Positions 1-56,239 of a stretch of 56,239 nucleotides of DNA are shown piece after piece. Location of the stretch: IMG/VR virus record IMGVR_UViG_3300021197_000101, positions 1-56,239 of that record; one strand, written 5' to 3'. The notes below the pieces were generated by a model. The model saw only the letters and a program-made list of their open reading frames with translations. It did no database searches and had not been told where the DNA came from. Position 1 is the stretch's first letter; each line of letters begins with the position of its first letter. The position numbers were made by a program, and so were the translations under genes. This stretch comes from a virus.

Positions 1-712
1 CTATTTGAGTACCTGCTGCATTAGGATCAATGTTACTAACTGTAGCTTGTGTAACATTAGCAGCAGGATCTGTTACAAGATTTTTAAATGTAGTTGCATA
101 ACCCTGCTGTAACTGTTGTATATTTTGCTGTTGCTGTTGTTGCGTTTGCTTCTGCTGCTGTATTTTTTGAGCATTTTGAGGCATATATTTTGCAAATCCG
201 GGGTAAGATCCCTCTGGCAATGCACCTGCCAAAGCTGCTTTATAAGGATTACCATATAATACTCCATCAGTTCCCATTACTGTAACAGAAGGAACTGCTT
301 TAGGTGGAGCTAACCCAAAACTTGCAGCAGGTATTTCAGCCTGTATTGCAGCAAGTTCTTGCTGTGCTTTAGCTAACTGTTTTTTCTTAGCATCAATACT
401 TTTGTAAGCTTGTGTAGCAGCTTTCCAATCATCATGTGGTTTATTAGCATTAGCTAGCCATTTTCTAACATCATTAGCGATGGCAGATTTATTACCTAAT
501 GGATATCTTCTTGTAACTGGGTTGTCTGTATTGGCATCCCCTTTACCTATTTGATAAGCAGTACCATATTCAAATGTTCTATTATTGGTTCTATTATAAC
601 CCCAACCATACCTAGCAGGTTCAGCTCCGGGTTGACTAAGATTACCTGCAGCCTGTATTTCTTGTTGTAGTTTTGTAATTTCGTTTTGTTTTATGGTAAA
701 GTTGTTTGCCAT
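1..712 (-). CDS. N-terminal part of a large internal virion protein; gene continues from the right edge of the window
   Basis: The ATG at 712 opens a frame (MANNFTIKQNE...) that runs off the left edge without a stop. Joined to the right edge (56239 downward) it continues in frame into the Q/N-rich protein ending at 54705, giving about 748 residues. This part is hydrophilic, with a helical stretch rich in K and Q near residues 90-125 and a glutamine tract near residues 190-210. By position, next to the transglycosylase gene, it is probably a DNA-ejection or internal core protein; no family was recognised. The end-joining reading assumes the window is circular. Confidence 0.8.
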   Translation of the reverse strand, partial: MANNFTIKQNEITKLQQEIQAAGNLSQPGAEPARYGWGYNRTNNRTFEYGTAYQIGKGDANTDNPVTRRYPLGNKSAIANDVRKWLANANKPHDDWKAATQAYKSIDAKKKQLAKAQQELAAIQAEIPAASFGLAPPKAVPSVTVMGTDGVLYGNPYKAALAGALPEGSYPGFAKYMPQNAQKIQQQKQTQQQQQQNIQQLQQGYATTFKNLVTDPAANVTQATVSNIDPNAAGTQI

Positions 713-750
713 CTATCAAACCTTTTTAATATTTATCAAATTACTCGGTG

Positions 751-1209
751 TTACCAAGGCAAATAATCTCTTACGTCTATCCAACCCATATGGTGCAAAT
801 ATGCAGTAGAGCCGACAGCAGAGGCTGATATAAGAAAAAGAATACCTGCTATGGTTACTGCTAACTCTTGTCTTTCTACAGCATCACGTCTTGCTTGAGC
901 TTCTGCTTCACGTTTTTCTTGAAGAACTTCCTTGCGTATTTTTAAAAGCTCTAACCACTTACTTCTGCCATATGATTGAGTGATCCACTCTTGTAATTCA
1001 GCTTCAGCTTCTGCAGCTTGACGTACTTTAGCCCAACGGTCTAGTGCAATACTATTCGAGCTTTTACTTGAGATACCTTTTTTTTGTAATTGTTTTTTAG
1101 CTGCATCTGTTGCGTCAAAGAATTGACTTATTTGTTTGCTAAGACCAGCTACAGTTTTTCCTGCAGCAAGCCCAGTTTTTAACCCTGCAAGAATTGTTAA
1201 TGGGTCCAT
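751..1209 (-). CDS. Conserved phage protein with C-terminal membrane segment
   Basis: This 152-residue protein starts MDPLTILAGLKTG. It has an Ala/Gly-rich N-terminus, a charged, helical middle (residues 40-110, rich in E, R, A and Q) and one strongly hydrophobic segment near residues 117-138, followed by a short WIDVRDYLPW tail. The same architecture recurs in many marine phages next to tail or lysis genes, with no known function. It lies 2 bp after a gene for another single-span protein, so 751-1756 looks like a cassette of three small membrane proteins that could act in lysis (holin or spanin roles) or in virion assembly. The functional reading is inference. Confidence 0.75.
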   Translation of the reverse strand: MDPLTILAGLKTGLAAGKTVAGLSKQISQFFDATDAAKKQLQKKGISSKSSNSIALDRWAKVRQAAEAEAELQEWITQSYGRSKWLELLKIRKEVLQEKREAEAQARRDAVERQELAVTIAGILFLISASAVGSTAYLHHMGWIDVRDYLPW

Positions 1210-1211
1210 GA

Positions 1212-1574
1212 CTACATCCCATCGTTATGCATTAACATTTTGTTATGGTCACGGTTCATGTACTTTAGTTCTGTTTCTAGTAAAGCTATTCTTTGTTTAA
1301 GGTCATTGATAGAACTAAATGAAGTAAGCATAGCTGCCATCTCTTCCCATACCTCGTCACTGTCTTCCCATAGTTCTGCTATGTCAGACTTACTTTCTTG
1401 CACATCACGCTTTAGATTGACTGTATTCTCTACAGCCATGCGACTAGCAAACTGCTCTACGTTTTCTTCTAGGGATGATATAGTAGCTGCCTGTTGAGAT
1501 ACCCACCAGACTGCACCTGCTAGTTGTACAGCCATTGCTGCAACTAATGCTATAGGAAGTTTCATGTTTTCCAT
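1212..1574 (-). CDS. Small protein with N-terminal membrane anchor and coiled coil
   Basis: The 120-residue protein has an N-terminal hydrophobic segment (about residues 6-25) and then an acidic, heptad-like region to residue 110. The start codon overlaps the stop of the upstream gene as TAATG, which supports this start; an internal ATG three codons on is an alternative. One membrane anchor followed by a coiled coil is the shape of an inner-membrane spanin, but a recognisable endolysin and holin lie 28 kb away and no outer-membrane partner was seen here, so the role stays open. Confidence 0.75.
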   Translation of the reverse strand: MENMKLPIALVAAMAVQLAGAVWWVSQQAATISSLEENVEQFASRMAVENTVNLKRDVQESKSDIAELWEDSDEVWEEMAAMLTSFSSINDLKQRIALLETELKYMNRDHNKMLMHNDGM

Positions 1575-1756
1575 TACTTACTCGCTACTTGTGATCTACG
1601 AACTAAGAAGTCTTCCCACATAGGCTTAATCATCTTGTGATTTTCATCTACCTTATATGACATGAGCAAGACTTTGGCATTAATCTGGTATATCTGGAGT
1701 GAACCCCATGTTAACATACCAAGTATAATAACACCAATGACTTGCTCAAATTTCAT
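1574..1756 (-). CDS. 60-residue single-span membrane protein
   Basis: The protein begins MKFEQVIGVIILGMLTWG, so the first 20 residues or so form a membrane segment; the rest is polar and ends in basic residues. Its stop overlaps the next start (TAATG) and its own start lies directly after the stop of the preceding gene, which shows translational coupling within the 751-1996 cluster. The family is not recognised. Confidence 0.7.
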   Translation of the reverse strand: MKFEQVIGVIILGMLTWGSLQIYQINAKVLLMSYKVDENHKMIKPMWEDFLVRRSQVASK

Positions 1757-1996
1757 TTATGCAGCCTCATCTTCGTCTACAACTATTGCTTCTACTGGTG
1801 CTTCCAAAGATCGTGCAAGCATATTTACAAATGCCTCACGTCCAACGCTTAGTTGGTCTAGGTTAAATCTAGTACTAGATAGTTTACGATCTAAGTCTGA
1901 TACATGATTAACCATAACCTGTTGCTCTTGTGTTAAGTCTTCTACTAAATATTCTTTGTCGTTTATAACGATAGGGGTTTTTTCATTTTTTCCCAT
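1757..1996 (-). CDS. Small acidic phage protein, DUF6447-like in layout
   Basis: This 79-residue protein reads MGKNEKTPIVINDKEYLVEDL and then a predicted helix pair. A short beta-type N-terminus followed by a Q-rich helix and an acidic tail resembles small proteins encoded near phage tail-fibre genes (I know a similar family as DUF6447, with moderate certainty). I chose the ATG at 1996 because GGAG lies 7 bases before it; the ATG at 2002 would sit almost on the ribosome site. Function unknown. Confidence 0.7.
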   Translation of the reverse strand: MGKNEKTPIVINDKEYLVEDLTQEQQVMVNHVSDLDRKLSSTRFNLDQLSVGREAFVNMLARSLEAPVEAIVVDEDEAA

Positions 1997-2021
1997 TGTC
2001 ATTCTCCTTTGTTAAAGTTTA

Positions 2022-2192
2022 CTAATCGGCAGCTTGTGCCTCGTTTCCTTCAGCTACCCACTCAAGGTATTTTTGATAGTCTGTGTTATCCTCACTAAAG
2101 GGTATACAATGTATTGAACCATCTTCGTCTGTTCTTTTAACACAGCTAACTGCGCCTCTGGATGTGTCTGGATAAAATTGATATGTAGCCAT
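2022..2192 (-). CDS. 56-residue protein of the kind encoded beside marine tail fibres
   Basis: An ATG at 2192 opens a 56-residue frame (MATYQFYPDTS...), with a middle motif IPFSEDNTDYQKYLEWVAEG. The motif 'IPF..xNTDYQ.YL.WVAEGN' is common in small proteins next to phage tail-fibre genes. The start lies 2 bases after the stop of the 368-residue fibre gene (TAA CT ATG), so it is very likely translationally coupled. It may be a fibre assembly or accessory factor; function is unknown. Confidence 0.8.
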   Translation of the reverse strand: MATYQFYPDTSRGAVSCVKRTDEDGSIHCIPFSEDNTDYQKYLEWVAEGNEAQAAD

Positions 2193-2194
2193 AG

Positions 2195-3301
2195 TTATAA
2201 CTCCGATGCAAAAGATAAGGTTCCAGTGCTTCTAAAACGAAAACCACCTGATTGACCTGCAACCATACTAGAAGAAGCTATTTGTATTCCAATACCACTA
2301 ATTATACCAGTTGGAGCTTCATCAATAACCATATCACTAACGTTAAAATCTGCACTATCAGTATGAGCATCAAACTGAGCAGTACCTGTGCCAGATATTG
2401 TTGGGGCGGCTCTCATTGCACATGGAAAAGCAACATCCATTCTTGCTTCTGATGCACCTACTGCATAACCACCAACACCAATTCTATCACTGGAATCTCC
2501 ATTTAGTTGAAAATAATACCTCTGACACAGTGCAAGCTCCTGACCAACTGACCGATGCTCAAAGGGCGTGGCTTCTGTGCCGACTTCTAGTTGAACGCCT
2601 GTAATAAAAAAAGTTCTTGCTGTGCTGTCAAAGATACTATCTATACCAACAGCACGATTAGCTGGAACTGTTCCTGCCCAAGTTGTTGCCAATGTTCCAG
2701 AGGAATATGTTGAACCAGCGTGAAACCACCAATTTACTTCCATACTAAGATTGTTATCATTATTAAATCCAGTCCCCGATGCTGTATCTGCTGGGAAAGT
2801 AATAATAACTCTTGTCCAATCGGTAGTAACAGAAAATGTTTTTGATACTGACCTAGTGTTATCTGTGTCGTTTAATTCAACCACATATGTAGCAGCAGCA
2901 TTTGCTTTGCAGTAAAAACTAAGAGTAAATTCTTTTGCACTAGCTGTTCCTTTAGCAAATCTTTTTAAATCTTGCCCTTCAAACTTTGTTTGTAACCTAT
3001 GGTATTCACCAGCCGCAATACTTGTGTCAGCAGTCGTAGTAGCTATCTTCAAACTTTTAGAAAAACCAGCTGGTCTATCCGTGTCTTGTGTTACTGTACA
3101 CCTACCAGCAGAAACACCTTGTGAAATTAAAAACCTATCCATTGTGTAAGTATCATCATAAGTTCCAGCAGAACCTATGTTAGTAAACGAGGTTCCACGT
3201 TGGCTTACGTCAAGTGAACCATTTATTACAACATTTCTGTTCGACAACGCACCGTTATCATATACCGAACCTAGTTCTGCTAATTCTCTTGCTCTAGTCA
3301 T
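2195..3301 (-). CDS. Tail fibre or carbohydrate-binding-type virion protein
   Basis: The 368-residue protein has a short N-terminus, a motif NRNVVINGSLDVSQRG near residues 22-37, a beta-rich central domain of carbohydrate-binding-module type, and the motif FFITGVQLEVGTEATPFEHR near residues 232-251 followed by CQRYY. These two motifs mark a widespread family of marine phage fibre or appendage proteins. It is the last of the fibre genes in the operon and its start codon overlaps the stop of the S74-bearing fibre upstream. It is probably exposed on the tail and contacts the host surface. Confidence 0.8.
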   Translation of the reverse strand: MTRARELAELGSVYDNGALSNRNVVINGSLDVSQRGTSFTNIGSAGTYDDTYTMDRFLISQGVSAGRCTVTQDTDRPAGFSKSLKIATTTADTSIAAGEYHRLQTKFEGQDLKRFAKGTASAKEFTLSFYCKANAAATYVVELNDTDNTRSVSKTFSVTTDWTRVIITFPADTASGTGFNNDNNLSMEVNWWFHAGSTYSSGTLATTWAGTVPANRAVGIDSIFDSTARTFFITGVQLEVGTEATPFEHRSVGQELALCQRYYFQLNGDSSDRIGVGGYAVGASEARMDVAFPCAMRAAPTISGTGTAQFDAHTDSADFNVSDMVIDEAPTGIISGIGIQIASSSMVAGQSGGFRFRSTGTLSFASEL

Positions 3302-5352
3302 TATTCTGCCTCCAGTGCATCTAGTCTAGCTTTGATAGCTGTGTTCTCTGATTCTAATGCATCATTCTTTGCTGATAGTTCTTGCACCGCTTTAATTAAA
3401 GCCCATTGAGTATTTTCTATTTTTACATTTTTTGTACCATCAGGTAAGTCAGTAACATCATTAGGAAATACTGTTTCTAATTCTTGTGCTATAACACCAG
3501 TTTTAACTCCTGACTTACCAAGAACATTTAAACCTTTACCATCGTTTAATGCTTTAACATTGTCATCTAATTCTTCAAAAGTACGATACTCAAAATTTCG
3601 TATTTTAACTTGGAGTATTTCTGCAAGTCCTTTTGTACTATCTACTATATTCTTTTTGATACGCTCATCGGAGACTGTATTAAATGTAGAGGAATTATCG
3701 CCATTAATTAATGAACCATTACTGCCACCATATAAAAAACAGGCATCAGTACCAAGAGCAGCCCCTGACCTAGCAATATAAAGTTGGTCACTTGTTGTTG
3801 TTACTTGCCCAGAACCTGCATCATGCCCAATACATATATTTTGAGATCCGCTAGTAATATTTTCTCCTGCACCATGTCCTACACAAGTATTTTCTACCCC
3901 TGTAATAAGAAGACCTGCATAAAAACCTAATGCTGTATTTTGATCTCCACAGTTAGCACTTAATGCTGAATATCCAACAGCAGTATTACCTGTACCATCA
4001 TCTGTTGCATCTCCTGCAAGTGCGCCTAAAAAAGTATTTGATGTTCCTGTTGTAACAGCAGCCCCTGCTAACAACCCAACAGCCGTGTTTCTAGCATCAC
4101 CACTACCACCAACATTTTGTACTCCAAGTGCTGCTTCACCCACCGCTGTATTACCATTACTAGATGTTTCTGCTGATAGTGCAGATTTACCAACAGCAGT
4201 ATTTGAGTTAGATGTTGTAATTGCATCTCCTGCTTGACCACCGATAAATGTGTTATGCGTACCTGTTGTCATTGCTGTTCCTGCAAATGTACCAACAGCA
4301 GTATTAAAAGCAGCTCCATTAGTATTTAAAGATTTAAGTGCTGATGCTCCTACCGCAACATTTTTATCACCTCCTGTTTCACCAGATAAAGCTTCATTTC
4401 CTATTGCAACATTCATTTCACCATCAGTTATGGCATCTGCTGCCTGATAACCTACTACAACATTTTTTACTCCTGTAGTATTTGCTCCAAGAGAATCCCG
4501 TCCAATAGCTATGTTGCTATGCCCTGAAGTAAGAGAATTTAAAGATACACTCCCAATACCAATATTGTAATCCCCAGTTTGAGTACCATCACGACCTGCA
4601 CCGTTTCCAATAAAGACACTTTCTGTACCTGAAGTTACACCTTTTCCAGATTGCCTTCCAAAAAAAGTATTCTGCGCTCCAGTGCTATTCGTTCCTGCTT
4701 CAAAACCTACGGCTGTACTATTATCTGCTGTTGTATTAGAGGCTAAAGCATCCTTACCAATAGCAACATTATTATTACCACCAGAAACTATAGCTGCTCC
4801 TGCACCTTCACCTAAGTGTACGTTGTCTGTTCCAAGTGTAGCTGTGGTTATTGACCCATCAGAATCTATGCGTAGCCTCTCAGTAGGTGCATTGTTATCA
4901 CTACCATCATTGGTCTTGAAGATTAAGTCACCTTTTTGGTCATCTGCTGTACCATCGTGTGATGCCTGTATTACAGCCAGTGTACTAATCTCACCACCAG
5001 ACTGTTCACCTTGAAATGATAAGGCACTCTCTCTACCACCGTCTGTATCTTCATGGGTAGGGTTCTTAGTGGTAATGTTTTCAAACTGTTGACTAGCTAA
5101 ACTAAATGAGTTGAATGACTCAAAGTCTACTACATCACTAGCTGCTGCTGCAGATGCAAGCACAACGTCACTACCGTTTGTAGCTGTGTAGTCAGTACCA
5201 TTTATAAGCCGTACACCGTTAAGGTAGACTGATATGAAAGCACCATCCGTATAACCATTTGTGTTAAAGGTTGTTTGCCCTGCAGTTGCTGTAAACGTTT
5301 CTTTGTTTTGTATACCCTGTGGTACTGGTATTGGGCCTATATATCCTGACAT
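3301..5352 (-). CDS. Tail fibre with YadA-like head repeats and C-terminal S74 intramolecular chaperone
   Basis: The 683-residue protein has four visible parts: an N-terminal beta domain (1-85); a module with TDGGRE, GEQSGGE and QKGDLIFKTNDGSD (about 95-170) shared with the next fibre gene; a long run of repeats (about 180-530) built on N(T/V)A(V/I)G...AG; and a C-terminal S74 domain starting near DERIKKNIVD with GVIAQELE, ending in a coiled coil. The repeats resemble left-handed beta-rolls of trimeric adhesin heads. S74 domains trimerise and fold fibres and then cut themselves off; the Ser-Asp at DERI is the expected processing site. Probable receptor-binding fibre. Confidence 0.88.
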   Translation of the reverse strand: MSGYIGPIPVPQGIQNKETFTATAGQTTFNTNGYTDGAFISVYLNGVRLINGTDYTATNGSDVVLASAAAASDVVDFESFNSFSLASQQFENITTKNPTHEDTDGGRESALSFQGEQSGGEISTLAVIQASHDGTADDQKGDLIFKTNDGSDNNAPTERLRIDSDGSITTATLGTDNVHLGEGAGAAIVSGGNNNVAIGKDALASNTTADNSTAVGFEAGTNSTGAQNTFFGRQSGKGVTSGTESVFIGNGAGRDGTQTGDYNIGIGSVSLNSLTSGHSNIAIGRDSLGANTTGVKNVVVGYQAADAITDGEMNVAIGNEALSGETGGDKNVAVGASALKSLNTNGAAFNTAVGTFAGTAMTTGTHNTFIGGQAGDAITTSNSNTAVGKSALSAETSSNGNTAVGEAALGVQNVGGSGDARNTAVGLLAGAAVTTGTSNTFLGALAGDATDDGTGNTAVGYSALSANCGDQNTALGFYAGLLITGVENTCVGHGAGENITSGSQNICIGHDAGSGQVTTTSDQLYIARSGAALGTDACFLYGGSNGSLINGDNSSTFNTVSDERIKKNIVDSTKGLAEILQVKIRNFEYRTFEELDDNVKALNDGKGLNVLGKSGVKTGVIAQELETVFPNDVTDLPDGTKNVKIENTQWALIKAVQELSAKNDALESENTAIKARLDALEAE

Positions 5353-5353
5353 G

Positions 5354-6766
5354 TTATTCTCCCTCCAGTGCCGCTACTTTAGTTTCTAATGTTTCAATCT
5401 TGGTTATAAGCTGTTGTATTATAGATATGTACATAGCATCTTTTTCACCTAGCTTAGATGTAAGTGAAACATTATCTGAAATAATATCGTAGTCTGGATT
5501 TTCTTCAGTGACATTAGCTTCACCAACCCATTTGTCATCTATGGCTTTTACAGCTTGAGCTATGAAACCTCTATTGCCTGACCTACCATTATGAGCCTCT
5601 GGGTTTTTCCAATCAAAAGTCTTAGGCTCGTACTGTTTAAATTTAGCTATGTCGTATGCATAATCAACAATGTTTTCTTTTAGTCTTTCATCAGAGTTAG
5701 AAGCAATGCTAGTATCTGTTGCAGTTAAATCACCATTAGCTGCAATTCTAAAATGTTCTGTTCCACCATCGGCTGTGTTTGCACCAGTCCGAAAACTTAC
5801 TGTATCACCGCTAATGTTTCCACCGAAATACGTTCCTAATCCAAGACCACCGTGTAATCCTGTCAAATGTATACATGGATAGTAACTACTACTATTTCCT
5901 TCAATCCTTAATTTTGGATTTGTTCCTCCCATTTTTACACCAACATTTGTAGTTTCAAATTTCTTAACGTTGTTATGAAAGAGTTCTACTGCATCACCTT
6001 CTTTAGCTATAAGCATTTCTTGGTTATTGGCAGCATTGTTGACTTGCAATCGACTAGTAGTAAGAACTAAATAACCTGTGCCAGTATCAGAAATTTTAGA
6101 ATGTCCTGCTGCTGCGTCATGCGAAATTTGTAAATCATCTGAAGCACCAAAAGTAGCTATTGAATTATCTGCTAGTTTTATGTCGTGATTAAATGTAGCC
6201 GTTCCTGCGTCAGACATATCTAGGGTCAGGGCATTGACGCTTGAGCCACCATCTTTGCCTTGGAATATAATATCTGCATCGGATATAGGATTATAAAAGT
6301 AAGCATTATTAGAACTTTCATACAAATTAAGAAACTCTGTTCCACTATCTGTAAATTTTATATCTCCATCACCGCTTTCTAAAATAAGGTCATCATCCGC
6401 ATCGATAGTAAAATCACCAGATCCGTTAAGAGTACCAGTAAGTGTAGTTTTTCCTGCACTATCAATCCTCATACGCTCAGTGGGTGATGCTCCGTCAGAA
6501 CCGTCATTAGTCTTGAATATCAAATCGCCTTTTTGATCGTCTGATGTACCGTCATGGCTAGACTGTATCTGCCCCAACACTGTAACTTCACCACCTGACT
6601 GTTCACCTTTAAACGTTATCTTACCTTCACGACCACCATCAGTATCTTCGTGTGTGTCGTTCAGTAATATAAGTTCTGGTGTGCTATCAGTAGCTGTAAT
6701 GTCACCTGAAACATCTACAGTGTCTACACTGAGATTTACGACAGGAGTACCAATATATTTACTCAT
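5354..6766 (-). CDS. Tail fibre with C-terminal S74 intramolecular chaperone
   Basis: This 470-residue protein carries near its N-terminus (about residues 36-105) the same TDGGRE/GEQSGGE/KGDLIFKTNDGSD module as the fibre gene downstream. A beta-rich shaft follows, with motifs such as NNVKKFETT typical of fibres with S74 ends. The C-terminal domain starts at SNSDERLKENIVDY and contains NRGFIAQAVKAI and a terminal coiled coil, as expected of the self-cleaving S74 chaperone. It starts at the stop of the small 103-residue gene and lies 1 bp from the next fibre gene. It is a structural paralogue of that fibre over its N-terminal module. Confidence 0.88.
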   Translation of the reverse strand: MSKYIGTPVVNLSVDTVDVSGDITATDSTPELILLNDTHEDTDGGREGKITFKGEQSGGEVTVLGQIQSSHDGTSDDQKGDLIFKTNDGSDGASPTERMRIDSAGKTTLTGTLNGSGDFTIDADDDLILESGDGDIKFTDSGTEFLNLYESSNNAYFYNPISDADIIFQGKDGGSSVNALTLDMSDAGTATFNHDIKLADNSIATFGASDDLQISHDAAAGHSKISDTGTGYLVLTTSRLQVNNAANNQEMLIAKEGDAVELFHNNVKKFETTNVGVKMGGTNPKLRIEGNSSSYYPCIHLTGLHGGLGLGTYFGGNISGDTVSFRTGANTADGGTEHFRIAANGDLTATDTSIASNSDERLKENIVDYAYDIAKFKQYEPKTFDWKNPEAHNGRSGNRGFIAQAVKAIDDKWVGEANVTEENPDYDIISDNVSLTSKLGEKDAMYISIIQQLITKIETLETKVAALEGE

Positions 6767-7077
6767 TATGTTTGCTCCAATGCACTCACTATTACATCAG
6801 CACTACTTGCTGTATTAGATGTTACCTTTACAGTATCTGTTGTCTCAGCAATTATCTTACCGTCTAAGACAGATATTGCAGAGTTTGCAGGTACAGGTAC
6901 ATCTTTTACAACGTGTGTGTCTGCGACTTTTACAGTGACTCTTATTTGACCGCTTGTCACGTTTGCGATATTACAACCAATTATAACAGAGGTTGTACTT
7001 GAAGGTACGGTGTAGATTGTTACTTCTGAAGTACCTACAGCCGAACTACTTACATAATTTTTAAATGTGTTTGCCAT
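6766..7077 (-). CDS. Small beta-rich virion protein of the fibre cluster
   Basis: The protein has 103 residues and begins MANTFKNYVSSSAVGTSEVTIYTVPS. Alternating hydrophobic residues and many T, S and V predict an all-beta fold. Proteins with the same opening (a FKN motif, then VYT.P...T.VIIG) occur beside fibre and baseplate genes of many marine phages. It sits between two fibre genes with a TAATG-type overlap into the next. Probably a small structural or fibre-assembly protein. Confidence 0.72.
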   Translation of the reverse strand: MANTFKNYVSSSAVGTSEVTIYTVPSSTTSVIIGCNIANVTSGQIRVTVKVADTHVVKDVPVPANSAISVLDGKIIAETTDTVKVTSNTASSADVIVSALEQT

Positions 7078-7083
7078 TTTATT

Positions 7084-8640
7084 CTATCCTAAAGCTATTG
7101 CAAATGCAAGTGCAGAAGCATCTGATGCGGTTGATCCAGTTCCAGTAGCATTGTCAACGTATGCAGTTGTTGCTATTTTTGCACTATCATCACCTGCACT
7201 TTGTGTAGTTCCTGTTGTAGCAGATGTTATAGTACCATCTAATGCGCCACTAAAAGTAGTTGCAGCTATTGCACCTGTTAAAGTTGCGCCAGTAGCACTT
7301 GTTACTAGTACATCCGAATTGTTATATTTTAATTTAACGATACCAGTGCCATTCGGATTTATGTCAATGTTACCATTGGTATCTGTAGATGTGATAGCGT
7401 TACCGTTTATATTAACATTATCTACATCAAGATCAGTATTAATTACAACAGTACCTGTACCATTTGGTGATAGGTTTATATTACCGTTGCTGTCTGTTGA
7501 GGATATTGTATTTGTAACTACGTTAAGATTACCAACACTTATATCACCACTTACATCAACACCGTCTGCTGTTGTCTCTATTTTCTTTACGTTGTTATGG
7601 TATAGGTTAACTGCACCGTTAACATCCATATCCATATACTTTTCAGTACCAGTGTCACTTTGTATTGTAACACCATCTCCCTGTATTGTCAACTCCCCAG
7701 TTGTATTTATTATAGAAGTATTTGTACCATCGTGTTTAATTGTAAGATCATCACCTGTACCTACAACAATACTAGCATTATCTGCAAAGTCTAGTGCGTT
7801 AGCACTTCTATCCCATGTCATGTCATAGGATGCACCTTTAAATATTACATCACCATCTGACTTAATACGTACACGTTCTGTAGCTGTTGCACTAGTATTT
7901 GTTTTAAATACGAGAGCAGTAGAGTTGTCTGCAGCACCAAAGTTATTTTCTGCTACAGCATCAATCTCTGCGCCTACAAGTCTAGCATCTGATCCACTAT
8001 CTTCTAGTGGGGCATTAAAACTAATCTTACCAATAGTATTACCATTGTCTACAGATATGTCAGATGTTTGTAATGATAGTTGAAAGCCACTAGCTGCTGT
8101 TGCACCCAGTCCTGTATCTGCTACGTGTGTAAGTTTAACATCATCGTCAGCACCAAATGTAAGAATAGAAGCATCGCTCTGCAATTTTACATCATCTGTC
8201 ATTATAACTTCTGGCGATTCAATTTTTACTGTTGTATCAGATGCAACATCTAACTGTCCATCTGCAGTAGAACTTATAGATAAATCTGCATCACGAAACT
8301 GTAATTTATTGTTCGTGTCAATAGACATGTCTCCACTAAAACTGTCTATGTAAGCAACACCATCAACATATAAATCTTTAAATTGTAGTGATGATGTACC
8401 TAAGTCTAACCCTGCGTTTGTACTGGGGTTAATTGCATTGGCAGTTGCTACTAGCTGTTGGGCAGGGCCAATAACTGTAACAGCACCGCCTTCTGCTGCA
8501 GTACCATCGTGGGTGTGACCAGAGGATGAATTAAATGCAGCTTCAATGGCATCGTATTCACCATCAAAGTCAGCAGCGTTAATAACGTTACCATCAGCAA
8601 TGTTATTTGCTGTGTCGTTACGTGTGTAGCCTGTTCCCAT
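7084..8640 (-). CDS. Tail fibre, proximal adaptor type
   Basis: The 518-residue protein opens with a domain that attaches fibres to the tail in many marine phages (YTRNDTANNI near residue 5, NAADFDGEYDAIEAAFN near residues 21-37, GHTHDGT near residue 42). The rest is a long beta shaft with ATERVRIKSDGDV, YHNNVKKIETTADGVDVSG and repeated NG(T)G...I.S.D.NGNI.(L/I).PNGTG motifs (two copies near residues 380-440). There is no S74 domain. It is the first fibre gene after the tail tube nozzle gene, so it is likely the fibre that docks on the nozzle. Confidence 0.82.
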   Translation of the reverse strand: MGTGYTRNDTANNIADGNVINAADFDGEYDAIEAAFNSSSGHTHDGTAAEGGAVTVIGPAQQLVATANAINPSTNAGLDLGTSSLQFKDLYVDGVAYIDSFSGDMSIDTNNKLQFRDADLSISSTADGQLDVASDTTVKIESPEVIMTDDVKLQSDASILTFGADDDVKLTHVADTGLGATAASGFQLSLQTSDISVDNGNTIGKISFNAPLEDSGSDARLVGAEIDAVAENNFGAADNSTALVFKTNTSATATERVRIKSDGDVIFKGASYDMTWDRSANALDFADNASIVVGTGDDLTIKHDGTNTSIINTTGELTIQGDGVTIQSDTGTEKYMDMDVNGAVNLYHNNVKKIETTADGVDVSGDISVGNLNVVTNTISSTDSNGNINLSPNGTGTVVINTDLDVDNVNINGNAITSTDTNGNIDINPNGTGIVKLKYNNSDVLVTSATGATLTGAIAATTFSGALDGTITSATTGTTQSAGDDSAKIATTAYVDNATGTGSTASDASALAFAIALG

Positions 8641-8644
8641 GTTT

Positions 8645-11071
8645 TTACCTTCTCGTGTTTGTAGCGTATTCTAGTGTTATAGCATCTAAAGAAAATGGTG
8701 GATCTGTACTATCTGATGTGTATTGTAAAGATACGACAAATGCTGATCCTATAATTTGAGTTTCAAATAATGTTTTTAGTTTAGAGCTGTACACCGCTGT
8801 TGATCCGTATGTAGCCTGACCCATAAATGCAACTGTTCCTGTTGCGTTATTGAAGTCTATCTGTGTTGGTTGAACACTATTCTTTTGGTCAAAGTCTAGT
8901 TTTAAACTTACATCAAACGAAACACTACCTTGTGGATCGGTATATAAAAACATCTTATAAAATGTTTTACGTACCCTTGGATCGTTAATTGGCATGTAAG
9001 GTGTAGCAAAAGTTGTTTGTATGTTACTACCACCAAAGCTGTTGCCTTCTTCCATTTGGTAAAGATACCCATCGTCATTGGCAAATACGATTGTTTCTGC
9101 ATTCTGAAAAAATCTACTATCTGCTACGTATGCTCTTATACCCCTTATGTCTGCCCATGACATTCCCTCGCCACCTTGACCTGCCATCTGTGTGCCAAGT
9201 ATACCCTGAGCATTTGCTTGTCCAATATTATTATTGTAACCTAATAATCTATATTGTGATTTATCACGTATGACCACACTGGTAAAAGAAGTATTAGCTG
9301 TAATAAAATCTGTTACTTCTTTCTGTATTGTCTTAGATACAACACCTAATCCGAAGTCACCAATTCTTTCTGTACCACTTAGAAGTCGTAGGCCATCTGG
9401 ACCAAGGAACATTATGTCACCACCGACTTCTTGTATTGTATCTTTATCTACACAACCTATATCTGTAGTTACTGGTTGTAGCTGAAAATCATTTATAGTG
9501 TTTCCAACTAATTGAGATATAGATGTTTCAGTAAAAATAATAAGTTGCTGTCTAAATACAACTAAGCCAGTAATGTTTGCTCCTACAGATATTGTACCAG
9601 AACCATTGGCTGCTGTAAAGTCGTTATCTGTAAAAGGTGCAGTAAAAGTTAATAAACTATTTTTTCCAAAAAACAATTGATTTTTAAAATTTACTACAAA
9701 TTCTGCTGCTGCTACATCAGTAGGTGCGCTATTAAGAGCTGTAAACAAAGATCCATTGTATAATGCAGGAACATTGATACTATCAACAATAGCTATTTTT
9801 TCTGATCCTGTATAGTTATACCTAGAAAATCTAGTTTTACCAGCACTTTCTCTTGACGTACTCAAAAAAGTTAGGGCAGCATTATTTGCTGGTGAACTAG
9901 CTAAAGCAGGATCAATAACTAAAGCAGCCTCTCCAGCATCATTTACTGTTGGTGTTGCAGTTAAGGTATATATCTTATCTATACCTGCAATCTTAAACAC
10001 ATCACCTATTTGTGGAGTAGAACTTAATCCATCTACGTTTAATGTAGTACCAGTCTGTGATCCAGCATTTACAAGTACTGTTCCGTATACAGGTACATTT
10101 ACAAGTGAGTATCCAGTACCAGATGTTTTAAGTAAACTTTCATTTTTACCTACGATAACTGAATCAAGAAATACACCGCATCCTACTGCAAGATAATTTC
10201 TGTTTGTACTTGTAAACTCTACAGTATCTCCATTGGCAGGTGCGGCAGTAAGAGCAGGTGATATAGCTACTGTTGCTCTATTATCATCATCATCAAATGT
10301 TACACTGCCGCCAATAGTATACTCTGTTTTAAAAGATAGTGCGGTATCATCTGCAAGTGTCAATGATAGAGTATCAGCAGCACTACCTATCGTAATATTC
10401 GGTGATGAAAAAGCTTGTACTGTTGTACCTCTTGGTATACCATTACCAACAATTTCCATACCTGTTGTAATAGTTCCTACTACACCATCTACTGCAAAGG
10501 TAGTAGTTTTAAAAGTAAACTGTAATCCTAAATTATCTGCTACAGTTACATTGCTAGATAATACTACAGTAAAATTACCAGTTGCCCCTGTTGTAACACT
10601 AGATACTGTAATGTTACTTCCAATACCTACTCCTGTTATAGTCTGACCTTTTGCTATAGTACCTGAAGCAACAGTGTCTACAATAATAGTATTACTAGCT
10701 GTTACTGCACCATTAACAAGAGCAGTTGGACCGTTTGCAGAAGCAATAGTAGATGTACCATTTATGTTTGCAGTGACGTGTACTAGTTTAAACTTATCGT
10801 TTGTTTCTGGTGTTTGTCTAATGTTTGCAATATTTAAACTTGTACCAGTTTGACTTGCACCATGTACGACAGGTATACCATATGGTGGTATTACATCTAA
10901 GTCGTACTTATCATAACCTAGTATTCTTTTGTACCCACCTTCAATAGATGGTTCAAAGTTTCGTAGTATTCTTGCAGATCCGGGCATTTCCATGCCTTGC
11001 TGCAAAGGACTCATATTAGTTATAAGCCCACCACTAAACTTAATGGGATATGTTTGGCGATTTGTAGGCAT
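8645..11071 (-). CDS. Tail tubular protein B (nozzle), T7 gp12-like
   Basis: The 808-residue protein starts PIKFSGGLITNMSPLQQG, followed by RILRNFEPSIEGGYKRILGY, the N-terminal signature of gp12-like nozzle proteins. The middle includes several beta-repeat inserts (GSQTGT.LN(I/V) twice, at about residues 72 and 336) and GRDGLRLLSGTERIGD-like text near residue 550 that is conserved in the nozzle family. It lies 3 bp after the tail tube A gene, the usual T7-like order. In the virion it forms the distal tail tube that binds fibres. Confidence 0.85.
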   Translation of the reverse strand: MPTNRQTYPIKFSGGLITNMSPLQQGMEMPGSARILRNFEPSIEGGYKRILGYDKYDLDVIPPYGIPVVHGASQTGTSLNIANIRQTPETNDKFKLVHVTANINGTSTIASANGPTALVNGAVTASNTIIVDTVASGTIAKGQTITGVGIGSNITVSSVTTGATGNFTVVLSSNVTVADNLGLQFTFKTTTFAVDGVVGTITTGMEIVGNGIPRGTTVQAFSSPNITIGSAADTLSLTLADDTALSFKTEYTIGGSVTFDDDDNRATVAISPALTAAPANGDTVEFTSTNRNYLAVGCGVFLDSVIVGKNESLLKTSGTGYSLVNVPVYGTVLVNAGSQTGTTLNVDGLSSTPQIGDVFKIAGIDKIYTLTATPTVNDAGEAALVIDPALASSPANNAALTFLSTSRESAGKTRFSRYNYTGSEKIAIVDSINVPALYNGSLFTALNSAPTDVAAAEFVVNFKNQLFFGKNSLLTFTAPFTDNDFTAANGSGTISVGANITGLVVFRQQLIIFTETSISQLVGNTINDFQLQPVTTDIGCVDKDTIQEVGGDIMFLGPDGLRLLSGTERIGDFGLGVVSKTIQKEVTDFITANTSFTSVVIRDKSQYRLLGYNNNIGQANAQGILGTQMAGQGGEGMSWADIRGIRAYVADSRFFQNAETIVFANDDGYLYQMEEGNSFGGSNIQTTFATPYMPINDPRVRKTFYKMFLYTDPQGSVSFDVSLKLDFDQKNSVQPTQIDFNNATGTVAFMGQATYGSTAVYSSKLKTLFETQIIGSAFVVSLQYTSDSTDPPFSLDAITLEYATNTRR

Positions 11072-11074
11072 TTA

Positions 11075-11809
11075 TTAGTTGACCTGAATGGCAGTAGCAG
11101 CTGTATTTCTGGTTACAATAGTAGATCTAAGATAGTCATAACGGTTAATATATAGACCCCTCATTTGTTTTATTTCAGTCTCAAACTTTGTTTGCATAAG
11201 CATAGACTCTTGTGACTCACCTCTAAACATATAAGCAAAGTGCATTGCACCGTTTACAATAACATGTCTAAATTGTTCTGGTACTGTAGGTACATCAGTA
11301 TCGTTTATTAAATCAACAGGTAATCTATAGTATTCATAAACTAATTCATACGCTTTATCTGGTGGAGCTATTATACCAAATCCATCATCTGGAGTTCTAA
11401 AAACAAACTCTGGTAATGCCCTAATGCCAGTTGAAGTATTGTATTCATAATCAGAATACTTTTCTAAATATTCTTCATAAGATAATAAACGAAGTTTTCT
11501 AGTATTGTTTCCTAGTGTATCATTTCGTTTAATACGAAAACTATCAAAGTCTATTGTTTTAGAATCAGTAGGAGATGCATACCGTACTAAACCTGCAGTT
11601 AATGTTTCAGTTTCTTCTACGTGATTAAATGGCCACTCATATTCATGTTGATTTATAAAACGAATTGAAGAATTAACTGAATCTTTAACCATAGAATATT
11701 CACCGGTGGCTGTAAGAAAGTTTGCGTTTACTCCTGTACCACCTGTAAGTTCAACTTCATTAAGTCTACGGTTTACGTCATTGACAATTCCAATATAATC
11801 ATATGCCAT
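11075..11809 (-). CDS. Tail tubular protein A, T7 gp11-like
   Basis: The 244-residue protein contains IVNDVNRRLNEVEL at the N-terminus, a central REL-type region with LRLLSYEEYLEKYSDYE and a C-terminal FRHVIVNGAMHFAYMFRGE motif. These are hallmarks of the gp11/gp4-type adaptor that forms a ring between portal and nozzle in short-tailed phages. AGGAA precedes the ATG at a suitable distance. Its position directly before the nozzle gene supports the call. Confidence 0.85.
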   Translation of the reverse strand: MAYDYIGIVNDVNRRLNEVELTGGTGVNANFLTATGEYSMVKDSVNSSIRFINQHEYEWPFNHVEETETLTAGLVRYASPTDSKTIDFDSFRIKRNDTLGNNTRKLRLLSYEEYLEKYSDYEYNTSTGIRALPEFVFRTPDDGFGIIAPPDKAYELVYEYYRLPVDLINDTDVPTVPEQFRHVIVNGAMHFAYMFRGESQESMLMQTKFETEIKQMRGLYINRYDYLRSTIVTRNTAATAIQVN

Positions 11810-11810
11810 C

Positions 11811-12158
11811 TTAACGTTCCTTTAGTCTGAGTTTAATACTACGTTCTGCTGTACTACCTGTATCATCTGTCATCTGACAAAAGAAAGTATACTCAACATT
11901 GTTTTGCCCACCAGCAATATTTATTGTTGCAACAGTATTAGTATTTGTTTGAGATACGTTTTGTATTGTATCTGTTACTGCACTACTAGAAGCAGAAGTA
12001 AGATTAGCCCCTGCATTCAATCTTGTTTTTACATTATAAGTATTGGACTTAACAAACCATATTACAGAGTTGATTATAGCTGTATCAAGAAACCTTGACC
12101 AATCTACGCTATAGTCTAGTGTTTCATCAGGGTCTTTACTTGGCCAACGAAAGCTCAT
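11811..12158 (-). CDS. Phage fibre-tail adaptor-like protein
   Basis: This 115-residue protein begins SFRWPSKDPDETLDYSVDWSRFL and continues with a beta-sandwich-like domain ending in RSIKLRLKER. The opening KDPDE.LDYSVDWS..L is typical of small adaptor proteins with an Ig-like domain found upstream of tail genes in many phages. It lies 1 bp from the tail tube A gene. A joining role at the tail is inferred from family and context. Confidence 0.72.
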   Translation of the reverse strand: MSFRWPSKDPDETLDYSVDWSRFLDTAIINSVIWFVKSNTYNVKTRLNAGANLTSASSSAVTDTIQNVSQTNTNTVATINIAGGQNNVEYTFFCQMTDDTGSTAERSIKLRLKER

Positions 12159-12160
12159 TT

Positions 12161-12346
12161 TTAATCCTCATTAGCGTAGACAACACGATCTGCTGATCTA
12201 GGCTTTCTTTTTATAAATACAAATCTGTTTTGTTTTTCTACTGTTACTGTTCTGTCTTTAGAGCTAGTAGTAGTTTGTGCGTCTACAAAAACTGATCGGT
12301 TTTGCGGTCTTACTAAAACGGTTCTTTCGGAAGGTGAGGTAGGCAT
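12161..12346 (-). CDS. 61-residue repeat protein of the virion gene cluster
   Basis: The protein shows three copies of a short beta unit, 'ERTVLVRPQNRSVFV', 'DRTVTVEKQNRFVFI' and 'DRVVYA', about 22 residues apart. Small proteins with this R-T-V...N-R-x-V repeat are common between head and tail genes of marine phages. The start overlaps the stop of the preceding gene (TAATG). Function unknown; probably structural. Confidence 0.72.
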   Translation of the reverse strand: MPTSPSERTVLVRPQNRSVFVDAQTTTSSKDRTVTVEKQNRFVFIKRKPRSADRVVYANED

Positions 12347-13185
12347 TATGCAACCCTCGGTAGTAAGACAGTTCTTCTTTTGTTATATCTGTGTTTAACT
12401 GCTTCGTAATCAAATTGAATTGATGATACGTTTGCTGCCGGTAAGTTTACTACAGCAGAAGAAGAAACACTTGATAGTTTTTCAATAACAGTTACGTTAA
12501 TACTACCTAATGATATTGTTGCAGCTACACTTTGTAGTGCTTCTTCTACTACTGGCTCTGGTGCATTTATAGAACCAGTTAATGCTAGTCCTACAATCTG
12601 TGCTTTAGAAGATGATCTAGCTGTTACGGAAGGAGTACCTACTGTGCCAACTACTGCTGCTAATGTTTCAGATACACTAGGTTTAATTGTGCCTACTGTA
12701 AATGTAGCTATTACACTTAGTAAGCTTTCAGAAGTTTTAGCTTCTACTGTAGCTATTGCACCTGTAGCAGATACACTTGCTAGAGCTTCGCTTACATTTA
12801 CTTTAAGTGTACCTATCGCACCTGTAGCTGATACACTGTTTAAGTCTTCATCTACCTGTGGCTCTATTGTGCCTATAGCACCTGTAGCCGTTACACTTCC
12901 TAGTTCTTCTGCAACATTTTCTTTTACTGTGTTGATGCTGCCTGTAGCACTTACACCAGTAAGTGTTTTACTTACACCTACACCTAGAGAACCAATTGCA
13001 CCTGTTGCTGCTACACTGAGTAGGTTCTCAGATACATCTATCTCAAAGCCACCAACGCTTACAGTTTCTATTGCGCTAGTTGCACTGACTCCTGTCAAGC
13101 TTACATTGGGTGCTACTTTACCGTATCTAGCAGACCCATGCCTACCTGTGCCATAGAGGGCATCAGAGGAGTCATAGAAAGACAT
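12346..13185 (-). CDS. Structural protein built from about ten 20-residue repeats
   Basis: After an N-terminal MSFYDSSDALYGTGRHGSARYG, the 279-residue protein consists of near-perfect 20-residue units (residues about 28-235) of the type VSATGAIGTLKVNVSEALAS. Some copies have diverged, and one near residue 170 is longer. The end, YEAVKHRYNKRRTVLLPRVA, is basic. The repeats predict a regular beta-structure. It stands between capsid-associated and tail genes and is coupled to the next gene, so a head-tail or surface role is likely but not shown. Confidence 0.75.
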   Translation of the reverse strand: MSFYDSSDALYGTGRHGSARYGKVAPNVSLTGVSATSAIETVSVGGFEIDVSENLLSVAATGAIGSLGVGVSKTLTGVSATGSINTVKENVAEELGSVTATGAIGTIEPQVDEDLNSVSATGAIGTLKVNVSEALASVSATGAIATVEAKTSESLLSVIATFTVGTIKPSVSETLAAVVGTVGTPSVTARSSSKAQIVGLALTGSINAPEPVVEEALQSVAATISLGSINVTVIEKLSSVSSSAVVNLPAANVSSIQFDYEAVKHRYNKRRTVLLPRVA

Positions 13186-13188
13186 TTG

Positions 13189-13626
13189 TTAGGCGATACG
13201 TATTACTGCAGTACTTGCTCCTGCTGCAGGAAATTCTATAGTCAAGTCACCTGCTGTAGCACTTACAGTACCACCAAAATCTATTACACATACTGCCTTA
13301 TTAGATGCAGAGGAATTGTAGATAATACAACCTGCTGCTGAAGTTGTTACGTTAGAAAATACTTCATCTGCAAAGTCTACATGAGCAGTTGTACCAGACA
13401 CTGCAATAGCAGCACTATCTAAATTGTTGCCACCTGCTGAGTAGTTAGTACCTGTTGCTTCGTCAGAGTTACCTGTAACATCTGAATAATTAGTTGTTGC
13501 TGCGCCATATGTACCAGACATACCGCTTTTAATTAGTGCAAGCTTTAAAGTATGGGTATCCATATCATGGACCGCACCAAGAAGTTCTTGTTTAAAACTT
13601 GTACACATTGCTGTTGTGATAGCCAT
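13189..13626 (-). CDS. Beta-rich virion protein
   Basis: The 145-residue protein begins MAITTAMCTSFKQELLGAVH with D(T/M)HTLKLALIKSG, an opening seen in a family of phage virion proteins of unknown detail. The rest is rich in A, T, G and S with a beta pattern and ends FPAAGASTAVIRIA. It lies between the capsid-side gene at 13687 and the repeat protein. A head-decoration or tail-associated role is plausible. Confidence 0.7.
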   Translation of the reverse strand: MAITTAMCTSFKQELLGAVHDMDTHTLKLALIKSGMSGTYGAATTNYSDVTGNSDEATGTNYSAGGNNLDSAAIAVSGTTAHVDFADEVFSNVTTSAAGCIIYNSSASNKAVCVIDFGGTVSATAGDLTIEFPAAGASTAVIRIA

Positions 13627-13652
13627 GTTTGAATCCCTTTAATATACAATTA

Positions 13653-13678
13653 GAGAGGCCACCCTAAAGCAGCCTCTC
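13653..13678 (-). terminator. Hairpin between two virion genes, possible weak terminator or processing site
   Basis: On the minus strand GAGAGGC and GCCTCTC form a perfect 7-bp stem around a 12-base loop, in the 60-bp gap between the genes ending at 13687 and starting at 13626. Only a short T-rich stretch follows, so partial termination or mRNA processing to set capsid against tail expression is more likely than a strong stop. Confidence 0.5.
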
Positions 13679-13686
13679 AAGTTATT

Positions 13687-14100
13687 TTATGCTAGTAGAT
13701 CACGATCTACTTCAGCAGCTGCTCCTGTAGCACCCATAGGGGCATACACTACAAAGAACTTAAATGAACCTGCTGAAGGTGCATTAGAACCTGCAGTTAA
13801 AGCAGAAATAGTTGTAGCTGCAGTTGTAACATTTGTAATGCCGTTTACTGTAGTAGTAGAAGCGGCAAGAGTTTTTGCGGCATTGATGTCTGCTGTTCCC
13901 AACATATCAACATCGCCCCCTGTTACACCAAAGCTTACTGCATTAGCACCACCAATAGTGGCGGCTGCAGTACACTCAGCACCTGCAGCAAGAACTACAC
14001 AGTTATCTGGAATCGTACCGATGTCGATAGCTGTGCTAGTAGTAAGAGAGCCGTGAGGAATCTCAGCGGTCTCAATGCGAGTTACGTCTCGTAAAGCCAT
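13687..14100 (-). CDS. Capsid-associated protein, decoration-like
   Basis: The 137-residue protein follows the major capsid gene by 14 bp. It is Ala/Thr-rich and beta-type, with an opening ALRDVTRIETAEIPHGSLTTSTAIDIGTIP and an ending FFVVYAPMGATG...DRDLLA. Small beta proteins in this position often decorate the capsid. No family name can be given with confidence. Confidence 0.65.
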   Translation of the reverse strand: MALRDVTRIETAEIPHGSLTTSTAIDIGTIPDNCVVLAAGAECTAAATIGGANAVSFGVTGGDVDMLGTADINAAKTLAASTTTVNGITNVTTAATTISALTAGSNAPSAGSFKFFVVYAPMGATGAAAEVDRDLLA

Positions 14101-14114
14101 TGTATATCCCCCCC

Positions 14115-15188
14115 TTACGCTGCGTTATATTTGGCAGTAACGATACCTTCAGGACGAAGGATCTTTCTACCATATAGATGCATACCACGAACAATGTCAG
14201 CAAAGCTGTCAGTGTCACGATATGTTTCGGTTTTGTTGATTTGCTCCGCAGTTGCGACAGCAGAATCATGACCTGCAACAATAACACCAAAGTTAGTGTT
14301 TTGGTTTGCAGAACCAGTTGTGCCAGCACCTGTGCCAACAGCTGGTAGGTTGCTTGAAGTATATACACGGAAGCCATGTAGGTTGTTCAAGACAAGACCG
14401 TTACGTAGTCCACCTGACTCACCAAAATCTGCGTTTAGAAAACGAGAGTCTTCGTCACGTAGGATTTCCATGAATACCGGATCAACTACTAGCCAACGCC
14501 CTTGTGTATCAACTTGTTGTTGATCCAATAAACGAGCCATTCTAGCTACGATCATTGCTGGTGAAACTGTCGCAGTTGGCATAGCTGTTTCACCGGGTAG
14601 ACGTGCAGCTACTGGAATTGAGTGATTACCAGCAGAACTAGTTGTGATGTTGCCAAATGAATCCTTACGGAGTTTCATTGATGTCAACAACTCGTCTGTA
14701 CCAGCAGTTGCTACAGCAACAGTACCGTTTACAACATTGTTAACAGTATCTGCAGAAGTGTGCAATGAAGACTGTTTGAAACCTGCTAAGTAGCCAAGAA
14801 CTTCTTGGTCGTACTGATCAGACAGACGATATGCGGCTCGGTTTGTAGCCAAGTCCATAAAGTTCACATGTGAGTGAGCTTCTTCAATGTCGTCAATTTT
14901 AAAAGCAAAGTAGTTTGCTTTATCAACAACAAGGGAGAAATCTTCATCGTCAAGATCTTGTGCAGTGATTTGTGTACCACGAGCATAAGCACTGACTGAG
15001 ATTTCAGGTTCTTTGATAATTTTAACGGTATCACCTTGAGCAGCAATCTCGCCAAAATAGTCAGAGTTTGTGATGTCACCTGCAACCGTAGACTTACGGA
15101 AGGCAAGTTGCACCTTTTTAGAATAGATTACGGAACTAAAATTACCATTTGGTAAGTTTGTGTGTCCCGCTGCGGAAGTAAAAGCCAT
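14115..15188 (-). CDS. Major capsid protein
   Basis: The 357-residue protein opens with NLPNGNFSSVIYSKKVQLAFRK (residues 10-31) and contains the HK97-fold signature of marine podovirus capsids: GDTVKII..PEISV, FKIDDIEEAHSHVNFMD..ATNRAAYRLSDQYDQEVLGYL and a C-terminal DSFADIVRGMHLYGRKILRPEG. It directly follows the scaffold gene and a strong promoter candidate, and AAGGAG lies before the ATG. Assembles the icosahedral shell. Confidence 0.88.
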   Translation of the reverse strand: MAFTSAAGHTNLPNGNFSSVIYSKKVQLAFRKSTVAGDITNSDYFGEIAAQGDTVKIIKEPEISVSAYARGTQITAQDLDDEDFSLVVDKANYFAFKIDDIEEAHSHVNFMDLATNRAAYRLSDQYDQEVLGYLAGFKQSSLHTSADTVNNVVNGTVAVATAGTDELLTSMKLRKDSFGNITTSSAGNHSIPVAARLPGETAMPTATVSPAMIVARMARLLDQQQVDTQGRWLVVDPVFMEILRDEDSRFLNADFGESGGLRNGLVLNNLHGFRVYTSSNLPAVGTGAGTTGSANQNTNFGVIVAGHDSAVATAEQINKTETYRDTDSFADIVRGMHLYGRKILRPEGIVTAKYNAA

Positions 15189-15402
15189 AGTTCTTCTCCT
15201 TAGAATTTATTGGCGTTTCAATTTGGGGAACCCAAACAACCGTAATAAGAGGCTAAACGTTTTCTAGGGTGCGTTAGGCTAACAGTCGGCCAACCGTTAA
15301 CCTTACGGGCCTGTACTTATTTAGGTAATTCCCATTTGTGTTTAAGTTTTTAGTGAGAGTAAGAGAGGTAGTCCCGGATGGGAGGCTCTTTAAATACTCA
15401 TA
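15189..15402 (-). other. Structured 5' untranslated region of the capsid gene
   Basis: About 190 bases of gene-free RNA would separate the promoter at 15403-15430 from the capsid start. On either strand it holds small inverted repeats: TCCC/GGGA within 15371-15384, CCGT/ACGG near 15294-15309, and GTTAGGCTAAC at 15276-15286. A long structured leader before the most abundant phage protein suggests mRNA stabilisation or translational control. No gene is seen in it. Confidence 0.45.
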
Positions 15403-15430
15403 GTTATACACTAAGGTTTTGTTTTGTCAA
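15403..15430 (-). promoter_or_regulatory. Sigma-70-like promoter for the capsid gene
   Basis: On the minus strand TTGACA (15430-15425) is followed after 16 bases by TATAAC (15408-15403). The -35 box is perfect and the -10 box matches at five of six positions. It starts 3 bases beyond the scaffold stop codon and fires towards the capsid gene, which would let capsid be made in excess over scaffold. Confidence 0.6.
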
Positions 15431-15433
15431 CAC

Positions 15434-16378
15434 CTATCGTGCATTACCTGTCATATCATAGATAAATTTACCGCTACGCATAGCTTGGTTAATGTCATCC
15501 TGACGTTTTTCAAATTCTTTTGCAGACATTTTAGCAACTTCTGACTCTCTTATTTGAGCAGAAGATTCATCTACGTCTACACTAGCCTTTGAGTTTTTGC
15601 TTACCAAAGATGCGGCAGCTTTCTTGCTTGCCTTCTTTGCAGTTTTAGTAAGTCCTTTATCGACCTTATATAGATCAATAACTCTTACGACAGAAGCTGG
15701 ATCATCTGCGTTTTCGTAGATTGCATCCTGAACCCATTTAGGTTGTGCTTCTGCCCAGTCATGAAACTCATCTGCTTTACGTAGTGTGTCAAAGTCTGGA
15801 TGTGTTTCACGAATTGTTGCTTCTGCTGATTTACGAGTAGCTTCATATTGTATTTCATCTAACTCAGCTAAACGTGACTCAGCTTTCTTATACATCTCTT
15901 GAGCTTTCTTAGCTGCAATAGTCTCTACTATTCCTGCTACATCTGGGTATTCTTTTGCCCACTCTTCAATGTCTTCGTCTGACTTGGGTGGTATAATAGA
16001 CTCACCCTTCATTCTGTTTTCAAGTGCGGTAAGTTTATCTCCCCACTCTTTTTCTTTTTCAGACATGTGTCTTCTAAGATCACCGTATCGTTTCTTAAAA
16101 GACTTTTCTTCCCGACTTAATTTAGAATCATCTTCTTGTGCTTCTTCTTTAATGTCAGTTTCTTTTTGTTCGGTATCACCTGCGGCTTGTACTTCGGTTG
16201 TCTCAGATCCTTCGCCATCGGGTTCATTTTCTTCAACTTCTTCACCACGTTGCTCTGCCTCTAGTCTAGCAATCTCTTCTTCTTCTTTTTTTATCCGTTC
16301 TTGTTTACGTGCATAGTTACTTCCACGTTGTACAAAACCAGCATTCTTTGGGGTTTCTATTGCTTGTAGTTCAGGCAT
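15434..16378 (-). CDS. Capsid scaffolding protein
   Basis: The 314-residue protein is highly charged and helical. A coiled coil rich in K, E and R (residues 20-130) is followed by WAKEYPDVAGIVETIA..KAQEMYKKAESRLAELDE, ETHPDFD.LRKADEFHDWAEAQP near residues 190-212, and a basic C-terminal helix (KKASKKAAAS). This composition, the size and the place just before the capsid gene are those of podovirus scaffolds. AAGGAG precedes the ATG. Confidence 0.85.
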   Translation of the reverse strand: MPELQAIETPKNAGFVQRGSNYARKQERIKKEEEEIARLEAEQRGEEVEENEPDGEGSETTEVQAAGDTEQKETDIKEEAQEDDSKLSREEKSFKKRYGDLRRHMSEKEKEWGDKLTALENRMKGESIIPPKSDEDIEEWAKEYPDVAGIVETIAAKKAQEMYKKAESRLAELDEIQYEATRKSAEATIRETHPDFDTLRKADEFHDWAEAQPKWVQDAIYENADDPASVVRVIDLYKVDKGLTKTAKKASKKAAASLVSKNSKASVDVDESSAQIRESEVAKMSAKEFEKRQDDINQAMRSGKFIYDMTGNAR

Positions 16379-16399
16379 TGTATTCTCCTTATGTTGGGG

Positions 16400-16415
16400 C
16401 CAGCATTATTGCTGG
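16400..16415 (-). other. Short perfect hairpin before the scaffold gene
   Basis: CCAGCA (16400-16405) and TGCTGG (16410-16415) form a 6-bp stem with a 4-base loop in the 60-bp gap between the head-associated gene and the scaffold gene. There is no T-run, so an mRNA processing or stabilising role is more likely than termination. Confidence 0.4.
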
Positions 16416-16438
16416 GTAGCCTTATAGTTATTCGGATG

Positions 16439-18355
16439 TTATTTCTTTTTCTTTTTCATTAAGCCGCCTTTGTTCATTCCTCCACGGCCTGATCCCTTGC
16501 CAAGATCTCCTTTTCCACCGGTAGACTTAGTTGCTGAAGTACTTTTACCGTAACCCCCTGATCCTGTTTGAGTTGTTTTAGCAACACTTTGATTAGCTTT
16601 AGCAGCTTGATCTCTAATAGATTTTGCTCTAGCTTGTGCATTAGCCATCATTTGTGAGGCAGTACTTGGTCCATCATCATTTCCTTGTATTTGTCTACGT
16701 AAGGCAGCTGTTTCAGTTCCAGTGTCATCATCTTTTTTAAAGGTTGTACTTGTAGAAACTCCTTCAAGTTTAGAGGTATCAATATACTCAGGTTGTGCAG
16801 CAGCTCTTTTCTCTGCTTCTCGTTTTCTTCTTTCTCTAACACTTACTTCGTATTTAGCTAGGTATTTTTCATAGTCTCTATCATCTTTAAACAAGTCTTT
16901 ACCATCTATAATACTTTTCATTCCCCTATCTAATTTAATACCATGCTCTCCAGCTGCTTGTATAGCAAACCTATCGCCATCAATCATTTCTGTAGGAGTT
17001 AATTTTAAAGCACCTGTCCTTGCTTTATTCCATTCTTCTAATAATTGTTTAGCTTTTCCCTCTTCACCTTGAGCTTGTAAAAGAATAATGTGGGCTGCAC
17101 TATGAGCCATCTTTGTTCCTTTTTCAAACGTTCCTAATAAACCGGGAAGGTTTGAACCTGCAGATATTGTTTCACCTGTTTGTTTTGCAAGTTCCTCTAC
17201 ATCATAGTAGTTATAACCTTCCATCCATGCATCAGGATCTGGCTTAGGTAGGTTTGGACCACCGTCATCATCATTTCCACCACCACCTTGTGGTTGAGCT
17301 GCTTGTTGTACTCTAGGTATACACATATTAGTTTCTGGATCAAAGTCCATACCCATCTTATCACAGTTTTCTACTGAAGGAATAGATGAGTCTGCTCCAC
17401 CACCAGTCATTGTTACTGGATCTGGAGGAGCCATGTAGGTAGCACCCGGAGTTGCGAATATCGGATTTATAGTTGTAGGACTTGCAATGTAATTATAAGC
17501 TGCTGCTGAGTCAGCATCTATGTTAGGAACTGTTGGCATTGGAACTACTGAACCACCGGGATTAAAACCTCTAGGAGGTGGCGGTGGGTTAGCTTGATCC
17601 ATTTGTTCTGGACTCATCATAGCTTGAGTACGGTTTTGCATATCCATATTTTGTGGGTTGTCAGCCATAACGTTGCTAACTTGCTGATCCATTTTAGTAG
17701 GATTGTTATAAGGGTTTGATGTAGCACCACCAACGTTGTATCCTACCCCTGTATCTACTGGCATTGTTTGCTCGTTACCTTGCATCATACCACCCTGATT
17801 CATAGCATCCATTGGCATATCCACAGGCTCTCCACCTATTCTACCATTAGATTCCATGTCAGCTAAACCTCTTTTAGCATCCATTCTTAAATCTTCAAAA
17901 AACTTTACACCAAAGTATTGAACGACATCAGCAGGAACTACATACTCACCTTCGGATAGTTGAGCAGGTATATCATCTCTAACCTCACTAGCCATAGAAC
18001 CCGGAGGCACATCATTACCTGACACTGGATCTACATCCATACCGTCATCCTTTAAACCACCTTCTTGCATGAAGGCCATTTGCATTTGATCTTTCATAAC
18101 TGTACCACCTTCATTGTATAATCTCTCACCTTTAATATGTTTTCTGTATAACTCTGGATATTTTTGTTTAGCTTTTCTTTCATCTTCGTACAAGTCCTGA
18201 TAAAAAGCACGTACAATTGGTGGACCTGTTTTAAAAGAAATTTCGTCAAAACCTATTGCATCATAAGCATCTTTTAATTTTTCTATGTATTCTTCAATCT
18301 TTGGTTTTACAAATTCTTCAAAACGATTCTTAGGTTTTTTCTTTCTACTACTCAC
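16439..18355 (-). CDS. Head-associated marine phage protein, Pro/Gln/Gly-rich
   Basis: Translation most likely starts at GTG 18355 (MSSRKKKPKNRFEEF), with GGAGG 8 bases before it and the codon overlapping the upstream stop; this gives 638 residues. A block near residues 100-165 (GLKDDGMDVDPVSGNDVPPGS, IPAQLSEGEYVVPADVV, GVKFFEDLR) is strongly conserved in marine phages and is followed by low-complexity Q, N, M and P sequence. The C-terminus is basic and Gly/Lys-rich (GGMNKGGLMKKKKK). It lies between portal-side genes and scaffold, so it is probably a head protein; function is unknown. Confidence 0.75.
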   Translation of the reverse strand: MSSRKKKPKNRFEEFVKPKIEEYIEKLKDAYDAIGFDEISFKTGPPIVRAFYQDLYEDERKAKQKYPELYRKHIKGERLYNEGGTVMKDQMQMAFMQEGGLKDDGMDVDPVSGNDVPPGSMASEVRDDIPAQLSEGEYVVPADVVQYFGVKFFEDLRMDAKRGLADMESNGRIGGEPVDMPMDAMNQGGMMQGNEQTMPVDTGVGYNVGGATSNPYNNPTKMDQQVSNVMADNPQNMDMQNRTQAMMSPEQMDQANPPPPPRGFNPGGSVVPMPTVPNIDADSAAAYNYIASPTTINPIFATPGATYMAPPDPVTMTGGGADSSIPSVENCDKMGMDFDPETNMCIPRVQQAAQPQGGGGNDDDGGPNLPKPDPDAWMEGYNYYDVEELAKQTGETISAGSNLPGLLGTFEKGTKMAHSAAHIILLQAQGEEGKAKQLLEEWNKARTGALKLTPTEMIDGDRFAIQAAGEHGIKLDRGMKSIIDGKDLFKDDRDYEKYLAKYEVSVRERRKREAEKRAAAQPEYIDTSKLEGVSTSTTFKKDDDTGTETAALRRQIQGNDDGPSTASQMMANAQARAKSIRDQAAKANQSVAKTTQTGSGGYGKSTSATKSTGGKGDLGKGSGRGGMNKGGLMKKKKK

Positions 18356-21300
18356 GGACAAGTCCTCCACCACTAAACTTTGGTTTTTCTAAATCGTATA
18401 TTTCTTTCATCTTTGATATGTCAATTACGACACCCTGTGTACTAAGACCTTCATATCCTCGAAAAGGTTTATACGGTAATTCTACACCAGTTTCTATTAT
18501 TATTTCTGGATATTCTTTTTTAAATTTATCTAAAGCTTTACGAAAATCTGTTACATAGTTTTTATAAAGAGCATTACCTTCTGTAAGAACAGGCGAACCA
18601 TCTTCATTATATACAAGATCACCTTGAGCATCTTTTTTAATTGATTTATTATCTATTGCAGCTTTTAATTTGTCACCTTGAAATCTTCTTGCAGCAATCA
18701 TATCAAAACTAGGAAAGACAATCTTATCTATACCCATATCATTAGCTTGATTAATTAAAGCTTGTATATTTAACTCAACAGATTCAATGTTCTTTTTAAT
18801 AGGTGGAGATCCAAAATTCTCTGGCTCTCTTCTTGCATCTTTATTTGTAGCTCTTTGTTTAGCTATATTTTTATTGCCTAATATGTATTTACTTTCTGAA
18901 GCAAAATATGCGGGTTCTTGTACAAAAGTTAAAATTTGAGCTAATAGTTCTTGGGCATCATCACCCTCTCCCATAGTAATTTTACCATCTGCTACATCTT
19001 TTTGTATACTCTCTGTATACTTATTAACTAACTTTATAGAAACTTTATCAGGATCTGGTACAGGAATTACTTCGCCTTTTATTGGAGGTTGGTTATCTAA
19101 CTCATCAAAAAATTCTGTTATATCTTTTGCAAGATTATCTGAATAACTTTTTAAATAGGTTGATGCCTCTGGATATAAATCCTGTGAATTAAAAATTGTT
19201 GCATCTACAACTTGTTTAGTTTTTTCTACTGTGTAAGGAATCTTTTTAAATTTTCGATAGCCGTGGGCTAGTAGATCTGATTGAAGTTCTTCTACTAAAA
19301 TAAAGTTTCCGTCTTCCGTTAAACGATCAAATGTACCTGTGTTTTGATCTGTAATTCTAAGTCCTCTTGGAGGCTCATATACACTAAATCTTACATGAGA
19401 TAATGTATTAGTGCCGTAGTGCTGTACTTCAGGCAAGTAACCTCTTCCTTTATAACCTTCACCTACACTACTATATACAGGAACTTCGTAGGTTTTATCT
19501 TTAGCACCACCTTCAAATCCAGCTTTATCTTGTAGTTGATACTGCTCATATCTAGGTGTAGTTAATGGAGAAGCTCTAACATTAAAAGTAGCTGCATCAA
19601 AATCGGGTATTATCTCTCCTCCAAGATCTTCAAGAGTAATCTTTTTATTTTTAAACTCTTGAGTTTTCATAAACTCGGGGATGTTTTTAACATTCATTCT
19701 AGGATCGTTTTCAAGTAACTTTAAAAGATCTGCACCCAGTACAGTTTTAGTCATCATTTCTGTATCTAGTTTACCGTCTGGATATAATTTTTTATCTATA
19801 AAATCATATAGTATTTCTTCACCAAGATTTCCAAACTTTCCAGTATTAGTTTGTATTACCTCTTTTCCACCAAGAACTTTTTTATCAATAGAATCTACTA
19901 TGTCTTGAAATGTTATCTCTGTATTAAAACCTTGTGGGCTAGTTAAATATGTATACTCTGCTGGAGTTAAATCTTCAGGATCTAAAAACCTACTTTCATC
20001 AAAATAAGTTACCTTAGTTTTTGAATCTATTACCTTATCGTCAAACTCCATCAGTAAAGCTCTGGTAAGAGGAGATCTAAAGAATTTTTCTAAACCTTCA
20101 TCTCCAAACACCTCATCAAAATTATAAACGCCATAATCCCAACCTTCATCTTTAAATGCACCACCAAAATTTGGAGATACTAATCTTTCAATTTGAGCAC
20201 CGGTTTCATCTACGTCAGTAACTTTAAATGTAAATTCGTAATTTTTAAAAATTTTACCGGGATCTGGAGTATATGCAACAGCCTCATTAAAAAATCTATC
20301 TAATGTTTCTGCTATAGTAACTGTTTGTAGTTTATCTGCTTCTTTAAGCTTTGAGTTAACCATACGCATTTCTGCAGAGGACATACCTTCTTGTTGATCT
20401 AGGTCGCTGTACTTTTTTAGTAATCGGTTTGCTGCTGATAACTTTAAAACTAGACCGGGTTGTTCTGTTAAAAATCTATTAAACTGTTCTTTAACTTGAT
20501 CAGATACTATGTCAGTGGTTATTTTTAAGAACTCATCTCTTTCTTTTAAAGTATTTAGTCTAGCATCTTCATTAAAAAAAGTTTTAGTATCACTTTTTAG
20601 TTTAGCATCAGACATTAATGACCCATACTTTTCAAGTACTTTTCTAGATACGGTCTGTTTTAATTTACTATCACCATAGATTTTAGGATCTATAATTGAA
20701 GAACTAGACCTTTTTGTAACAGCCTCATCAAATTTTAAAGGTTTAAACTCTTGTTTAATAACATCGTTATAAGTTAAATTATAAACGTTTTGTAATCTAG
20801 GATTAAAAGCTTTCATATTTTTTGCATCTTCATCAATTAAATCTATAAGTTTATACTCTTCTAGATCAACTTCAACTGGTGCTAAATATTCTTCAACTGG
20901 AGTTTTCTTTTTTCCAAACATTCCAGATACACTAGCCATTCTTAATGAACCTTCTGGAACACTAAAAGCTGATGCACCAAGACTTGTCATAGTAGCTATA
21001 TCTGCAACATCCATCATAGTAACATCACCTGCAGATTTTTTCCCTGTTAGTAAATCTTTAGGTATGCTAACAGTTTCTTTAACCCCCTCTGCAATTGCTT
21101 TAGCTACACCTATCGTTTGTTCTTTAGTAGGCATCTTAGGATCTTTTAAATATTCTTTTGCAGCTGGTATAAAATCTTCTTCTATTTTAGCTCTAAGATT
21201 TCTTTGATCTGGGTTTAATCTTACTGTGTATGTATCGCCAAGTTTAGTTACAAAAACAGGATTACCGACAGCATCTGTACCTATTTCAGTATCTGTAACT

Positions 21301-21440
21301 TGAGCACCCATAGGTCTATCAAAGAACGGTACACTCTCTAAAGGATGCCTAGCTTCTTCAACTACAGGTCTGTCTTTACGTCTTCTCCGACCTTCAGCAT
21401 CAAACAGACTATCCATTTGTTTGGCAAGATTTTCAGCCAT
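18348..21440 (-). CDS. Large polyvalent-type protein encoded next to the portal
   Basis: The 1030-residue protein has a charged N-terminus, a segment GDVTMMDVADIATMTSLGASAF (about 138-159), long helical regions, and near residues 700-960 the motif series HVRF...LVEELQSD...IDKIVFPSFDMIAARR. The E-(L/I)-QSD motif with an upstream HVRF strand and a downstream '(Y/I)D.I.(F/W)..(F/G)...A.R' strand is what I know from domains of large polyvalent proteins of phages and conjugative elements, which are thought to travel with the DNA. The C-terminus ends KPKFSGGGLVRE. The start overlaps the preceding small gene by 8 bases. Injection with the DNA is inference. Confidence 0.75.
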   Translation of the reverse strand: MAENLAKQMDSLFDAEGRRRRKDRPVVEEARHPLESVPFFDRPMGAQVTDTEIGTDAVGNPVFVTKLGDTYTVRLNPDQRNLRAKIEEDFIPAAKEYLKDPKMPTKEQTIGVAKAIAEGVKETVSIPKDLLTGKKSAGDVTMMDVADIATMTSLGASAFSVPEGSLRMASVSGMFGKKKTPVEEYLAPVEVDLEEYKLIDLIDEDAKNMKAFNPRLQNVYNLTYNDVIKQEFKPLKFDEAVTKRSSSSIIDPKIYGDSKLKQTVSRKVLEKYGSLMSDAKLKSDTKTFFNEDARLNTLKERDEFLKITTDIVSDQVKEQFNRFLTEQPGLVLKLSAANRLLKKYSDLDQQEGMSSAEMRMVNSKLKEADKLQTVTIAETLDRFFNEAVAYTPDPGKIFKNYEFTFKVTDVDETGAQIERLVSPNFGGAFKDEGWDYGVYNFDEVFGDEGLEKFFRSPLTRALLMEFDDKVIDSKTKVTYFDESRFLDPEDLTPAEYTYLTSPQGFNTEITFQDIVDSIDKKVLGGKEVIQTNTGKFGNLGEEILYDFIDKKLYPDGKLDTEMMTKTVLGADLLKLLENDPRMNVKNIPEFMKTQEFKNKKITLEDLGGEIIPDFDAATFNVRASPLTTPRYEQYQLQDKAGFEGGAKDKTYEVPVYSSVGEGYKGRGYLPEVQHYGTNTLSHVRFSVYEPPRGLRITDQNTGTFDRLTEDGNFILVEELQSDLLAHGYRKFKKIPYTVEKTKQVVDATIFNSQDLYPEASTYLKSYSDNLAKDITEFFDELDNQPPIKGEVIPVPDPDKVSIKLVNKYTESIQKDVADGKITMGEGDDAQELLAQILTFVQEPAYFASESKYILGNKNIAKQRATNKDARREPENFGSPPIKKNIESVELNIQALINQANDMGIDKIVFPSFDMIAARRFQGDKLKAAIDNKSIKKDAQGDLVYNEDGSPVLTEGNALYKNYVTDFRKALDKFKKEYPEIIIETGVELPYKPFRGYEGLSTQGVVIDISKMKEIYDLEKPKFSGGGLVRE

Positions 21441-21627
21441 CGTTGTTTACTCTGTCCCTAAGCATAGCTAAAGATTTTAATGCACGAATCTCTCCTTGAA
21501 GTCTGTATATTTCTTCAATCTCTGTTCGCTGTTCTAACTGTCGATAAGCAAATGCAATACGAATATTAAACTCATCAAGCATTGCATCCCATTGAGGTTT
21601 ATTATTAACTACTAATTTTAGGCTCAT
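21433..21627 (-). CDS. 64-residue protein coupled to the portal gene
   Basis: The protein (MSLKLVVNNKPQWDAMLDEFN...) is mostly helical, with RQLEQRTEIEEIYRLQGEIRALKSL forming the likely coiled coil. Short proteins with 'QLE..T...EIYR.QGEIRAL..L' follow portal genes in many phages. It overlaps the portal stop by 4 bases and the next gene by 8 bases. Unknown role, probably head-assembly related. Confidence 0.75.
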   Translation of the reverse strand: MSLKLVVNNKPQWDAMLDEFNIRIAFAYRQLEQRTEIEEIYRLQGEIRALKSLAMLRDRVNNDG

Positions 21628-23753
21628 GCAGCACCCTGTTGGCCAGTATTAGCTGAGAAGCCCTGTTCTCCCGGCTGAGGTGCTGTACCTATACCGATGT
21701 TACCACCCCCACCTCCAGCGGTATCCTGTACTTGTGGAGGCGCTCCTTGCCCCTGTGGAGCTATTGGCTGTCCATCAGGTCCAACTTGTGGTTGTTGTTG
21801 GGGTGGTGGGTTTGCTTCTTGAAACTTTTTAAGTATCTCTGCTTGTACTGCAGCATCAGACATAGAGTTAGTTAGTTTATCTGGATCAAGATCCATAGAC
21901 TTAGCAATCTCACGAATGATATAATCCATCTTAGCAAACGGTGCTAGTACTGGATTCTGTACAACTTGTAGGAACTGCATCAGTCTCTGGCTACGTACTT
22001 CATTAGCCATCAGTGATTCAGTACCACGAGCCTTTACATCTAAGTCACCTTTAATCTGTGGATCAAAGTCAAACTGCATGTTAAAATGATAGAATGATTT
22101 TGCTATCGGTGCTAGTAAATAATCATCCACATTTTTGATAACATTACGTATGCTGCCGTTAGCAGCAGACATAAGCATACTGATTCCAGAAGCAGTACGC
22201 CCCACTCCTTGAACTCCTGTTTGACCATGTGCAAAAGATGGGAAACCTGTAGACTCATCTGCTAGTACCCTCGCTTTATCAAACATCTGCATGTTTTCAT
22301 TTGATACGTTTGGAAACTTAGTTCCAAAGATTGCCTGACCCGGAGCACCGCCCTGTCTGCGGAAGACCTTGCCCGGATATACCGACAAGTCTTGACCCGG
22401 AGTTAGGTTTGTCTCATCAACCTCGATGAGCATGTTACCCGACAGTGCAGCGTTATCAACTGCCATACGCATAAAACCATTCATTAGTGTTTGGGTATCG
22501 TCCATGTTTTCTGCTAGACCAACGCCAAACATATTGTATGGGTTTACCTCATATGGAACTGCATAGTAAGGTATAATAGATGGGGTGAACGGATTCATGA
22601 CAAGTCTTAGGACTTGACCATTACATGTCCAAATGTTTACAGAGACTTGCTCCATATCTTTTAGTTCATCTGGAATGTCTACATCATGTCCTTCTAAGAC
22701 ATCAGTATCAACGTTCCCCCAAAACTCAAGAACTTCAAACCTTTCGGATCTAGATTCCTGAGCATCATCTTCCATGACTTGCTCCCACCACTCCTTGGTA
22801 TAAGACTCACCCATAGATATTGAAGTGTCGATGGCATTTGCACGGAAGAAAGGACGATTCTTTAGAGAACGTATTTGAGATCTAGACATCTTGTGTCTTT
22901 CTACTACGTACTCGGCCTCGTCCATATTAGCTGCATCTGGGTCTGGATAGAAGTTCCAGATAGATACAGAAGAAGTTTGTGGGACTGTTTTAAACGTAGG
23001 TGAGTATTCACCTTCATCATTCCAATTAGAATATTCTTTGTCTACAGCAAACGGACCTTTCATAATTCCTGTGCCAAACAATGCAGTTTCAAAAGCTGCA
23101 ACTCGTAATTGTTTTTTTGCACCGGACTCTTCTAGCTGATCATGGATTTTCTTTTCCATCTTTTTAGCTGAGATCATTGCTGGATGTATAGTAATTTCTG
23201 TGGGTGTTTTACCTTCACCCTCTTCTAGTTTATCTACGACTGGTGTTAGCTTTTGTTCCATACTAGCTAAACGCTCAGTCAGATCTACGATAGTTTCACC
23301 GGGTCTAAGCTTTGTATCTTCTGGGGCAAACTGTTGTTTGGCTTCATCCATCTGATCATTAGACTCAAAGTGTACAGACTCAGCTGCACCCTCCGGTAAA
23401 GTTGTTGGGTCTATAGATATAGGAAACTTGTTGTTTCCAAAAAGAACTTCTACAATCTGACCATAAGCTGCAAGTACTTTTGTTTTTGTAACCTTAACAA
23501 ATACTTGAGATTTTTCTGTGGAAGTAAATTGAACATCTGGTCCGTATAAACCACGATAGTTACGATAAGCTTTTACCCAACGTTGTTCTTCTGTCTCACG
23601 AGCTGTAGAAGCCTTACTATAACGATCTTGAACTAAGCCTACAATGGTTCCTGATAAAGGATCTGAGTATGTTTCTTTATCCATATCTTCAACAGCTTGA
23701 CTTTCTATAGAGTCCATTGCCATTTCGTTTTCAAAAGTTTCTTCTTCTGCCAT
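21624..23753 (-). CDS. Portal protein
   Basis: This 709-residue protein matches the size of P22-like and marine podovirus portals. An N-terminal acidic region leads to DRYSKASTARETEEQRWVKAYRNYRGLYGP (about 45-75), a stem-like central domain with NMFGVGLAENMDDTQTLMNGFMRM (about 410-433), and a C-terminal P/Q-rich tail. I set the start at the ATG at 23753, which has GAAGG 7 bases upstream and overlaps the stop of the zinc-ribbon gene (TAATG); a TTG 15 bases upstream is less likely. It forms the dodecameric DNA channel and binds TerL. Confidence 0.87.
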   Translation of the reverse strand: MAEEETFENEMAMDSIESQAVEDMDKETYSDPLSGTIVGLVQDRYSKASTARETEEQRWVKAYRNYRGLYGPDVQFTSTEKSQVFVKVTKTKVLAAYGQIVEVLFGNNKFPISIDPTTLPEGAAESVHFESNDQMDEAKQQFAPEDTKLRPGETIVDLTERLASMEQKLTPVVDKLEEGEGKTPTEITIHPAMISAKKMEKKIHDQLEESGAKKQLRVAAFETALFGTGIMKGPFAVDKEYSNWNDEGEYSPTFKTVPQTSSVSIWNFYPDPDAANMDEAEYVVERHKMSRSQIRSLKNRPFFRANAIDTSISMGESYTKEWWEQVMEDDAQESRSERFEVLEFWGNVDTDVLEGHDVDIPDELKDMEQVSVNIWTCNGQVLRLVMNPFTPSIIPYYAVPYEVNPYNMFGVGLAENMDDTQTLMNGFMRMAVDNAALSGNMLIEVDETNLTPGQDLSVYPGKVFRRQGGAPGQAIFGTKFPNVSNENMQMFDKARVLADESTGFPSFAHGQTGVQGVGRTASGISMLMSAANGSIRNVIKNVDDYLLAPIAKSFYHFNMQFDFDPQIKGDLDVKARGTESLMANEVRSQRLMQFLQVVQNPVLAPFAKMDYIIREIAKSMDLDPDKLTNSMSDAAVQAEILKKFQEANPPPQQQPQVGPDGQPIAPQGQGAPPQVQDTAGGGGGNIGIGTAPQPGEQGFSANTGQQGAA

Positions 23754-23866
23754 TATTTTACCTTCCAAGGTCCGTTATCAAAATCGTATTGTTCTTGACA
23801 TTTAGGACAACTATCAAACTTATCCGTGTTATAAATTATTGAACACTTAGGACAAGTTACTAACAT
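23753..23866 (-). CDS. 37-residue zinc-ribbon microprotein between TerL and portal
   Basis: ATG 23866 opens MLVTCPKCSIIYNTDKF and a second CPKC, so two CPKC knuckles about 14 residues apart form a classic zinc ribbon; the tail reads DFDNGPWKVK. The start is one base after the TerL stop (TGA T ATG) and the stop overlaps the portal start (TAATG). This tight packing supports a real gene. It could be a small DNA- or terminase-binding cofactor; function is inferred only from fold and place. Confidence 0.75.
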   Translation of the reverse strand: MLVTCPKCSIIYNTDKFDSCPKCQEQYDFDNGPWKVK

Positions 23867-23867
23867 A

Positions 23868-25385
23868 TCAGTATCCAAAAGTTGCATCGCTTGCTTGAAA
23901 CCCTGTATTTGAAACAGGTGTATAATCAAACAAACTACTCTTCGGTCTTGTCATAACACCATACCTTAAAGCATCGTAAAGGTGGTCTTCTGATTTTGTA
24001 TCTACATCCTCTGGATTATTTTTATCTAAAGGTATAGCCGGTAGTTGCGAAATTAAATTTTTACAGTTATTAAAGATTACCATTCTAGGTTGTTCTGTAA
24101 ACTCATCTACCTGCAGTCTTCTGTGTATTTCATTCTTGCCTGAGACACGAGATCCTTTTGATCTATCTGCAGGTCTCCATCTGCAACCACGAACAATCAT
24201 TTGTTCTGCCAGACTTGGACCAGTATCACCACGTTTGTGCCATAGTGAAGAGTCAAGAACACCGTAACGTATTTTTTCTTCTGACTCTGTTTGTAAAATT
24301 AAATCGGCTAAATCTGTTGCAAGAACTTTACTGACATACATTTCACGATATACTATTAGTTGTTCGTCAGGTGCAACTGCTATCCACACAACTCCAGTGT
24401 AAGAACCATAACCATAGTCACATGCCCTAAACCTAGGCCAGCTGTTTGGAATATCAAAAGGTTCTACAACATGAATCTTTCGGTTAAACTCTGGAAATGC
24501 TGCCCCTTCGTTTATATCCCAGTCACCTTCTAGCAACTGTCTACGTTGGTGTTCTGGTAACGACAGAAGATTAGCTTCGTACATTCCATCATCTGATAGA
24601 TAAGGGTTGTCAAATAAGTTAGCAGGTATAAACCTACGTTTAAATAACGGCTCATCTTCTTTAGTGTGACCTTTAGGCCAGCAGATAATCTCACCAGTAT
24701 CCGTGTCTGTAGCCCAGAAAGGTTTATTAGGTGTCTCTGGATCTATAAAAGTTTTCTTAACCCACTGATGACCCGGACCACCGGGGTTACTAGTTGCTCT
24801 CATATATAAAGGTAGCCCACTAGCTTTGGTTGTACGAAGACGTGACCTCATATAGTTCCAAGGATAGGGTGTAGGCCATTGCGTTAATTCGTCAAAACCA
24901 ATCCAGTTAAATGCCTGTCCCTGATATCTCATAACGTCATCGTCACGGTCAAGGTATGACATCCAGAGTGTAGCTCCACTAGGGGCTACCCAAGTCTTAT
25001 CTCTTTCCATGAACTTTATACCCGGAATTGCTTTGGGGTATAGTTGTTTAGATACAGAGATAAGTTCTCTCAGCTCTTCAGTGCTTCTACGTACCAGAAG
25101 CATACGAGCATTAGGATTATTTAAGTACCTAACAGGGTCGGCAATCATTGCATATGACTTACCACCACCTGCAGACCCTCCATATAAGACTTCCTGCTCT
25201 GTTGAAGCTAGAAAGTCTGTCTGTGGACCGGGGTTTGGTTCAAAGATTATTTCTCTTTGTACCTGTTCTACTTCAATATCCGGTGTGCTGATCGGAGTCG
25301 TTGGTTTCAACTCTACGTCTTGCACCAATTCTTTCTTTTTCGAGCTTCTCCGCCTTTTCTGCTGCCGCTTTGTACCTTTGGGCAT
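23868..25385 (-). CDS. Terminase large subunit
   Basis: The protein carries an ATPase domain with Walker A GGSAGGGKS, a Walker B-like IGFDEL about 90 residues further on, and a C-terminal RNase H-type nuclease domain with acidic positions in RACDYGYGSYTG, YGVLDSS and SEDHLYDALRYG. The N-terminus is very basic. Two starts are possible: ATG at 25385 (505 residues, chosen) and TTG at 25427 (519 residues), which has a better AGGG spacing. Either way the 5' end overlaps the preceding gene by more than 100 bases. It cuts and pumps DNA into the prohead with the portal. Confidence 0.9.
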   Translation of the reverse strand: MPKGTKRQQKRRRSSKKKELVQDVELKPTTPISTPDIEVEQVQREIIFEPNPGPQTDFLASTEQEVLYGGSAGGGKSYAMIADPVRYLNNPNARMLLVRRSTEELRELISVSKQLYPKAIPGIKFMERDKTWVAPSGATLWMSYLDRDDDVMRYQGQAFNWIGFDELTQWPTPYPWNYMRSRLRTTKASGLPLYMRATSNPGGPGHQWVKKTFIDPETPNKPFWATDTDTGEIICWPKGHTKEDEPLFKRRFIPANLFDNPYLSDDGMYEANLLSLPEHQRRQLLEGDWDINEGAAFPEFNRKIHVVEPFDIPNSWPRFRACDYGYGSYTGVVWIAVAPDEQLIVYREMYVSKVLATDLADLILQTESEEKIRYGVLDSSLWHKRGDTGPSLAEQMIVRGCRWRPADRSKGSRVSGKNEIHRRLQVDEFTEQPRMVIFNNCKNLISQLPAIPLDKNNPEDVDTKSEDHLYDALRYGVMTRPKSSLFDYTPVSNTGFQASDATFGY

Positions 25386-25701
25386 AGAAATCTTGGACTG
25401 AAGCTGCGTTCTTACGTCTTTGTTCAAGTTTTACCCTTTTAAATAAGCCTACATGGGAGATCATTCTACCAGAGGTTGTACTTAACCAAGCAGATACCTC
25501 TCTATAACTATATCTCTTTAAATGTTTCTTAGCTTCTTCAAAAAGTTCTAGTTCTTCTGGTATTGGCAGTAGAATATCTGCATCTTCTGGGTCTTGTTTG
25601 TAGCCAAAGGGTATAGTTCTACCAATTCTTACTACTGGAACCCACTCATATTCGTTATCTACCTTCTCAGGCTTAGGTAACTGCCAAGTTTTAGTCTTCA
25701 T
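25273..25701 (-). CDS. Packaging-operon protein, probable DNA-binding terminase accessory
   Basis: The 142-residue protein has YKQDPEDADILLPIPEELELFEEAKKHLKRYSYREVSAWLSTTSGRMISHVGLFKRV (about 33-90), where RYSYREVSAWL...SGRMISHVGL looks like a helix-turn-helix, followed by a K/E/A coiled coil and a basic end. The family is common directly before TerL in marine phages. Together with TerS it could recognise the packaging site. Its last 113 bases (or 155) are read in another frame as the TerL N-terminus. Confidence 0.75.
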   Translation of the reverse strand: MKTKTWQLPKPEKVDNEYEWVPVVRIGRTIPFGYKQDPEDADILLPIPEELELFEEAKKHLKRYSYREVSAWLSTTSGRMISHVGLFKRVKLEQRRKNAASVQDFYAQRYKAAAEKAEKLEKERIGARRRVETNDSDQHTGY

Positions 25702-26056
25702 CTGCTTTCGGTGGCAGAATAAACAAAGGACTTTCCGATCTTACTTCGACTTTTTCTGTTTTTACAAAGCCAGCTCGGTCTAGAAAGTCTTTAGCTGCTG
25801 CCATTTTCTCTTTATTGCCCAAGTCGGTGGGGTTTTCTAGTACATGCATCATAGACCACACAGCTGTTGGTCCACTTGTTGCAATAAAATCTCTAGTTTT
25901 TTCTGCAATCTGCTCTTTTAGTGGAGCCATTACAGAAGTTGTAGACACGCCATCGGCATATCCTGCAAGTTTCTTAGCTTGAACAGGATTGCCTCTAGCT
26001 TCATTAAACAATGCGTTTAAAAATGCTTGTTGTTTTTCAGTAAGTTCTTTCGCCAT
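25691..26056 (-). CDS. Terminase small subunit
   Basis: The 121-residue protein opens ELTEKQQAFLNALFNEARGNPVQAKKLAGYADG, the helix-turn-helix of small terminase subunits (T-x-KQ..FL..L....GN...A...AGY). Its C-terminal part, AAKDFLDRAGFVK, is the expected oligomerisation and TerL-binding side. It overlaps its neighbours by 11 and 20 bases. Binds the packaging site and regulates TerL. Confidence 0.8.
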   Translation of the reverse strand: MAKELTEKQQAFLNALFNEARGNPVQAKKLAGYADGVSTTSVMAPLKEQIAEKTRDFIATSGPTAVWSMMHVLENPTDLGNKEKMAAAKDFLDRAGFVKTEKVEVRSESPLFILPPKADED

Positions 26057-26201
26057 AAATTTTTTCTCTTATCTCAGACTTACCAATTCCTAGATCCTTA
26101 AGTTCACGATCAGTTAGGTTCATCAGTGTTTGATAATCTGCTCGTCTTTGCTGGGATACTTGGATTGCTTTTAAGATTCGGTCACAATATGCTTTAAACA
26201 T
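26037..26201 (-). CDS. DUF1127 small protein
   Basis: The ATG at 26201, with GGAG 7 bases before it, opens a 54-residue protein. Its C-terminal half, LMNLTDRELKDLGIGKSEIREKIYG, is the DUF1127 signature (L..LtDreLkDiGi.rs.I). Bacterial DUF1127 proteins, frequent in Alphaproteobacteria, are small regulators, some of them RNA-binding. It is the first gene after a promoter candidate and overlaps TerS by 20 bases. It is either a packaging-operon regulator or a host-derived modulator; the role is inference. Confidence 0.8.
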   Translation of the reverse strand: MFKAYCDRILKAIQVSQQRRADYQTLMNLTDRELKDLGIGKSEIREKIYGERTY

Positions 26202-26256
26202 TTTCTACTCCTTTAAATGTTAGCCCTAACTAGGCAGGAGTAGTTATATTCAATTA

Positions 26257-26285
26257 GTTATAACATACTATAGATAATAATGCAA
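26257..26285 (-). promoter_or_regulatory. Sigma-70-like promoter before the packaging operon
   Basis: On the minus strand TTGCAT (26285-26280), 17 bases and TATAAC (26262-26257) lie in the 96-bp gap upstream of the DUF1127 gene. The same two hexamers at the same spacing occur upstream of the integrase operon (37461-37489). Confidence 0.45.
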
Positions 26286-26297
26286 CCCCGTTATGCA

Positions 26298-26654
26298 TTA
26301 AGTTGGTTGATAGTGTTCTTCACCAGATAGTATTACATGAAAGTCAGAGCCGCCTTCTTCAAAACATACAATCTTATCACCTGCAGATAATGCAATAAAT
26401 GAATTACTCTCTACAACTTTATCATTAGTACTAGCTGCTAAACTTATTTCATCTGCAATACTGTGGTAAGTAGTTGTAGCTAACTCATACCATTGTATAC
26501 TATACTTCTTAGAGCTTGTTGCTCCATTCGATACAAGTAAAAACTTAATTAACGAAGTAAAATTATTAGGGCAAGTATATATTATGTCACCACTTGCCCC
26601 ACCTGATGTAGCAGATAAGTTCTTTGCTTTAGTAAAATATTTAGCTGCAGTCAT
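26298..26654 (-). CDS. Small beta-rich probable virion protein
   Basis: The 118-residue protein starts MTAAKYFTKAKNLSATSG with CPNNFTSLIKFLLVSNG, then a beta pattern with IVCFEEGGSDFHVILSGEEHYQPT at the end. Overall it resembles the small fibre-cluster protein at 6766-7077 in type, though not clearly in sequence. It sits upstream of the packaging operon and 5 bp from the basic protein gene. Unknown function. Confidence 0.65.
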   Translation of the reverse strand: MTAAKYFTKAKNLSATSGGASGDIIYTCPNNFTSLIKFLLVSNGATSSKKYSIQWYELATTTYHSIADEISLAASTNDKVVESNSFIALSAGDKIVCFEEGGSDFHVILSGEEHYQPT

Positions 26655-26659
26655 TTAGC

Positions 26660-27160
26660 TTACTTTAACTTATTAATCATAGTGGTAAGTTGTTTGATTC
26701 TAGCTGATGCAGCTTTATCATCTTTACCTTTTTGTCTAGCGTTAGCTATTTTTGTTCGAAGTTTTCTCTGTTCTGCTTTTAATTGTGTTATTGTAGGTCT
26801 AGGCTTAGGTTTAACTTTAGGTGATTTTTTAGGTTCAGTTCCAGCAGAGATTGCAATTTCAGCACGTCTTATTAGAACTTCATTTTTGTTATCACCACGA
26901 CCACCCTTAACATCGCTAAGAGTTCTAGCTGTAACTTTTGGTTGTTTACCTGCACCAAGTTTTTTAGGTGCAGCTTTCTTTAGATCTTCTGCATAAACAG
27001 CTGCCATTACTTTACCATCTTTATTAGTATAGTAAAGTGCTCCAGCTTTTTTAGCTGCTGCAATACTTTTATATTTACCAGCCTTAGCTTTTTCTTTAGT
27101 AAGGCTAGAACCTTTTTCTTTTATCTGATTATTTAAATATGTACGAAGTGACATAGCCAT
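26660..27160 (-). CDS. Basic Lys/Ala-rich phage protein
   Basis: This 166-residue protein is strongly basic (many K and R throughout). The motif KYKSIAAAKKAGALYYTNKDGKVMAAVYAEDL (about 28-59) is conserved in marine phages, and the C-terminal half is a K/R-rich helix (TQLKAEQRKLRTKIANARQ). It could bind nucleic acid or be packaged in the capsid. AAGGA lies 8 bases before the first ATG. Confidence 0.7.
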   Translation of the reverse strand: MAMSLRTYLNNQIKEKGSSLTKEKAKAGKYKSIAAAKKAGALYYTNKDGKVMAAVYAEDLKKAAPKKLGAGKQPKVTARTLSDVKGGRGDNKNEVLIRRAEIAISAGTEPKKSPKVKPKPRPTITQLKAEQRKLRTKIANARQKGKDDKAASARIKQLTTMINKLK

Positions 27161-27171
27161 GTTGTTGTTCC

Positions 27172-27447
27172 TTACTTGTAAGTGTTCTTGGCAGTCTTAA
27201 CGCCAGTATTCATTGTACCTGTAGACTTAACCATGCCGCCTTGGTTATACATGGCAACCTTACCACCTTTAGCATATGCTTTCTTTTTCATTCCAGCACC
27301 GCCTTTAGCATAACCTTTTTTCTTCATGCTCATACCGCCTTTGTTCATTTTACCTTTACCATCAGCAGCATAGAATGGAACTTTCTTTCCACCCTTCTCT
27401 ACCATTTTAAGACCGCCAGCAGCGTATCCTTTTTTCTTCATGTTCAT
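27172..27447 (-). CDS. Repetitive Lys/Gly/Met protein with MKKKGYAKGG units
   Basis: The 91-residue protein is made of units of the form MKKKGYA(A/K)GG: three clear copies (residues 3, 41 and 53) plus looser ones (MNKGG, YAKGGK, YNQGG). The isoelectric point must be very high. Such peptides recur in marine phage genomes in head-gene neighbourhoods; DNA condensation or capsid lining is a guess. Its ATG overlaps the stop of the upstream gene (ATGA). Confidence 0.7.
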   Translation of the reverse strand: MNMKKKGYAAGGLKMVEKGGKKVPFYAADGKGKMNKGGMSMKKKGYAKGGAGMKKKAYAKGGKVAMYNQGGMVKSTGTMNTGVKTAKNTYK

Positions 27448-28124
27448 GATTCTTCCTCACTATATAAATTGTTAAACACTCGTTGCGTATCCCAAACATA
27501 GTCTACGTGTTCTTTCGAGTTGTATGTATGTTGATTAGGTTTAAAGTCTGGAGCACCTTCTCCTGTTTCAAACCAAGCTGGGTGAGTTACTCTCACTCTG
27601 TTATTGGGCAACGCAACAATGTTACCAGTATAGTTACCAGCATCTAACAACTCTAATACATGAGATTGTTTGTGTTGAGCTGGGTCATCTGCAACTTCAC
27701 TGTCTGTGTAGTCTACAGTAAAATAATATTTAGCTGGGTAAAACTCTCCGTCTACCTTGGCTATCCAAGGAGCTGGAGTTGCTCTTTCTAACTTATACAC
27801 ACTGTGGTGGTGCGACATACAATCCCAAGGTTGTGCTAGATAAGGTGGTAACTCTTGAGGCCAATCTTCTAGGGGGGTGTCTGCAACCAGAGCTACCAGA
27901 GGTAACCTAGCCCACATCGCACCACCATGTATATTGGGGCTATCATTATCATCAGACTCGCAGCCTGTAAAAATAACTTGAAAGCTGAGAGTCCTGTTTG
28001 GCATAGTAGTGACACCAATGACCATGCAATGTAGGAACTCTCCATGATACTCCTCTAAGTTTTTTGTATACTCTCTTCTAACCCACGCCTTAAAGTGAGG
28101 AATGCTGCTTGTTAAATAAGGCAT
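27444..28124 (-). CDS. Conserved marine phage protein of unknown function
   Basis: The 226-residue protein is rich in aromatic residues. Its blocks IPHFKAWVRREYTKNLEEYHGEF, LSFQVIFTGCE, NIHGGAMWARLPLVALV, QPWDCMSHHHSV and DDPAQHKQSHVLELLDAGNYTGNIVALPNNRVRVT are recognisably conserved in many marine phages and prophages. The H-rich segment DCMSHHHSV hints at a metal or active site. No function is known. It starts directly at the stop of the preceding gene. Confidence 0.75.
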   Translation of the reverse strand: MPYLTSSIPHFKAWVRREYTKNLEEYHGEFLHCMVIGVTTMPNRTLSFQVIFTGCESDDNDSPNIHGGAMWARLPLVALVADTPLEDWPQELPPYLAQPWDCMSHHHSVYKLERATPAPWIAKVDGEFYPAKYYFTVDYTDSEVADDPAQHKQSHVLELLDAGNYTGNIVALPNNRVRVTHPAWFETGEGAPDFKPNQHTYNSKEHVDYVWDTQRVFNNLYSEEES

Positions 28125-28376
28125 CTATCTGTGGGACTTCGTTTTCTTTGCAATTTTTTTAGGTTGAGCCACATGCTGCTTACCTGCCTTAGTGCCTTTT
28201 CGTTTTGCTCTGGAAGTGGCTGCGTACTCACTAGCACTAAGAGACTTAATAGCCGAAGAAGGTAAGTAACGTTCACCAGTAGCCTTAGACCCTTGCGTAG
28301 ATGGCTTACCACTTTTGGTTCTCCACTTTTGTTTTGTCCAAGACTTCAGGCTTTTTTGTGATTTAGAAAGTGCCAC
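28125..28376 (-). CDS. Small basic conserved phage protein
   Basis: The 83-residue protein starts at GTG 28376, immediately after the stop of the 24-residue gene. Its sequence ALSKSQKSLKSWTKQKWRTKSGKPS, GERYLPSSAIKSLSASEYAATSRAKR and QPKKIAKKTKS is of a family seen in many marine phages and large eukaryotic viruses, of unknown function. It is very basic (K and R about one quarter) and may bind nucleic acid or virion. Confidence 0.75.
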   Translation of the reverse strand: MALSKSQKSLKSWTKQKWRTKSGKPSTQGSKATGERYLPSSAIKSLSASEYAATSRAKRKGTKAGKQHVAQPKKIAKKTKSHR

Positions 28377-28451
28377 TTAGCAGCACTCACACTCTGGATT
28401 ACATTTACGATTTATCAAGGCACACCATAGTCTTTTTAAATACCTTCTCAT
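28377..28451 (-). CDS. 24-residue Cys-rich microprotein
   Basis: ATG 28451 overlaps the stop of the upstream gene as ATGA, and a strong GGAGGAGG lies 8 bases before it. The peptide begins MRRYLKRLWCALINRK and ends CNPECECC, followed by TAA and then, without a gap, the GTG of the next gene. It has five cysteines in 24 residues with an amphipathic basic N-terminus. The exact fit between two genes makes it very likely translated. Metal binding or membrane association is inferred from composition only. Confidence 0.7.
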   Translation of the reverse strand: MRRYLKRLWCALINRKCNPECECC

Positions 28452-28627
28452 CTGTATCCTCCTCCTTTTGCTTTATATTGTTTTGCAACCATCTGGGCTT
28501 TTCTCGCAGACCATTGTCCGGGTGAGCCACCTTTGCCACCGGCTTTAACTTTGGCAACGAGGTTTTTACGCATAGTCGGTTTGGTGTAGTTACCAGCAGC
28601 ATTAACTTTACTTTTCTTTGCAGCCAT
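28448..28627 (-). CDS. Small basic protein with WSARKAQ motif
   Basis: The 59-residue protein (MAAKKSKVNAAGNYTKPTM...) contains GGKGGSPGQWSARKAQMVAKQYKAKGGGYR. The G-G-x-x-G-x-WSARKAQ...YK..GGGY signature is the one I know as DUF5872 (moderately sure), found in phages and giant viruses without known function. It overlaps the Cys-rich microprotein gene by 4 bases. Confidence 0.78.
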   Translation of the reverse strand: MAAKKSKVNAAGNYTKPTMRKNLVAKVKAGGKGGSPGQWSARKAQMVAKQYKAKGGGYR

Positions 28628-28639
28628 TAGAAGCTCCTA

Positions 28640-28990
28640 TTAAAATGAAAACTTTACGCCCATTGTAATATCACCAAATTCAAAGTCTGCATCTGACGAT
28701 ACTTCTGTGTAAGTTGTTAGACCTTTCCAAGCATACTCAGCTTTCCAGTCTACACCGGTAAAGATATCACCATTGTTAATATCTAATACATCTACAGTTG
28801 TTTCAGCAGAAAGAGTAGTTCCGTATGCACCCATGCTTAGTTTAGGTGTAACATCCAGTTCCCACGTTTCTTTTCCTGTTGTATAACTCATATCTGTTTC
28901 AGCACCGACAGATAATCCATATCCAATATCCATAGCCGACACTGATGTTCCTACAACTGCTACTGCAGTCGCTAATAATAACTTCTTCAT
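28640..28990 (-). CDS. Secreted outer-membrane-type beta-barrel protein
   Basis: The 116-residue protein has a classic signal peptide (MKKLLLATAVAVVGTSVSA, cleavage before MDIGYG) and then alternating polar/hydrophobic strands (DIGYGLSVGAETDMSYT, LSMGAYGTTLSAETTVDVL, VKFSF). It ends in phenylalanine, as outer membrane barrels do. In an infected Gram-negative cell it would go to the outer membrane. It could modify the surface to exclude other phages or act in lysis; these roles are inference. It is short for a full barrel, giving about 6-8 strands. Confidence 0.72.
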   Translation of the reverse strand: MKKLLLATAVAVVGTSVSAMDIGYGLSVGAETDMSYTTGKETWELDVTPKLSMGAYGTTLSAETTVDVLDINNGDIFTGVDWKAEYAWKGLTTYTEVSSDADFEFGDITMGVKFSF

Positions 28991-28999
28991 TTTATACTC

Positions 29000-29185
29000 C
29001 TATAAATTTGTTCCGATTTTAACGCATGTTGGTATTGCGTATATACCTTTTGCTACTAAGTCATTTGTTACGATAATAGTTTCCTGCTTACAGGCTTCCT
29101 CTGTATAGAAAGGCTCTGGCTTTGCTACAACCTGACAAGATAATGCTGATGGGTTTGTACACATCAACAATACAGCTATCCACAT
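29000..29185 (-). CDS. Small exported protein with Cys pair
   Basis: I chose ATG 29185, which overlaps the upstream stop (TGATG), giving 61 residues: MWIAVLLMCTNPSALSC, a hydrophobic leader, then FYTEEACKQE and a second Cys in PTCVKIG. Two plus-strand genes (39052-39222 and 39407-39625) have the same plan. It is probably periplasmic with a disulphide. Unknown function. Confidence 0.65.
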   Translation of the reverse strand: MWIAVLLMCTNPSALSCQVVAKPEPFYTEEACKQETIIVTNDLVAKGIYAIPTCVKIGTNL

Positions 29186-29469
29186 CACCAAGCTCTACAA
29201 GACCAGTACCGTGCAGTAAACTTGTCAGTTGCTGTATCACAGTTATGTCTTGCCCTAAAGCTTTTACGTCTAGCTGGTTGATCTTTCTTAATGCTCATGT
29301 TGGGATCACCAAAACGAACAATCTTCACTTCCTTGCCTTTCTTAGCAAGTACAGCAGACTTCTTAGATCCACCGGGAGTTTTCTTTGGTTTGTTATAACC
29401 CGGAAATGTTTCACCCCGATATTTTAATTTGCCACTAGGTAGACGTTCTACGTCTTTGGTTGTTGCCAT
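29185..29469 (-). CDS. Conserved basic phage protein (KLKYRGETFPGYNKP family)
   Basis: The 94-residue protein shows LPSGKLKYRGETFPGYNKPKKTP, KKSAVLAKKGKEVKIVRFGDPNMS and RRKSFRARHNCD...ARYWSCRAW. This set is well conserved in marine phages (a family I recall as DUF6321). The three C-terminal Cys/His could bind zinc. The start overlaps the endolysin stop (TAATG). Function unknown. Confidence 0.78.
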   Translation of the reverse strand: MATTKDVERLPSGKLKYRGETFPGYNKPKKTPGGSKKSAVLAKKGKEVKIVRFGDPNMSIKKDQPARRKSFRARHNCDTATDKFTARYWSCRAW

Positions 29470-29945
29470 TACACCATCAATTCAAAATGTGGTCCGTCAA
29501 TAAAAGGTCTACGACCCTGAGATCTACGAAGGTCAATGTAAGCATTCATTGCGTCTTCCATTGTTCCTTCCCAGTTTCTTATATCCATTGGGTATGGCAT
29601 TTCTGGTGTACCCCATGCTGCTCCCCAGCAAATAGGAACTCCTACTTGTGAAGCTGCTTCTTTCATAGCATCAGCTATATCATCATAAACATTTAGTTCC
29701 CAGCAAGCACGTCCATTGACGTATGCCATAAGATCTACAGCTTTACCCTCTAGGTGTTTAGACTTCATGGTTTGACTAGCACCAGAAGCTACTAACTCCT
29801 TTTGCTGTTCTACGGTTCTTAAACCTTGGATCACCCCGAAGTCAATTTTATCACTCAAGGTGATAGCCATCTTGACTACTGCCTGTAGACTGTCATCTAC
29901 ACCTTCTAGTTTATCTAAGCTACGTCTACTTAATTTAAATGCCAT
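29469..29945 (-). CDS. Endolysin, M15 L-alanyl-D-glutamate-type peptidase
   Basis: The 158-residue protein has the M15 zinc peptidase set: GLRT (R43), the S-x-H-x-x-G-x-A-x-D motif SKHLEGKAVDL with H64 and D71 as ligands, and GPHFEL with H153 near the end. It matches T5-type and marine phage endolysins in length. It lies 2 bp downstream of the holin gene, the expected lysis pair; AGGA precedes the ATG by 7 bases. It would cut the peptide cross-links of host peptidoglycan. Confidence 0.88.
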   Translation of the reverse strand: MAFKLSRRSLDKLEGVDDSLQAVVKMAITLSDKIDFGVIQGLRTVEQQKELVASGASQTMKSKHLEGKAVDLMAYVNGRACWELNVYDDIADAMKEAASQVGVPICWGAAWGTPEMPYPMDIRNWEGTMEDAMNAYIDLRRSQGRRPFIDGPHFELMV

Positions 29946-29947
29946 GT

Positions 29948-30331
29948 CTATTTCCTAAAAAACTTGGTAGCTGCCCTTACACCGAAAGATGCAGATACGA
30001 TTACGCCTAATGTGTATTGGTAGTAGCTTGGCATAACTTCCAAAGCAGTAAAGCCATCTGCTACTATCTGTCTACCCCAATCCCCACAGAATGCAAGGAT
30101 TAATGGAATTGAAAATAAAATTGTTAGCCATTCGTCTTTCCACGAGTTAGCTGATGCTTTCGCCATGATGCGATCCCACTCAGCTTCACTGGTAGCAGCT
30201 GAAAGCATTATCTGTGCTTCAGCCTCTGCCTTAGCTACCTTTACTTTATTCTGTGCAGCTTTCTGTTCTACCTTGCCGTTAAGCCAAGTACCTGCCAAAC
30301 TAGCTATAGGTCCAATCAAACCTTGTATCAT
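29948..30331 (-). CDS. Holin, GTA 3TM type
   Basis: This 127-residue protein has an N-terminal glycine-rich segment (MIQGLIGPIASLAGTWLNG), a long A/K/E helix (20-58), WKDEWLTILFSIPLILAFCGDW as a membrane helix (about 65-86) and YYQYTLGVIVSASFGVRAATKFF as the last one. This is the pattern of the GTA-type holin family of Alphaproteobacteria and their phages. It is followed by the endolysin. It would form the lesion that lets the endolysin out or triggers lysis. Confidence 0.85.
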   Translation of the reverse strand: MIQGLIGPIASLAGTWLNGKVEQKAAQNKVKVAKAEAEAQIMLSAATSEAEWDRIMAKASANSWKDEWLTILFSIPLILAFCGDWGRQIVADGFTALEVMPSYYQYTLGVIVSASFGVRAATKFFRK

Positions 30332-30630
30332 TTCTTATTCCCCATTGCTGTAAACCCAAAGTATGCACCGACAAGTGCTGAGACAGATACGACATAGATG
30401 TTAGCAATATCTGCTATTAACATTGCTGCTGTATCCATTCCAATAAGTGTACATAAGAAGATACCCATAGGGTAGAGTACCATTCCAGATAAAGCAAACC
30501 AAGTCATGTTGCGTTGGGCATCACGCTTGGCATCTTCATCTTCCATCTTTCTACGTCTATCTTCTAAATAGATCTCACGCTCTTCAGCATCGAGTTTACC
30601 GTTCTTGTCTAGGTCATATTCTTCTACCAT
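30328..30630 (-). CDS. Membrane protein with an EF-hand calcium loop
   Basis: Starting at the ATG that overlaps the upstream stop (TAATG), the 100-residue protein begins MVEEYDLDKNGKLDAEE, a textbook EF-hand loop (D6, D8, N10, K12, D14, E17). A charged helix and two membrane segments (about 47-66 and 74-95) follow. It is coupled to the holin gene (ATGA). A calcium-sensing lysis or membrane-attached protein is inferred; similar proteins occur in other marine phages next to holins. Confidence 0.75.
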   Translation of the reverse strand: MVEEYDLDKNGKLDAEEREIYLEDRRRKMEDEDAKRDAQRNMTWFALSGMVLYPMGIFLCTLIGMDTAAMLIADIANIYVVSVSALVGAYFGFTAMGNKK

Positions 30631-30881
30631 TATTCCCAATCTCTTTTTCTCTGGGGGTCTAACACATCGTGCCTATTAAGATGACCCTCTAAATACATAG
30701 CACGTTCTACTCTATCTAGAGTATACTTAACACCTGTATCTTGACGGATAGCTTCTCGTACATAGAATACGTCTGAACGTGGTATATGTACTCTTCGTAG
30801 TTGAGCTTCGTTGTTATCAGCTAGTGCTTTATAAAATTCCTCTATAACGGAATCCGAAGCAAACATTTTTTTCTTGGACAT
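30630..30881 (-). CDS. Conserved small phage protein, first gene of the leftward operon
   Basis: The 83-residue protein contains FASDSVIEEFYKALADNNEAQLRRVHIPRSDVFYVREAIRQDTGVKYTLDRVERAMYLEGHL, a helical sequence well conserved among marine phages; helix pairs with YTLDRVERAMYLEG suggest a winged or helix-turn-helix fold. It is the first gene after the consensus promoter at 31065-31093, so it may be a regulator. A weak ribosome site precedes the ATG. Confidence 0.75.
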   Translation of the reverse strand: MSKKKMFASDSVIEEFYKALADNNEAQLRRVHIPRSDVFYVREAIRQDTGVKYTLDRVERAMYLEGHLNRHDVLDPQRKRDWE

Positions 30882-30884
30882 TGC

Positions 30885-30980
30885 TAGTTATACTTTAAGT
30901 TTTAGGAAAAGCAAGTACTTTTATTGATACGACAGAAAAAAGTTAGAATCTGTGTCAGTACTTTAAGTAATACTTTAAGT
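30885..30980. repeat. Three TACTTTAAGT repeats in the leader of the leftward operon
   Basis: TACTTTAAGT occurs at 30891-30900, 30959-30968 and 30971-30980. The 16 bases 30885-30900 recur exactly, inverted, at 37476-37491 before the integrase operon, where two more direct copies follow (37527-37536 and 37540-37549 in the form ACTTTAAGTA). A further inverted copy is at 32768-32778. They could be regulator operators or integrase arm sites. Confidence 0.55.
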
Positions 30981-31064
30981 TTAACTTATAGTATCTATTA
31001 ACTTTAATTATATTAGTAATAATAGAGTTAAGTTAAGCTTTATGTAATACGTTATGTATACATA

Positions 31065-31093
31065 ATTATAACTCATAATGCCCCCGCTGTCAA
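31065..31093 (-). promoter_or_regulatory. Perfect-consensus sigma-70 promoter, leftward
   Basis: On the minus strand TTGACA (31093-31088), 17 bases and TATAAT (31070-31065) match the sigma-70 consensus in every position. Transcription would start near 31058 and run into the gene at 30881 after a leader of about 180 bases containing the TACTTTAAGT repeats. This is probably a main promoter for the lysis and late side of the genome. Confidence 0.7.
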
Positions 31094-31244
31094 GTATTAT
31101 TTTATACACACTATGTTACAACATATTACAGTCTATACACAAATTGTTTCAATTGTAACAAGTTTTAAACAATGTGGTTAACAACCTAATTTTACTAATT
31201 TCTGTCATTCTGGGTATATATGTACGGGGCTACCCCCAGTGTCC

Positions 31245-31270
31245 CATACCGGTATGCAATGTTATAACAT
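31245..31270. promoter_or_regulatory. Two adjacent perfect 12-bp palindromes
   Basis: CATACCGGTATG (31245-31256) and ATGTTATAACAT (31259-31270) are separated by two bases. Just upstream, GGGGCTACCCC (31226-31236) can fold as a small hairpin. They lie in the divergent control region, where repressor or activator sites are expected. Confidence 0.45.
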
Positions 31271-31396
31271 AACACTAGGCCTATAAATAAAAAAAGTATC
31301 TATTTGTTGTATAACTTACTGTATTTATTAAGTATTTTACACAATATACTATTAATAATACCAGTATTGCAGTGTTATAATGTAACATTTTACAGC

Positions 31397-31481
31397 TTGT
31401 GATCACAAAACAGCTTATTTATGTATAACCCTACCCCCCTATTTGTGATCACATAAGTACACCCCTAGATTTGTGATCACG
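31397..31481. promoter_or_regulatory. Three TGTGATCACA operator-like palindromes
   Basis: TTGTGATCACAA (31397-31408), TGTGATCACA (31444-31453) and TGTGATCACG (31472-31481) lie with centres 46 and 28 bp apart. Copies two and three are also preceded by CCCCTA, forming a longer direct repeat. The half-site is CRP-like (TGTGA/TCACA), but the 6-bp spacer of CRP sites is missing, so a different dimeric regulator is expected. Confidence 0.6.
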
Positions 31482-31491
31482 TTTATATTTA

Positions 31492-31536
31492 GTTTAACAT
31501 TAAACGAAAATACAAAACTAGTTTAACGTTAAACTA
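31492..31536. promoter_or_regulatory. Two GTTTAAC palindromes
   Basis: GTTTAACATTAAAC (31492-31505) and TAGTTTAACGTTAAACTA (31519-31536, perfect over 18 bp) have centres 29 bp apart, almost the same spacing as the nearest TGTGATCACA pair. A related GTTTAAC...GTTAAA arrangement is at about 31908-31925. TGAACACTTGTTCA (31559-31572) is another palindrome nearby. Likely operators for a second dimeric regulator. Confidence 0.55.
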
Positions 31537-32163
31537 CCAGTAAATCACAGCTATTTATTGAACACTTGTTCATTTAAATTAATTTAATCTTTTTTTATTA
31601 ATTGTCGTTTTTGTCTCAAATTGGTCGCATTTAGGTTTTACAAGCCTGATTTATACTATATGTCAATCACAGGGCTTTTAGTCGGAGTGAGACTTTAAGA
31701 ATATTGACCCCCTAACGTTATTTGAAAATAGGAACCGCAACAATACTTAAAGCTTTTCTCGTTACTGATTAGCTTTTAGCGGCAAGCCTTACATCAAAGT
31801 AAAGTGACCTAATCATTATGGTAAAGTGATTAGATACCGATAACTAGCTTATGTTTTTGGGTATAGTTTAGCCTAGTTTCTAATAATGTTAGAGATGAAA
31901 TAAAGCGTTTAACATATAGTTAAATTCTTTTAGAGCGTACTAAGTACAGCGAATTAAAATGCCAAGTTGATTACAAAAAGAAAACAGATGTTGGTCGGGG
32001 TTTACTAGATAATAAGCAATTATTATTTGGGGATTTCCTAAGACGGGGTATCGCATAGCAAATGCAAAGTGCGACAATAAGTAATAGTTTCAGATAGTAA
32101 TGCGTTATAAAATGAAATATTTTATATCAAGTGACTATCTTATCAATACCTATTGATACGGGA

Positions 32164-32191
32164 TTGATAGAACAAATAAACACTTTAAGAT
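32164..32191 (+). promoter_or_regulatory. Possible rightward early promoter
   Basis: TTGATA (32164-32169), 16 bases and TAAGAT (32186-32191) give five and four matches to the sigma-70 boxes. A start near 32198 would lead through the hairpin at 32228-32250 to the first early gene. It lies 5 bases after an 18-bp palindrome (32141-32158) that could be its operator. Confidence 0.35.
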
Positions 32192-32227
32192 AAATATCGG
32201 ATAGGCATTTTAACAAGTGTCTATCTA

Positions 32228-32250
32228 GGATTTATTTTAAATCCGTTTTT
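32228..32250 (+). terminator. Terminator-like hairpin just before the first early gene
   Basis: GGATTTA and TAAATCC form a perfect 7-bp stem with a 3-base loop, followed by G and five T. It lies 26 bases before the ATG of the first plus-strand gene, so it would act as an attenuator or as the end of a small leader RNA. The AT-rich stem makes it weak on its own. Confidence 0.5.
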
Positions 32251-32276
32251 GTCATTAACATATAGGAGCTAATACA

Positions 32277-32762
32277 ATGACTATTGAAAACACAATCAAA
32301 AATTTCTCAACTAATATCGGTAATGGTATCAACTTAGGTATTCACTTCAAATCAATTATTGATCATGTGATTGCTCAAAGAGATACTACCCCGTTAGTTA
32401 AAATTATTAATGCGGCAATAAATAGAAGCGATAAAGATATTGCTAGCTCAATTCGTTTTACGTTTGGTAAAATATTTGATGGTGCAAAGATTAAAAGTAA
32501 AAATGGTAAAGTTATTTCTATTCAAATCAAAAATGCCAAGTTATCCAATAGTGCTGTTAAAGCTTTATCGGATGTAGCCGGTCAAGTATCTATGAGGGGT
32601 ACAAATTGGAAAAAAGCATTTTCAACTGATACTGAGCCGAAAGCTTTTGATGTAGCATTGTGGGCGGCTAGACAAGCAACGGCTAGACCTACTCAATTAG
32701 AAGCTATGATTGCAGCATTGCAAGCTCAACGTGCAACAGTGAGTAAGAAAAAAGCTGCTTAA
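32277..32762 (+). CDS. First early-region protein, conserved in marine podoviruses
   Basis: The 161-residue protein begins MTIENTIKNFSTNIGNGINLGIHFKSIIDHVIAQRD and ends RPTQLEAMIAALQAQRATVSKKKAA. The pattern TIE..IKNF..NI.NGI.LG.H...I, RSDK...SIR(F/Y)TF and a final QLEAMIAAL recalls early proteins of related marine podoviruses of unknown role. It is basic at its end and helical. AGGAG precedes the ATG. As the first gene of the early operon it may act in host takeover or DNA binding. Confidence 0.7.
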   Translation: MTIENTIKNFSTNIGNGINLGIHFKSIIDHVIAQRDTTPLVKIINAAINRSDKDIASSIRFTFGKIFDGAKIKSKNGKVISIQIKNAKLSNSAVKALSDVAGQVSMRGTNWKKAFSTDTEPKAFDVALWAARQATARPTQLEAMIAALQAQRATVSKKKAA

Positions 32763-32788
32763 TCAAACACTTAAAGTAAATATAGTCT

Positions 32789-32816
32789 AAGCCCTTGCAT
32801 TAATTTGTGAGGGCTT
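32789..32816 (+). terminator. Hairpin after the first early gene
   Basis: AAGCCCT (32789-32795) and AGGGCTT (32810-32816) form a 7-bp stem with a 14-base loop, followed by TAATATAT. It would end or reduce the transcript of the first early gene. A TATAAT box at 32844-32849 after it lacks a clear -35 box. Confidence 0.45.
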
Positions 32817-32876
32817 TAATATATCTACTTAGAAATAGTACGATATAATTGTGTCCAATAAACAAAGAGGTAATGT

Positions 32877-33035
32877 ATGGATTTATTTGTAGTAATTGTC
32901 ACCAATTCTGGTGATGGTGCATGGGTGTATTCCGACCATCAATGTTGGTTGAGTGCATCCGACTCAAGATATGCGGCAGAGAAAGAATGCTCTGGCTGTA
33001 ATGTCATTATTGAAACCATAAAGATAGAGGTGTAA
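32877..33035 (+). CDS. 52-residue early protein
   Basis: With GAGG 6 bases before ATG 32877, the protein reads MDLFVVIVTNSGDGAWVYSD and ends with a three-Cys stretch (HQCWLSA, KECSGCNVII). It has a hydrophobic start but no clear signal peptide. The next gene begins 2 bases after its stop. Not recognised. Confidence 0.6.
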   Translation: MDLFVVIVTNSGDGAWVYSDHQCWLSASDSRYAAEKECSGCNVIIETIKIEV

Positions 33036-33036
33036 T

Positions 33037-33252
33037 ATGAATAAATGGGATGACGCACTAGGTGCGTTTGGACGTAGGTATGAGCTGTGGACTAACGGCT
33101 ATGGCTCATGGATAGTGCGCTCTTTTAACGTGCAAGGTGACCTTGCCAAGAGTAAACTGTATGACAATTATGGTGATGCAGTGTTGCATTTTTTGACCTA
33201 CACTACGCCAGTGGTGGGTCTGGATAATGAATATGAAATGGAGGTGTTCTAA
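33037..33252 (+). CDS. 71-residue early protein
   Basis: The protein (MNKWDDALGAFGRRYELWTNGYG...) is aromatic-rich and acidic at its end. It is packed between two small genes with 1-2-base gaps. No family was recognised; it is one of a series of small early genes at 32877-33938 that may modify the host. Confidence 0.6.
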   Translation: MNKWDDALGAFGRRYELWTNGYGSWIVRSFNVQGDLAKSKLYDNYGDAVLHFLTYTTPVVGLDNEYEMEVF

Positions 33253-33253
33253 T

Positions 33254-33493
33254 ATGTATAGAATAAATGTGTCTAAGCGTAAGCTAGAACGTAGGTGGAC
33301 TGTGGGTATGAATGAGTATGCCTACGTCCATTACTTCAGGATAAACACGCCCTTATTGCCTAAAGAGGAATTTATTATGGGTGATAATTTGACAGACTTG
33401 GTGAGTGAAATGCGTTCTATTTATCCTGAACCTGAGTTCAAGGTGGACGTGTGGGAAACTCCTACTGTACCAGATAGGAAGGTGGAAATATGA
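33254..33493 (+). CDS. 79-residue early protein
   Basis: ATG 33254, 1 base after the preceding stop and behind GGAGG, gives MYRINVSKRKLERRWTVGMNEY and an acidic C-terminal half with YPEPEFKVDVWETP. An earlier in-frame ATG at 33227 lies inside the previous gene and is unlikely. Not recognised. Confidence 0.62.
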   Translation: MYRINVSKRKLERRWTVGMNEYAYVHYFRINTPLLPKEEFIMGDNLTDLVSEMRSIYPEPEFKVDVWETPTVPDRKVEI

Positions 33494-33603
33494 AATTAAT
33501 AAAGCGTGGCTACAAATATATCTTATATGATGATGATGGCCGTATTGTAATAATATCTACTGACCGTAGAATATGTGAAGGGATTATGAATGATGACACA
33601 TAA
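33490..33603 (+). CDS. 37-residue early microprotein
   Basis: The ATG overlaps the preceding stop (ATGA), with AAGGTGG just before. The peptide MKLIKRGYKYILYDDDGRIV is followed by a beta-type stretch and a final MNDDT. It overlaps the next gene by 14 bases. A beta-hairpin is suggested by the DDDG turn; the role is unknown. Confidence 0.55.
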   Translation: MKLIKRGYKYILYDDDGRIVIISTDRRICEGIMNDDT

Positions 33604-33808
33604 AGTAATATTGGATGGATGGTACGAGACTGAAGGTGGTCTCTTACCTATCTATGAGGAAGGCACTAGCCTCAATGAAATAGTGTATCGTCTGCAAAAA
33701 GATGATGAGGACTTTGGCCATACTGATATGGAGTTTGAACTAGAACTGCCCAGTGGTGAGGTCAAAGATGTAGCTAAACTAATCAGTCGTATAGTCACTA
33801 ATGCCTAG
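33590..33808 (+). CDS. 72-residue acidic early protein
   Basis: The start is ATG 33590 or 33593 (MMTHKVILDGWYETEGGLLPIYE...), with AAGGG before it. It is strongly acidic (DDEDFGHTDMEFELELPSGE), a feature of phage proteins that mimic DNA or bind host enzymes, but nothing specific was recognised. It overlaps the next gene by 8 bases. Confidence 0.6.
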   Translation: MMTHKVILDGWYETEGGLLPIYEEGTSLNEIVYRLQKDDEDFGHTDMEFELELPSGEVKDVAKLISRIVTNA

Positions 33809-33938
33809 TGTCTATGTGCCTGTAAAATTGTATGTCGATGACATACTTATATGTACTATCCACAAAGCCAGTGTGGGTGGTTTAATCCAAGCCCTAAATA
33901 GTAAGGGTATCTTTAACATTTCTGTAGAGGAGAAATAA
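33801..33938 (+). CDS. 45-residue early protein
   Basis: ATG 33801 lies inside the end of the previous gene. The peptide MPSVYVPVKLYVDDILICTI continues with HKASVGGLIQALNSKGIFNISVEEK, a beta-beta-alpha-like pattern. Its end carries the ribosome site (GAGGAG) of the next gene. Not recognised. Confidence 0.55.
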   Translation: MPSVYVPVKLYVDDILICTIHKASVGGLIQALNSKGIFNISVEEK

Positions 33939-33940
33939 AC

Positions 33941-34309
33941 ATGGCAAATTCTAAAGGACATCGTTACGCAAATTCATTCAAGCATGAGGTGTGCCAATAC
34001 TATGAGCATCACACACGCAATGACACAGAGGCCAAGTATGGTGTGGCAGGGAAAACTATAAGTAAGTGGCGTGTGGCTCTAGGTTACCGCAACAAATTCT
34101 TTGGCCGCAATATGTACACTGAAGGTATGCAACCTGCCTTGAAGAAACGTCAGCAAAGGGATTGGATGGTTACGAAAAAAGATAATGCATTCCTGTTAAA
34201 TGAGGTGAGTGACTTGAGAATTGAACTCATGAATAAAGACATGGATAATCTGTGGCTAAAAGAAAAGCTAATAGCTATAGCTGATGCTATCAAAACTATG
34301 GAGGCGTAA
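33941..34309 (+). CDS. Early helix-turn-helix protein, transposase-type HTH
   Basis: The 122-residue protein has SFKHEVCQYYEHHTRNDTEAKYGVAGKTISKWRVALGYRNK (about 12-52), the pattern of an OrfA/Sigma-like helix-turn-helix (recognition helix around AGKTISKWR). A C-terminal coiled coil (FLLNEVSDLRIELMNKDMDNLWLKEKL) suggests a dimer. It is the best candidate in the window for a DNA-binding regulator of the palindromic control region. GGAG lies 9 bases before the ATG. No transposase domain follows. Confidence 0.65.
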   Translation: MANSKGHRYANSFKHEVCQYYEHHTRNDTEAKYGVAGKTISKWRVALGYRNKFFGRNMYTEGMQPALKKRQQRDWMVTKKDNAFLLNEVSDLRIELMNKDMDNLWLKEKLIAIADAIKTMEA

Positions 34310-34800
34310 TGAATATATTTGCATTTGACAAGTGTCCGATGCGGTCTGCTCTGTGGTTGGATGACATTCGTAAGAACAAGATGATACTTGAGTCTGCACA
34401 AATGTTGTCCACCGCAGTCAGAGCCTTGTGTCCTGACACTACACTTGAAGTCTACAAATCTGCATACCTAAACCATCCATGCAGTAAGTGGGCTAGACAG
34501 TCTCGTGCTAACTTCCAGTGGCTACTACACCACATGAGTTGGCTATACAATCAGAAATCTGGAGACCACAAGTCTGCCAGACTGATACCTAGGTTCCAAA
34601 AGTATGCAGATGGTGGAGATTTTCCAGATGAATACTTGACACCGTTTGCAAACTGTGCTAGGAATTTAGAACGTGGAGTTGATTATTCAGAAGTAGATGA
34701 TGTGCATCAAGCATATCGAATGTATATGAATGATCGTTGGAAAGAACGTAACATCACCCTGACTTGGCGTTGGGGTGAGGAGCCAGATTGGAGGTCTTAA
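34309..34800 (+). CDS. Conserved phage protein of the MNIF..D..P family
   Basis: The 163-residue protein begins MNIFAFDKCPMRSALWLDDIRKNKMILESAQMLSTAV. Phage proteins with 'MNIF.LD.DP..A......KH..KMI.E.AQ(M/L)L.TA' are common and uncharacterised. The usual CDKHV seems replaced here by LDDIRK. The C-terminal part includes SKWARQSRANFQWLLHH and is Trp-rich. Coupled to both neighbours (TAATG at its start). Confidence 0.72.
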   Translation: MNIFAFDKCPMRSALWLDDIRKNKMILESAQMLSTAVRALCPDTTLEVYKSAYLNHPCSKWARQSRANFQWLLHHMSWLYNQKSGDHKSARLIPRFQKYADGGDFPDEYLTPFANCARNLERGVDYSEVDDVHQAYRMYMNDRWKERNITLTWRWGEEPDWRS

Positions 34801-34801
34801 T

Positions 34802-36451
34802 ATGGCAAATTACACACTCGTTCCAGTAAATACTGATGAGATTAGAAACCATTATGGTGATGATGTATGTGACAAGCTTGTACCATATCAACCACACCTG
34901 TTTGATAATCTTATGTGGGGTAGTGACGATGGTAAACCCACACTCGTTGGTGGTAATGTACAGCTATCTGATGGTAGCTTGTACTACTTGGTTACACCAG
35001 AGAAGTATGGTTTCGTAGTCAAGAAACAGTATCGTGAAGATCCTAACGAGACTGACCCTGTGCTTCGTGAATGGGGTGACTATGATGGTGCATTGTTTAA
35101 TGTCAGTGATCACACCATACAAGATTGGTTTCTGGCTATCATCAATGGTACTGATATATCTTATCAAGGTGATAAGCTATTTACCAGTAATGCTTTCAAA
35201 CCTAAGTACAGGTTACGAGCATTCAACTGTAGACGTTCCACCCAGTATACAGGTAAGATCACCTTGTACAAATCACACAAGGATTTAGATGATGATCGTG
35301 AGACTGCTATGCGACCTGCTCGTGCTATCAAGCTTATGTTCCCTGAGTTCGATCACAATACACTCAATGAGATTACTGATGCATACCTACAGAAGTTTGC
35401 ACCCCGTAAGCTTGTACTTCATACATCTCAAGATCCAGATGCTTTCAAGCTTGCATACTCTGGTGAGCAATCTAACTGTGAGAACATAGAGACTAGCTAC
35501 AAGAGAAAGCATATGTCTCACAGCTGTATGCGATACCCCTTTGACCACCTACCTCAACATCCTGCCGAGGCTTATGCTAGTGGTGACTTCAAGATTATCT
35601 ATGTACTGGATCAAGATGGTCTAGTGTGTAGTAGATGTGTGGTTGCTATGAATACTAATGACCCATCAAATGCACCCCAAGCTGGCCCGATCTATGGTGT
35701 ATCCGAGCAGTCTATTGACATGATCAATGCTCATCTTGTGGATATGTCTGCTCTCATGGCAAGTAGTGCTGACTGGTCTGGTGCTAAACTATGTAGGATA
35801 CCTAACCCTGACGGTGATGGTTTCGTTGCACCTTACCTAGATGTCGGCCCACAATCACTGGATGATGACGGTAAGCATCTTATTATAGACAGCTACGGTA
35901 GTATTGATGCCAGTTGCTACAGTGGTATACTTGGCGGCTATGAGTACACATGTAGATGTTGTGAAGAGGGTCTCAATCAAGATGAGGCATACTTCTCAGA
36001 GACTACAGAGGAATACTACTGTGAGTCCTGTTACTACGAGGAGCATATGTACTGTGACTATGCAGGAACAGATGTACACAGAGATGATACTACTATGGTA
36101 TACATCATGGGTAGTAGTGGTCACAGATATCCTGAGAGAGTAGCTACCAGTGTCATTGAGTACGGTGATGACTTTATTCACTGTGATAGTGACGGTGAGT
36201 ATTGGGACTGTGACAGTGCTGTATACATTGAGTCTGAGGATATCTGGTGTGACCCGATTACTCTTGAGGCTGATTACTTTGAGTGTGATTGGACTAACGA
36301 GTGGTATTCCAATGATGATATGTGTAGAACTGAGGACGGTGAGAAGGTGTGTAAGCAAGCACTGGATGACCATGATGAAGAGTGGTATCTCAGAAAGAGA
36401 GATGGCATCTACTACACTAAACCAGAACCATTAAATGAAGAGGAGCTATAA
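34802..36451 (+). CDS. Large Cys-rich protein coupled to a metallopeptidase gene
   Basis: I chose ATG 34802 (GGAGG 7 bases before) giving 549 residues. The middle carries HSCMRYPFDHLPQHPAEAYASGDFKIIYVLDQDGLVCSRCVV (about 235-280), a motif set found in uncharacterised phage proteins. The C-terminal 170 residues hold a run of zinc-finger-like Cys clusters, with CRCC, YYCESCYYEEHMYC, CDSDGEYWDC and further single Cys, and very many D, E and Y. Several zinc knuckles in series are likely. Its stop overlaps the next start (TAATG), so the two proteins are made together. Function unknown. Confidence 0.72.
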   Translation: MANYTLVPVNTDEIRNHYGDDVCDKLVPYQPHLFDNLMWGSDDGKPTLVGGNVQLSDGSLYYLVTPEKYGFVVKKQYREDPNETDPVLREWGDYDGALFNVSDHTIQDWFLAIINGTDISYQGDKLFTSNAFKPKYRLRAFNCRRSTQYTGKITLYKSHKDLDDDRETAMRPARAIKLMFPEFDHNTLNEITDAYLQKFAPRKLVLHTSQDPDAFKLAYSGEQSNCENIETSYKRKHMSHSCMRYPFDHLPQHPAEAYASGDFKIIYVLDQDGLVCSRCVVAMNTNDPSNAPQAGPIYGVSEQSIDMINAHLVDMSALMASSADWSGAKLCRIPNPDGDGFVAPYLDVGPQSLDDDGKHLIIDSYGSIDASCYSGILGGYEYTCRCCEEGLNQDEAYFSETTEEYYCESCYYEEHMYCDYAGTDVHRDDTTMVYIMGSSGHRYPERVATSVIEYGDDFIHCDSDGEYWDCDSAVYIESEDIWCDPITLEADYFECDWTNEWYSNDDMCRTEDGEKVCKQALDDHDEEWYLRKRDGIYYTKPEPLNEEEL

Positions 36452-37431
36452 TGTATAGTATAATAGAAATGTTGGGGTACATGAGACCCCAAGGATCAGA
36501 CGCACAGCAATTGTTTTGTGAACGATTCATCGAACCAACCTTTGGCAAACCTGATGAGCATGGTAACTACATCTTGCAGATAGGCCACAAACCCAAGCGT
36601 TGCTTTACTGCACACCATGACACTGTGCATAGACAGGGCGGTATGCAAAAGTTAGTTGTTACCAATGACGTAGTGACCGTAGCTGATCCTAAAGTATCTA
36701 GCTGTCTGGGTGCTGACTGTACCTCTGGTGTATACGTCATACTGTCTATGATTGAGGCAGGTATTGAAGGTACGTATGTCATTCACGCAGCTGAAGAGGT
36801 TGGATGTAAGGGTAGCATGGAGATGGTAAGAGACTATCCTATGTGGCTTACCTACACCAAGGCTGTAATATCTTTTGACAGGTACGGTGACAACTCTGTG
36901 ATCACACACCAGATGGGCTTTCGTACTGCATCAGATGCCTTTGCTAATTCATTTGCAGATGCACTCAATATGCCACAGCTCAAGCCTGATACTGGTGGTT
37001 CATACACTGACAGTAATGAGTATGCTGAGATTGTACCTGAGTGTACTAACATCAGTGTTGGTTACTACAGTCAACACAGTACCACTGAGTCACAGGACTT
37101 AGCCTACCTAGAGAAGCTAGTGTATGCATTGGAGAATGCTGACTGGTCTAAGCTAGTGTATGAGCGTGACCCAACTGTTGTCGAGACTATCAGCAGAAGT
37201 AGTCGGTATGGGTACAGCTTTGGCTATGATGACTATGGTTTAGGTAGTTTCAAATACGAAAGTAGTATGGATAATGTAGGTCAACTCTTTGAGATTGTCG
37301 CAGATAATCCTTTTGCTGTCGCTGAGTTACTAGACTCACTAGGTATGACACCACTAGACTTAATGGAGGAGTGTAAGATAGATGATCCTAATCTATATAA
37401 TAAAATACAAGATACTAGATATAGTATGTGA
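36451..37431 (+). CDS. M28/M42-type zinc metallopeptidase or related amidohydrolase
   Basis: The 326-residue protein shows all expected features of the di-zinc peptidase fold: AHHDTVH (H55, D57), LGADCTSG (bridging D89), HAAEEVG (E115 catalytic, E116 ligand), SFDRYG (D143) and QHSTTES (H209). Its length fits the catalytic domain with a C-terminal extension. No signal peptide is seen, so it acts in the cytoplasm. It follows the Cys-rich protein with overlapping codons. Possible substrates are host peptides, a modified phage product or a small metabolite; none is shown. Confidence 0.75.
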   Translation: MYSIIEMLGYMRPQGSDAQQLFCERFIEPTFGKPDEHGNYILQIGHKPKRCFTAHHDTVHRQGGMQKLVVTNDVVTVADPKVSSCLGADCTSGVYVILSMIEAGIEGTYVIHAAEEVGCKGSMEMVRDYPMWLTYTKAVISFDRYGDNSVITHQMGFRTASDAFANSFADALNMPQLKPDTGGSYTDSNEYAEIVPECTNISVGYYSQHSTTESQDLAYLEKLVYALENADWSKLVYERDPTVVETISRSSRYGYSFGYDDYGLGSFKYESSMDNVGQLFEIVADNPFAVAELLDSLGMTPLDLMEECKIDDPNLYNKIQDTRYSM

Positions 37432-37442
37432 CACTGTGTCAC
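37428..37442. promoter_or_regulatory. GTGACAC palindrome at the peptidase stop codon
   Basis: GTGACAC-T-GTGTCAC is a perfect 15-bp inverted repeat covering the peptidase stop codon and lying 18 bases before the next promoter candidate. No T-run follows, so an operator is more likely than a terminator. Confidence 0.4.
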
Positions 37443-37460
37443 GCTTGACTAAGATATGAT

Positions 37461-37489
37461 TTGCATATATGTATTACTTAAAGTATAAC
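37461..37489 (+). promoter_or_regulatory. Sigma-70-like promoter before the integrase operon
   Basis: TTGCAT (37461-37466), 17 bases and TATAAC (37484-37489) match the layout of the packaging promoter candidate at 26257-26285. The spacer and -10 box include an inverted TACTTTAAGTA copy (37475-37485), so whatever binds that repeat would overlap the polymerase. Confidence 0.45.
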
Positions 37490-37549
37490 TATAGGTATTT
37501 AATAATTATAATTAAAAGTTATTATATACTTTAAGTTAAACTTTAAGTA
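37475..37549. repeat. TACTTTAAGT repeat cluster upstream of the integrase
   Basis: One inverted (37475-37485) and two direct copies (37527-37536, 37540-37549) of the repeat lie within 75 bp. Counting the three at 30885-30980, the repeat borders the early segment on both sides. Arm-type integrase sites or operators are both possible. Confidence 0.5.
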
Positions 37550-37562
37550 CGGAAAGGATGAC

Positions 37563-37628
37563 ATGGAAGTATACCGAAAACCTGACGACTCACATGATGA
37601 TTGCACACACTGGATAGGAAAGATATGA
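37563..37628 (+). CDS. 21-residue leader peptide coupled to the integrase
   Basis: ATG 37563, with AAGGA 4-5 bases before it, encodes the 21 residues starting MEVYRKPDDSHDDCTHWIGK. Its stop overlaps the integrase ATG (ATGA at 37625-37628). Coupling may set the level of integrase. Being this short it could be non-functional as a protein. Confidence 0.45.
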   Translation: MEVYRKPDDSHDDCTHWIGKI

Positions 37629-38509
37629 AACTTAAAGATGCTATGAACAAATACTTTAGAACCAGACAGTTTAGCTCCCTGTCTAGATCCTCTCAACTAA
37701 ACTATGAGTATGCTCTAGCATCTATCTGTCGTATGTCTGTTATGGGCAAGACACTTGGCAATGTTAACATCAAGAAGATTAGCTCTGCTATGTGTCTGGA
37801 GATATACGATACAGTAGAACTAGAAACCTCAACATCAAATGCAAACCATATTGCTAGAGTGTTTTCAGTTCTTATGAATTTTCTAATCTCAATAGACGAG
37901 ATACCAAACAACCAGATGGCTAGAGTCAAGAAGAGATCAAGCGAACCTAGATCTGTGGTATGGACACATGACCAAGTGATGTCTTTTCTTGACTCTGCCT
38001 TCAGTAATTTTGAATGGAGAAACATAGGGCTAATTGTCCTCATGTGTTATGAGTGGGGACAGAGACCAATAGACATTCGTAACTTGACTTGGGAATCAGT
38101 TGACCTAGAACAAGGTAAAGTTACAATCACCCAAACTAAACGTGGTGCTACCGTTGAGCTACCAATACCTGACAACTTATTAGATATGCTAACTGAACAG
38201 AAAAAGGATTGGGACTTTCAAGAATATGTAGTACCTCATCACAGGACACAGGACAGCGCCTATAGACCACTAACAGTATCCCAGATGACCTCCCTGCTTG
38301 GAGAAGTTAAGGCTACTGTAGGGCTTCCTGATGACCTGCGAGTTGGTGACTTGAGAAAGACTGCGATAGTACAGATGATTGAAAGTGGAGTAGATCACCT
38401 AGCTATTCAGTCTGTCTCTGGTCATAAGAGTGTGTCAAGTTTAAATCCCTATAATAAATTTAGTTTAAAGACAGCACAGTCTGCTTTGGAAAGGAGACAA
38501 AGACAATGA
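37625..38509 (+). CDS. int: Tyrosine recombinase (integrase)
   Basis: The 294-residue protein has an N-terminal SAM-like core-binding domain (about 1-105) and a catalytic domain with R in WGQRPIDIRNL, K in TQTKRGATVELPIP, R in GDLRKTA, H in SGHKS and Y in NPYNKF. The first His of the usual H-x-x-R box is replaced by Gly (GDLR). I set the start at ATG 37625, overlapping the leader stop; a TTG at 37601 is unlikely. It may integrate the phage or resolve genome ends. It leads the replication operon. Confidence 0.85.
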   Translation: MKLKDAMNKYFRTRQFSSLSRSSQLNYEYALASICRMSVMGKTLGNVNIKKISSAMCLEIYDTVELETSTSNANHIARVFSVLMNFLISIDEIPNNQMARVKKRSSEPRSVVWTHDQVMSFLDSAFSNFEWRNIGLIVLMCYEWGQRPIDIRNLTWESVDLEQGKVTITQTKRGATVELPIPDNLLDMLTEQKKDWDFQEYVVPHHRTQDSAYRPLTVSQMTSLLGEVKATVGLPDDLRVGDLRKTAIVQMIESGVDHLAIQSVSGHKSVSSLNPYNKFSLKTAQSALERRQRQ

Positions 38510-38745
38510 CGCAACCACAGTATTTACACGCACATGCAAGGTGCAAGTATGAACCAACACAGATACAAAAACAATTAGAGTGTAGACTGTTTGGTAAAAC
38601 ATTTCGTAGTGTAGCCGCAGCTGCTAGAGAGTATGGTCTTGCCCTGTCTACAGCCTATGAGTATCACCACAATCATATACACAGAGAAACATTTCCTAAC
38701 AGGAAACGATGGGATAAATGGAGGAACAAACATGAAGCTATATAA
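38506..38745 (+). CDS. Small HTH-like protein after the integrase
   Basis: The 79-residue protein overlaps the integrase stop (ATGA). It contains CRLFGKTFRSVAAAAREYGLALSTAYEYHHNHIHRETFPNRKRW, where SVAAAAREYGLALSTAYEYH is a good helix-turn-helix, and it is basic. It could be an excisionase or regulator by position. That role is inference. Confidence 0.65.
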   Translation: MTQPQYLHAHARCKYEPTQIQKQLECRLFGKTFRSVAAAAREYGLALSTAYEYHHNHIHRETFPNRKRWDKWRNKHEAI

Positions 38746-39055
38746 AAACAGTGATGGTGTATGGGCAGGAACACAGGCCGATGCACGTAAGATGTGCGGC
38801 AAGGACTACACTGTAGTTGATGTACCAGTGGATAAGCCTAGCTTACTGATGTTTCTTAATGCTAACAAGGTAGGCTCTAGTAGTGGTAACGAAATGATTA
38901 AAGCAGAACAAGAGATGATTGATGACCGCAACTCTCAGAGTGCTATGTCATGGATCAGATGGAGCCACGACTGCATGTGTAGAGGACAGTATGAAGATGC
39001 AAAAGAAATGCTACGTAAGGGATTAGAGTTAGCAAGAAAGGATAATGACCAATGA
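38732..39055 (+). CDS. 107-residue protein of the replication operon
   Basis: ATG 38732 (GGAGG 7 bases before) gives MKLYKNSDGVWAGTQADARKMCGKDYTVVDVPVDKPSLLMFLN, an opening that recurs in phage proteins of unknown function, followed by an acidic helical part and a TPR-like WIRWSHDCMCRGQYEDAKEMLRKGLELAR. It overlaps the previous gene by 14 bases. No function known. Confidence 0.68.
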   Translation: MKLYKNSDGVWAGTQADARKMCGKDYTVVDVPVDKPSLLMFLNANKVGSSSGNEMIKAEQEMIDDRNSQSAMSWIRWSHDCMCRGQYEDAKEMLRKGLELARKDNDQ

Positions 39056-39222
39056 TGTGGATATTAGTTTGGATGCAACTTGTAACTAATCAAGGAGTTG
39101 ATTACTACCAGTTGGGTAACTACGGTAAGAAAGAAGAGTGCCAGTTAGCATTGAAAGAAGCGGTGGTTCTTGTCAACCATAGCTCAGAAACACTGGCTTG
39201 TTTGGAGATAGATACAAGATGA
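39052..39222 (+). CDS. Small exported-type protein with two Cys
   Basis: ATG 39052 overlaps the preceding stop. The 56 residues start MMWILVWMQLVTNQG, a short hydrophobic leader, then YGKKEECQLALKEA and LACLEID. The Cys spacing matches the proteins at 29000-29185 and 39407-39625. It is probably periplasmic with a disulphide; function unknown. Confidence 0.62.
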   Translation: MMWILVWMQLVTNQGVDYYQLGNYGKKEECQLALKEAVVLVNHSSETLACLEIDTR

Positions 39223-39410
39223 TTGATGTAGAAATGTGGGCTATTAAAGATGTGACAACTAACAAACTTGTAAGAAACAAATGGTCTAGGTATCTTTTTG
39301 TAAGGAAACCTGCCTATTGGAATATGAATTTACCGGGATACTATAGTAACAATGGTGGCATGAAAAAACTCGAACCAATTAAAGTTAGGGTAACGGAGAT
39401 ACAAGAATGA
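39219..39410 (+). CDS. 63-residue protein
   Basis: ATG 39219 overlaps the preceding stop (ATGA). The basic, aromatic-rich sequence starts MIDVEMWAIKDVTTNKLVRN and contains YLFVRKPAYWN and MKKLEPIKVRVTEIQE. Its end overlaps the next start (ATGA). Not recognised. Confidence 0.6.
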   Translation: MIDVEMWAIKDVTTNKLVRNKWSRYLFVRKPAYWNMNLPGYYSNNGGMKKLEPIKVRVTEIQE

Positions 39411-39625
39411 ATTGGGTAATACTAGTGACCTTAACTGTAGGCAATCCTTTCATTGTCTTTAATAAATATTTTGAACATGAGGATGCTTGTGTAAGTTACG
39501 TCAACAACCCTGCCCATTATGATACACTTGCGATAGAGATAATAGCAGTGGCAGGTTTCAATGATCCTGTTACAGGCATAGTTTGCCTACCAGAAAGTAG
39601 GGTAGATAAAAGGAGAAAGAGTTAA
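39407..39625 (+). CDS. Small exported-type protein with two Cys
   Basis: The 72-residue protein starts MNWVILVTLTVGNPF (hydrophobic), with FEHEDACVSYVNN and GIVCLPESR. This is the third member of the small leader-plus-two-Cys group in the window. ATGA and TAATG overlaps link it to both neighbours. Confidence 0.62.
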   Translation: MNWVILVTLTVGNPFIVFNKYFEHEDACVSYVNNPAHYDTLAIEIIAVAGFNDPVTGIVCLPESRVDKRRKS

Positions 39626-39786
39626 TGCTACCTGATGAGATGGAAGCTGAAAAGAATAGAAAGATTATTATCTCTTTGGCTTCTGAGAATGAAACTCTTA
39701 AACAAAATGTGAGGGAATTACAAGAGCAACTACAAAAAGCATATCAAAGAATAGGAGAATTAAATGAGACTAGCAATAGTAATTGA
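39625..39786 (+). CDS. 53-residue coiled-coil protein
   Basis: ATG 39625 overlaps the preceding stop (TAATG), with AGGAG 10 bases before. The sequence is a continuous helix with heptads (SLASENETLKQNVRELQEQL and onward), typical of a small dimerising adaptor. The gene overlaps the next by 23 bases. Confidence 0.62.
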   Translation: MLPDEMEAEKNRKIIISLASENETLKQNVRELQEQLQKAYQRIGELNETSNSN

Positions 39787-40027
39787 TGTAGATGGTGACA
39801 TCATGTATGTGCCAGAAGATACAAAAGGATTTGTTAATTACCCTAAGCCTCGACTGTTTGACAACCTCAAGGATGCACAAGAGGAGTGTGCTAAGTGGAA
39901 TACTGGTGTGATAGTAGACTACAATACTAACAGGGCTGTTGATGAGGTAAATAGTTACAGCGACATCAGACCCTTCGATTCAGATGAACGTAATAGAGCA
40001 AAGGAAAGGAACGATACAAACTCATGA
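39764..40027 (+). CDS. 87-residue acidic protein
   Basis: ATG 39764 has AGGAG 6 bases before it. The protein starts MRLAIVIDVDGDIMYVPEDTKG and is acidic throughout, ending in a charged tail (RPFDSDERNRAKERNDTNS). No family recognised. Its stop overlaps the next start (ATGA). Confidence 0.6.
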   Translation: MRLAIVIDVDGDIMYVPEDTKGFVNYPKPRLFDNLKDAQEECAKWNTGVIVDYNTNRAVDEVNSYSDIRPFDSDERNRAKERNDTNS

Positions 40028-40200
40028 GCATTTATTATTCAGGAATGGTTCTGTATTTACTTGGAGCTATTCTAGTATTGTCCATAGTAGAAAAGGTAGA
40101 ATATGGTAACCCTTTAATTTTTGCCTTGACATGGCCGATAATTTCTGTATTAGTAATCTTAGAAACAATTTGGGATTTAATCTATGGCAGAAAACGATAA
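40024..40200 (+). CDS. 58-residue protein with two membrane segments
   Basis: The protein has two hydrophobic stretches, GMVLYLLGAILVLSIV (about 7-22) and ALTWPIISVLVILETIW (about 34-50), with EKVEYGNP between. Proteins with '(V/L)EYGNPL(I/V)FALTWP' recur in marine phages. It overlaps the primase-helicase gene by 17 bases. Membrane location is clear from the sequence; the role is unknown. Confidence 0.68.
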   Translation: MSIYYSGMVLYLLGAILVLSIVEKVEYGNPLIFALTWPIISVLVILETIWDLIYGRKR

Positions 40201-41788
40201 CCCACATTTAGCTTGTCCGTATGTAGATTGCGGATCAAGTGATGCATTCAATTGGAATGATGATGGCTTCGGTCACTGTCATTCATGCGGTAATTCCTAC
40301 CCGATGAAAAACATGCCAGAAGTTTTTGACTGGGTAGCACAAGAGTATCCACTTAAGGAGAGGAGAAATATCATGGATATAGAAATTGATGGTATGACTT
40401 ACGATGGTATCAGGGGTATTGATCCTGATGTCTGTGAGTTATACGGGATACAGCTACAGACTAGTGAAGGTAGGCCAACACGTTATGCCTACAAGTATCC
40501 ACACACTATTAAGTACAGAGCCTATCAAGATAAGTCCAAGACTTGGATGAAAGACAAGGGACTTGGTATGCACTTCTTGTTTGGCCCTGAGTTTAACGCA
40601 GGTACTAGCCAACGTATCTATATAACTGAAGGTGAGTTCGATGCTGCATCTCTCTATCAGATACTTGGTAAAACATTTCCTGTTAAGTCTCTACCTAGTG
40701 CAAGCATTGGTGAGAAGTTTATCAAGCACAACCATGCTTACATGTCGTCATTCAAAGAGATCATCTATGCCGGTGAGCTAGATGACGCAGGACGTAGAGC
40801 TGCTGACAAATTATACCAAGCATTTCCAGATAAGTTCTGGTATGTTCCTATGACTAAACACAAAGATGCCAATGACTTTCTAGAGCATGGCGATGGTAAT
40901 GATTTGATGTGGGCTGCAAAGAAACCACAGCGTTATTCACCAGAGAATTTCTTCTGCTCTGATGTAGATGTTGAACAGGCAATCTTAAATGAAAACCCTT
41001 ACGAGTACGTACCCACTGGTCATTCTGGCCTCGATGACAAGATACGTGGTATGGTTAAGGGAGGTCTTACCTTTATCAAAGCTCCTCGTGGTACAGGTAA
41101 GACCGAAGTTATTCGGTACTTTGAGACTGGGCTATTGCGTGACAACGATACACGCATAGCTCTACTACACATGGAGGAGATGAAGTCCACAACCTATCGT
41201 GCTATGGCTACCTATCACCTTGGCATTAACGTAAGAACTAAAGATGATGCGAAGGAGAATGGTTACTCAGAGGAAAGTGTAATCAAAGCCGCACAGGATA
41301 TGACACAAGGAGAACGCACAATTGTTTTTGAAATGCGCAGTCATGACGATCCTCTTAAGCTCCTCGATTATACCAGACTTGCTGCATCTGTATATGGAGC
41401 TGATTTTATTTTTGTCGACCATGTTCAACGACTTGCATATCTCTCGCAGTCTGGTGTAGATGGTGCAACAAGCACACTTACTACGTTGGGTTCACGTATG
41501 GCACAGCTTGCCAAGGAACTTAGCATTGGTGTAGTATTTATATCACAGGTCAATGATGATGGACGTACAAAGTATGCAGGGTCTCTTGAAGAAGAAGCTA
41601 TCATATGTGTAAAGATTGAGCGTGATGCTGAGTCAGAAGATGAGATACTTCAGAACACTACTAACTTTATTGTTGACAAGAACAGACCGTTTGCTAAATT
41701 AGGTAGGGCAGGGTCAGTCTACTACGATCCAGAGACTACCATACTAACTGAAGAAGCACCATATCAAGGGAGTGTAATTGCAGCATGA
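40184..41788 (+). CDS. DNA primase-helicase, T7 gp4-like
   Basis: The 534-residue protein has an N-terminal zinc module (C11, C16, C32, C35), a TOPRIM-type primase domain with YITEGEFDAASL (about 147-158) and AGELDDAGRRAAD (about 200), and a RecA-type helicase domain with Walker A PRGTGKTE near residue 300, DFIFVDHVQRL as Walker B and GVVFISQVNDDGR as motif 3. It overlaps the DNA polymerase gene by 4 bases. It unwinds DNA and makes RNA primers for the polymerase. Confidence 0.9.
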   Translation: MAENDNPHLACPYVDCGSSDAFNWNDDGFGHCHSCGNSYPMKNMPEVFDWVAQEYPLKERRNIMDIEIDGMTYDGIRGIDPDVCELYGIQLQTSEGRPTRYAYKYPHTIKYRAYQDKSKTWMKDKGLGMHFLFGPEFNAGTSQRIYITEGEFDAASLYQILGKTFPVKSLPSASIGEKFIKHNHAYMSSFKEIIYAGELDDAGRRAADKLYQAFPDKFWYVPMTKHKDANDFLEHGDGNDLMWAAKKPQRYSPENFFCSDVDVEQAILNENPYEYVPTGHSGLDDKIRGMVKGGLTFIKAPRGTGKTEVIRYFETGLLRDNDTRIALLHMEEMKSTTYRAMATYHLGINVRTKDDAKENGYSEESVIKAAQDMTQGERTIVFEMRSHDDPLKLLDYTRLAASVYGADFIFVDHVQRLAYLSQSGVDGATSTLTTLGSRMAQLAKELSIGVVFISQVNDDGRTKYAGSLEEEAIICVKIERDAESEDEILQNTTNFIVDKNRPFAKLGRAGSVYYDPETTILTEEAPYQGSVIAA

Positions 41789-43632
41789 TTGTATTTGACG
41801 TAGAAGCTAATGGTTTATTAGATGATGCTACAAAGATACACTGCCTGTCTTATACGACTGACGGTGTTACTTACGATACACTGTTTGACTATGACGGTAT
41901 GAAAGATCTACTACTAAACCAACAAGGTTTAATAGGTCATAACATTGTTAGGTATGATGTACCATTATTAGAAAAGATCTTAGATATTAAGATCGAAGCT
42001 AGGTTGTTTGATACATTACCTATGTCTTGGGTTCTCAACTACAATAGACCTAAGCATGGGCTTGAGTCTTTCGGTGAAGACTTTGGAATACCCAAGCCTA
42101 AGATAGATGACTGGCATAACCTTACTCAAGATGACTACCGACACCGCTGTGTAGAAGATGTTAAGATTAACTGGAAGCTATGGAAGGATGTACTAAAAAG
42201 GTTTATGTTTATCTACAAGAGTAAGTCTGAGTTAGATAAGTTCTTTCGATACTTACAGTTTAAGATGGACTGTGCAGCAGCAGCTGAGAAACTAGGTTGG
42301 AAGTTGGATGTCGGTTTAGCTAAGGATTGTGTCGCAAAACTAACAGACCAACAGTCATCTAAGATTGATGAACTAAAAGGTGTAATGCCTAAAAGAAAGA
42401 TTACTACCAAGAAGTCCAAGCCTAAAGTTTGTTTCAAGAAGGATGGCTCACCTTCATCTCATGGTGAGAGATGGTTTGCTTTACTCGATGATCACAAACT
42501 ACCTAGACACTACGAAGGAGAAGTAGAAGTTATCAAGTGTTGGGATCAACCTAACCCTAACTCTAATGACCAAGTAAAAGATTGGTTGTATTCACTTGGT
42601 TGGGAACCTTGTACATTTAAGTACAATAAAAATAAGGAGACAGGAGAAGAAAAGAAAGTACCTCAAGTACGTAAGGATGGTGAGCTTACTCCATCTGTAA
42701 AATTACTAATCAGTAAGAACCCTACTGTAGAAGTTCTCAGTGGTCTTACTGTAATACAACACAGGCTAAAGATCTTCGAAGGTTTTTTAGAATGTGAATA
42801 CAATGGTTACGTGAGGGCTGAAGTTGATGGCCTTACAAATACGCTACGTTTCAAACATAAGAAACCTCTTGTCAATCTACCTGCTATAGATAAGCCTTGG
42901 GGTAAAGAGATACGTGGTTGTCTTACAGCTCCAGATGGTTTCATACTATGCGGTGCTGATATGACTTCACTAGAAGACACAACCAAGCGACACTACATGC
43001 AACCATTTGATCCAGACTATGTAGAAGAGATGTCACAAGATGGCTTTGATCCACACTTAGACTTAGCTAAACATGCAGGTGCAATCACTCAAGAAGAGAT
43101 AGATTTATATAACAGAGGTGATAGACCTGACATAAAAGCTTTACGTAAGGATTACAAAGTTGTGAACTACTCTGCTACTTATGGTGTTGGCGCACCAAAG
43201 TTATCTCGTGAGACCGGCATGACTATGAAACAAGCAGCAGCACTACTCACTGCATATTGGAAACGTAACTGGTCAGTTAAAGCTTTTATCGACAAGCAAA
43301 AGATACGTAGGATAAATGATGAGATGTGGGTACAGAATCCAGTAAGTAAGTTCTGGCACTCACTTCGATATGAGAAGGATGTATTCTCTACACTTAATCA
43401 ATCGACTGGTGCTTACTGTTTTGATAAGTGGGTTGCTTACTACAGAACTCGTAGGCCAAATATCATTGGACAGTTTCATGATGAATCAATTAACTTAGTT
43501 AGAAAAGGAGAAGAAGATGAGCACAGTTCCGCACTAGAATGGGCAATAAAAAAACTTAATCAAAATCTTAAATTAAATGTTGACTTAGGTATTGATATAC
43601 AGTATGGTCAGCGTTATAGTGACGTACATTAA
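41785..43632 (+). CDS. DNA polymerase, family A with 3'-5' exonuclease, T7 gp5-like
   Basis: The 615-residue protein has an exonuclease domain (FDVEANGLL with D5/E7; GHNIVRYDVPLL; YRHRCVEDV) and a family A polymerase domain with GADMTSLED (motif A, about 390), RKDYKVVNYSATYGVG (motif B, about 453) and GQFHDES (motif C, H565-D566). It is shorter than T7 gp5 (704). The T7-type linker VCFKKDGS...W..LGWEP is present, and there is no sign of the DnaJ-type insertion reported for HMO-2011. Replicates the genome together with the primase-helicase. Confidence 0.92.
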   Translation: MIVFDVEANGLLDDATKIHCLSYTTDGVTYDTLFDYDGMKDLLLNQQGLIGHNIVRYDVPLLEKILDIKIEARLFDTLPMSWVLNYNRPKHGLESFGEDFGIPKPKIDDWHNLTQDDYRHRCVEDVKINWKLWKDVLKRFMFIYKSKSELDKFFRYLQFKMDCAAAAEKLGWKLDVGLAKDCVAKLTDQQSSKIDELKGVMPKRKITTKKSKPKVCFKKDGSPSSHGERWFALLDDHKLPRHYEGEVEVIKCWDQPNPNSNDQVKDWLYSLGWEPCTFKYNKNKETGEEKKVPQVRKDGELTPSVKLLISKNPTVEVLSGLTVIQHRLKIFEGFLECEYNGYVRAEVDGLTNTLRFKHKKPLVNLPAIDKPWGKEIRGCLTAPDGFILCGADMTSLEDTTKRHYMQPFDPDYVEEMSQDGFDPHLDLAKHAGAITQEEIDLYNRGDRPDIKALRKDYKVVNYSATYGVGAPKLSRETGMTMKQAAALLTAYWKRNWSVKAFIDKQKIRRINDEMWVQNPVSKFWHSLRYEKDVFSTLNQSTGAYCFDKWVAYYRTRRPNIIGQFHDESINLVRKGEEDEHSSALEWAIKKLNQNLKLNVDLGIDIQYGQRYSDVH

Positions 43633-43647
43633 ACAATGGAGGGCCGC

Positions 43648-44157
43648 ATGGCTACACGTAAAGTAAAATTAACTGGTACTGCAGAGTGGGCAAAAGTATT
43701 TGCTCAGAACCGTGACTTGAAAGGTTTTCAAGGCGCATACGAAGATCACGATGGTGCTTGCACTATTGACCTATTCATGGATGAAAAGAATGTGGCTGCA
43801 CTGTCAGCATCTCGTTCAATTAAAAATCCAAAGGATGTAGGTAATGGTATCTTCAAAACTAAATTTGTTCGTAAGTTCAATACAGGTAGGGATTGGGATA
43901 GTGGCGCACCTGTTGTTACTAATTCTGATGGTGATACTTGGAACTTCGATACTGATGGTCCCATTGGGAATGGCTCTACTGTAGAGGTCATGCTATCAGT
44001 GTATGATACCAGTTACAAAGATCGTCCCGGCACTAGGCTTGATTCCGTAAAGGTTATCAATCATGTGCCAGTGGATAATATAATCCAAGCTGAGACTATA
44101 TCAGCGGATACCCTGCCGAAGGCAGATAAGAAAGAAGCAGACGCAGTTCTGTTCTAG
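43648..44157 (+). CDS. Single-stranded DNA-binding protein, T7 gp2.5-like
   Basis: GGAGGG precedes ATG 43648 closely, so the 169-residue form (MATRKVKLTGTAEWAKV) is chosen over the start at 43636. The protein has an OB-like beta pattern, a GNGIFKTKFVRKF motif and an acidic end DKKEADAVLF. A C-terminal Phe after acidic residues is how T7 gp2.5 contacts polymerase and helicase. It lies directly after the polymerase gene and before a terminator. Confidence 0.8.
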   Translation: MATRKVKLTGTAEWAKVFAQNRDLKGFQGAYEDHDGACTIDLFMDEKNVAALSASRSIKNPKDVGNGIFKTKFVRKFNTGRDWDSGAPVVTNSDGDTWNFDTDGPIGNGSTVEVMLSVYDTSYKDRPGTRLDSVKVINHVPVDNIIQAETISADTLPKADKKEADAVLF

Positions 44158-44174
44158 CACTCCTCTCTCAACTA

Positions 44175-44198
44175 AGCCCCCTTCGGGGGGCTACTTTT
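44175..44198 (+). terminator. Strong intrinsic terminator after the SSB gene
   Basis: AGCCCCC and GGGGGCT form a perfect 7-bp GC-rich stem closed by a TTCG tetraloop, followed by ACTTTT. It splits the replication operon into an upstream core (primase-helicase, polymerase, SSB) and a downstream nuclease/nucleotide section, so read-through or a local promoter is needed for the latter. Confidence 0.8.
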
Positions 44199-44209
44199 AA
44201 GGATATAAT

Positions 44210-45064
44210 ATGAAAAATATTGACACTCTAGTAGAAGATCTTGAGTCAGTTATCTATGGTCAAGGTGGTTGGAGAAAGTCTATTGCAGAAGAGATGGGTA
44301 AAAATATTGGTGAGGTGGCAAGTAAAAGATTTAGTAAGCCGCAAGAACCTCGTGGTTATCTTTCACTGTCGTCAATAGGTACACCTTGCAAACGTAAGCT
44401 GTGGTATAAAATTAATCAACCAAGAATTGGTGAACCACTAGATGCTAAGATGCTTCTTAAGTTTTTCTATGGAGATATGATAGAAGAATTAATACTTGCT
44501 ATGGTAAAAGCAGCAGGGCATAAGCTAGAAGGTATGCAGGATCGTGTTACTGTACATGGTATACGTGGACACAGGGATGCAGTCATTGACGGTATGACTG
44601 TTGATGTAAAGTCTTGTAGTCCTTTTGCTTTTAAAAAGTTTCGTGACGGTGAGCTAAGAGGTAATGATCCCTTTGGTTACATCAGTCAACTATCTTCTTA
44701 TGTTTATGCAGCACAAGATGATCCACTAGTTACAGATAAAAATCGTGGTGCTTTTCTAGCTATCGACAAAGTTAATGGAGAGATGTGTCTTGACGTATAT
44801 GATTTTTCTAATGAGCTTCCTACCAAACAAGCAGAGATGGAAGCTGCAAAAACAATGGTCGCAGGTGACATACCTACTCAGCGTATATCACCCGTACCTG
44901 CCAGCAAGTCTAGTCCTAACACCAAGTTAGATAAGTCTTGCCAGTTCTGTGAATACAAGAAAACTTGTTGGCCTAACCTAAGAATGTTTGAATACTCTTA
45001 CGGCATTGAGTATCTGGTTCATGTAGAGAAGCCACCTAAAGTTCCAGAGATTACAGATGGCTAG
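44210..45064 (+). CDS. Cas4/RecB-like PD-(D/E)XK exonuclease with likely Fe-S cluster
   Basis: The 284-residue protein has SSIGTPCKRKLWY (first Cys, about 58-70), GHRDAVIDGMTVDVKSCS with the nuclease D...D-x-K, QLSSYVYA, and a C-terminal CQFCEYKKTCW with three Cys. One early plus three late cysteines around a PD-(D/E)XK core is the Cas4/AddB pattern for a 4Fe-4S cluster. It takes the place of the T7-like exonuclease and would degrade host DNA or help recombination. ATG follows the terminator and GGATATAAT. Confidence 0.8.
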   Translation: MKNIDTLVEDLESVIYGQGGWRKSIAEEMGKNIGEVASKRFSKPQEPRGYLSLSSIGTPCKRKLWYKINQPRIGEPLDAKMLLKFFYGDMIEELILAMVKAAGHKLEGMQDRVTVHGIRGHRDAVIDGMTVDVKSCSPFAFKKFRDGELRGNDPFGYISQLSSYVYAAQDDPLVTDKNRGAFLAIDKVNGEMCLDVYDFSNELPTKQAEMEAAKTMVAGDIPTQRISPVPASKSSPNTKLDKSCQFCEYKKTCWPNLRMFEYSYGIEYLVHVEKPPKVPEITDG

Positions 45065-45413
45065 AGCAGCTAAAGCAAAAGGTCGTCTTGGACAGAATGA
45101 AATCAGAGATAAGATACTGGAAACATTTCCTGATCTAGAGCCTGATGATGTTAGGTCTACTACTATGGGAGATACAGGTGAAGATATACAACTGTCTCCT
45201 GCAGCTAGAAAAAAGATACCAATAACAATAGAAGTTAAAAGAAGAAAGTCTGCACTGAAGACTGTGTATGACTACATAGAACAAGCTGAAGCTCATGGTA
45301 AAGGTGAGCCTGTAGTTTGTTATAGATCAGATCGTAAGCCTTGGGTAGTTATGGTAGGCTTAGATCATTACATGAACTTGTTAAAATACTGGGGTAATAA
45401 TAATGATAGTTAA
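45057..45413 (+). CDS. PD-(D/E)XK resolvase-like endonuclease
   Basis: The 118-residue protein has GRLGQNEIRDKILETFP, GEDIQLSPAARKKIPITIEVKRRK (D...E-x-K core) and a beta end KPWVVMVGLDHY. Proteins of this sort are small endonucleases of Holliday-resolvase type in phages. It overlaps the exonuclease gene by 8 bases, so a joint role in recombination or branch clearing before packaging is likely. Confidence 0.75.
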   Translation: MARAAKAKGRLGQNEIRDKILETFPDLEPDDVRSTTMGDTGEDIQLSPAARKKIPITIEVKRRKSALKTVYDYIEQAEAHGKGEPVVCYRSDRKPWVVMVGLDHYMNLLKYWGNNNDS

Positions 45414-45639
45414 AATATGGGATGTAATAGAAGGCCCGATAAGTACAGAAGAATACCCAGATGAAGCACCTGATGGTGCTAACTGGTACATGGTTTGTAG
45501 GACAGAAGTAGATGGTGAAATGTCAGATGATAACTTTTGGTTTGAAGATTTTGATGATGCCTACGAATGGCAAAAACATTTTATGAAAACAATAGAGCCA
45601 TTAGAGATTGACATGACTACTATGTATGGATATAACTAG
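45403..45639 (+). CDS. 78-residue acidic protein
   Basis: The protein begins MIVKIWDVIEGPISTEEYPD and includes DDNFWFEDFDDAYEWQKHF; it is strongly acidic and aromatic. It overlaps the resolvase gene by 11 bases. Not recognised; an inhibitor or DNA mimic is only a guess. Confidence 0.6.
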   Translation: MIVKIWDVIEGPISTEEYPDEAPDGANWYMVCRTEVDGEMSDDNFWFEDFDDAYEWQKHFMKTIEPLEIDMTTMYGYN

Positions 45640-45648
45640 GGGTTCGTT

Positions 45649-45810
45649 ATGGAGTTTGAGATTAACATTAGATTAAAAGTATATGAAGATGCAAACTTCT
45701 TGGAGACTTCTGGTGATAACACCGAGGTAATATCTGAGCTAGTTAAAAATTATTTATACGACATAGACGATGCAAAAGTAATAGAGTGTGAGGTAACATA
45801 TGATAAGTAA
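45649..45810 (+). CDS. 53-residue acidic protein
   Basis: ATG 45649 has a GGGG stretch 5-9 bases before it. The peptide starts MEFEINIRLKVYEDANFLET and ends with a beta strand VIECEVTYDK, giving a beta-alpha-beta-like outline. It overlaps the MazG gene by 11 bases. Not recognised. Confidence 0.58.
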   Translation: MEFEINIRLKVYEDANFLETSGDNTEVISELVKNYLYDIDDAKVIECEVTYDK

Positions 45811-46156
45811 AGATGATATAGAAGCTTTTGAAATATTTAATTCAAGTCAAATGAATGACTACCAAAGAGCTGCCGTAAGTACAGCCATATATAAAAAAGA
45901 ACATGCAGTAATATACCCTGCCTTGGGACTGGCTGCTGAAGCAGGAGAGGTAGCAAACAAAGTAAAGAAGATCCTACGTGATGGTAAGTTTGACAGAGAA
46001 GCTATTGCTGATGAAGTAGGAGATTGTATGTGGTACATTGCCGCATTGTGCAGGGATTTAAATATTGATATGCAAGATATTGCTAACAACAATATTAAAA
46101 AACTAAAGGATAGACTAGAGCGTGGTGTACTATCAGGATCGGGGGATAACAGATGA
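45800..46156 (+). CDS. mazG: MazG-like nucleotide pyrophosphohydrolase
   Basis: The 118-residue protein has the EAGE motif (E47, E50) in LGLAAEAGEVANKVKK and E72-x-x-D75 in DEVGDCMWYIA, the Mg2+ site of the all-alpha NTP pyrophosphohydrolases. Phage MazG proteins hydrolyse nucleoside triphosphates and are thought to shift nucleotide or (p)ppGpp pools; which applies here cannot be read. It overlaps the RNR gene (ATGA), pointing to nucleotide supply. Confidence 0.85.
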   Translation: MISKDDIEAFEIFNSSQMNDYQRAAVSTAIYKKEHAVIYPALGLAAEAGEVANKVKKILRDGKFDREAIADEVGDCMWYIAALCRDLNIDMQDIANNNIKKLKDRLERGVLSGSGDNR

Positions 46157-48048
46157 ATAATTATTTACCTACAGACTACCAAGCATTTATACACAAGTCA
46201 AGGTATGCAAAATACTTTGATGGTAAGGGTAGAGAGTCTTGGCCTGAGACAGTAAGTAGATACATAGCTAATGTTGTTCATACAAAAGTTGATGAGCAAA
46301 CAACAAATGAAATAGAGCAAGCTATACTTAGCCTAGAAGTTATGCCTAGTATGAGGGCTATGATGACTGCAGGTCCAGCATTAGAGAGAGACAACACAGC
46401 AGGGTACAACTGTTCTTACCTACCAGTAGATGACCCTAAGTCATTTGATGAAGCTATGTTTATCTTACTGTGTGGTACTGGTGTAGGCTTCAGTGTTGAA
46501 CGTCAGTTTGTACAGCAGCTACCAGAAGTACCTGAGCTGTACGAGAGTGAGACAATGATAGTTGTTAGAGATAGTAAAGAAGGTTGGGCTAAAGCCTTTC
46601 GACAGTTACTAGCTTTACTCTGGGCAGGTGAGATACCACAGTGGGATGTGTCTCGTGTACGTCCTGCAGGTGCAAGGCTAAAGACATTTGGTGGTAGAGC
46701 TAGTGGCCCTGCTCCATTGATAGAGTTGTTTAACTTTAGTGTACAAACATTTAAAGCTGCACAAGGACGTAGACTGTCGTCTATGGAATGCCATGACCTG
46801 ATGTGTTTTATCGGTCAGATAGTTGTTGTCGGTGGTGTCAGACGTAGTGCTATGATCTCCCTGTCTAACCTTAGTGATGACCGTATGCGTCATGCTAAGT
46901 CAGGGCAGTGGTGGGAGACAGCAGCACACAGAGCACTAGCTAACAACTCTGTTTCCTATACAGAGAAGCCTGACATAGAAACATTTATGAGAGAATGGAC
47001 TGCCCTAGTTGAGAGTAAGTCCGGTGAAAGAGGGATATTTAATCGTGAAGCATCTAAGAAACAAGCTGCAAAATTTGGTAGACGTGACCCTGACTTTGAG
47101 TTTGGTACTAACCCCTGTTCAGAAATTATTCTACGGCCTTACCAGTTCTGTAACCTTACTGAAGTTGTGGTTAGAGGAACAGATACAGTTGATGATCTTG
47201 AGCGTAAAGTTAAACTGGCAACTATTCTTGGGACTGTTCAGTCTTCCTTCACTAAGTTTCCATATCTGCGAAAAGTGTGGCAACGAAATACCGAAGAAGA
47301 ACGACTGTTGGGTGTGTCGCTCACTGGAATAATGGATAATAAACTATTAACATCTAAGAACAAAGGATTGGAGAAGACTCTTGAACATCTACGAGAAGTT
47401 GCTGTTAGTACTAACCTTGATTATTCTAATCGCCTTGGCATACCACAGAGTACATCTATCACCTGTGTCAAACCCAGCGGAACAGTTAGCCAACTTGTTG
47501 ACAGTGCCTCTGGAATACACGCAAGGCACAGCAACTATTATGTAAGGACGGTAAGAGGTGACAACAAAGATCCTCTAACACAGTTCATGAAGGATCAAGG
47601 TATACCGAATGAGCCTTGTGTATTCAAGGGAGATACAACTACAGTATTTAGTTTTCCTGTAAAGTCTCCCAATAAAGCTATTACTAGAAACGATATGACA
47701 GCCATAGAACAACTAGAGATGTGGCTTACTTATCAACGATCATGGTGTGAGCATAAGCCATCAGTAACTATCTCAGTCAGAGATGACGAGTGGATGGACG
47801 TTGGTGCATTCGTTTACAAATACTTTGATGAGATGTCTGGTGTGTCATTCTTGCCACACTCCGATCACACTTATCAACAAGCACCATACCAAGACTGTGG
47901 TAAGCATGACTATGAAATGCTACTATCATGTATGCCAGATAAGATTGACTGGTCTAAACTATCAGAGTACGAACAAGAAGATAACACCGTAGCTATGCAG
48001 ACGATGGCTTGCTCTGGTGATGTCTGTGAAATTGTAGATTTAACATAA
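46153..48048 (+). CDS. nrdJ: Class II (adenosylcobalamin-dependent) ribonucleotide reductase
   Basis: The 631-residue protein has C87 in GYNCSYLP, C322 in NPCSEI (thiyl radical site with E324), C333 in YQFCNL as the redox partner of C87, and a C-terminal CSGDVC (C620/C625) pair for re-reduction. This matches the monomeric Lactobacillus-type class II enzyme. It reduces ribonucleotides without oxygen or iron but needs vitamin B12, so the host must make or import it. MazG sits directly before it. Confidence 0.92.
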   Translation: MNNYLPTDYQAFIHKSRYAKYFDGKGRESWPETVSRYIANVVHTKVDEQTTNEIEQAILSLEVMPSMRAMMTAGPALERDNTAGYNCSYLPVDDPKSFDEAMFILLCGTGVGFSVERQFVQQLPEVPELYESETMIVVRDSKEGWAKAFRQLLALLWAGEIPQWDVSRVRPAGARLKTFGGRASGPAPLIELFNFSVQTFKAAQGRRLSSMECHDLMCFIGQIVVVGGVRRSAMISLSNLSDDRMRHAKSGQWWETAAHRALANNSVSYTEKPDIETFMREWTALVESKSGERGIFNREASKKQAAKFGRRDPDFEFGTNPCSEIILRPYQFCNLTEVVVRGTDTVDDLERKVKLATILGTVQSSFTKFPYLRKVWQRNTEEERLLGVSLTGIMDNKLLTSKNKGLEKTLEHLREVAVSTNLDYSNRLGIPQSTSITCVKPSGTVSQLVDSASGIHARHSNYYVRTVRGDNKDPLTQFMKDQGIPNEPCVFKGDTTTVFSFPVKSPNKAITRNDMTAIEQLEMWLTYQRSWCEHKPSVTISVRDDEWMDVGAFVYKYFDEMSGVSFLPHSDHTYQQAPYQDCGKHDYEMLLSCMPDKIDWSKLSEYEQEDNTVAMQTMACSGDVCEIVDLT

Positions 48049-48057
48049 GGAGATACC

Positions 48058-48528
48058 ATGTTACAACCAATTAAAGGATCATATTACAGAAAGTTTCAAC
48101 CTCAATCATACGCAGAGAATGACAGTAAAGCTAAGACAACAATAACAAATTACTTAGAAAGTAATGGGCATACTATCCTTGACACAGAGGAAGACTTTTC
48201 TTTTGATATAAAGAGTAAGAAGAATGATGGTATGTATTACTCTGAAGTAGAGATGAAGAACCAATGGACAGGTGATTGGAATCCCAAGTGGAAAGAGATA
48301 CGTATACCTTACAGAAAGTACAGACTTATAAACAAGTACAAGAAGGTAGAGGGTGACAATACTTATTGTAACTTCTATGTCATACGTAGTGACTGTAAAC
48401 AAGCATGGAGAATCAAAGACTTTCAACTTACTGAAGAGTGTTCAAAAGAAATATGGTTAGCTAACGCTAGACGATATGAATATTTCTTTCACATTCCTTA
48501 CGGTGAAGCAGAACTTATAGAGGTGTAA
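48058..48528 (+). CDS. Putative PD-(D/E)XK-type endonuclease of unknown family
   Basis: The 156-residue protein has FDIKSKKNDGMYYSEVEMKNQW (about 49-70): an Asp, then E-x-(E)-x-K, a possible nuclease core, followed by KWKEIRIPYRKYRLINKYKK with Trp/Tyr-rich beta strands. This resembles small resolvase or very-short-patch-type folds. It has a good ribosome site (AGGAG) after the RNR gene. The functional call is inference from one motif. Confidence 0.55.
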   Translation: MLQPIKGSYYRKFQPQSYAENDSKAKTTITNYLESNGHTILDTEEDFSFDIKSKKNDGMYYSEVEMKNQWTGDWNPKWKEIRIPYRKYRLINKYKKVEGDNTYCNFYVIRSDCKQAWRIKDFQLTEECSKEIWLANARRYEYFFHIPYGEAELIEV

Positions 48529-48529
48529 C

Positions 48530-48790
48530 ATGGAAGAAGAAGAATTTCAAATTTCTGAATTGTTTGATGATGTGGAGGACTATGTAAATAGTCCACCTCA
48601 TTATGGTAAAGGTAGAATAGAATGCATAGAATACATAAAAGATTTTCTATCAGATGATGAATACACTGGCTACCTTCGAGGCAACATAGCTAAGTATCTT
48701 CACCGTTGGAGATATAAAAATGGTGTAGAAGATCTAAAGAAAGCACGTTGGTATCTTGAGGCTTTAATACAACAGCAGTCTAGGAAATAA
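48530..48790 (+). CDS. DUF3310 protein
   Basis: The 86-residue protein has NSPPHYGKGRIECIEYIKDF, YTGYLRGNIAKYLHRWRYKNGVEDLKKARWYLEALI. This is the full DUF3310 pattern (SPPHY...EcIdyI...f.GNiiKYl.R...K.g..DL.KA..YL), common in phages, sometimes called SaV-like nucleotide kinase without firm proof. It lies 1 base after the previous gene. Confidence 0.82.
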   Translation: MEEEEFQISELFDDVEDYVNSPPHYGKGRIECIEYIKDFLSDDEYTGYLRGNIAKYLHRWRYKNGVEDLKKARWYLEALIQQQSRK

Positions 48791-48791
48791 A

Positions 48792-49001
48792 ATGAACAAT
48801 ACAAAAAAGAAAACTCTCGAACAAGAAGCTCAAGAGTTTCGTAAATTAAAAATTGTTGAAGAGCCACCTATGTCAGCTCGCATATATCTAGCAGGTCAAG
48901 CACTGTCAGGGTTGCTTGCCGCTAGTCGTGGTGGTTCTGTCAGGCTTAGTGAGGTAAAGAGAGAAGCCTACGAGTGGGCAGATAGAATGCTAGAGGATTA
49001 G
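48792..49001 (+). CDS. 69-residue protein at the end of the early operon
   Basis: The protein (MNNTKKKTLEQEAQEF...) has an EQEAQEFRKLKIVEEPPMSARIYLAGQALSGLLAAS-like helical layout and ends WADRMLED. Its stop codon overlaps, on the other strand, the stop of the 1146-residue virion gene. Unknown function. Confidence 0.62.
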   Translation: MNNTKKKTLEQEAQEFRKLKIVEEPPMSARIYLAGQALSGLLAASRGGSVRLSEVKREAYEWADRMLED

Positions 49002-52000
49002 TTGGTTGCTCTTTTTTTGAGGTATTTCTCGTACTCTAGGTATGCCTCAAGAGTATCTAGCTGTTCATCTGTAAGATCTTTAAACTCAACTTTTTCTCCT
49101 GTTTGTTCTTGCATCATGGCAAGACCTCTGTCAATCTTATTCCAGTTATACTTACTACCTATGTCTATCATCTTGGCTAAAATTATATCATCAGTTTCAT
49201 ATATACCACGTTCCATAAATGTTAGTGTAGTTGCTCTGGCATCACTAAACATATTGTTTACTAAGTTTGTTCTCCACTCTAGTGTAGGTATTATTTTACG
49301 AGAACCTTTAGCTTCCCTAAACTTAGGACTCTTTATCAGTTCAGACGACATGTGTTCTACAACTTCATGAAACAGTTGATTGTATCTATTATCTGCCTTA
49401 GCACTTTTAGTTCTTAGGTTAGCTAAGTAAGTTGGTCTACCAATTATACTCAACACCTTCTTGGTGTCAGACATTTCAACTTCTCTATAGCCAAGTTGTT
49501 TAGCTGCATCTAATTTTATCTTTCCTGTAGCAGCATTAAACTTTTCCTCAGATATATCTTCACCACTTACTACAGCAATGATCTGATCCATATAACGTAG
49601 TGAATTGTTTAATGTTTCACTACCTTCTTTTCTGTTGACCATCTTGTAGTCATTACCTCTGGCTAAACCAACAGCAGTATTAACAGGGTCTAAGAATCTA
49701 GTTGACCCTGATACAGCCTGAGAAAAGATCTTACCCCAAGGTTTAACAAATGATTCTCTAGCTCTACTACCTGCCGAAGTTTCCCAGTCTGTTGCAGCTA
49801 CAACAACAGTATCACCTAGACCATCAGTTATCTGATTAAGCTGTCTTGTAAGTTGTCCCGGTCCAAGCACTTCTATAATCTGAGCTACCTCTTCTCGTGG
49901 TGGTGTTGTTCCATCAAGAGCATAGGAAAGAAGTCTACCTAAACCTTTGGCATGAGATATTGGAAAGTCATACTTTATATCTTTAACACCACCAGTTTTA
50001 CCATCAATAGATTCATTCCAAGCTAAACCAAGTTCTTTATTTAACATTTCATTTTGAGCTAGTCCATATATAGCTGCTAGACCTACTGCACCACGAACAG
50101 TATTTTCTCTGATACCCCTTTGAGTTCCGGTCTTTACACCTGCTATTTGTAGAGCAGCAGTAATACCTGTTCCATCAGACATAAGAGCCATAGTGTTGTT
50201 AAAGAATCTACCAAACGGTATTAACAAACCAAGACCTGCAACATCTCTGGCCTCTTCTATAATCTTAGGTACAAACCCTGCGTCTTTATACGACAAAGCA
50301 AAGGTAGCTTTCTGTGTTTCGTATACTGATTTGTTTAATATATCCATGTACTCTTTACTTGCTATAAGTTTAGCAGCGTTAGGATCATTAAAAAATTCAT
50401 TAAAGTTTTTATTAAAACCTATTCTTAATCCTTTATCTAATTGATGTACAAACTCTTGAGACTTTGTAAGTATGTCTTGACCATGTACAAAGTTTATTGT
50501 TTGCAGTATGTCAATACCCTTATCAACTTGTAAACCCATCATGCTTTTAGAGTAATCTATCTCCCCACCAAAAGCTTTCTTTAAAGCGTCATCAACTTCT
50601 ATACCACCATTCATAGCAAATGTAAGTTGCCTTAGTGCATCAGGATTTTTATTTGCAATGGACATGTATGCATCGTAAGTCATACCTGTATCCATAAGAT
50701 TTTTTAATCTTTGAACTTGTGCTAAACTTAATTGCTTAAAGATACGTAAAGACTCTGCAGCATTTTTACCATCACCTAATATTTTATTTAAACCTGCTTG
50801 ACCTAAGTAAGTTAAAGCAAGTCCTGCATCAGTAATTGTGTTTATGCTGACAGCAGAACCATAACCCACTAGGTTAAGGTAAGATGTACTAGGAGCTGTA
50901 ACAAGTAGACGAATAACTTTACGCTGTGCATCTACTACAGTTTGATTTACTTTACCTAACCAACTAACTTTCTTAGTATCTTTAAGATCTAGTTTGTTGT
51001 CTATGTTAAGTAGTGCTGCAGCAGCATCTGATATAGATACCCCCTCAGCTTGTACTCTTGATATACCTAATCTTTTTGCAAACTGACTTGCAGCATTCAT
51101 CAAGCGACCTTGGTCACTCATCTTTTTTGCAAATATGTCTGCAAAATTTTCCATATTTATTTTTCTTTTACCTGCTTTATCACCAAGATCTACCATCTTG
51201 ATACCAGTAGCTTTAGTAAAATCTTTTATAAATTGTTTTGCAACTTTAGGGTCAGTCTTTTTTAATACATCTGCAATATAATTAGATACACCATCTTCAG
51301 GTGTACGTTTTATAAACACATGTCCTTGCTCTGCAAATATTTGAGCCATACCTTTAATACCAAGATCATCATCACCCATTAAAAATTTAATAAAGAAATC
51401 TGTATCTAAGTCCTGAAGCTCTGCACCACGAAGTGCTTTATCTCTTAATGTTTCGGTAAAAGGTGTATCTTCTTTTAAAATTTTTAGAGCTTCTGTTGGA
51501 TCAAACTTTTTTGGTACTTCTACATCTATGTCTGGTTGTGCCAGTGCATTCTTATTTTTTTGTAGTGCAACTGTACCAAATCTAACACCACCAATAATCA
51601 GAGTTCCTACACCTGCAAGACCTAGATTAATTTTATTTACTTCTTCTTGTACACCAGTTCTTACAAGACCTTTTTCATAGGCATAAGCAGAACCTACATT
51701 GACTGCCATTTCGACAGCCATGTTTGCAGTTATCTCTTTTGCATTAGACTTAAGTCTGTTCTTAATTGTATCGGGGATTTTATCTCTAGCTTCTTTTTTA
51801 GCAACTGCTTTAGTTGCATTATCTTTAGAAACTTTTTTAAATGTTTCAGTGAACACTTTATTAGCTGCTTTTTCTGCAGCTTCTGCGGCAACACCTTGTT
51901 GTAGTTGCCTTCTGTAACTGGCTATAGCGGCTCTCTGTGCTAGTTTAGCAGCAGCTTTACTACCAGTACCAGTAAATAATTTACCTATACCAAAACCAAT

Positions 52001-52438
52001 TAGGTTAACTGGGTCAGCTAGTGTAGTTCTTGTGTAGTCTCCTACGGCTTCTAGTTTTTCTCCTGCAGTAGTCTCTCCACTAAAGACTCCAGCCATGTTT
52101 TCAAAAAGCTCGTATGCTTTACCAACATTTGCTAGTTCTTCAGAGTCATCTTCAAGACTGTTTAGAAATGCTACTTCACCTACAGTTCTTACAGAGTTAC
52201 CACCAGAAAAACCTCTCATGTTATTGAGAAATTTATTTACAACTTCTTCTCTATTATCTTTACGAAACTCATCGACACCAAATCTAGTTTCCATATAGTC
52301 TCTAACTGTACCAAAGTATCTATCACTGGTTAAGTCGTTTTGAGAATATGTTCCAAACTCTATTGGCTCAGGTTGTTGAACTATATTTTGTTCTTCCGAC
52401 ACAGGAGTGCCAGCTAGATAGTCATCAAATGCACCCAT
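48998..52438 (-). CDS. Large internal virion protein (DNA ejection type)
   Basis: The 1146-residue protein has a hydrophilic N-terminus (SQNDLTSDRYFGTVRDYMETRFGV), a hinge TRTTLADPVNLIGFGIGKLF (about 133-152), an Ala-rich helical stretch (165-260), predicted short hydrophobic segments (for example LGLAGVGTLIIGGVRFG near 270) and a C-terminal charged helix. Size, helical character and position beside the transglycosylase and other core genes match gp16-like ejection proteins. It would enter the host envelope and help move DNA across. No catalytic domain was recognised. Confidence 0.75.
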   Translation of the reverse strand: MGAFDDYLAGTPVSEEQNIVQQPEPIEFGTYSQNDLTSDRYFGTVRDYMETRFGVDEFRKDNREEVVNKFLNNMRGFSGGNSVRTVGEVAFLNSLEDDSEELANVGKAYELFENMAGVFSGETTAGEKLEAVGDYTRTTLADPVNLIGFGIGKLFTGTGSKAAAKLAQRAAIASYRRQLQQGVAAEAAEKAANKVFTETFKKVSKDNATKAVAKKEARDKIPDTIKNRLKSNAKEITANMAVEMAVNVGSAYAYEKGLVRTGVQEEVNKINLGLAGVGTLIIGGVRFGTVALQKNKNALAQPDIDVEVPKKFDPTEALKILKEDTPFTETLRDKALRGAELQDLDTDFFIKFLMGDDDLGIKGMAQIFAEQGHVFIKRTPEDGVSNYIADVLKKTDPKVAKQFIKDFTKATGIKMVDLGDKAGKRKINMENFADIFAKKMSDQGRLMNAASQFAKRLGISRVQAEGVSISDAAAALLNIDNKLDLKDTKKVSWLGKVNQTVVDAQRKVIRLLVTAPSTSYLNLVGYGSAVSINTITDAGLALTYLGQAGLNKILGDGKNAAESLRIFKQLSLAQVQRLKNLMDTGMTYDAYMSIANKNPDALRQLTFAMNGGIEVDDALKKAFGGEIDYSKSMMGLQVDKGIDILQTINFVHGQDILTKSQEFVHQLDKGLRIGFNKNFNEFFNDPNAAKLIASKEYMDILNKSVYETQKATFALSYKDAGFVPKIIEEARDVAGLGLLIPFGRFFNNTMALMSDGTGITAALQIAGVKTGTQRGIRENTVRGAVGLAAIYGLAQNEMLNKELGLAWNESIDGKTGGVKDIKYDFPISHAKGLGRLLSYALDGTTPPREEVAQIIEVLGPGQLTRQLNQITDGLGDTVVVAATDWETSAGSRARESFVKPWGKIFSQAVSGSTRFLDPVNTAVGLARGNDYKMVNRKEGSETLNNSLRYMDQIIAVVSGEDISEEKFNAATGKIKLDAAKQLGYREVEMSDTKKVLSIIGRPTYLANLRTKSAKADNRYNQLFHEVVEHMSSELIKSPKFREAKGSRKIIPTLEWRTNLVNNMFSDARATTLTFMERGIYETDDIILAKMIDIGSKYNWNKIDRGLAMMQEQTGEKVEFKDLTDEQLDTLEAYLEYEKYLKKRATN

Positions 52439-52439
52439 G

Positions 52440-53372
52440 TTACATTCCTAAAATATATTCTGCAGCACCTTGTCCATACTGTATATTAAATGCTCGTATA
52501 GCTTCAGGGTCATCCCTGTTTTCTTTTAATCTTTCTACATGGCTTGGAATAAAGACATACTTGTCAAGTTCTCCAGATACTCCCGGTATAAATAAAGGAT
52601 CTCCAGTTTGTTTTAACTTATCTAAAACTATTGGTCCAAACATCACACGCAAAGGTGATGGATCACTATCGTAATTTCCAATCGCCTTGTTTAACTTTAC
52701 TGCTTCTGGAACATTCCTGTCAGGAAACTGACTTAGTTGGTTGTTAGCATATGCAAGTAGTGAGTTATCAAATGATTTTCTTTGCTTGTCACCATCTATT
52801 TTACCTAAATATGCAGGAGCTATTTCAACACCAACCTGTGGTCTAGTAACAGGAGATAAAGCACCTATTCTAGAAGTTATAGATGCCAACACTTCATCAT
52901 CTAATAATGATCTTGGATCAGTTAATAATGTCTGACCTATAGATACACCTTCTTCATAAGCTTTCATCCAACTTTCATCACCATAATTTTCAGCAACAAT
53001 TACTATATTATCCATTAGATCTTGACCAGTTGGTAAAGTTCCTACATTATTACCTCTAGTTTGAATAGCTTCAAGCACTGTCTTAAGAGCAGTTGGAGAT
53101 GCTGCAAGTTTTGCAAGATAATCATTACCACCTTCAACATCACCTAGAAGTCTTTTAATTTTATCAAGACCAACTTGATTTATAATCATAGGATTTTTAC
53201 GATCACCTATATGTTCTGAAACACTTGTAAGTCTACGAAGCATTTTGTTTTCATTAAACTGTTCATCAAGTCTTTTTTGTTCGTCCCTTTTATATTCTCT
53301 ATCTTCTTTATCTGCCATTCTTTTTTCATGAGCAGCAAAACCTCGTTCAATACCTTGCCAAACACCAGCCAT
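52440..53372 (-). CDS. Internal virion-associated protein
   Basis: The 310-residue protein starts MAGVWQGIERGFAAHEKRMADKEDREYKRDEQKR, a strongly charged helix, followed by mixed alpha domains. The N-terminal motif 'G(I/V)..G....HE(K/R)R....E....R' is shared by ejection-cluster proteins of marine podoviruses. It lies between the 176-residue and 1146-residue genes; its ATG overlaps the preceding stop (TAATG). Confidence 0.68.
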   Translation of the reverse strand: MAGVWQGIERGFAAHEKRMADKEDREYKRDEQKRLDEQFNENKMLRRLTSVSEHIGDRKNPMIINQVGLDKIKRLLGDVEGGNDYLAKLAASPTALKTVLEAIQTRGNNVGTLPTGQDLMDNIVIVAENYGDESWMKAYEEGVSIGQTLLTDPRSLLDDEVLASITSRIGALSPVTRPQVGVEIAPAYLGKIDGDKQRKSFDNSLLAYANNQLSQFPDRNVPEAVKLNKAIGNYDSDPSPLRVMFGPIVLDKLKQTGDPLFIPGVSGELDKYVFIPSHVERLKENRDDPEAIRAFNIQYGQGAAEYILGM

Positions 53373-53899
53373 TATGAAACCTCCCTTGCCATAAGACCTT
53401 TAGGTTTTTCTTCTTGCATTTCAGGCTGCTCCATAGGCATCTCTTCTTGCATAGGTTCTTCTTTCATAGGAGATAGGTCTATATCTTCTTCTTCATTGTC
53501 TATATCTTCTAGAATTTTTCTAGCTTCTTGTTCGTTTATTTGAGAGTTTAGGGCATCCATATCCATCTTGTTTTCTGAAAGACCTTCTTTATAATCTATA
53601 CCAGCTGCATCTGCTGTACCTGTTATGTACTCATGTATGACTGGGCCTATAATTAAAGATGTATCAATAGTATGTATACCCTCTGAAACAGCACCTCTAA
53701 GTATACCTTCAGTTAAGGTTACTACATCCAACCCAAGTTCAAGTAAACCCAAACAGGCTTTAGTTTTTTCAGGGTCATCTAACCTATCCATGTGCCACAT
53801 CAATGCATCTTCTGGATTTGAATACTCTGGTGGATTTTCCCAAGGATAATTTTTAGGTTCAGTTGTTAGAGACTGTCCCGGAATTGGTGCATTAAACAT
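53372..53899 (-). CDS. Conserved virion-cluster protein (FNAPIPGQSL family)
   Basis: The ATG at 53899 has GGGAGG 8 bases before it and overlaps the preceding stop (TGATG), giving 175 residues. The N-terminal part FNAPIPGQSLTTEPKNYPWENPPE, ALMWHMDRLDDPE, LLELGLDVVTLTEGILRGAVSEGIHTIDTSLIIGPVIHEYI is recognisable in many marine phages, including T4-like cyanophages. The C-terminal third is acidic and rich in M, E and P. Function unknown. Confidence 0.78.
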   Translation of the reverse strand: MFNAPIPGQSLTTEPKNYPWENPPEYSNPEDALMWHMDRLDDPEKTKACLGLLELGLDVVTLTEGILRGAVSEGIHTIDTSLIIGPVIHEYITGTADAAGIDYKEGLSENKMDMDALNSQINEQEARKILEDIDNEEEDIDLSPMKEEPMQEEMPMEQPEMQEEKPKGLMAREVS

Positions 53900-54690
53900 C
53901 ACTCAATCCTCCCATAATAATTTTCAATACTTCTTTTTGTTATATCACCACCGCCTCTAGGCCTCCAACCGGGATTTTGTTTCCAAGCTTTACTATTCTT
54001 TTTGTATACGACTGTGTCGGGACTAGCATTTCTAAAAGCAGGGGCAGCTTGAATTATACCTAATCCATAACTACCATCATAACCCCAACGTTTTAAATAT
54101 AATCCGTATACGGAGAGTTGTTCTGCAGGTTCCATGTTTAAAACTTCATCAGGTGTAAAACCCAGCTCTGCTAGAGGATCTTCCATCATTTGAAACATAC
54201 CTACTGCACCTGCCGAACTAACTTCTGTTGAATCACCTTTAGATTCACCCTCAATAATTTTAAAAACTTCGTGTTCAGTAACACCCGGAAAATCTTTTTT
54301 AAGTTTTTTCAGATTTGATAAAAAAGCAGGGTCAGATTTAAACTTGTCAGGCATTTCTGGATCTTTTAATCTAGACACTACTTGTTCATAGGTCTTTGGT
54401 TTTAAAGATGTTTCTGTGTTAGCTTTTTGTAAAGCTTCTTCTACTTGTTCGGCTAAACTTTTATTAGAAGCTTGTAATCTGTAAAAGAACTTAGTCAAAA
54501 AACCGTCTTCAGATTCTGACTCTTTTTCTCTACTTGGAATAAGAGACTTCTTAGCAATACCTTCACCAGTAAGTAGAGCTGTATCTATCTCATTATCAAC
54601 AAACTTACGTTCTCTTTTACCAAGACCTTTCTGTTGTAATCTAAGAGTTCCTGCCTCTCTAGCTGATGTTAAACCTTTTTGATACGACAT
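53899..54690 (-). CDS. Virion lytic transglycosylase
   Basis: Starting at ATG 54690 (AAAGG 11 bases before) the protein has 263 residues. The N-terminal half is helical and basic; the SLT domain is at about 130-260 with IIEGESKGDS (E149 catalytic), SSAGAVGMFQMM and YLKRWGYDGSYGLGIIQAAPAF. It is a soluble muralytic enzyme of the internal core, expected to open peptidoglycan during DNA entry. A TTG at 54744 would extend it into the upstream gene and is less likely. Confidence 0.85.
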   Translation of the reverse strand: MSYQKGLTSAREAGTLRLQQKGLGKRERKFVDNEIDTALLTGEGIAKKSLIPSREKESESEDGFLTKFFYRLQASNKSLAEQVEEALQKANTETSLKPKTYEQVVSRLKDPEMPDKFKSDPAFLSNLKKLKKDFPGVTEHEVFKIIEGESKGDSTEVSSAGAVGMFQMMEDPLAELGFTPDEVLNMEPAEQLSVYGLYLKRWGYDGSYGLGIIQAAPAFRNASPDTVVYKKNSKAWKQNPGWRPRGGGDITKRSIENYYGRIE

Positions 54691-54704
54691 ATTAATTATA
54701 CCTT

Positions 54705-56239
54705 TTAAGAAATGCCAAGGGCTATTTGTGTAAATATTGACCACTTAGATGCACTTTCTGCATCTTGTCTGGCAAGAGCGTACTCATCATATTTTTTATC
54801 AGCTAGTATTAACTCTAATGCTCTTTCCTTAGCTGACTCAGAGGACTTAAATACAAAATCCATTATGTCACGTTCACGTTGCCACAGCTGATCTACCATT
54901 GTTGTAGTAAGTTGGTTAGCTACTCTTGCAGTTTCCATGTTAGCAGCATTTTCTGCAGAAGTATTTATGGTCTGAACATTCTGTCTCCATTGAGCATTAG
55001 CCTGAGCAACAACTAATTTATTTTGTGTGTTAAATTGATCACGTTGGTTTTGCACTGAAGAGTTAAATTGTTCTGCTGCATTCTTTTGACCTGAATTAAA
55101 CTGTGATATAGCATTGGTCTGAGTTGTATTAAACTGTGACACTTGAGATTTTAAACTGGCTAAGAATTGATTAGTTTGATTCTCACTAGATGCATTAAAT
55201 TGTCTAGCTGCATTGGTTGCTGCTTGATCTGTAAATATAGACTGAGCAATCTGTTGCCCTTTAAACAACGCAGTCTGTTGTCTGTTTGATAGATTAGTCA
55301 TATCCATCTGCAAGAATGCTTGAGCATTTTGTACAGCAGCTTGTTGTTGGTTACTTAAATTCTGTTGTTCTAATTGTGTTATAGCAGCAGCTTCTGCCAT
55401 GACTATAGCCTGTTTATTAGACAAGTTAGTCATGTTCATACTGTTAGCCATACGAGAGTTTTCTAATGCTACCTGCTGTTCTGCAGTAAAGTTCATGTTT
55501 GCTACATCAGCAATACGACCTGCATTTTGAACTCTTGCTTGAAACTGTTGATCAAACTCTTGACCTATAAACTGAGCACGTTGTTGTGCCGAAAGCATAG
55601 CACGTTGCTGTCGGTTTGTCAAGTTCTGCATTTCAAATTGTGAGATTGTTTTTGCGTCAGCCATAGCAATGGGTAGTGCAGATTCCATAGCTGCTTGTAC
55701 AACAGCTTGACCTGCAAGACTGGATGCACCTAAACCTCTTTGAGCCATCTTACCTAGAGCTGCTCTCATAGCTCCTGCTGCCCATGCAGGTGGGTTAGCA
55801 CCTTGAAAGTCTTGCATCAAGCCAGACAGTTGTTCCTGTACCATAGCTTGTTGTGATGGTGTAGCTTGTGCAGCTTGAATTTGTTCTGCAAAAGCAGCAG
55901 CTGTAGTTGCATCTGCAACACCAGATATAAGTTCACCTGCTTGTATCTGTCTTTGAACAGGGTTGTTCATCATTATTGCTTGACCCTGAGCAGCCTGAAG
56001 ATTACCAACTTGAGTTTGAGATGGATTCATCTGAGCTGCATTTGCCATAGCTTGTGGAGATAGTGTACCCTGAGCTGGATTGACTGCTTGCATTGCGTTG
56101 GAAATACCCTGCTGAGACATACTAGGGTTTACAAGAGAAGCTTGCATCAAAGGATCAGGTGCAGCTGCCTGTGCTGTTGTTCCAACTGTACTTGCGCTAT
56201 ATTGTGTTGCTAGGTTAGGTGCTTGACCAGTTCCTTGAG
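54705..56239 (-). CDS. C-terminal part of the large Q/N-rich internal virion protein; gene continues into 1-712
   Basis: The frame enters from the right edge without a start and ends at TAA 54705-54707. Its central region (about 55020-55625) has 22-residue units opening N(L/F)(S/T)N.QQ and then 11-residue units of the form xxQFNxxxxxx (six in a row), all in one 11-residue phase. The C-terminal part is helical (VDQLWQRERDIMDFVFKSSESAKERALELI). A long hendecad helix bundle is the expected shape. It precedes the transglycosylase gene, so a role in the ejection core is likely. Confidence 0.8.
   Translation of the reverse strand, partial: QGTGQAPNLATQYSASTVGTTAQAAAPDPLMQASLVNPSMSQQGISNAMQAVNPAQGTLSPQAMANAAQMNPSQTQVGNLQAAQGQAIMMNNPVQRQIQAGELISGVADATTAAAFAEQIQAAQATPSQQAMVQEQLSGLMQDFQGANPPAWAAGAMRAALGKMAQRGLGASSLAGQAVVQAAMESALPIAMADAKTISQFEMQNLTNRQQRAMLSAQQRAQFIGQEFDQQFQARVQNAGRIADVANMNFTAEQQVALENSRMANSMNMTNLSNKQAIVMAEAAAITQLEQQNLSNQQQAAVQNAQAFLQMDMTNLSNRQQTALFKGQQIAQSIFTDQAATNAARQFNASSENQTNQFLASLKSQVSQFNTTQTNAISQFNSGQKNAAEQFNSSVQNQRDQFNTQNKLVVAQANAQWRQNVQTINTSAENAANMETARVANQLTTTMVDQLWQRERDIMDFVFKSSESAKERALELILADKKYDEYALARQDAESASKWSIFTQIALGIS

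Follow-up and report, generated by a model that had tools for sequence, protein, structure and literature searches.

A lid-less di-zinc peptidase and a linked SCM-domain protein form a conserved phage gene pair, possibly acting on peptides or protein ends

In enzymes of peptidase family M20, a lid domain serves substrate binding and dimerisation. Phages carry a family of peptidases, PHROG 4191 ('peptidase'), with homologues detected by tblastn in 367 phage records, mostly from podoviruses of Klebsiella, Pectobacterium, and Vibrio, and also from Thermus phages and megaphages. Both KP34 genes considered here figure in a published core-gene list, one as 'putative peptidase' and the other as 'hypothetical protein' (PMC4411677), and the peptidase is counted among the early core genes of PhiM1-like phages (PMC6115819). 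In both the KP34-like and the PhiM1-like group, the two genes lie in the early block upstream of the primase, a position that suggests action before replication. The pair is present in hundreds of sequenced phages, the well-studied Klebsiella phages of Drulisvirus among them, and the annotation of its second gene goes no further than 'putative peptidase'. An earlier note on the DNA analysed here had called such an enzyme unusual in phage early regions, a description at odds with its annotation in hundreds of phages and its place as a core or early gene in these two groups.

The partner gene encodes a protein whose core contains a Ser-Cys-Met motif, for which the name SCM domain was coined in this analysis. 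A search of open-access literature, which leaves out most subscription papers, turned up neither an account of the two genes as a system nor one of the SCM domain. Of the 'undescribed two-gene module' suspected in the earlier note, the peptidase is therefore not new, whereas the partner and the linkage appear undescribed, and novelty of the SCM superfamily is a real possibility.

The window, by which we mean the whole stretch of viral DNA analysed, is a virus record of 56,239 bases. The sequence confirms two open reading frames joined by a TAATG overlap, as the note had them (Table 1). A GGAGG precedes the ATG of the SCM gene at 34802, and its TAA stop codon (36449-36451) shares one base with the ATG of the peptidase gene at 36451, which runs to a TGA ending at 37431. 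Overlapping or abutting ends are also found in phage KpV475 and at most IMG/VR loci. Directly 5′ of the pair and on the same strand stand two genes, encoding proteins of 122 and 163 residues. The latter falls outside the conserved module, and no PHROG 624 gene is named beside the pair in the records of phages Pasto, KpV475, and TSP4. Elsewhere in the window, proteins of 644, 1030, and 1146 residues (16439-18373, 18348-21440, and 48998-52438) have no PHROG match.

Table 1. Features of the SCM-peptidase locus, in window coordinates
Feature	Coordinates	Strand	Evidence
SCM-LIM protein, 549 aa	34802..36451	+	AlphaFold2 pLDDT 88.9; profile link to jumbo-phage SCM proteins
SCM core domain	35399..35905	+	Multiple alignment; predicted GNAT-like alpha/beta fold
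LIM-like four-cysteine zinc site (C384, C387, C407, C410), putative	35951..36031	+	Cysteine invariance in 49 homologues; weak Pfam LIM matches
Predicted lid-less di-zinc clan MH peptidase (PepT/M28/M42-like), 326 aa	36451..37431	+	PHROG and PDB profile matches; model
TAATG stop-start overlap coupling the SCM and peptidase genes	36449..36453	+	Sequence
Upstream gene of the same operon, 163 aa, PHROG 624 'DNA binding protein'	34309..34800	+	PHROG match

A tyrosine integrase (37601-38509; PF00589, E 1e-20) directly follows the pair, in agreement with the earlier note, and is succeeded by a primase-helicase and a family A DNA polymerase whose closest relative is that of Roseobacter phage CRP-6 (55%). 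A palindrome, GTGACAC-T-GTGTCAC, spans the peptidase stop codon (37428-37442), and a 31-nt AT-rich inverted repeat lies ahead of the integrase (37475-37549), a possible operator, terminator, or attachment site. The integrase is adjacent in the window and its close relatives and near the pair in Rhizobium phage Pasto, which would suit a component of the lysis-lysogeny switch, as the note had also proposed. The same pair is nevertheless present in virulent phages of Drulisvirus, Maculvirus, Corkvirinae, and Thermus, whose displayed stretches contain no integrase, so that a role in this switch is highly improbable.

The second protein is predicted, from its sequence and modelled structure, to be a peptidase: a lid-less two-zinc clan MH enzyme resembling peptidase T. 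It matches PHROG 4191 with an E-value of 6.3e-77 over residues 4-296 of 326. The complete di-zinc site named in the earlier note (H55, D57, D89, E115, E116, D143, and H209) proved exact, all seven residues being invariant in 12 phage homologues, in 49 IMG/VR homologues, and in a set of 11 sequences that includes Thermus, Cellulophaga, and megaphage proteins. Against the PDB, the family profile finds tripeptidase/peptidase T structures best (3rza, E 4e-16; 3gb0, E 5e-14) and also TET1 (2cf4), and in the alignment the motifs HxDTV, LGADD, EExG, and VGYxxxHTxxE are in register with 3rza and 3gb0. The AlphaFold2 model (pLDDT 89, pTM 0.75) likewise has a peptidase fold with the metal residues in place, matching structures of TET1, PepT, and M42, all with E about 1e-8, as well as LysK (5xoy) and DapE.

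With regard to classification, the clan MH di-zinc exopeptidase pattern is present, with the HxD, D, EE, D, and H site in order and an alpha/beta fold. The score against Pfam M28 (PF04389) is 18.9 bits, under the cut-off of 21.3. The catalytic motifs of PepT (M20B) are carried without its lid, and the score against the PepT-like model TIGR01883 is 19.8 where the cut-off is 274. Only 94 residues separate E115 from H209 in the phage peptidase, compared with about 200 in 3rza, which indicates that the M20 lid domain is absent. A pattern scan of 84,980 bacterial and archaeal species returned only 19 loci of this family, 11 of them with an SCM partner, and the family is thus mainly viral. Values of dN/dS against close relatives (0.12-0.18) place the gene under purifying selection at the sequence level.

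The first protein has 549 residues, 20 of them cysteines, and a pI of 4.4. It consists of a variable N-terminal region (residues 1-200), the core (about 200-366), the zinc site, and an acidic tail with scattered cysteines. In the alignment, S241-C242-M243, Y258, R278, Y298, and D347 of the core are invariant, and M243 is retained at 90% or more in two other alignments, including the IMG/VR set. Sequence comparison with close relatives gives dN/dS of about 0.26-0.28, consistent with purifying selection on this gene too. No Pfam or NCBIfam match was obtained, and only a marginal one to PHROG 6980, of unknown function, whose length equals that of KpV475 gp10, the product of the gene directly upstream of the KpV475 peptidase with overlapping ends. 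Annotations read 'hypothetical' everywhere, except for a single DNA mimic (phage KPPK108.1). The series of zinc-knuckle-like clusters described in the earlier note reduces to one four-cysteine set, C384xxC387...C407xxC410, invariant in 49 IMG/VR homologues. Of the other cysteines, C418 is nearly invariant in a subset of 18 sequences, and C242 belongs to the SCM motif in a separate domain. Pfam LIM matches are weak, occurring in six of 49 family members (best E 0.0017) and not in the window protein.

Structure prediction, suggested in the earlier note for this protein as well, gave a locally confident AlphaFold2 model (pLDDT 88.9, pTM 0.52). Its strong matches in a viral structure library are almost all uncharacterised phage proteins, while the top 50 PDB fold matches are essentially all acetyltransferases of the GNAT type, though with low TM-scores (best E 6e-3, probability 0.99). 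Leucyl/phenylalanyl (L/F)-tRNA-protein transferase and the phiKMV-type GNAT Rac offer models of how such a fold could be used: the SCM protein would transfer an acyl or aminoacyl group onto proteins of the host or the phage, and the peptidase would remove or trim it. Clan MH does include deacylases, DapE and LysK being among the fold matches of the peptidase, and GNATs employed in host takeover are already described from phiKMV-like phages (PMC7824862). On the other side, inspection of 39 aligned SCM cores revealed no R/QxxGxG/A acyl-CoA loop, the corresponding position before helix 3 reading YGVSEQ in the window protein and IYTxxDSD in jumbo phages, and hhalign of the SCM family against 13 GNAT sequences gave a probability of 0.1% and no sequence support. 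Given also the weakness of the fold match, addition and removal of a group by the two proteins seems rather unlikely, and the modelled GNAT-like fold of the core is better treated as a lead than as a membership.

Acidity is a common property of the partner proteins, six of the seven checked having a pI of 4.4-4.8, and Glu-rich tails are frequent at their C-termini. An acidic zinc protein beside a LysK-like hydrolase brings to mind the LysW-LysK amino-group carrier, in which case the SCM protein would bear a substrate on its C-terminus for release by the peptidase. In addition to the 5xoy fold match, the KpV475 peptidase gives a weak NCBIfam match to LysK (E 0.036). The C-termini are not conserved, however (EEEL, KDA, ELDA, EEEEE, and RAAA), SCM proteins are about ten times the size of LysW, and no ATP-grasp ligase was present among the window proteins scanned. 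A carrier of this kind was rejected for its variable C-termini and the missing ligase, and retains very little probability.

The association of the two genes is well supported. IMG/VR loci fetched with the peptidase contain an SCM gene in 74 of 79 cases, and those fetched with the SCM protein contain a peptidase in 73 of 76; since the two sets share many contigs, these are reciprocal and not independent tests. All eight loci that lack one of the genes are situated at the end of a contig or close to it, where the longest upstream stretch available is 566 nt. At a few IMG/VR loci the SCM gene runs in the divergent direction or is separated from the peptidase by one gene. Among named phages the pair occurs in Pasto, BDU-MI-1, KpV475, Buco, VP93, and PPWS1, and the groups that carry it include Drulisvirus, Maculvirus, and Corkvirinae and span small podoviruses to the largest known phages.

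Several loci depart from a single intact pair. Pseudomonas phage C171 was considered as a case of an SCM gene without a peptidase and rejected, as the peptidase is split over two frames directly downstream (21287-22098 of the record), by a frameshift or a sequencing error. On a contig of Mesorhizobium sp. STM 4661, SCM genes at 4529-5998 and 8664-9917 and peptidase stretches at about 6001-6858 and 10472-11386 apparently represent two consecutive pairs at one locus. Two IMG/VR loci are also multiple: in one (L283) four SCM genes are interleaved with two peptidases, and in the other (L319) two of each alternate.

Beyond this close clade, the SCM family profile aligns with megaphage and Cellulophaga phage proteins at an hhalign probability of 97.8% (E 9e-13), compared with 0.2-0.3% for controls. 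Gene order is often reversed there and adjacency kept. In the crAss-like Cellulophaga phage phi38:1 the peptidase (gp038) precedes the SCM gene (gp037), in Thermus phage TSP4 the hydrolase comes first with about 340 bases between the two, and in megaphages LR756501 and LR745206 the genes are neighbours. A DNA-pattern scan for FMDRIYT gathered 94 more SCM loci, with a peptidase within 2.5 kb in 15. By lineage, a peptidase lies no more than two genes from SCM in 11 of 51, and DnaK and ClpP in two each. Of the 44 peptidases in jumbo-phage records, 10 lie no more than 1.5 kb from an SCM gene, where 3.3 are expected at random (P 0.0017), a value obtained from records selected for SCM and with a random placement that ignores gene clustering. 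Among SCM-positive records of 128 kb or more, 15 of 16 contain a peptidase, the exception being a 176-kb record (G028).

Megaphage LR756501 (735 kb; stretches L251, L252, L253, L254, and L261) has 15 SCM places by tblastn, several in tandem, and five peptidases. In LR745206, the SCM domain is fused to numerous CxxC repeats with a spacing of about 11 residues (L255:3031-4398 and L256:1902-3299), and the repeats of L255 weakly match BSD2 and DnaJ-type cysteine-rich domains (PF25436, PF00684). One jumbo-phage lineage (L277, L317, L351, L268, and relatives) has an SCM gene adjoining dnaK, with grpE and dnaJ nearby, and ClpP is near SCM in another lineage. A chaperone link was set aside as shared synteny, given that DnaK, DnaJ, GrpE, and ClpP are each associated with at most two SCM lineages.

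Independent occurrence of the two genes, named in the earlier note as grounds for abandoning a joint system, is confined to the fringe: in Thermus phage P74-26 the peptidase is present and no SCM gene or remnant was found, and in jumbo phages a good many SCM paralogues have no peptidase beside them. Elsewhere the genes are together, and near-constant linkage in both directions, through changes of gene order and across unrelated phage groups, upholds the note's proposal that they form one system. Very probably they do one job. The opposing view, that two separate early proteins merely share an operon, would make the first an acidic DNA mimic or anti-restriction protein and the second a general exopeptidase that recycles host peptides to amino acids. 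PepT-like chemistry suits such recycling, an ArdA gene adjoins the SCM gene in Pasto, and the depositors of Klebsiella phage KPPK108.1 named the protein, whose relatives, that of the window included, are mostly acidic, a 'putative DNA mimic protein'. The view is nonetheless doubtful, as the linkage outlasts order reversal and unrelated gene content beyond what operon hitch-hiking explains, the invariant SCM and CxxC residues are unexpected in a DNA mimic, and the BDU-MI-1 protein, with a pI of 6.6, is not acidic.

What the joint task might be can be outlined from the predicted properties of the two proteins. The pair would be a widely conserved phage module that handles peptides or the ends of proteins inside infected cells. 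Its peptidase would be a cytosolic two-zinc exopeptidase of the peptidase T type, with aminopeptidase or tripeptidase chemistry and no lid, and the SCM-zinc protein, presumably co-expressed with it through translational coupling in the shared operon, would most likely stand in for the lid by binding and presenting, or by marking, the substrate. That a relative of the M20 enzymes lacks the lid and is tied to a single partner suggests that the lid's work falls to this partner, and binding to proteins would be in keeping with the SCM protein's zinc site and acidity. We give this reading, in which the module processes peptides or protein ends and the SCM protein presents the substrates, a probability of about 0.4. 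A sensor, adaptor, or substrate-handling role for the first protein, raised in the earlier note, is possible and is the one favoured here. Physical interaction, substrate presentation, timing in infection, and the identity of the substrate are parts of the model that we infer.

Several considerations count against substrate presentation, the lone peptidase of Thermus phage P74-26 among them. M28 enzymes are also without a lid and require no partner. The GNAT-like fold match of the model, which has no sequence support, suggests an enzyme instead of an adaptor and leaves a transferase role open for the SCM protein. Jumbo-phage SCM genes far from a peptidase must act at a distance or alone. If the presenter reading is right, these phages, with several SCM paralogues and one to five peptidases, would process a more diverse set of substrates than small phages, which have one of each. 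Protease adaptor proteins of cells are an analogue for such a widening of targets. Tentatively, and with a probability well short of even, the SCM domain could define an undescribed phage superfamily, the substrate-selecting or -modifying half of viral protein-end processing, with the lid-less peptidase as its common hydrolase and paralogues multiplied in jumbo phages to widen the targets.

The megaphage expansion also resembles the product of an arms race, and together with the early position in Drulisvirus and PhiM1-like phages this may point to counter-defence, the SCM protein recognising a component of host defence and the peptidase inactivating it or removing a peptide-type signal. Such a function is improbable. 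Folded proteins are rarely inactivated by an exopeptidase, a single conserved enzyme serves a very wide host range that includes phages of Thermus and Bacteroidota, and 49 SCM proteins had no meaningful match to PADLOC models. Should the partner instead direct the peptidase, as in the presenter reading, phages would have their own equivalent of protease adaptors, and the families of SCM paralogues in jumbo phages would be accounted for. With a near-obligate partner that is met again in phages of Thermus, in crAss-like phages, and in megaphages, two annotations that led nowhere become a single system open to test.

Compared with described enzymes, the window peptidase is closest by PDB sequence match to the peptidase T/M20B tripeptidases 3rza and 3gb0, with HxDTV, LGADDkaG, EExGxxG, and VGYxxxHTxxE in common, and differs from them in having no lid/dimerisation domain and an extra C-terminal helical region. 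Family M28 is alike in its single catalytic domain and ligand set, although the Pfam score stays below the cut-off. The SCM core is like GNAT acetyltransferases in predicted fold, but differs in having neither CoA motif nor sequence similarity and in the possession of a zinc site. Among phages, Pasto (gp004/gp005) resembles the window in that the pair is followed by an HTH gene with a tyrosine integrase close by, the peptidases being 38% and the SCM proteins 25% identical; an ArdA-like anti-restriction gene stands ahead of the pair in Pasto, where the window has the PHROG 624 gene. The KP34-type phages (Drulisvirus) are virulent, and their SCM protein is only about 20% identical to that of the window, with a different N-terminal region. 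Their gp10/gp11 (PHROG 6980 and PHROG 4191) are nonetheless the same genes in the same order, with overlapping ends and upstream of the primase, and their peptidase is 37% identical to that of the window and has the same seven site residues.
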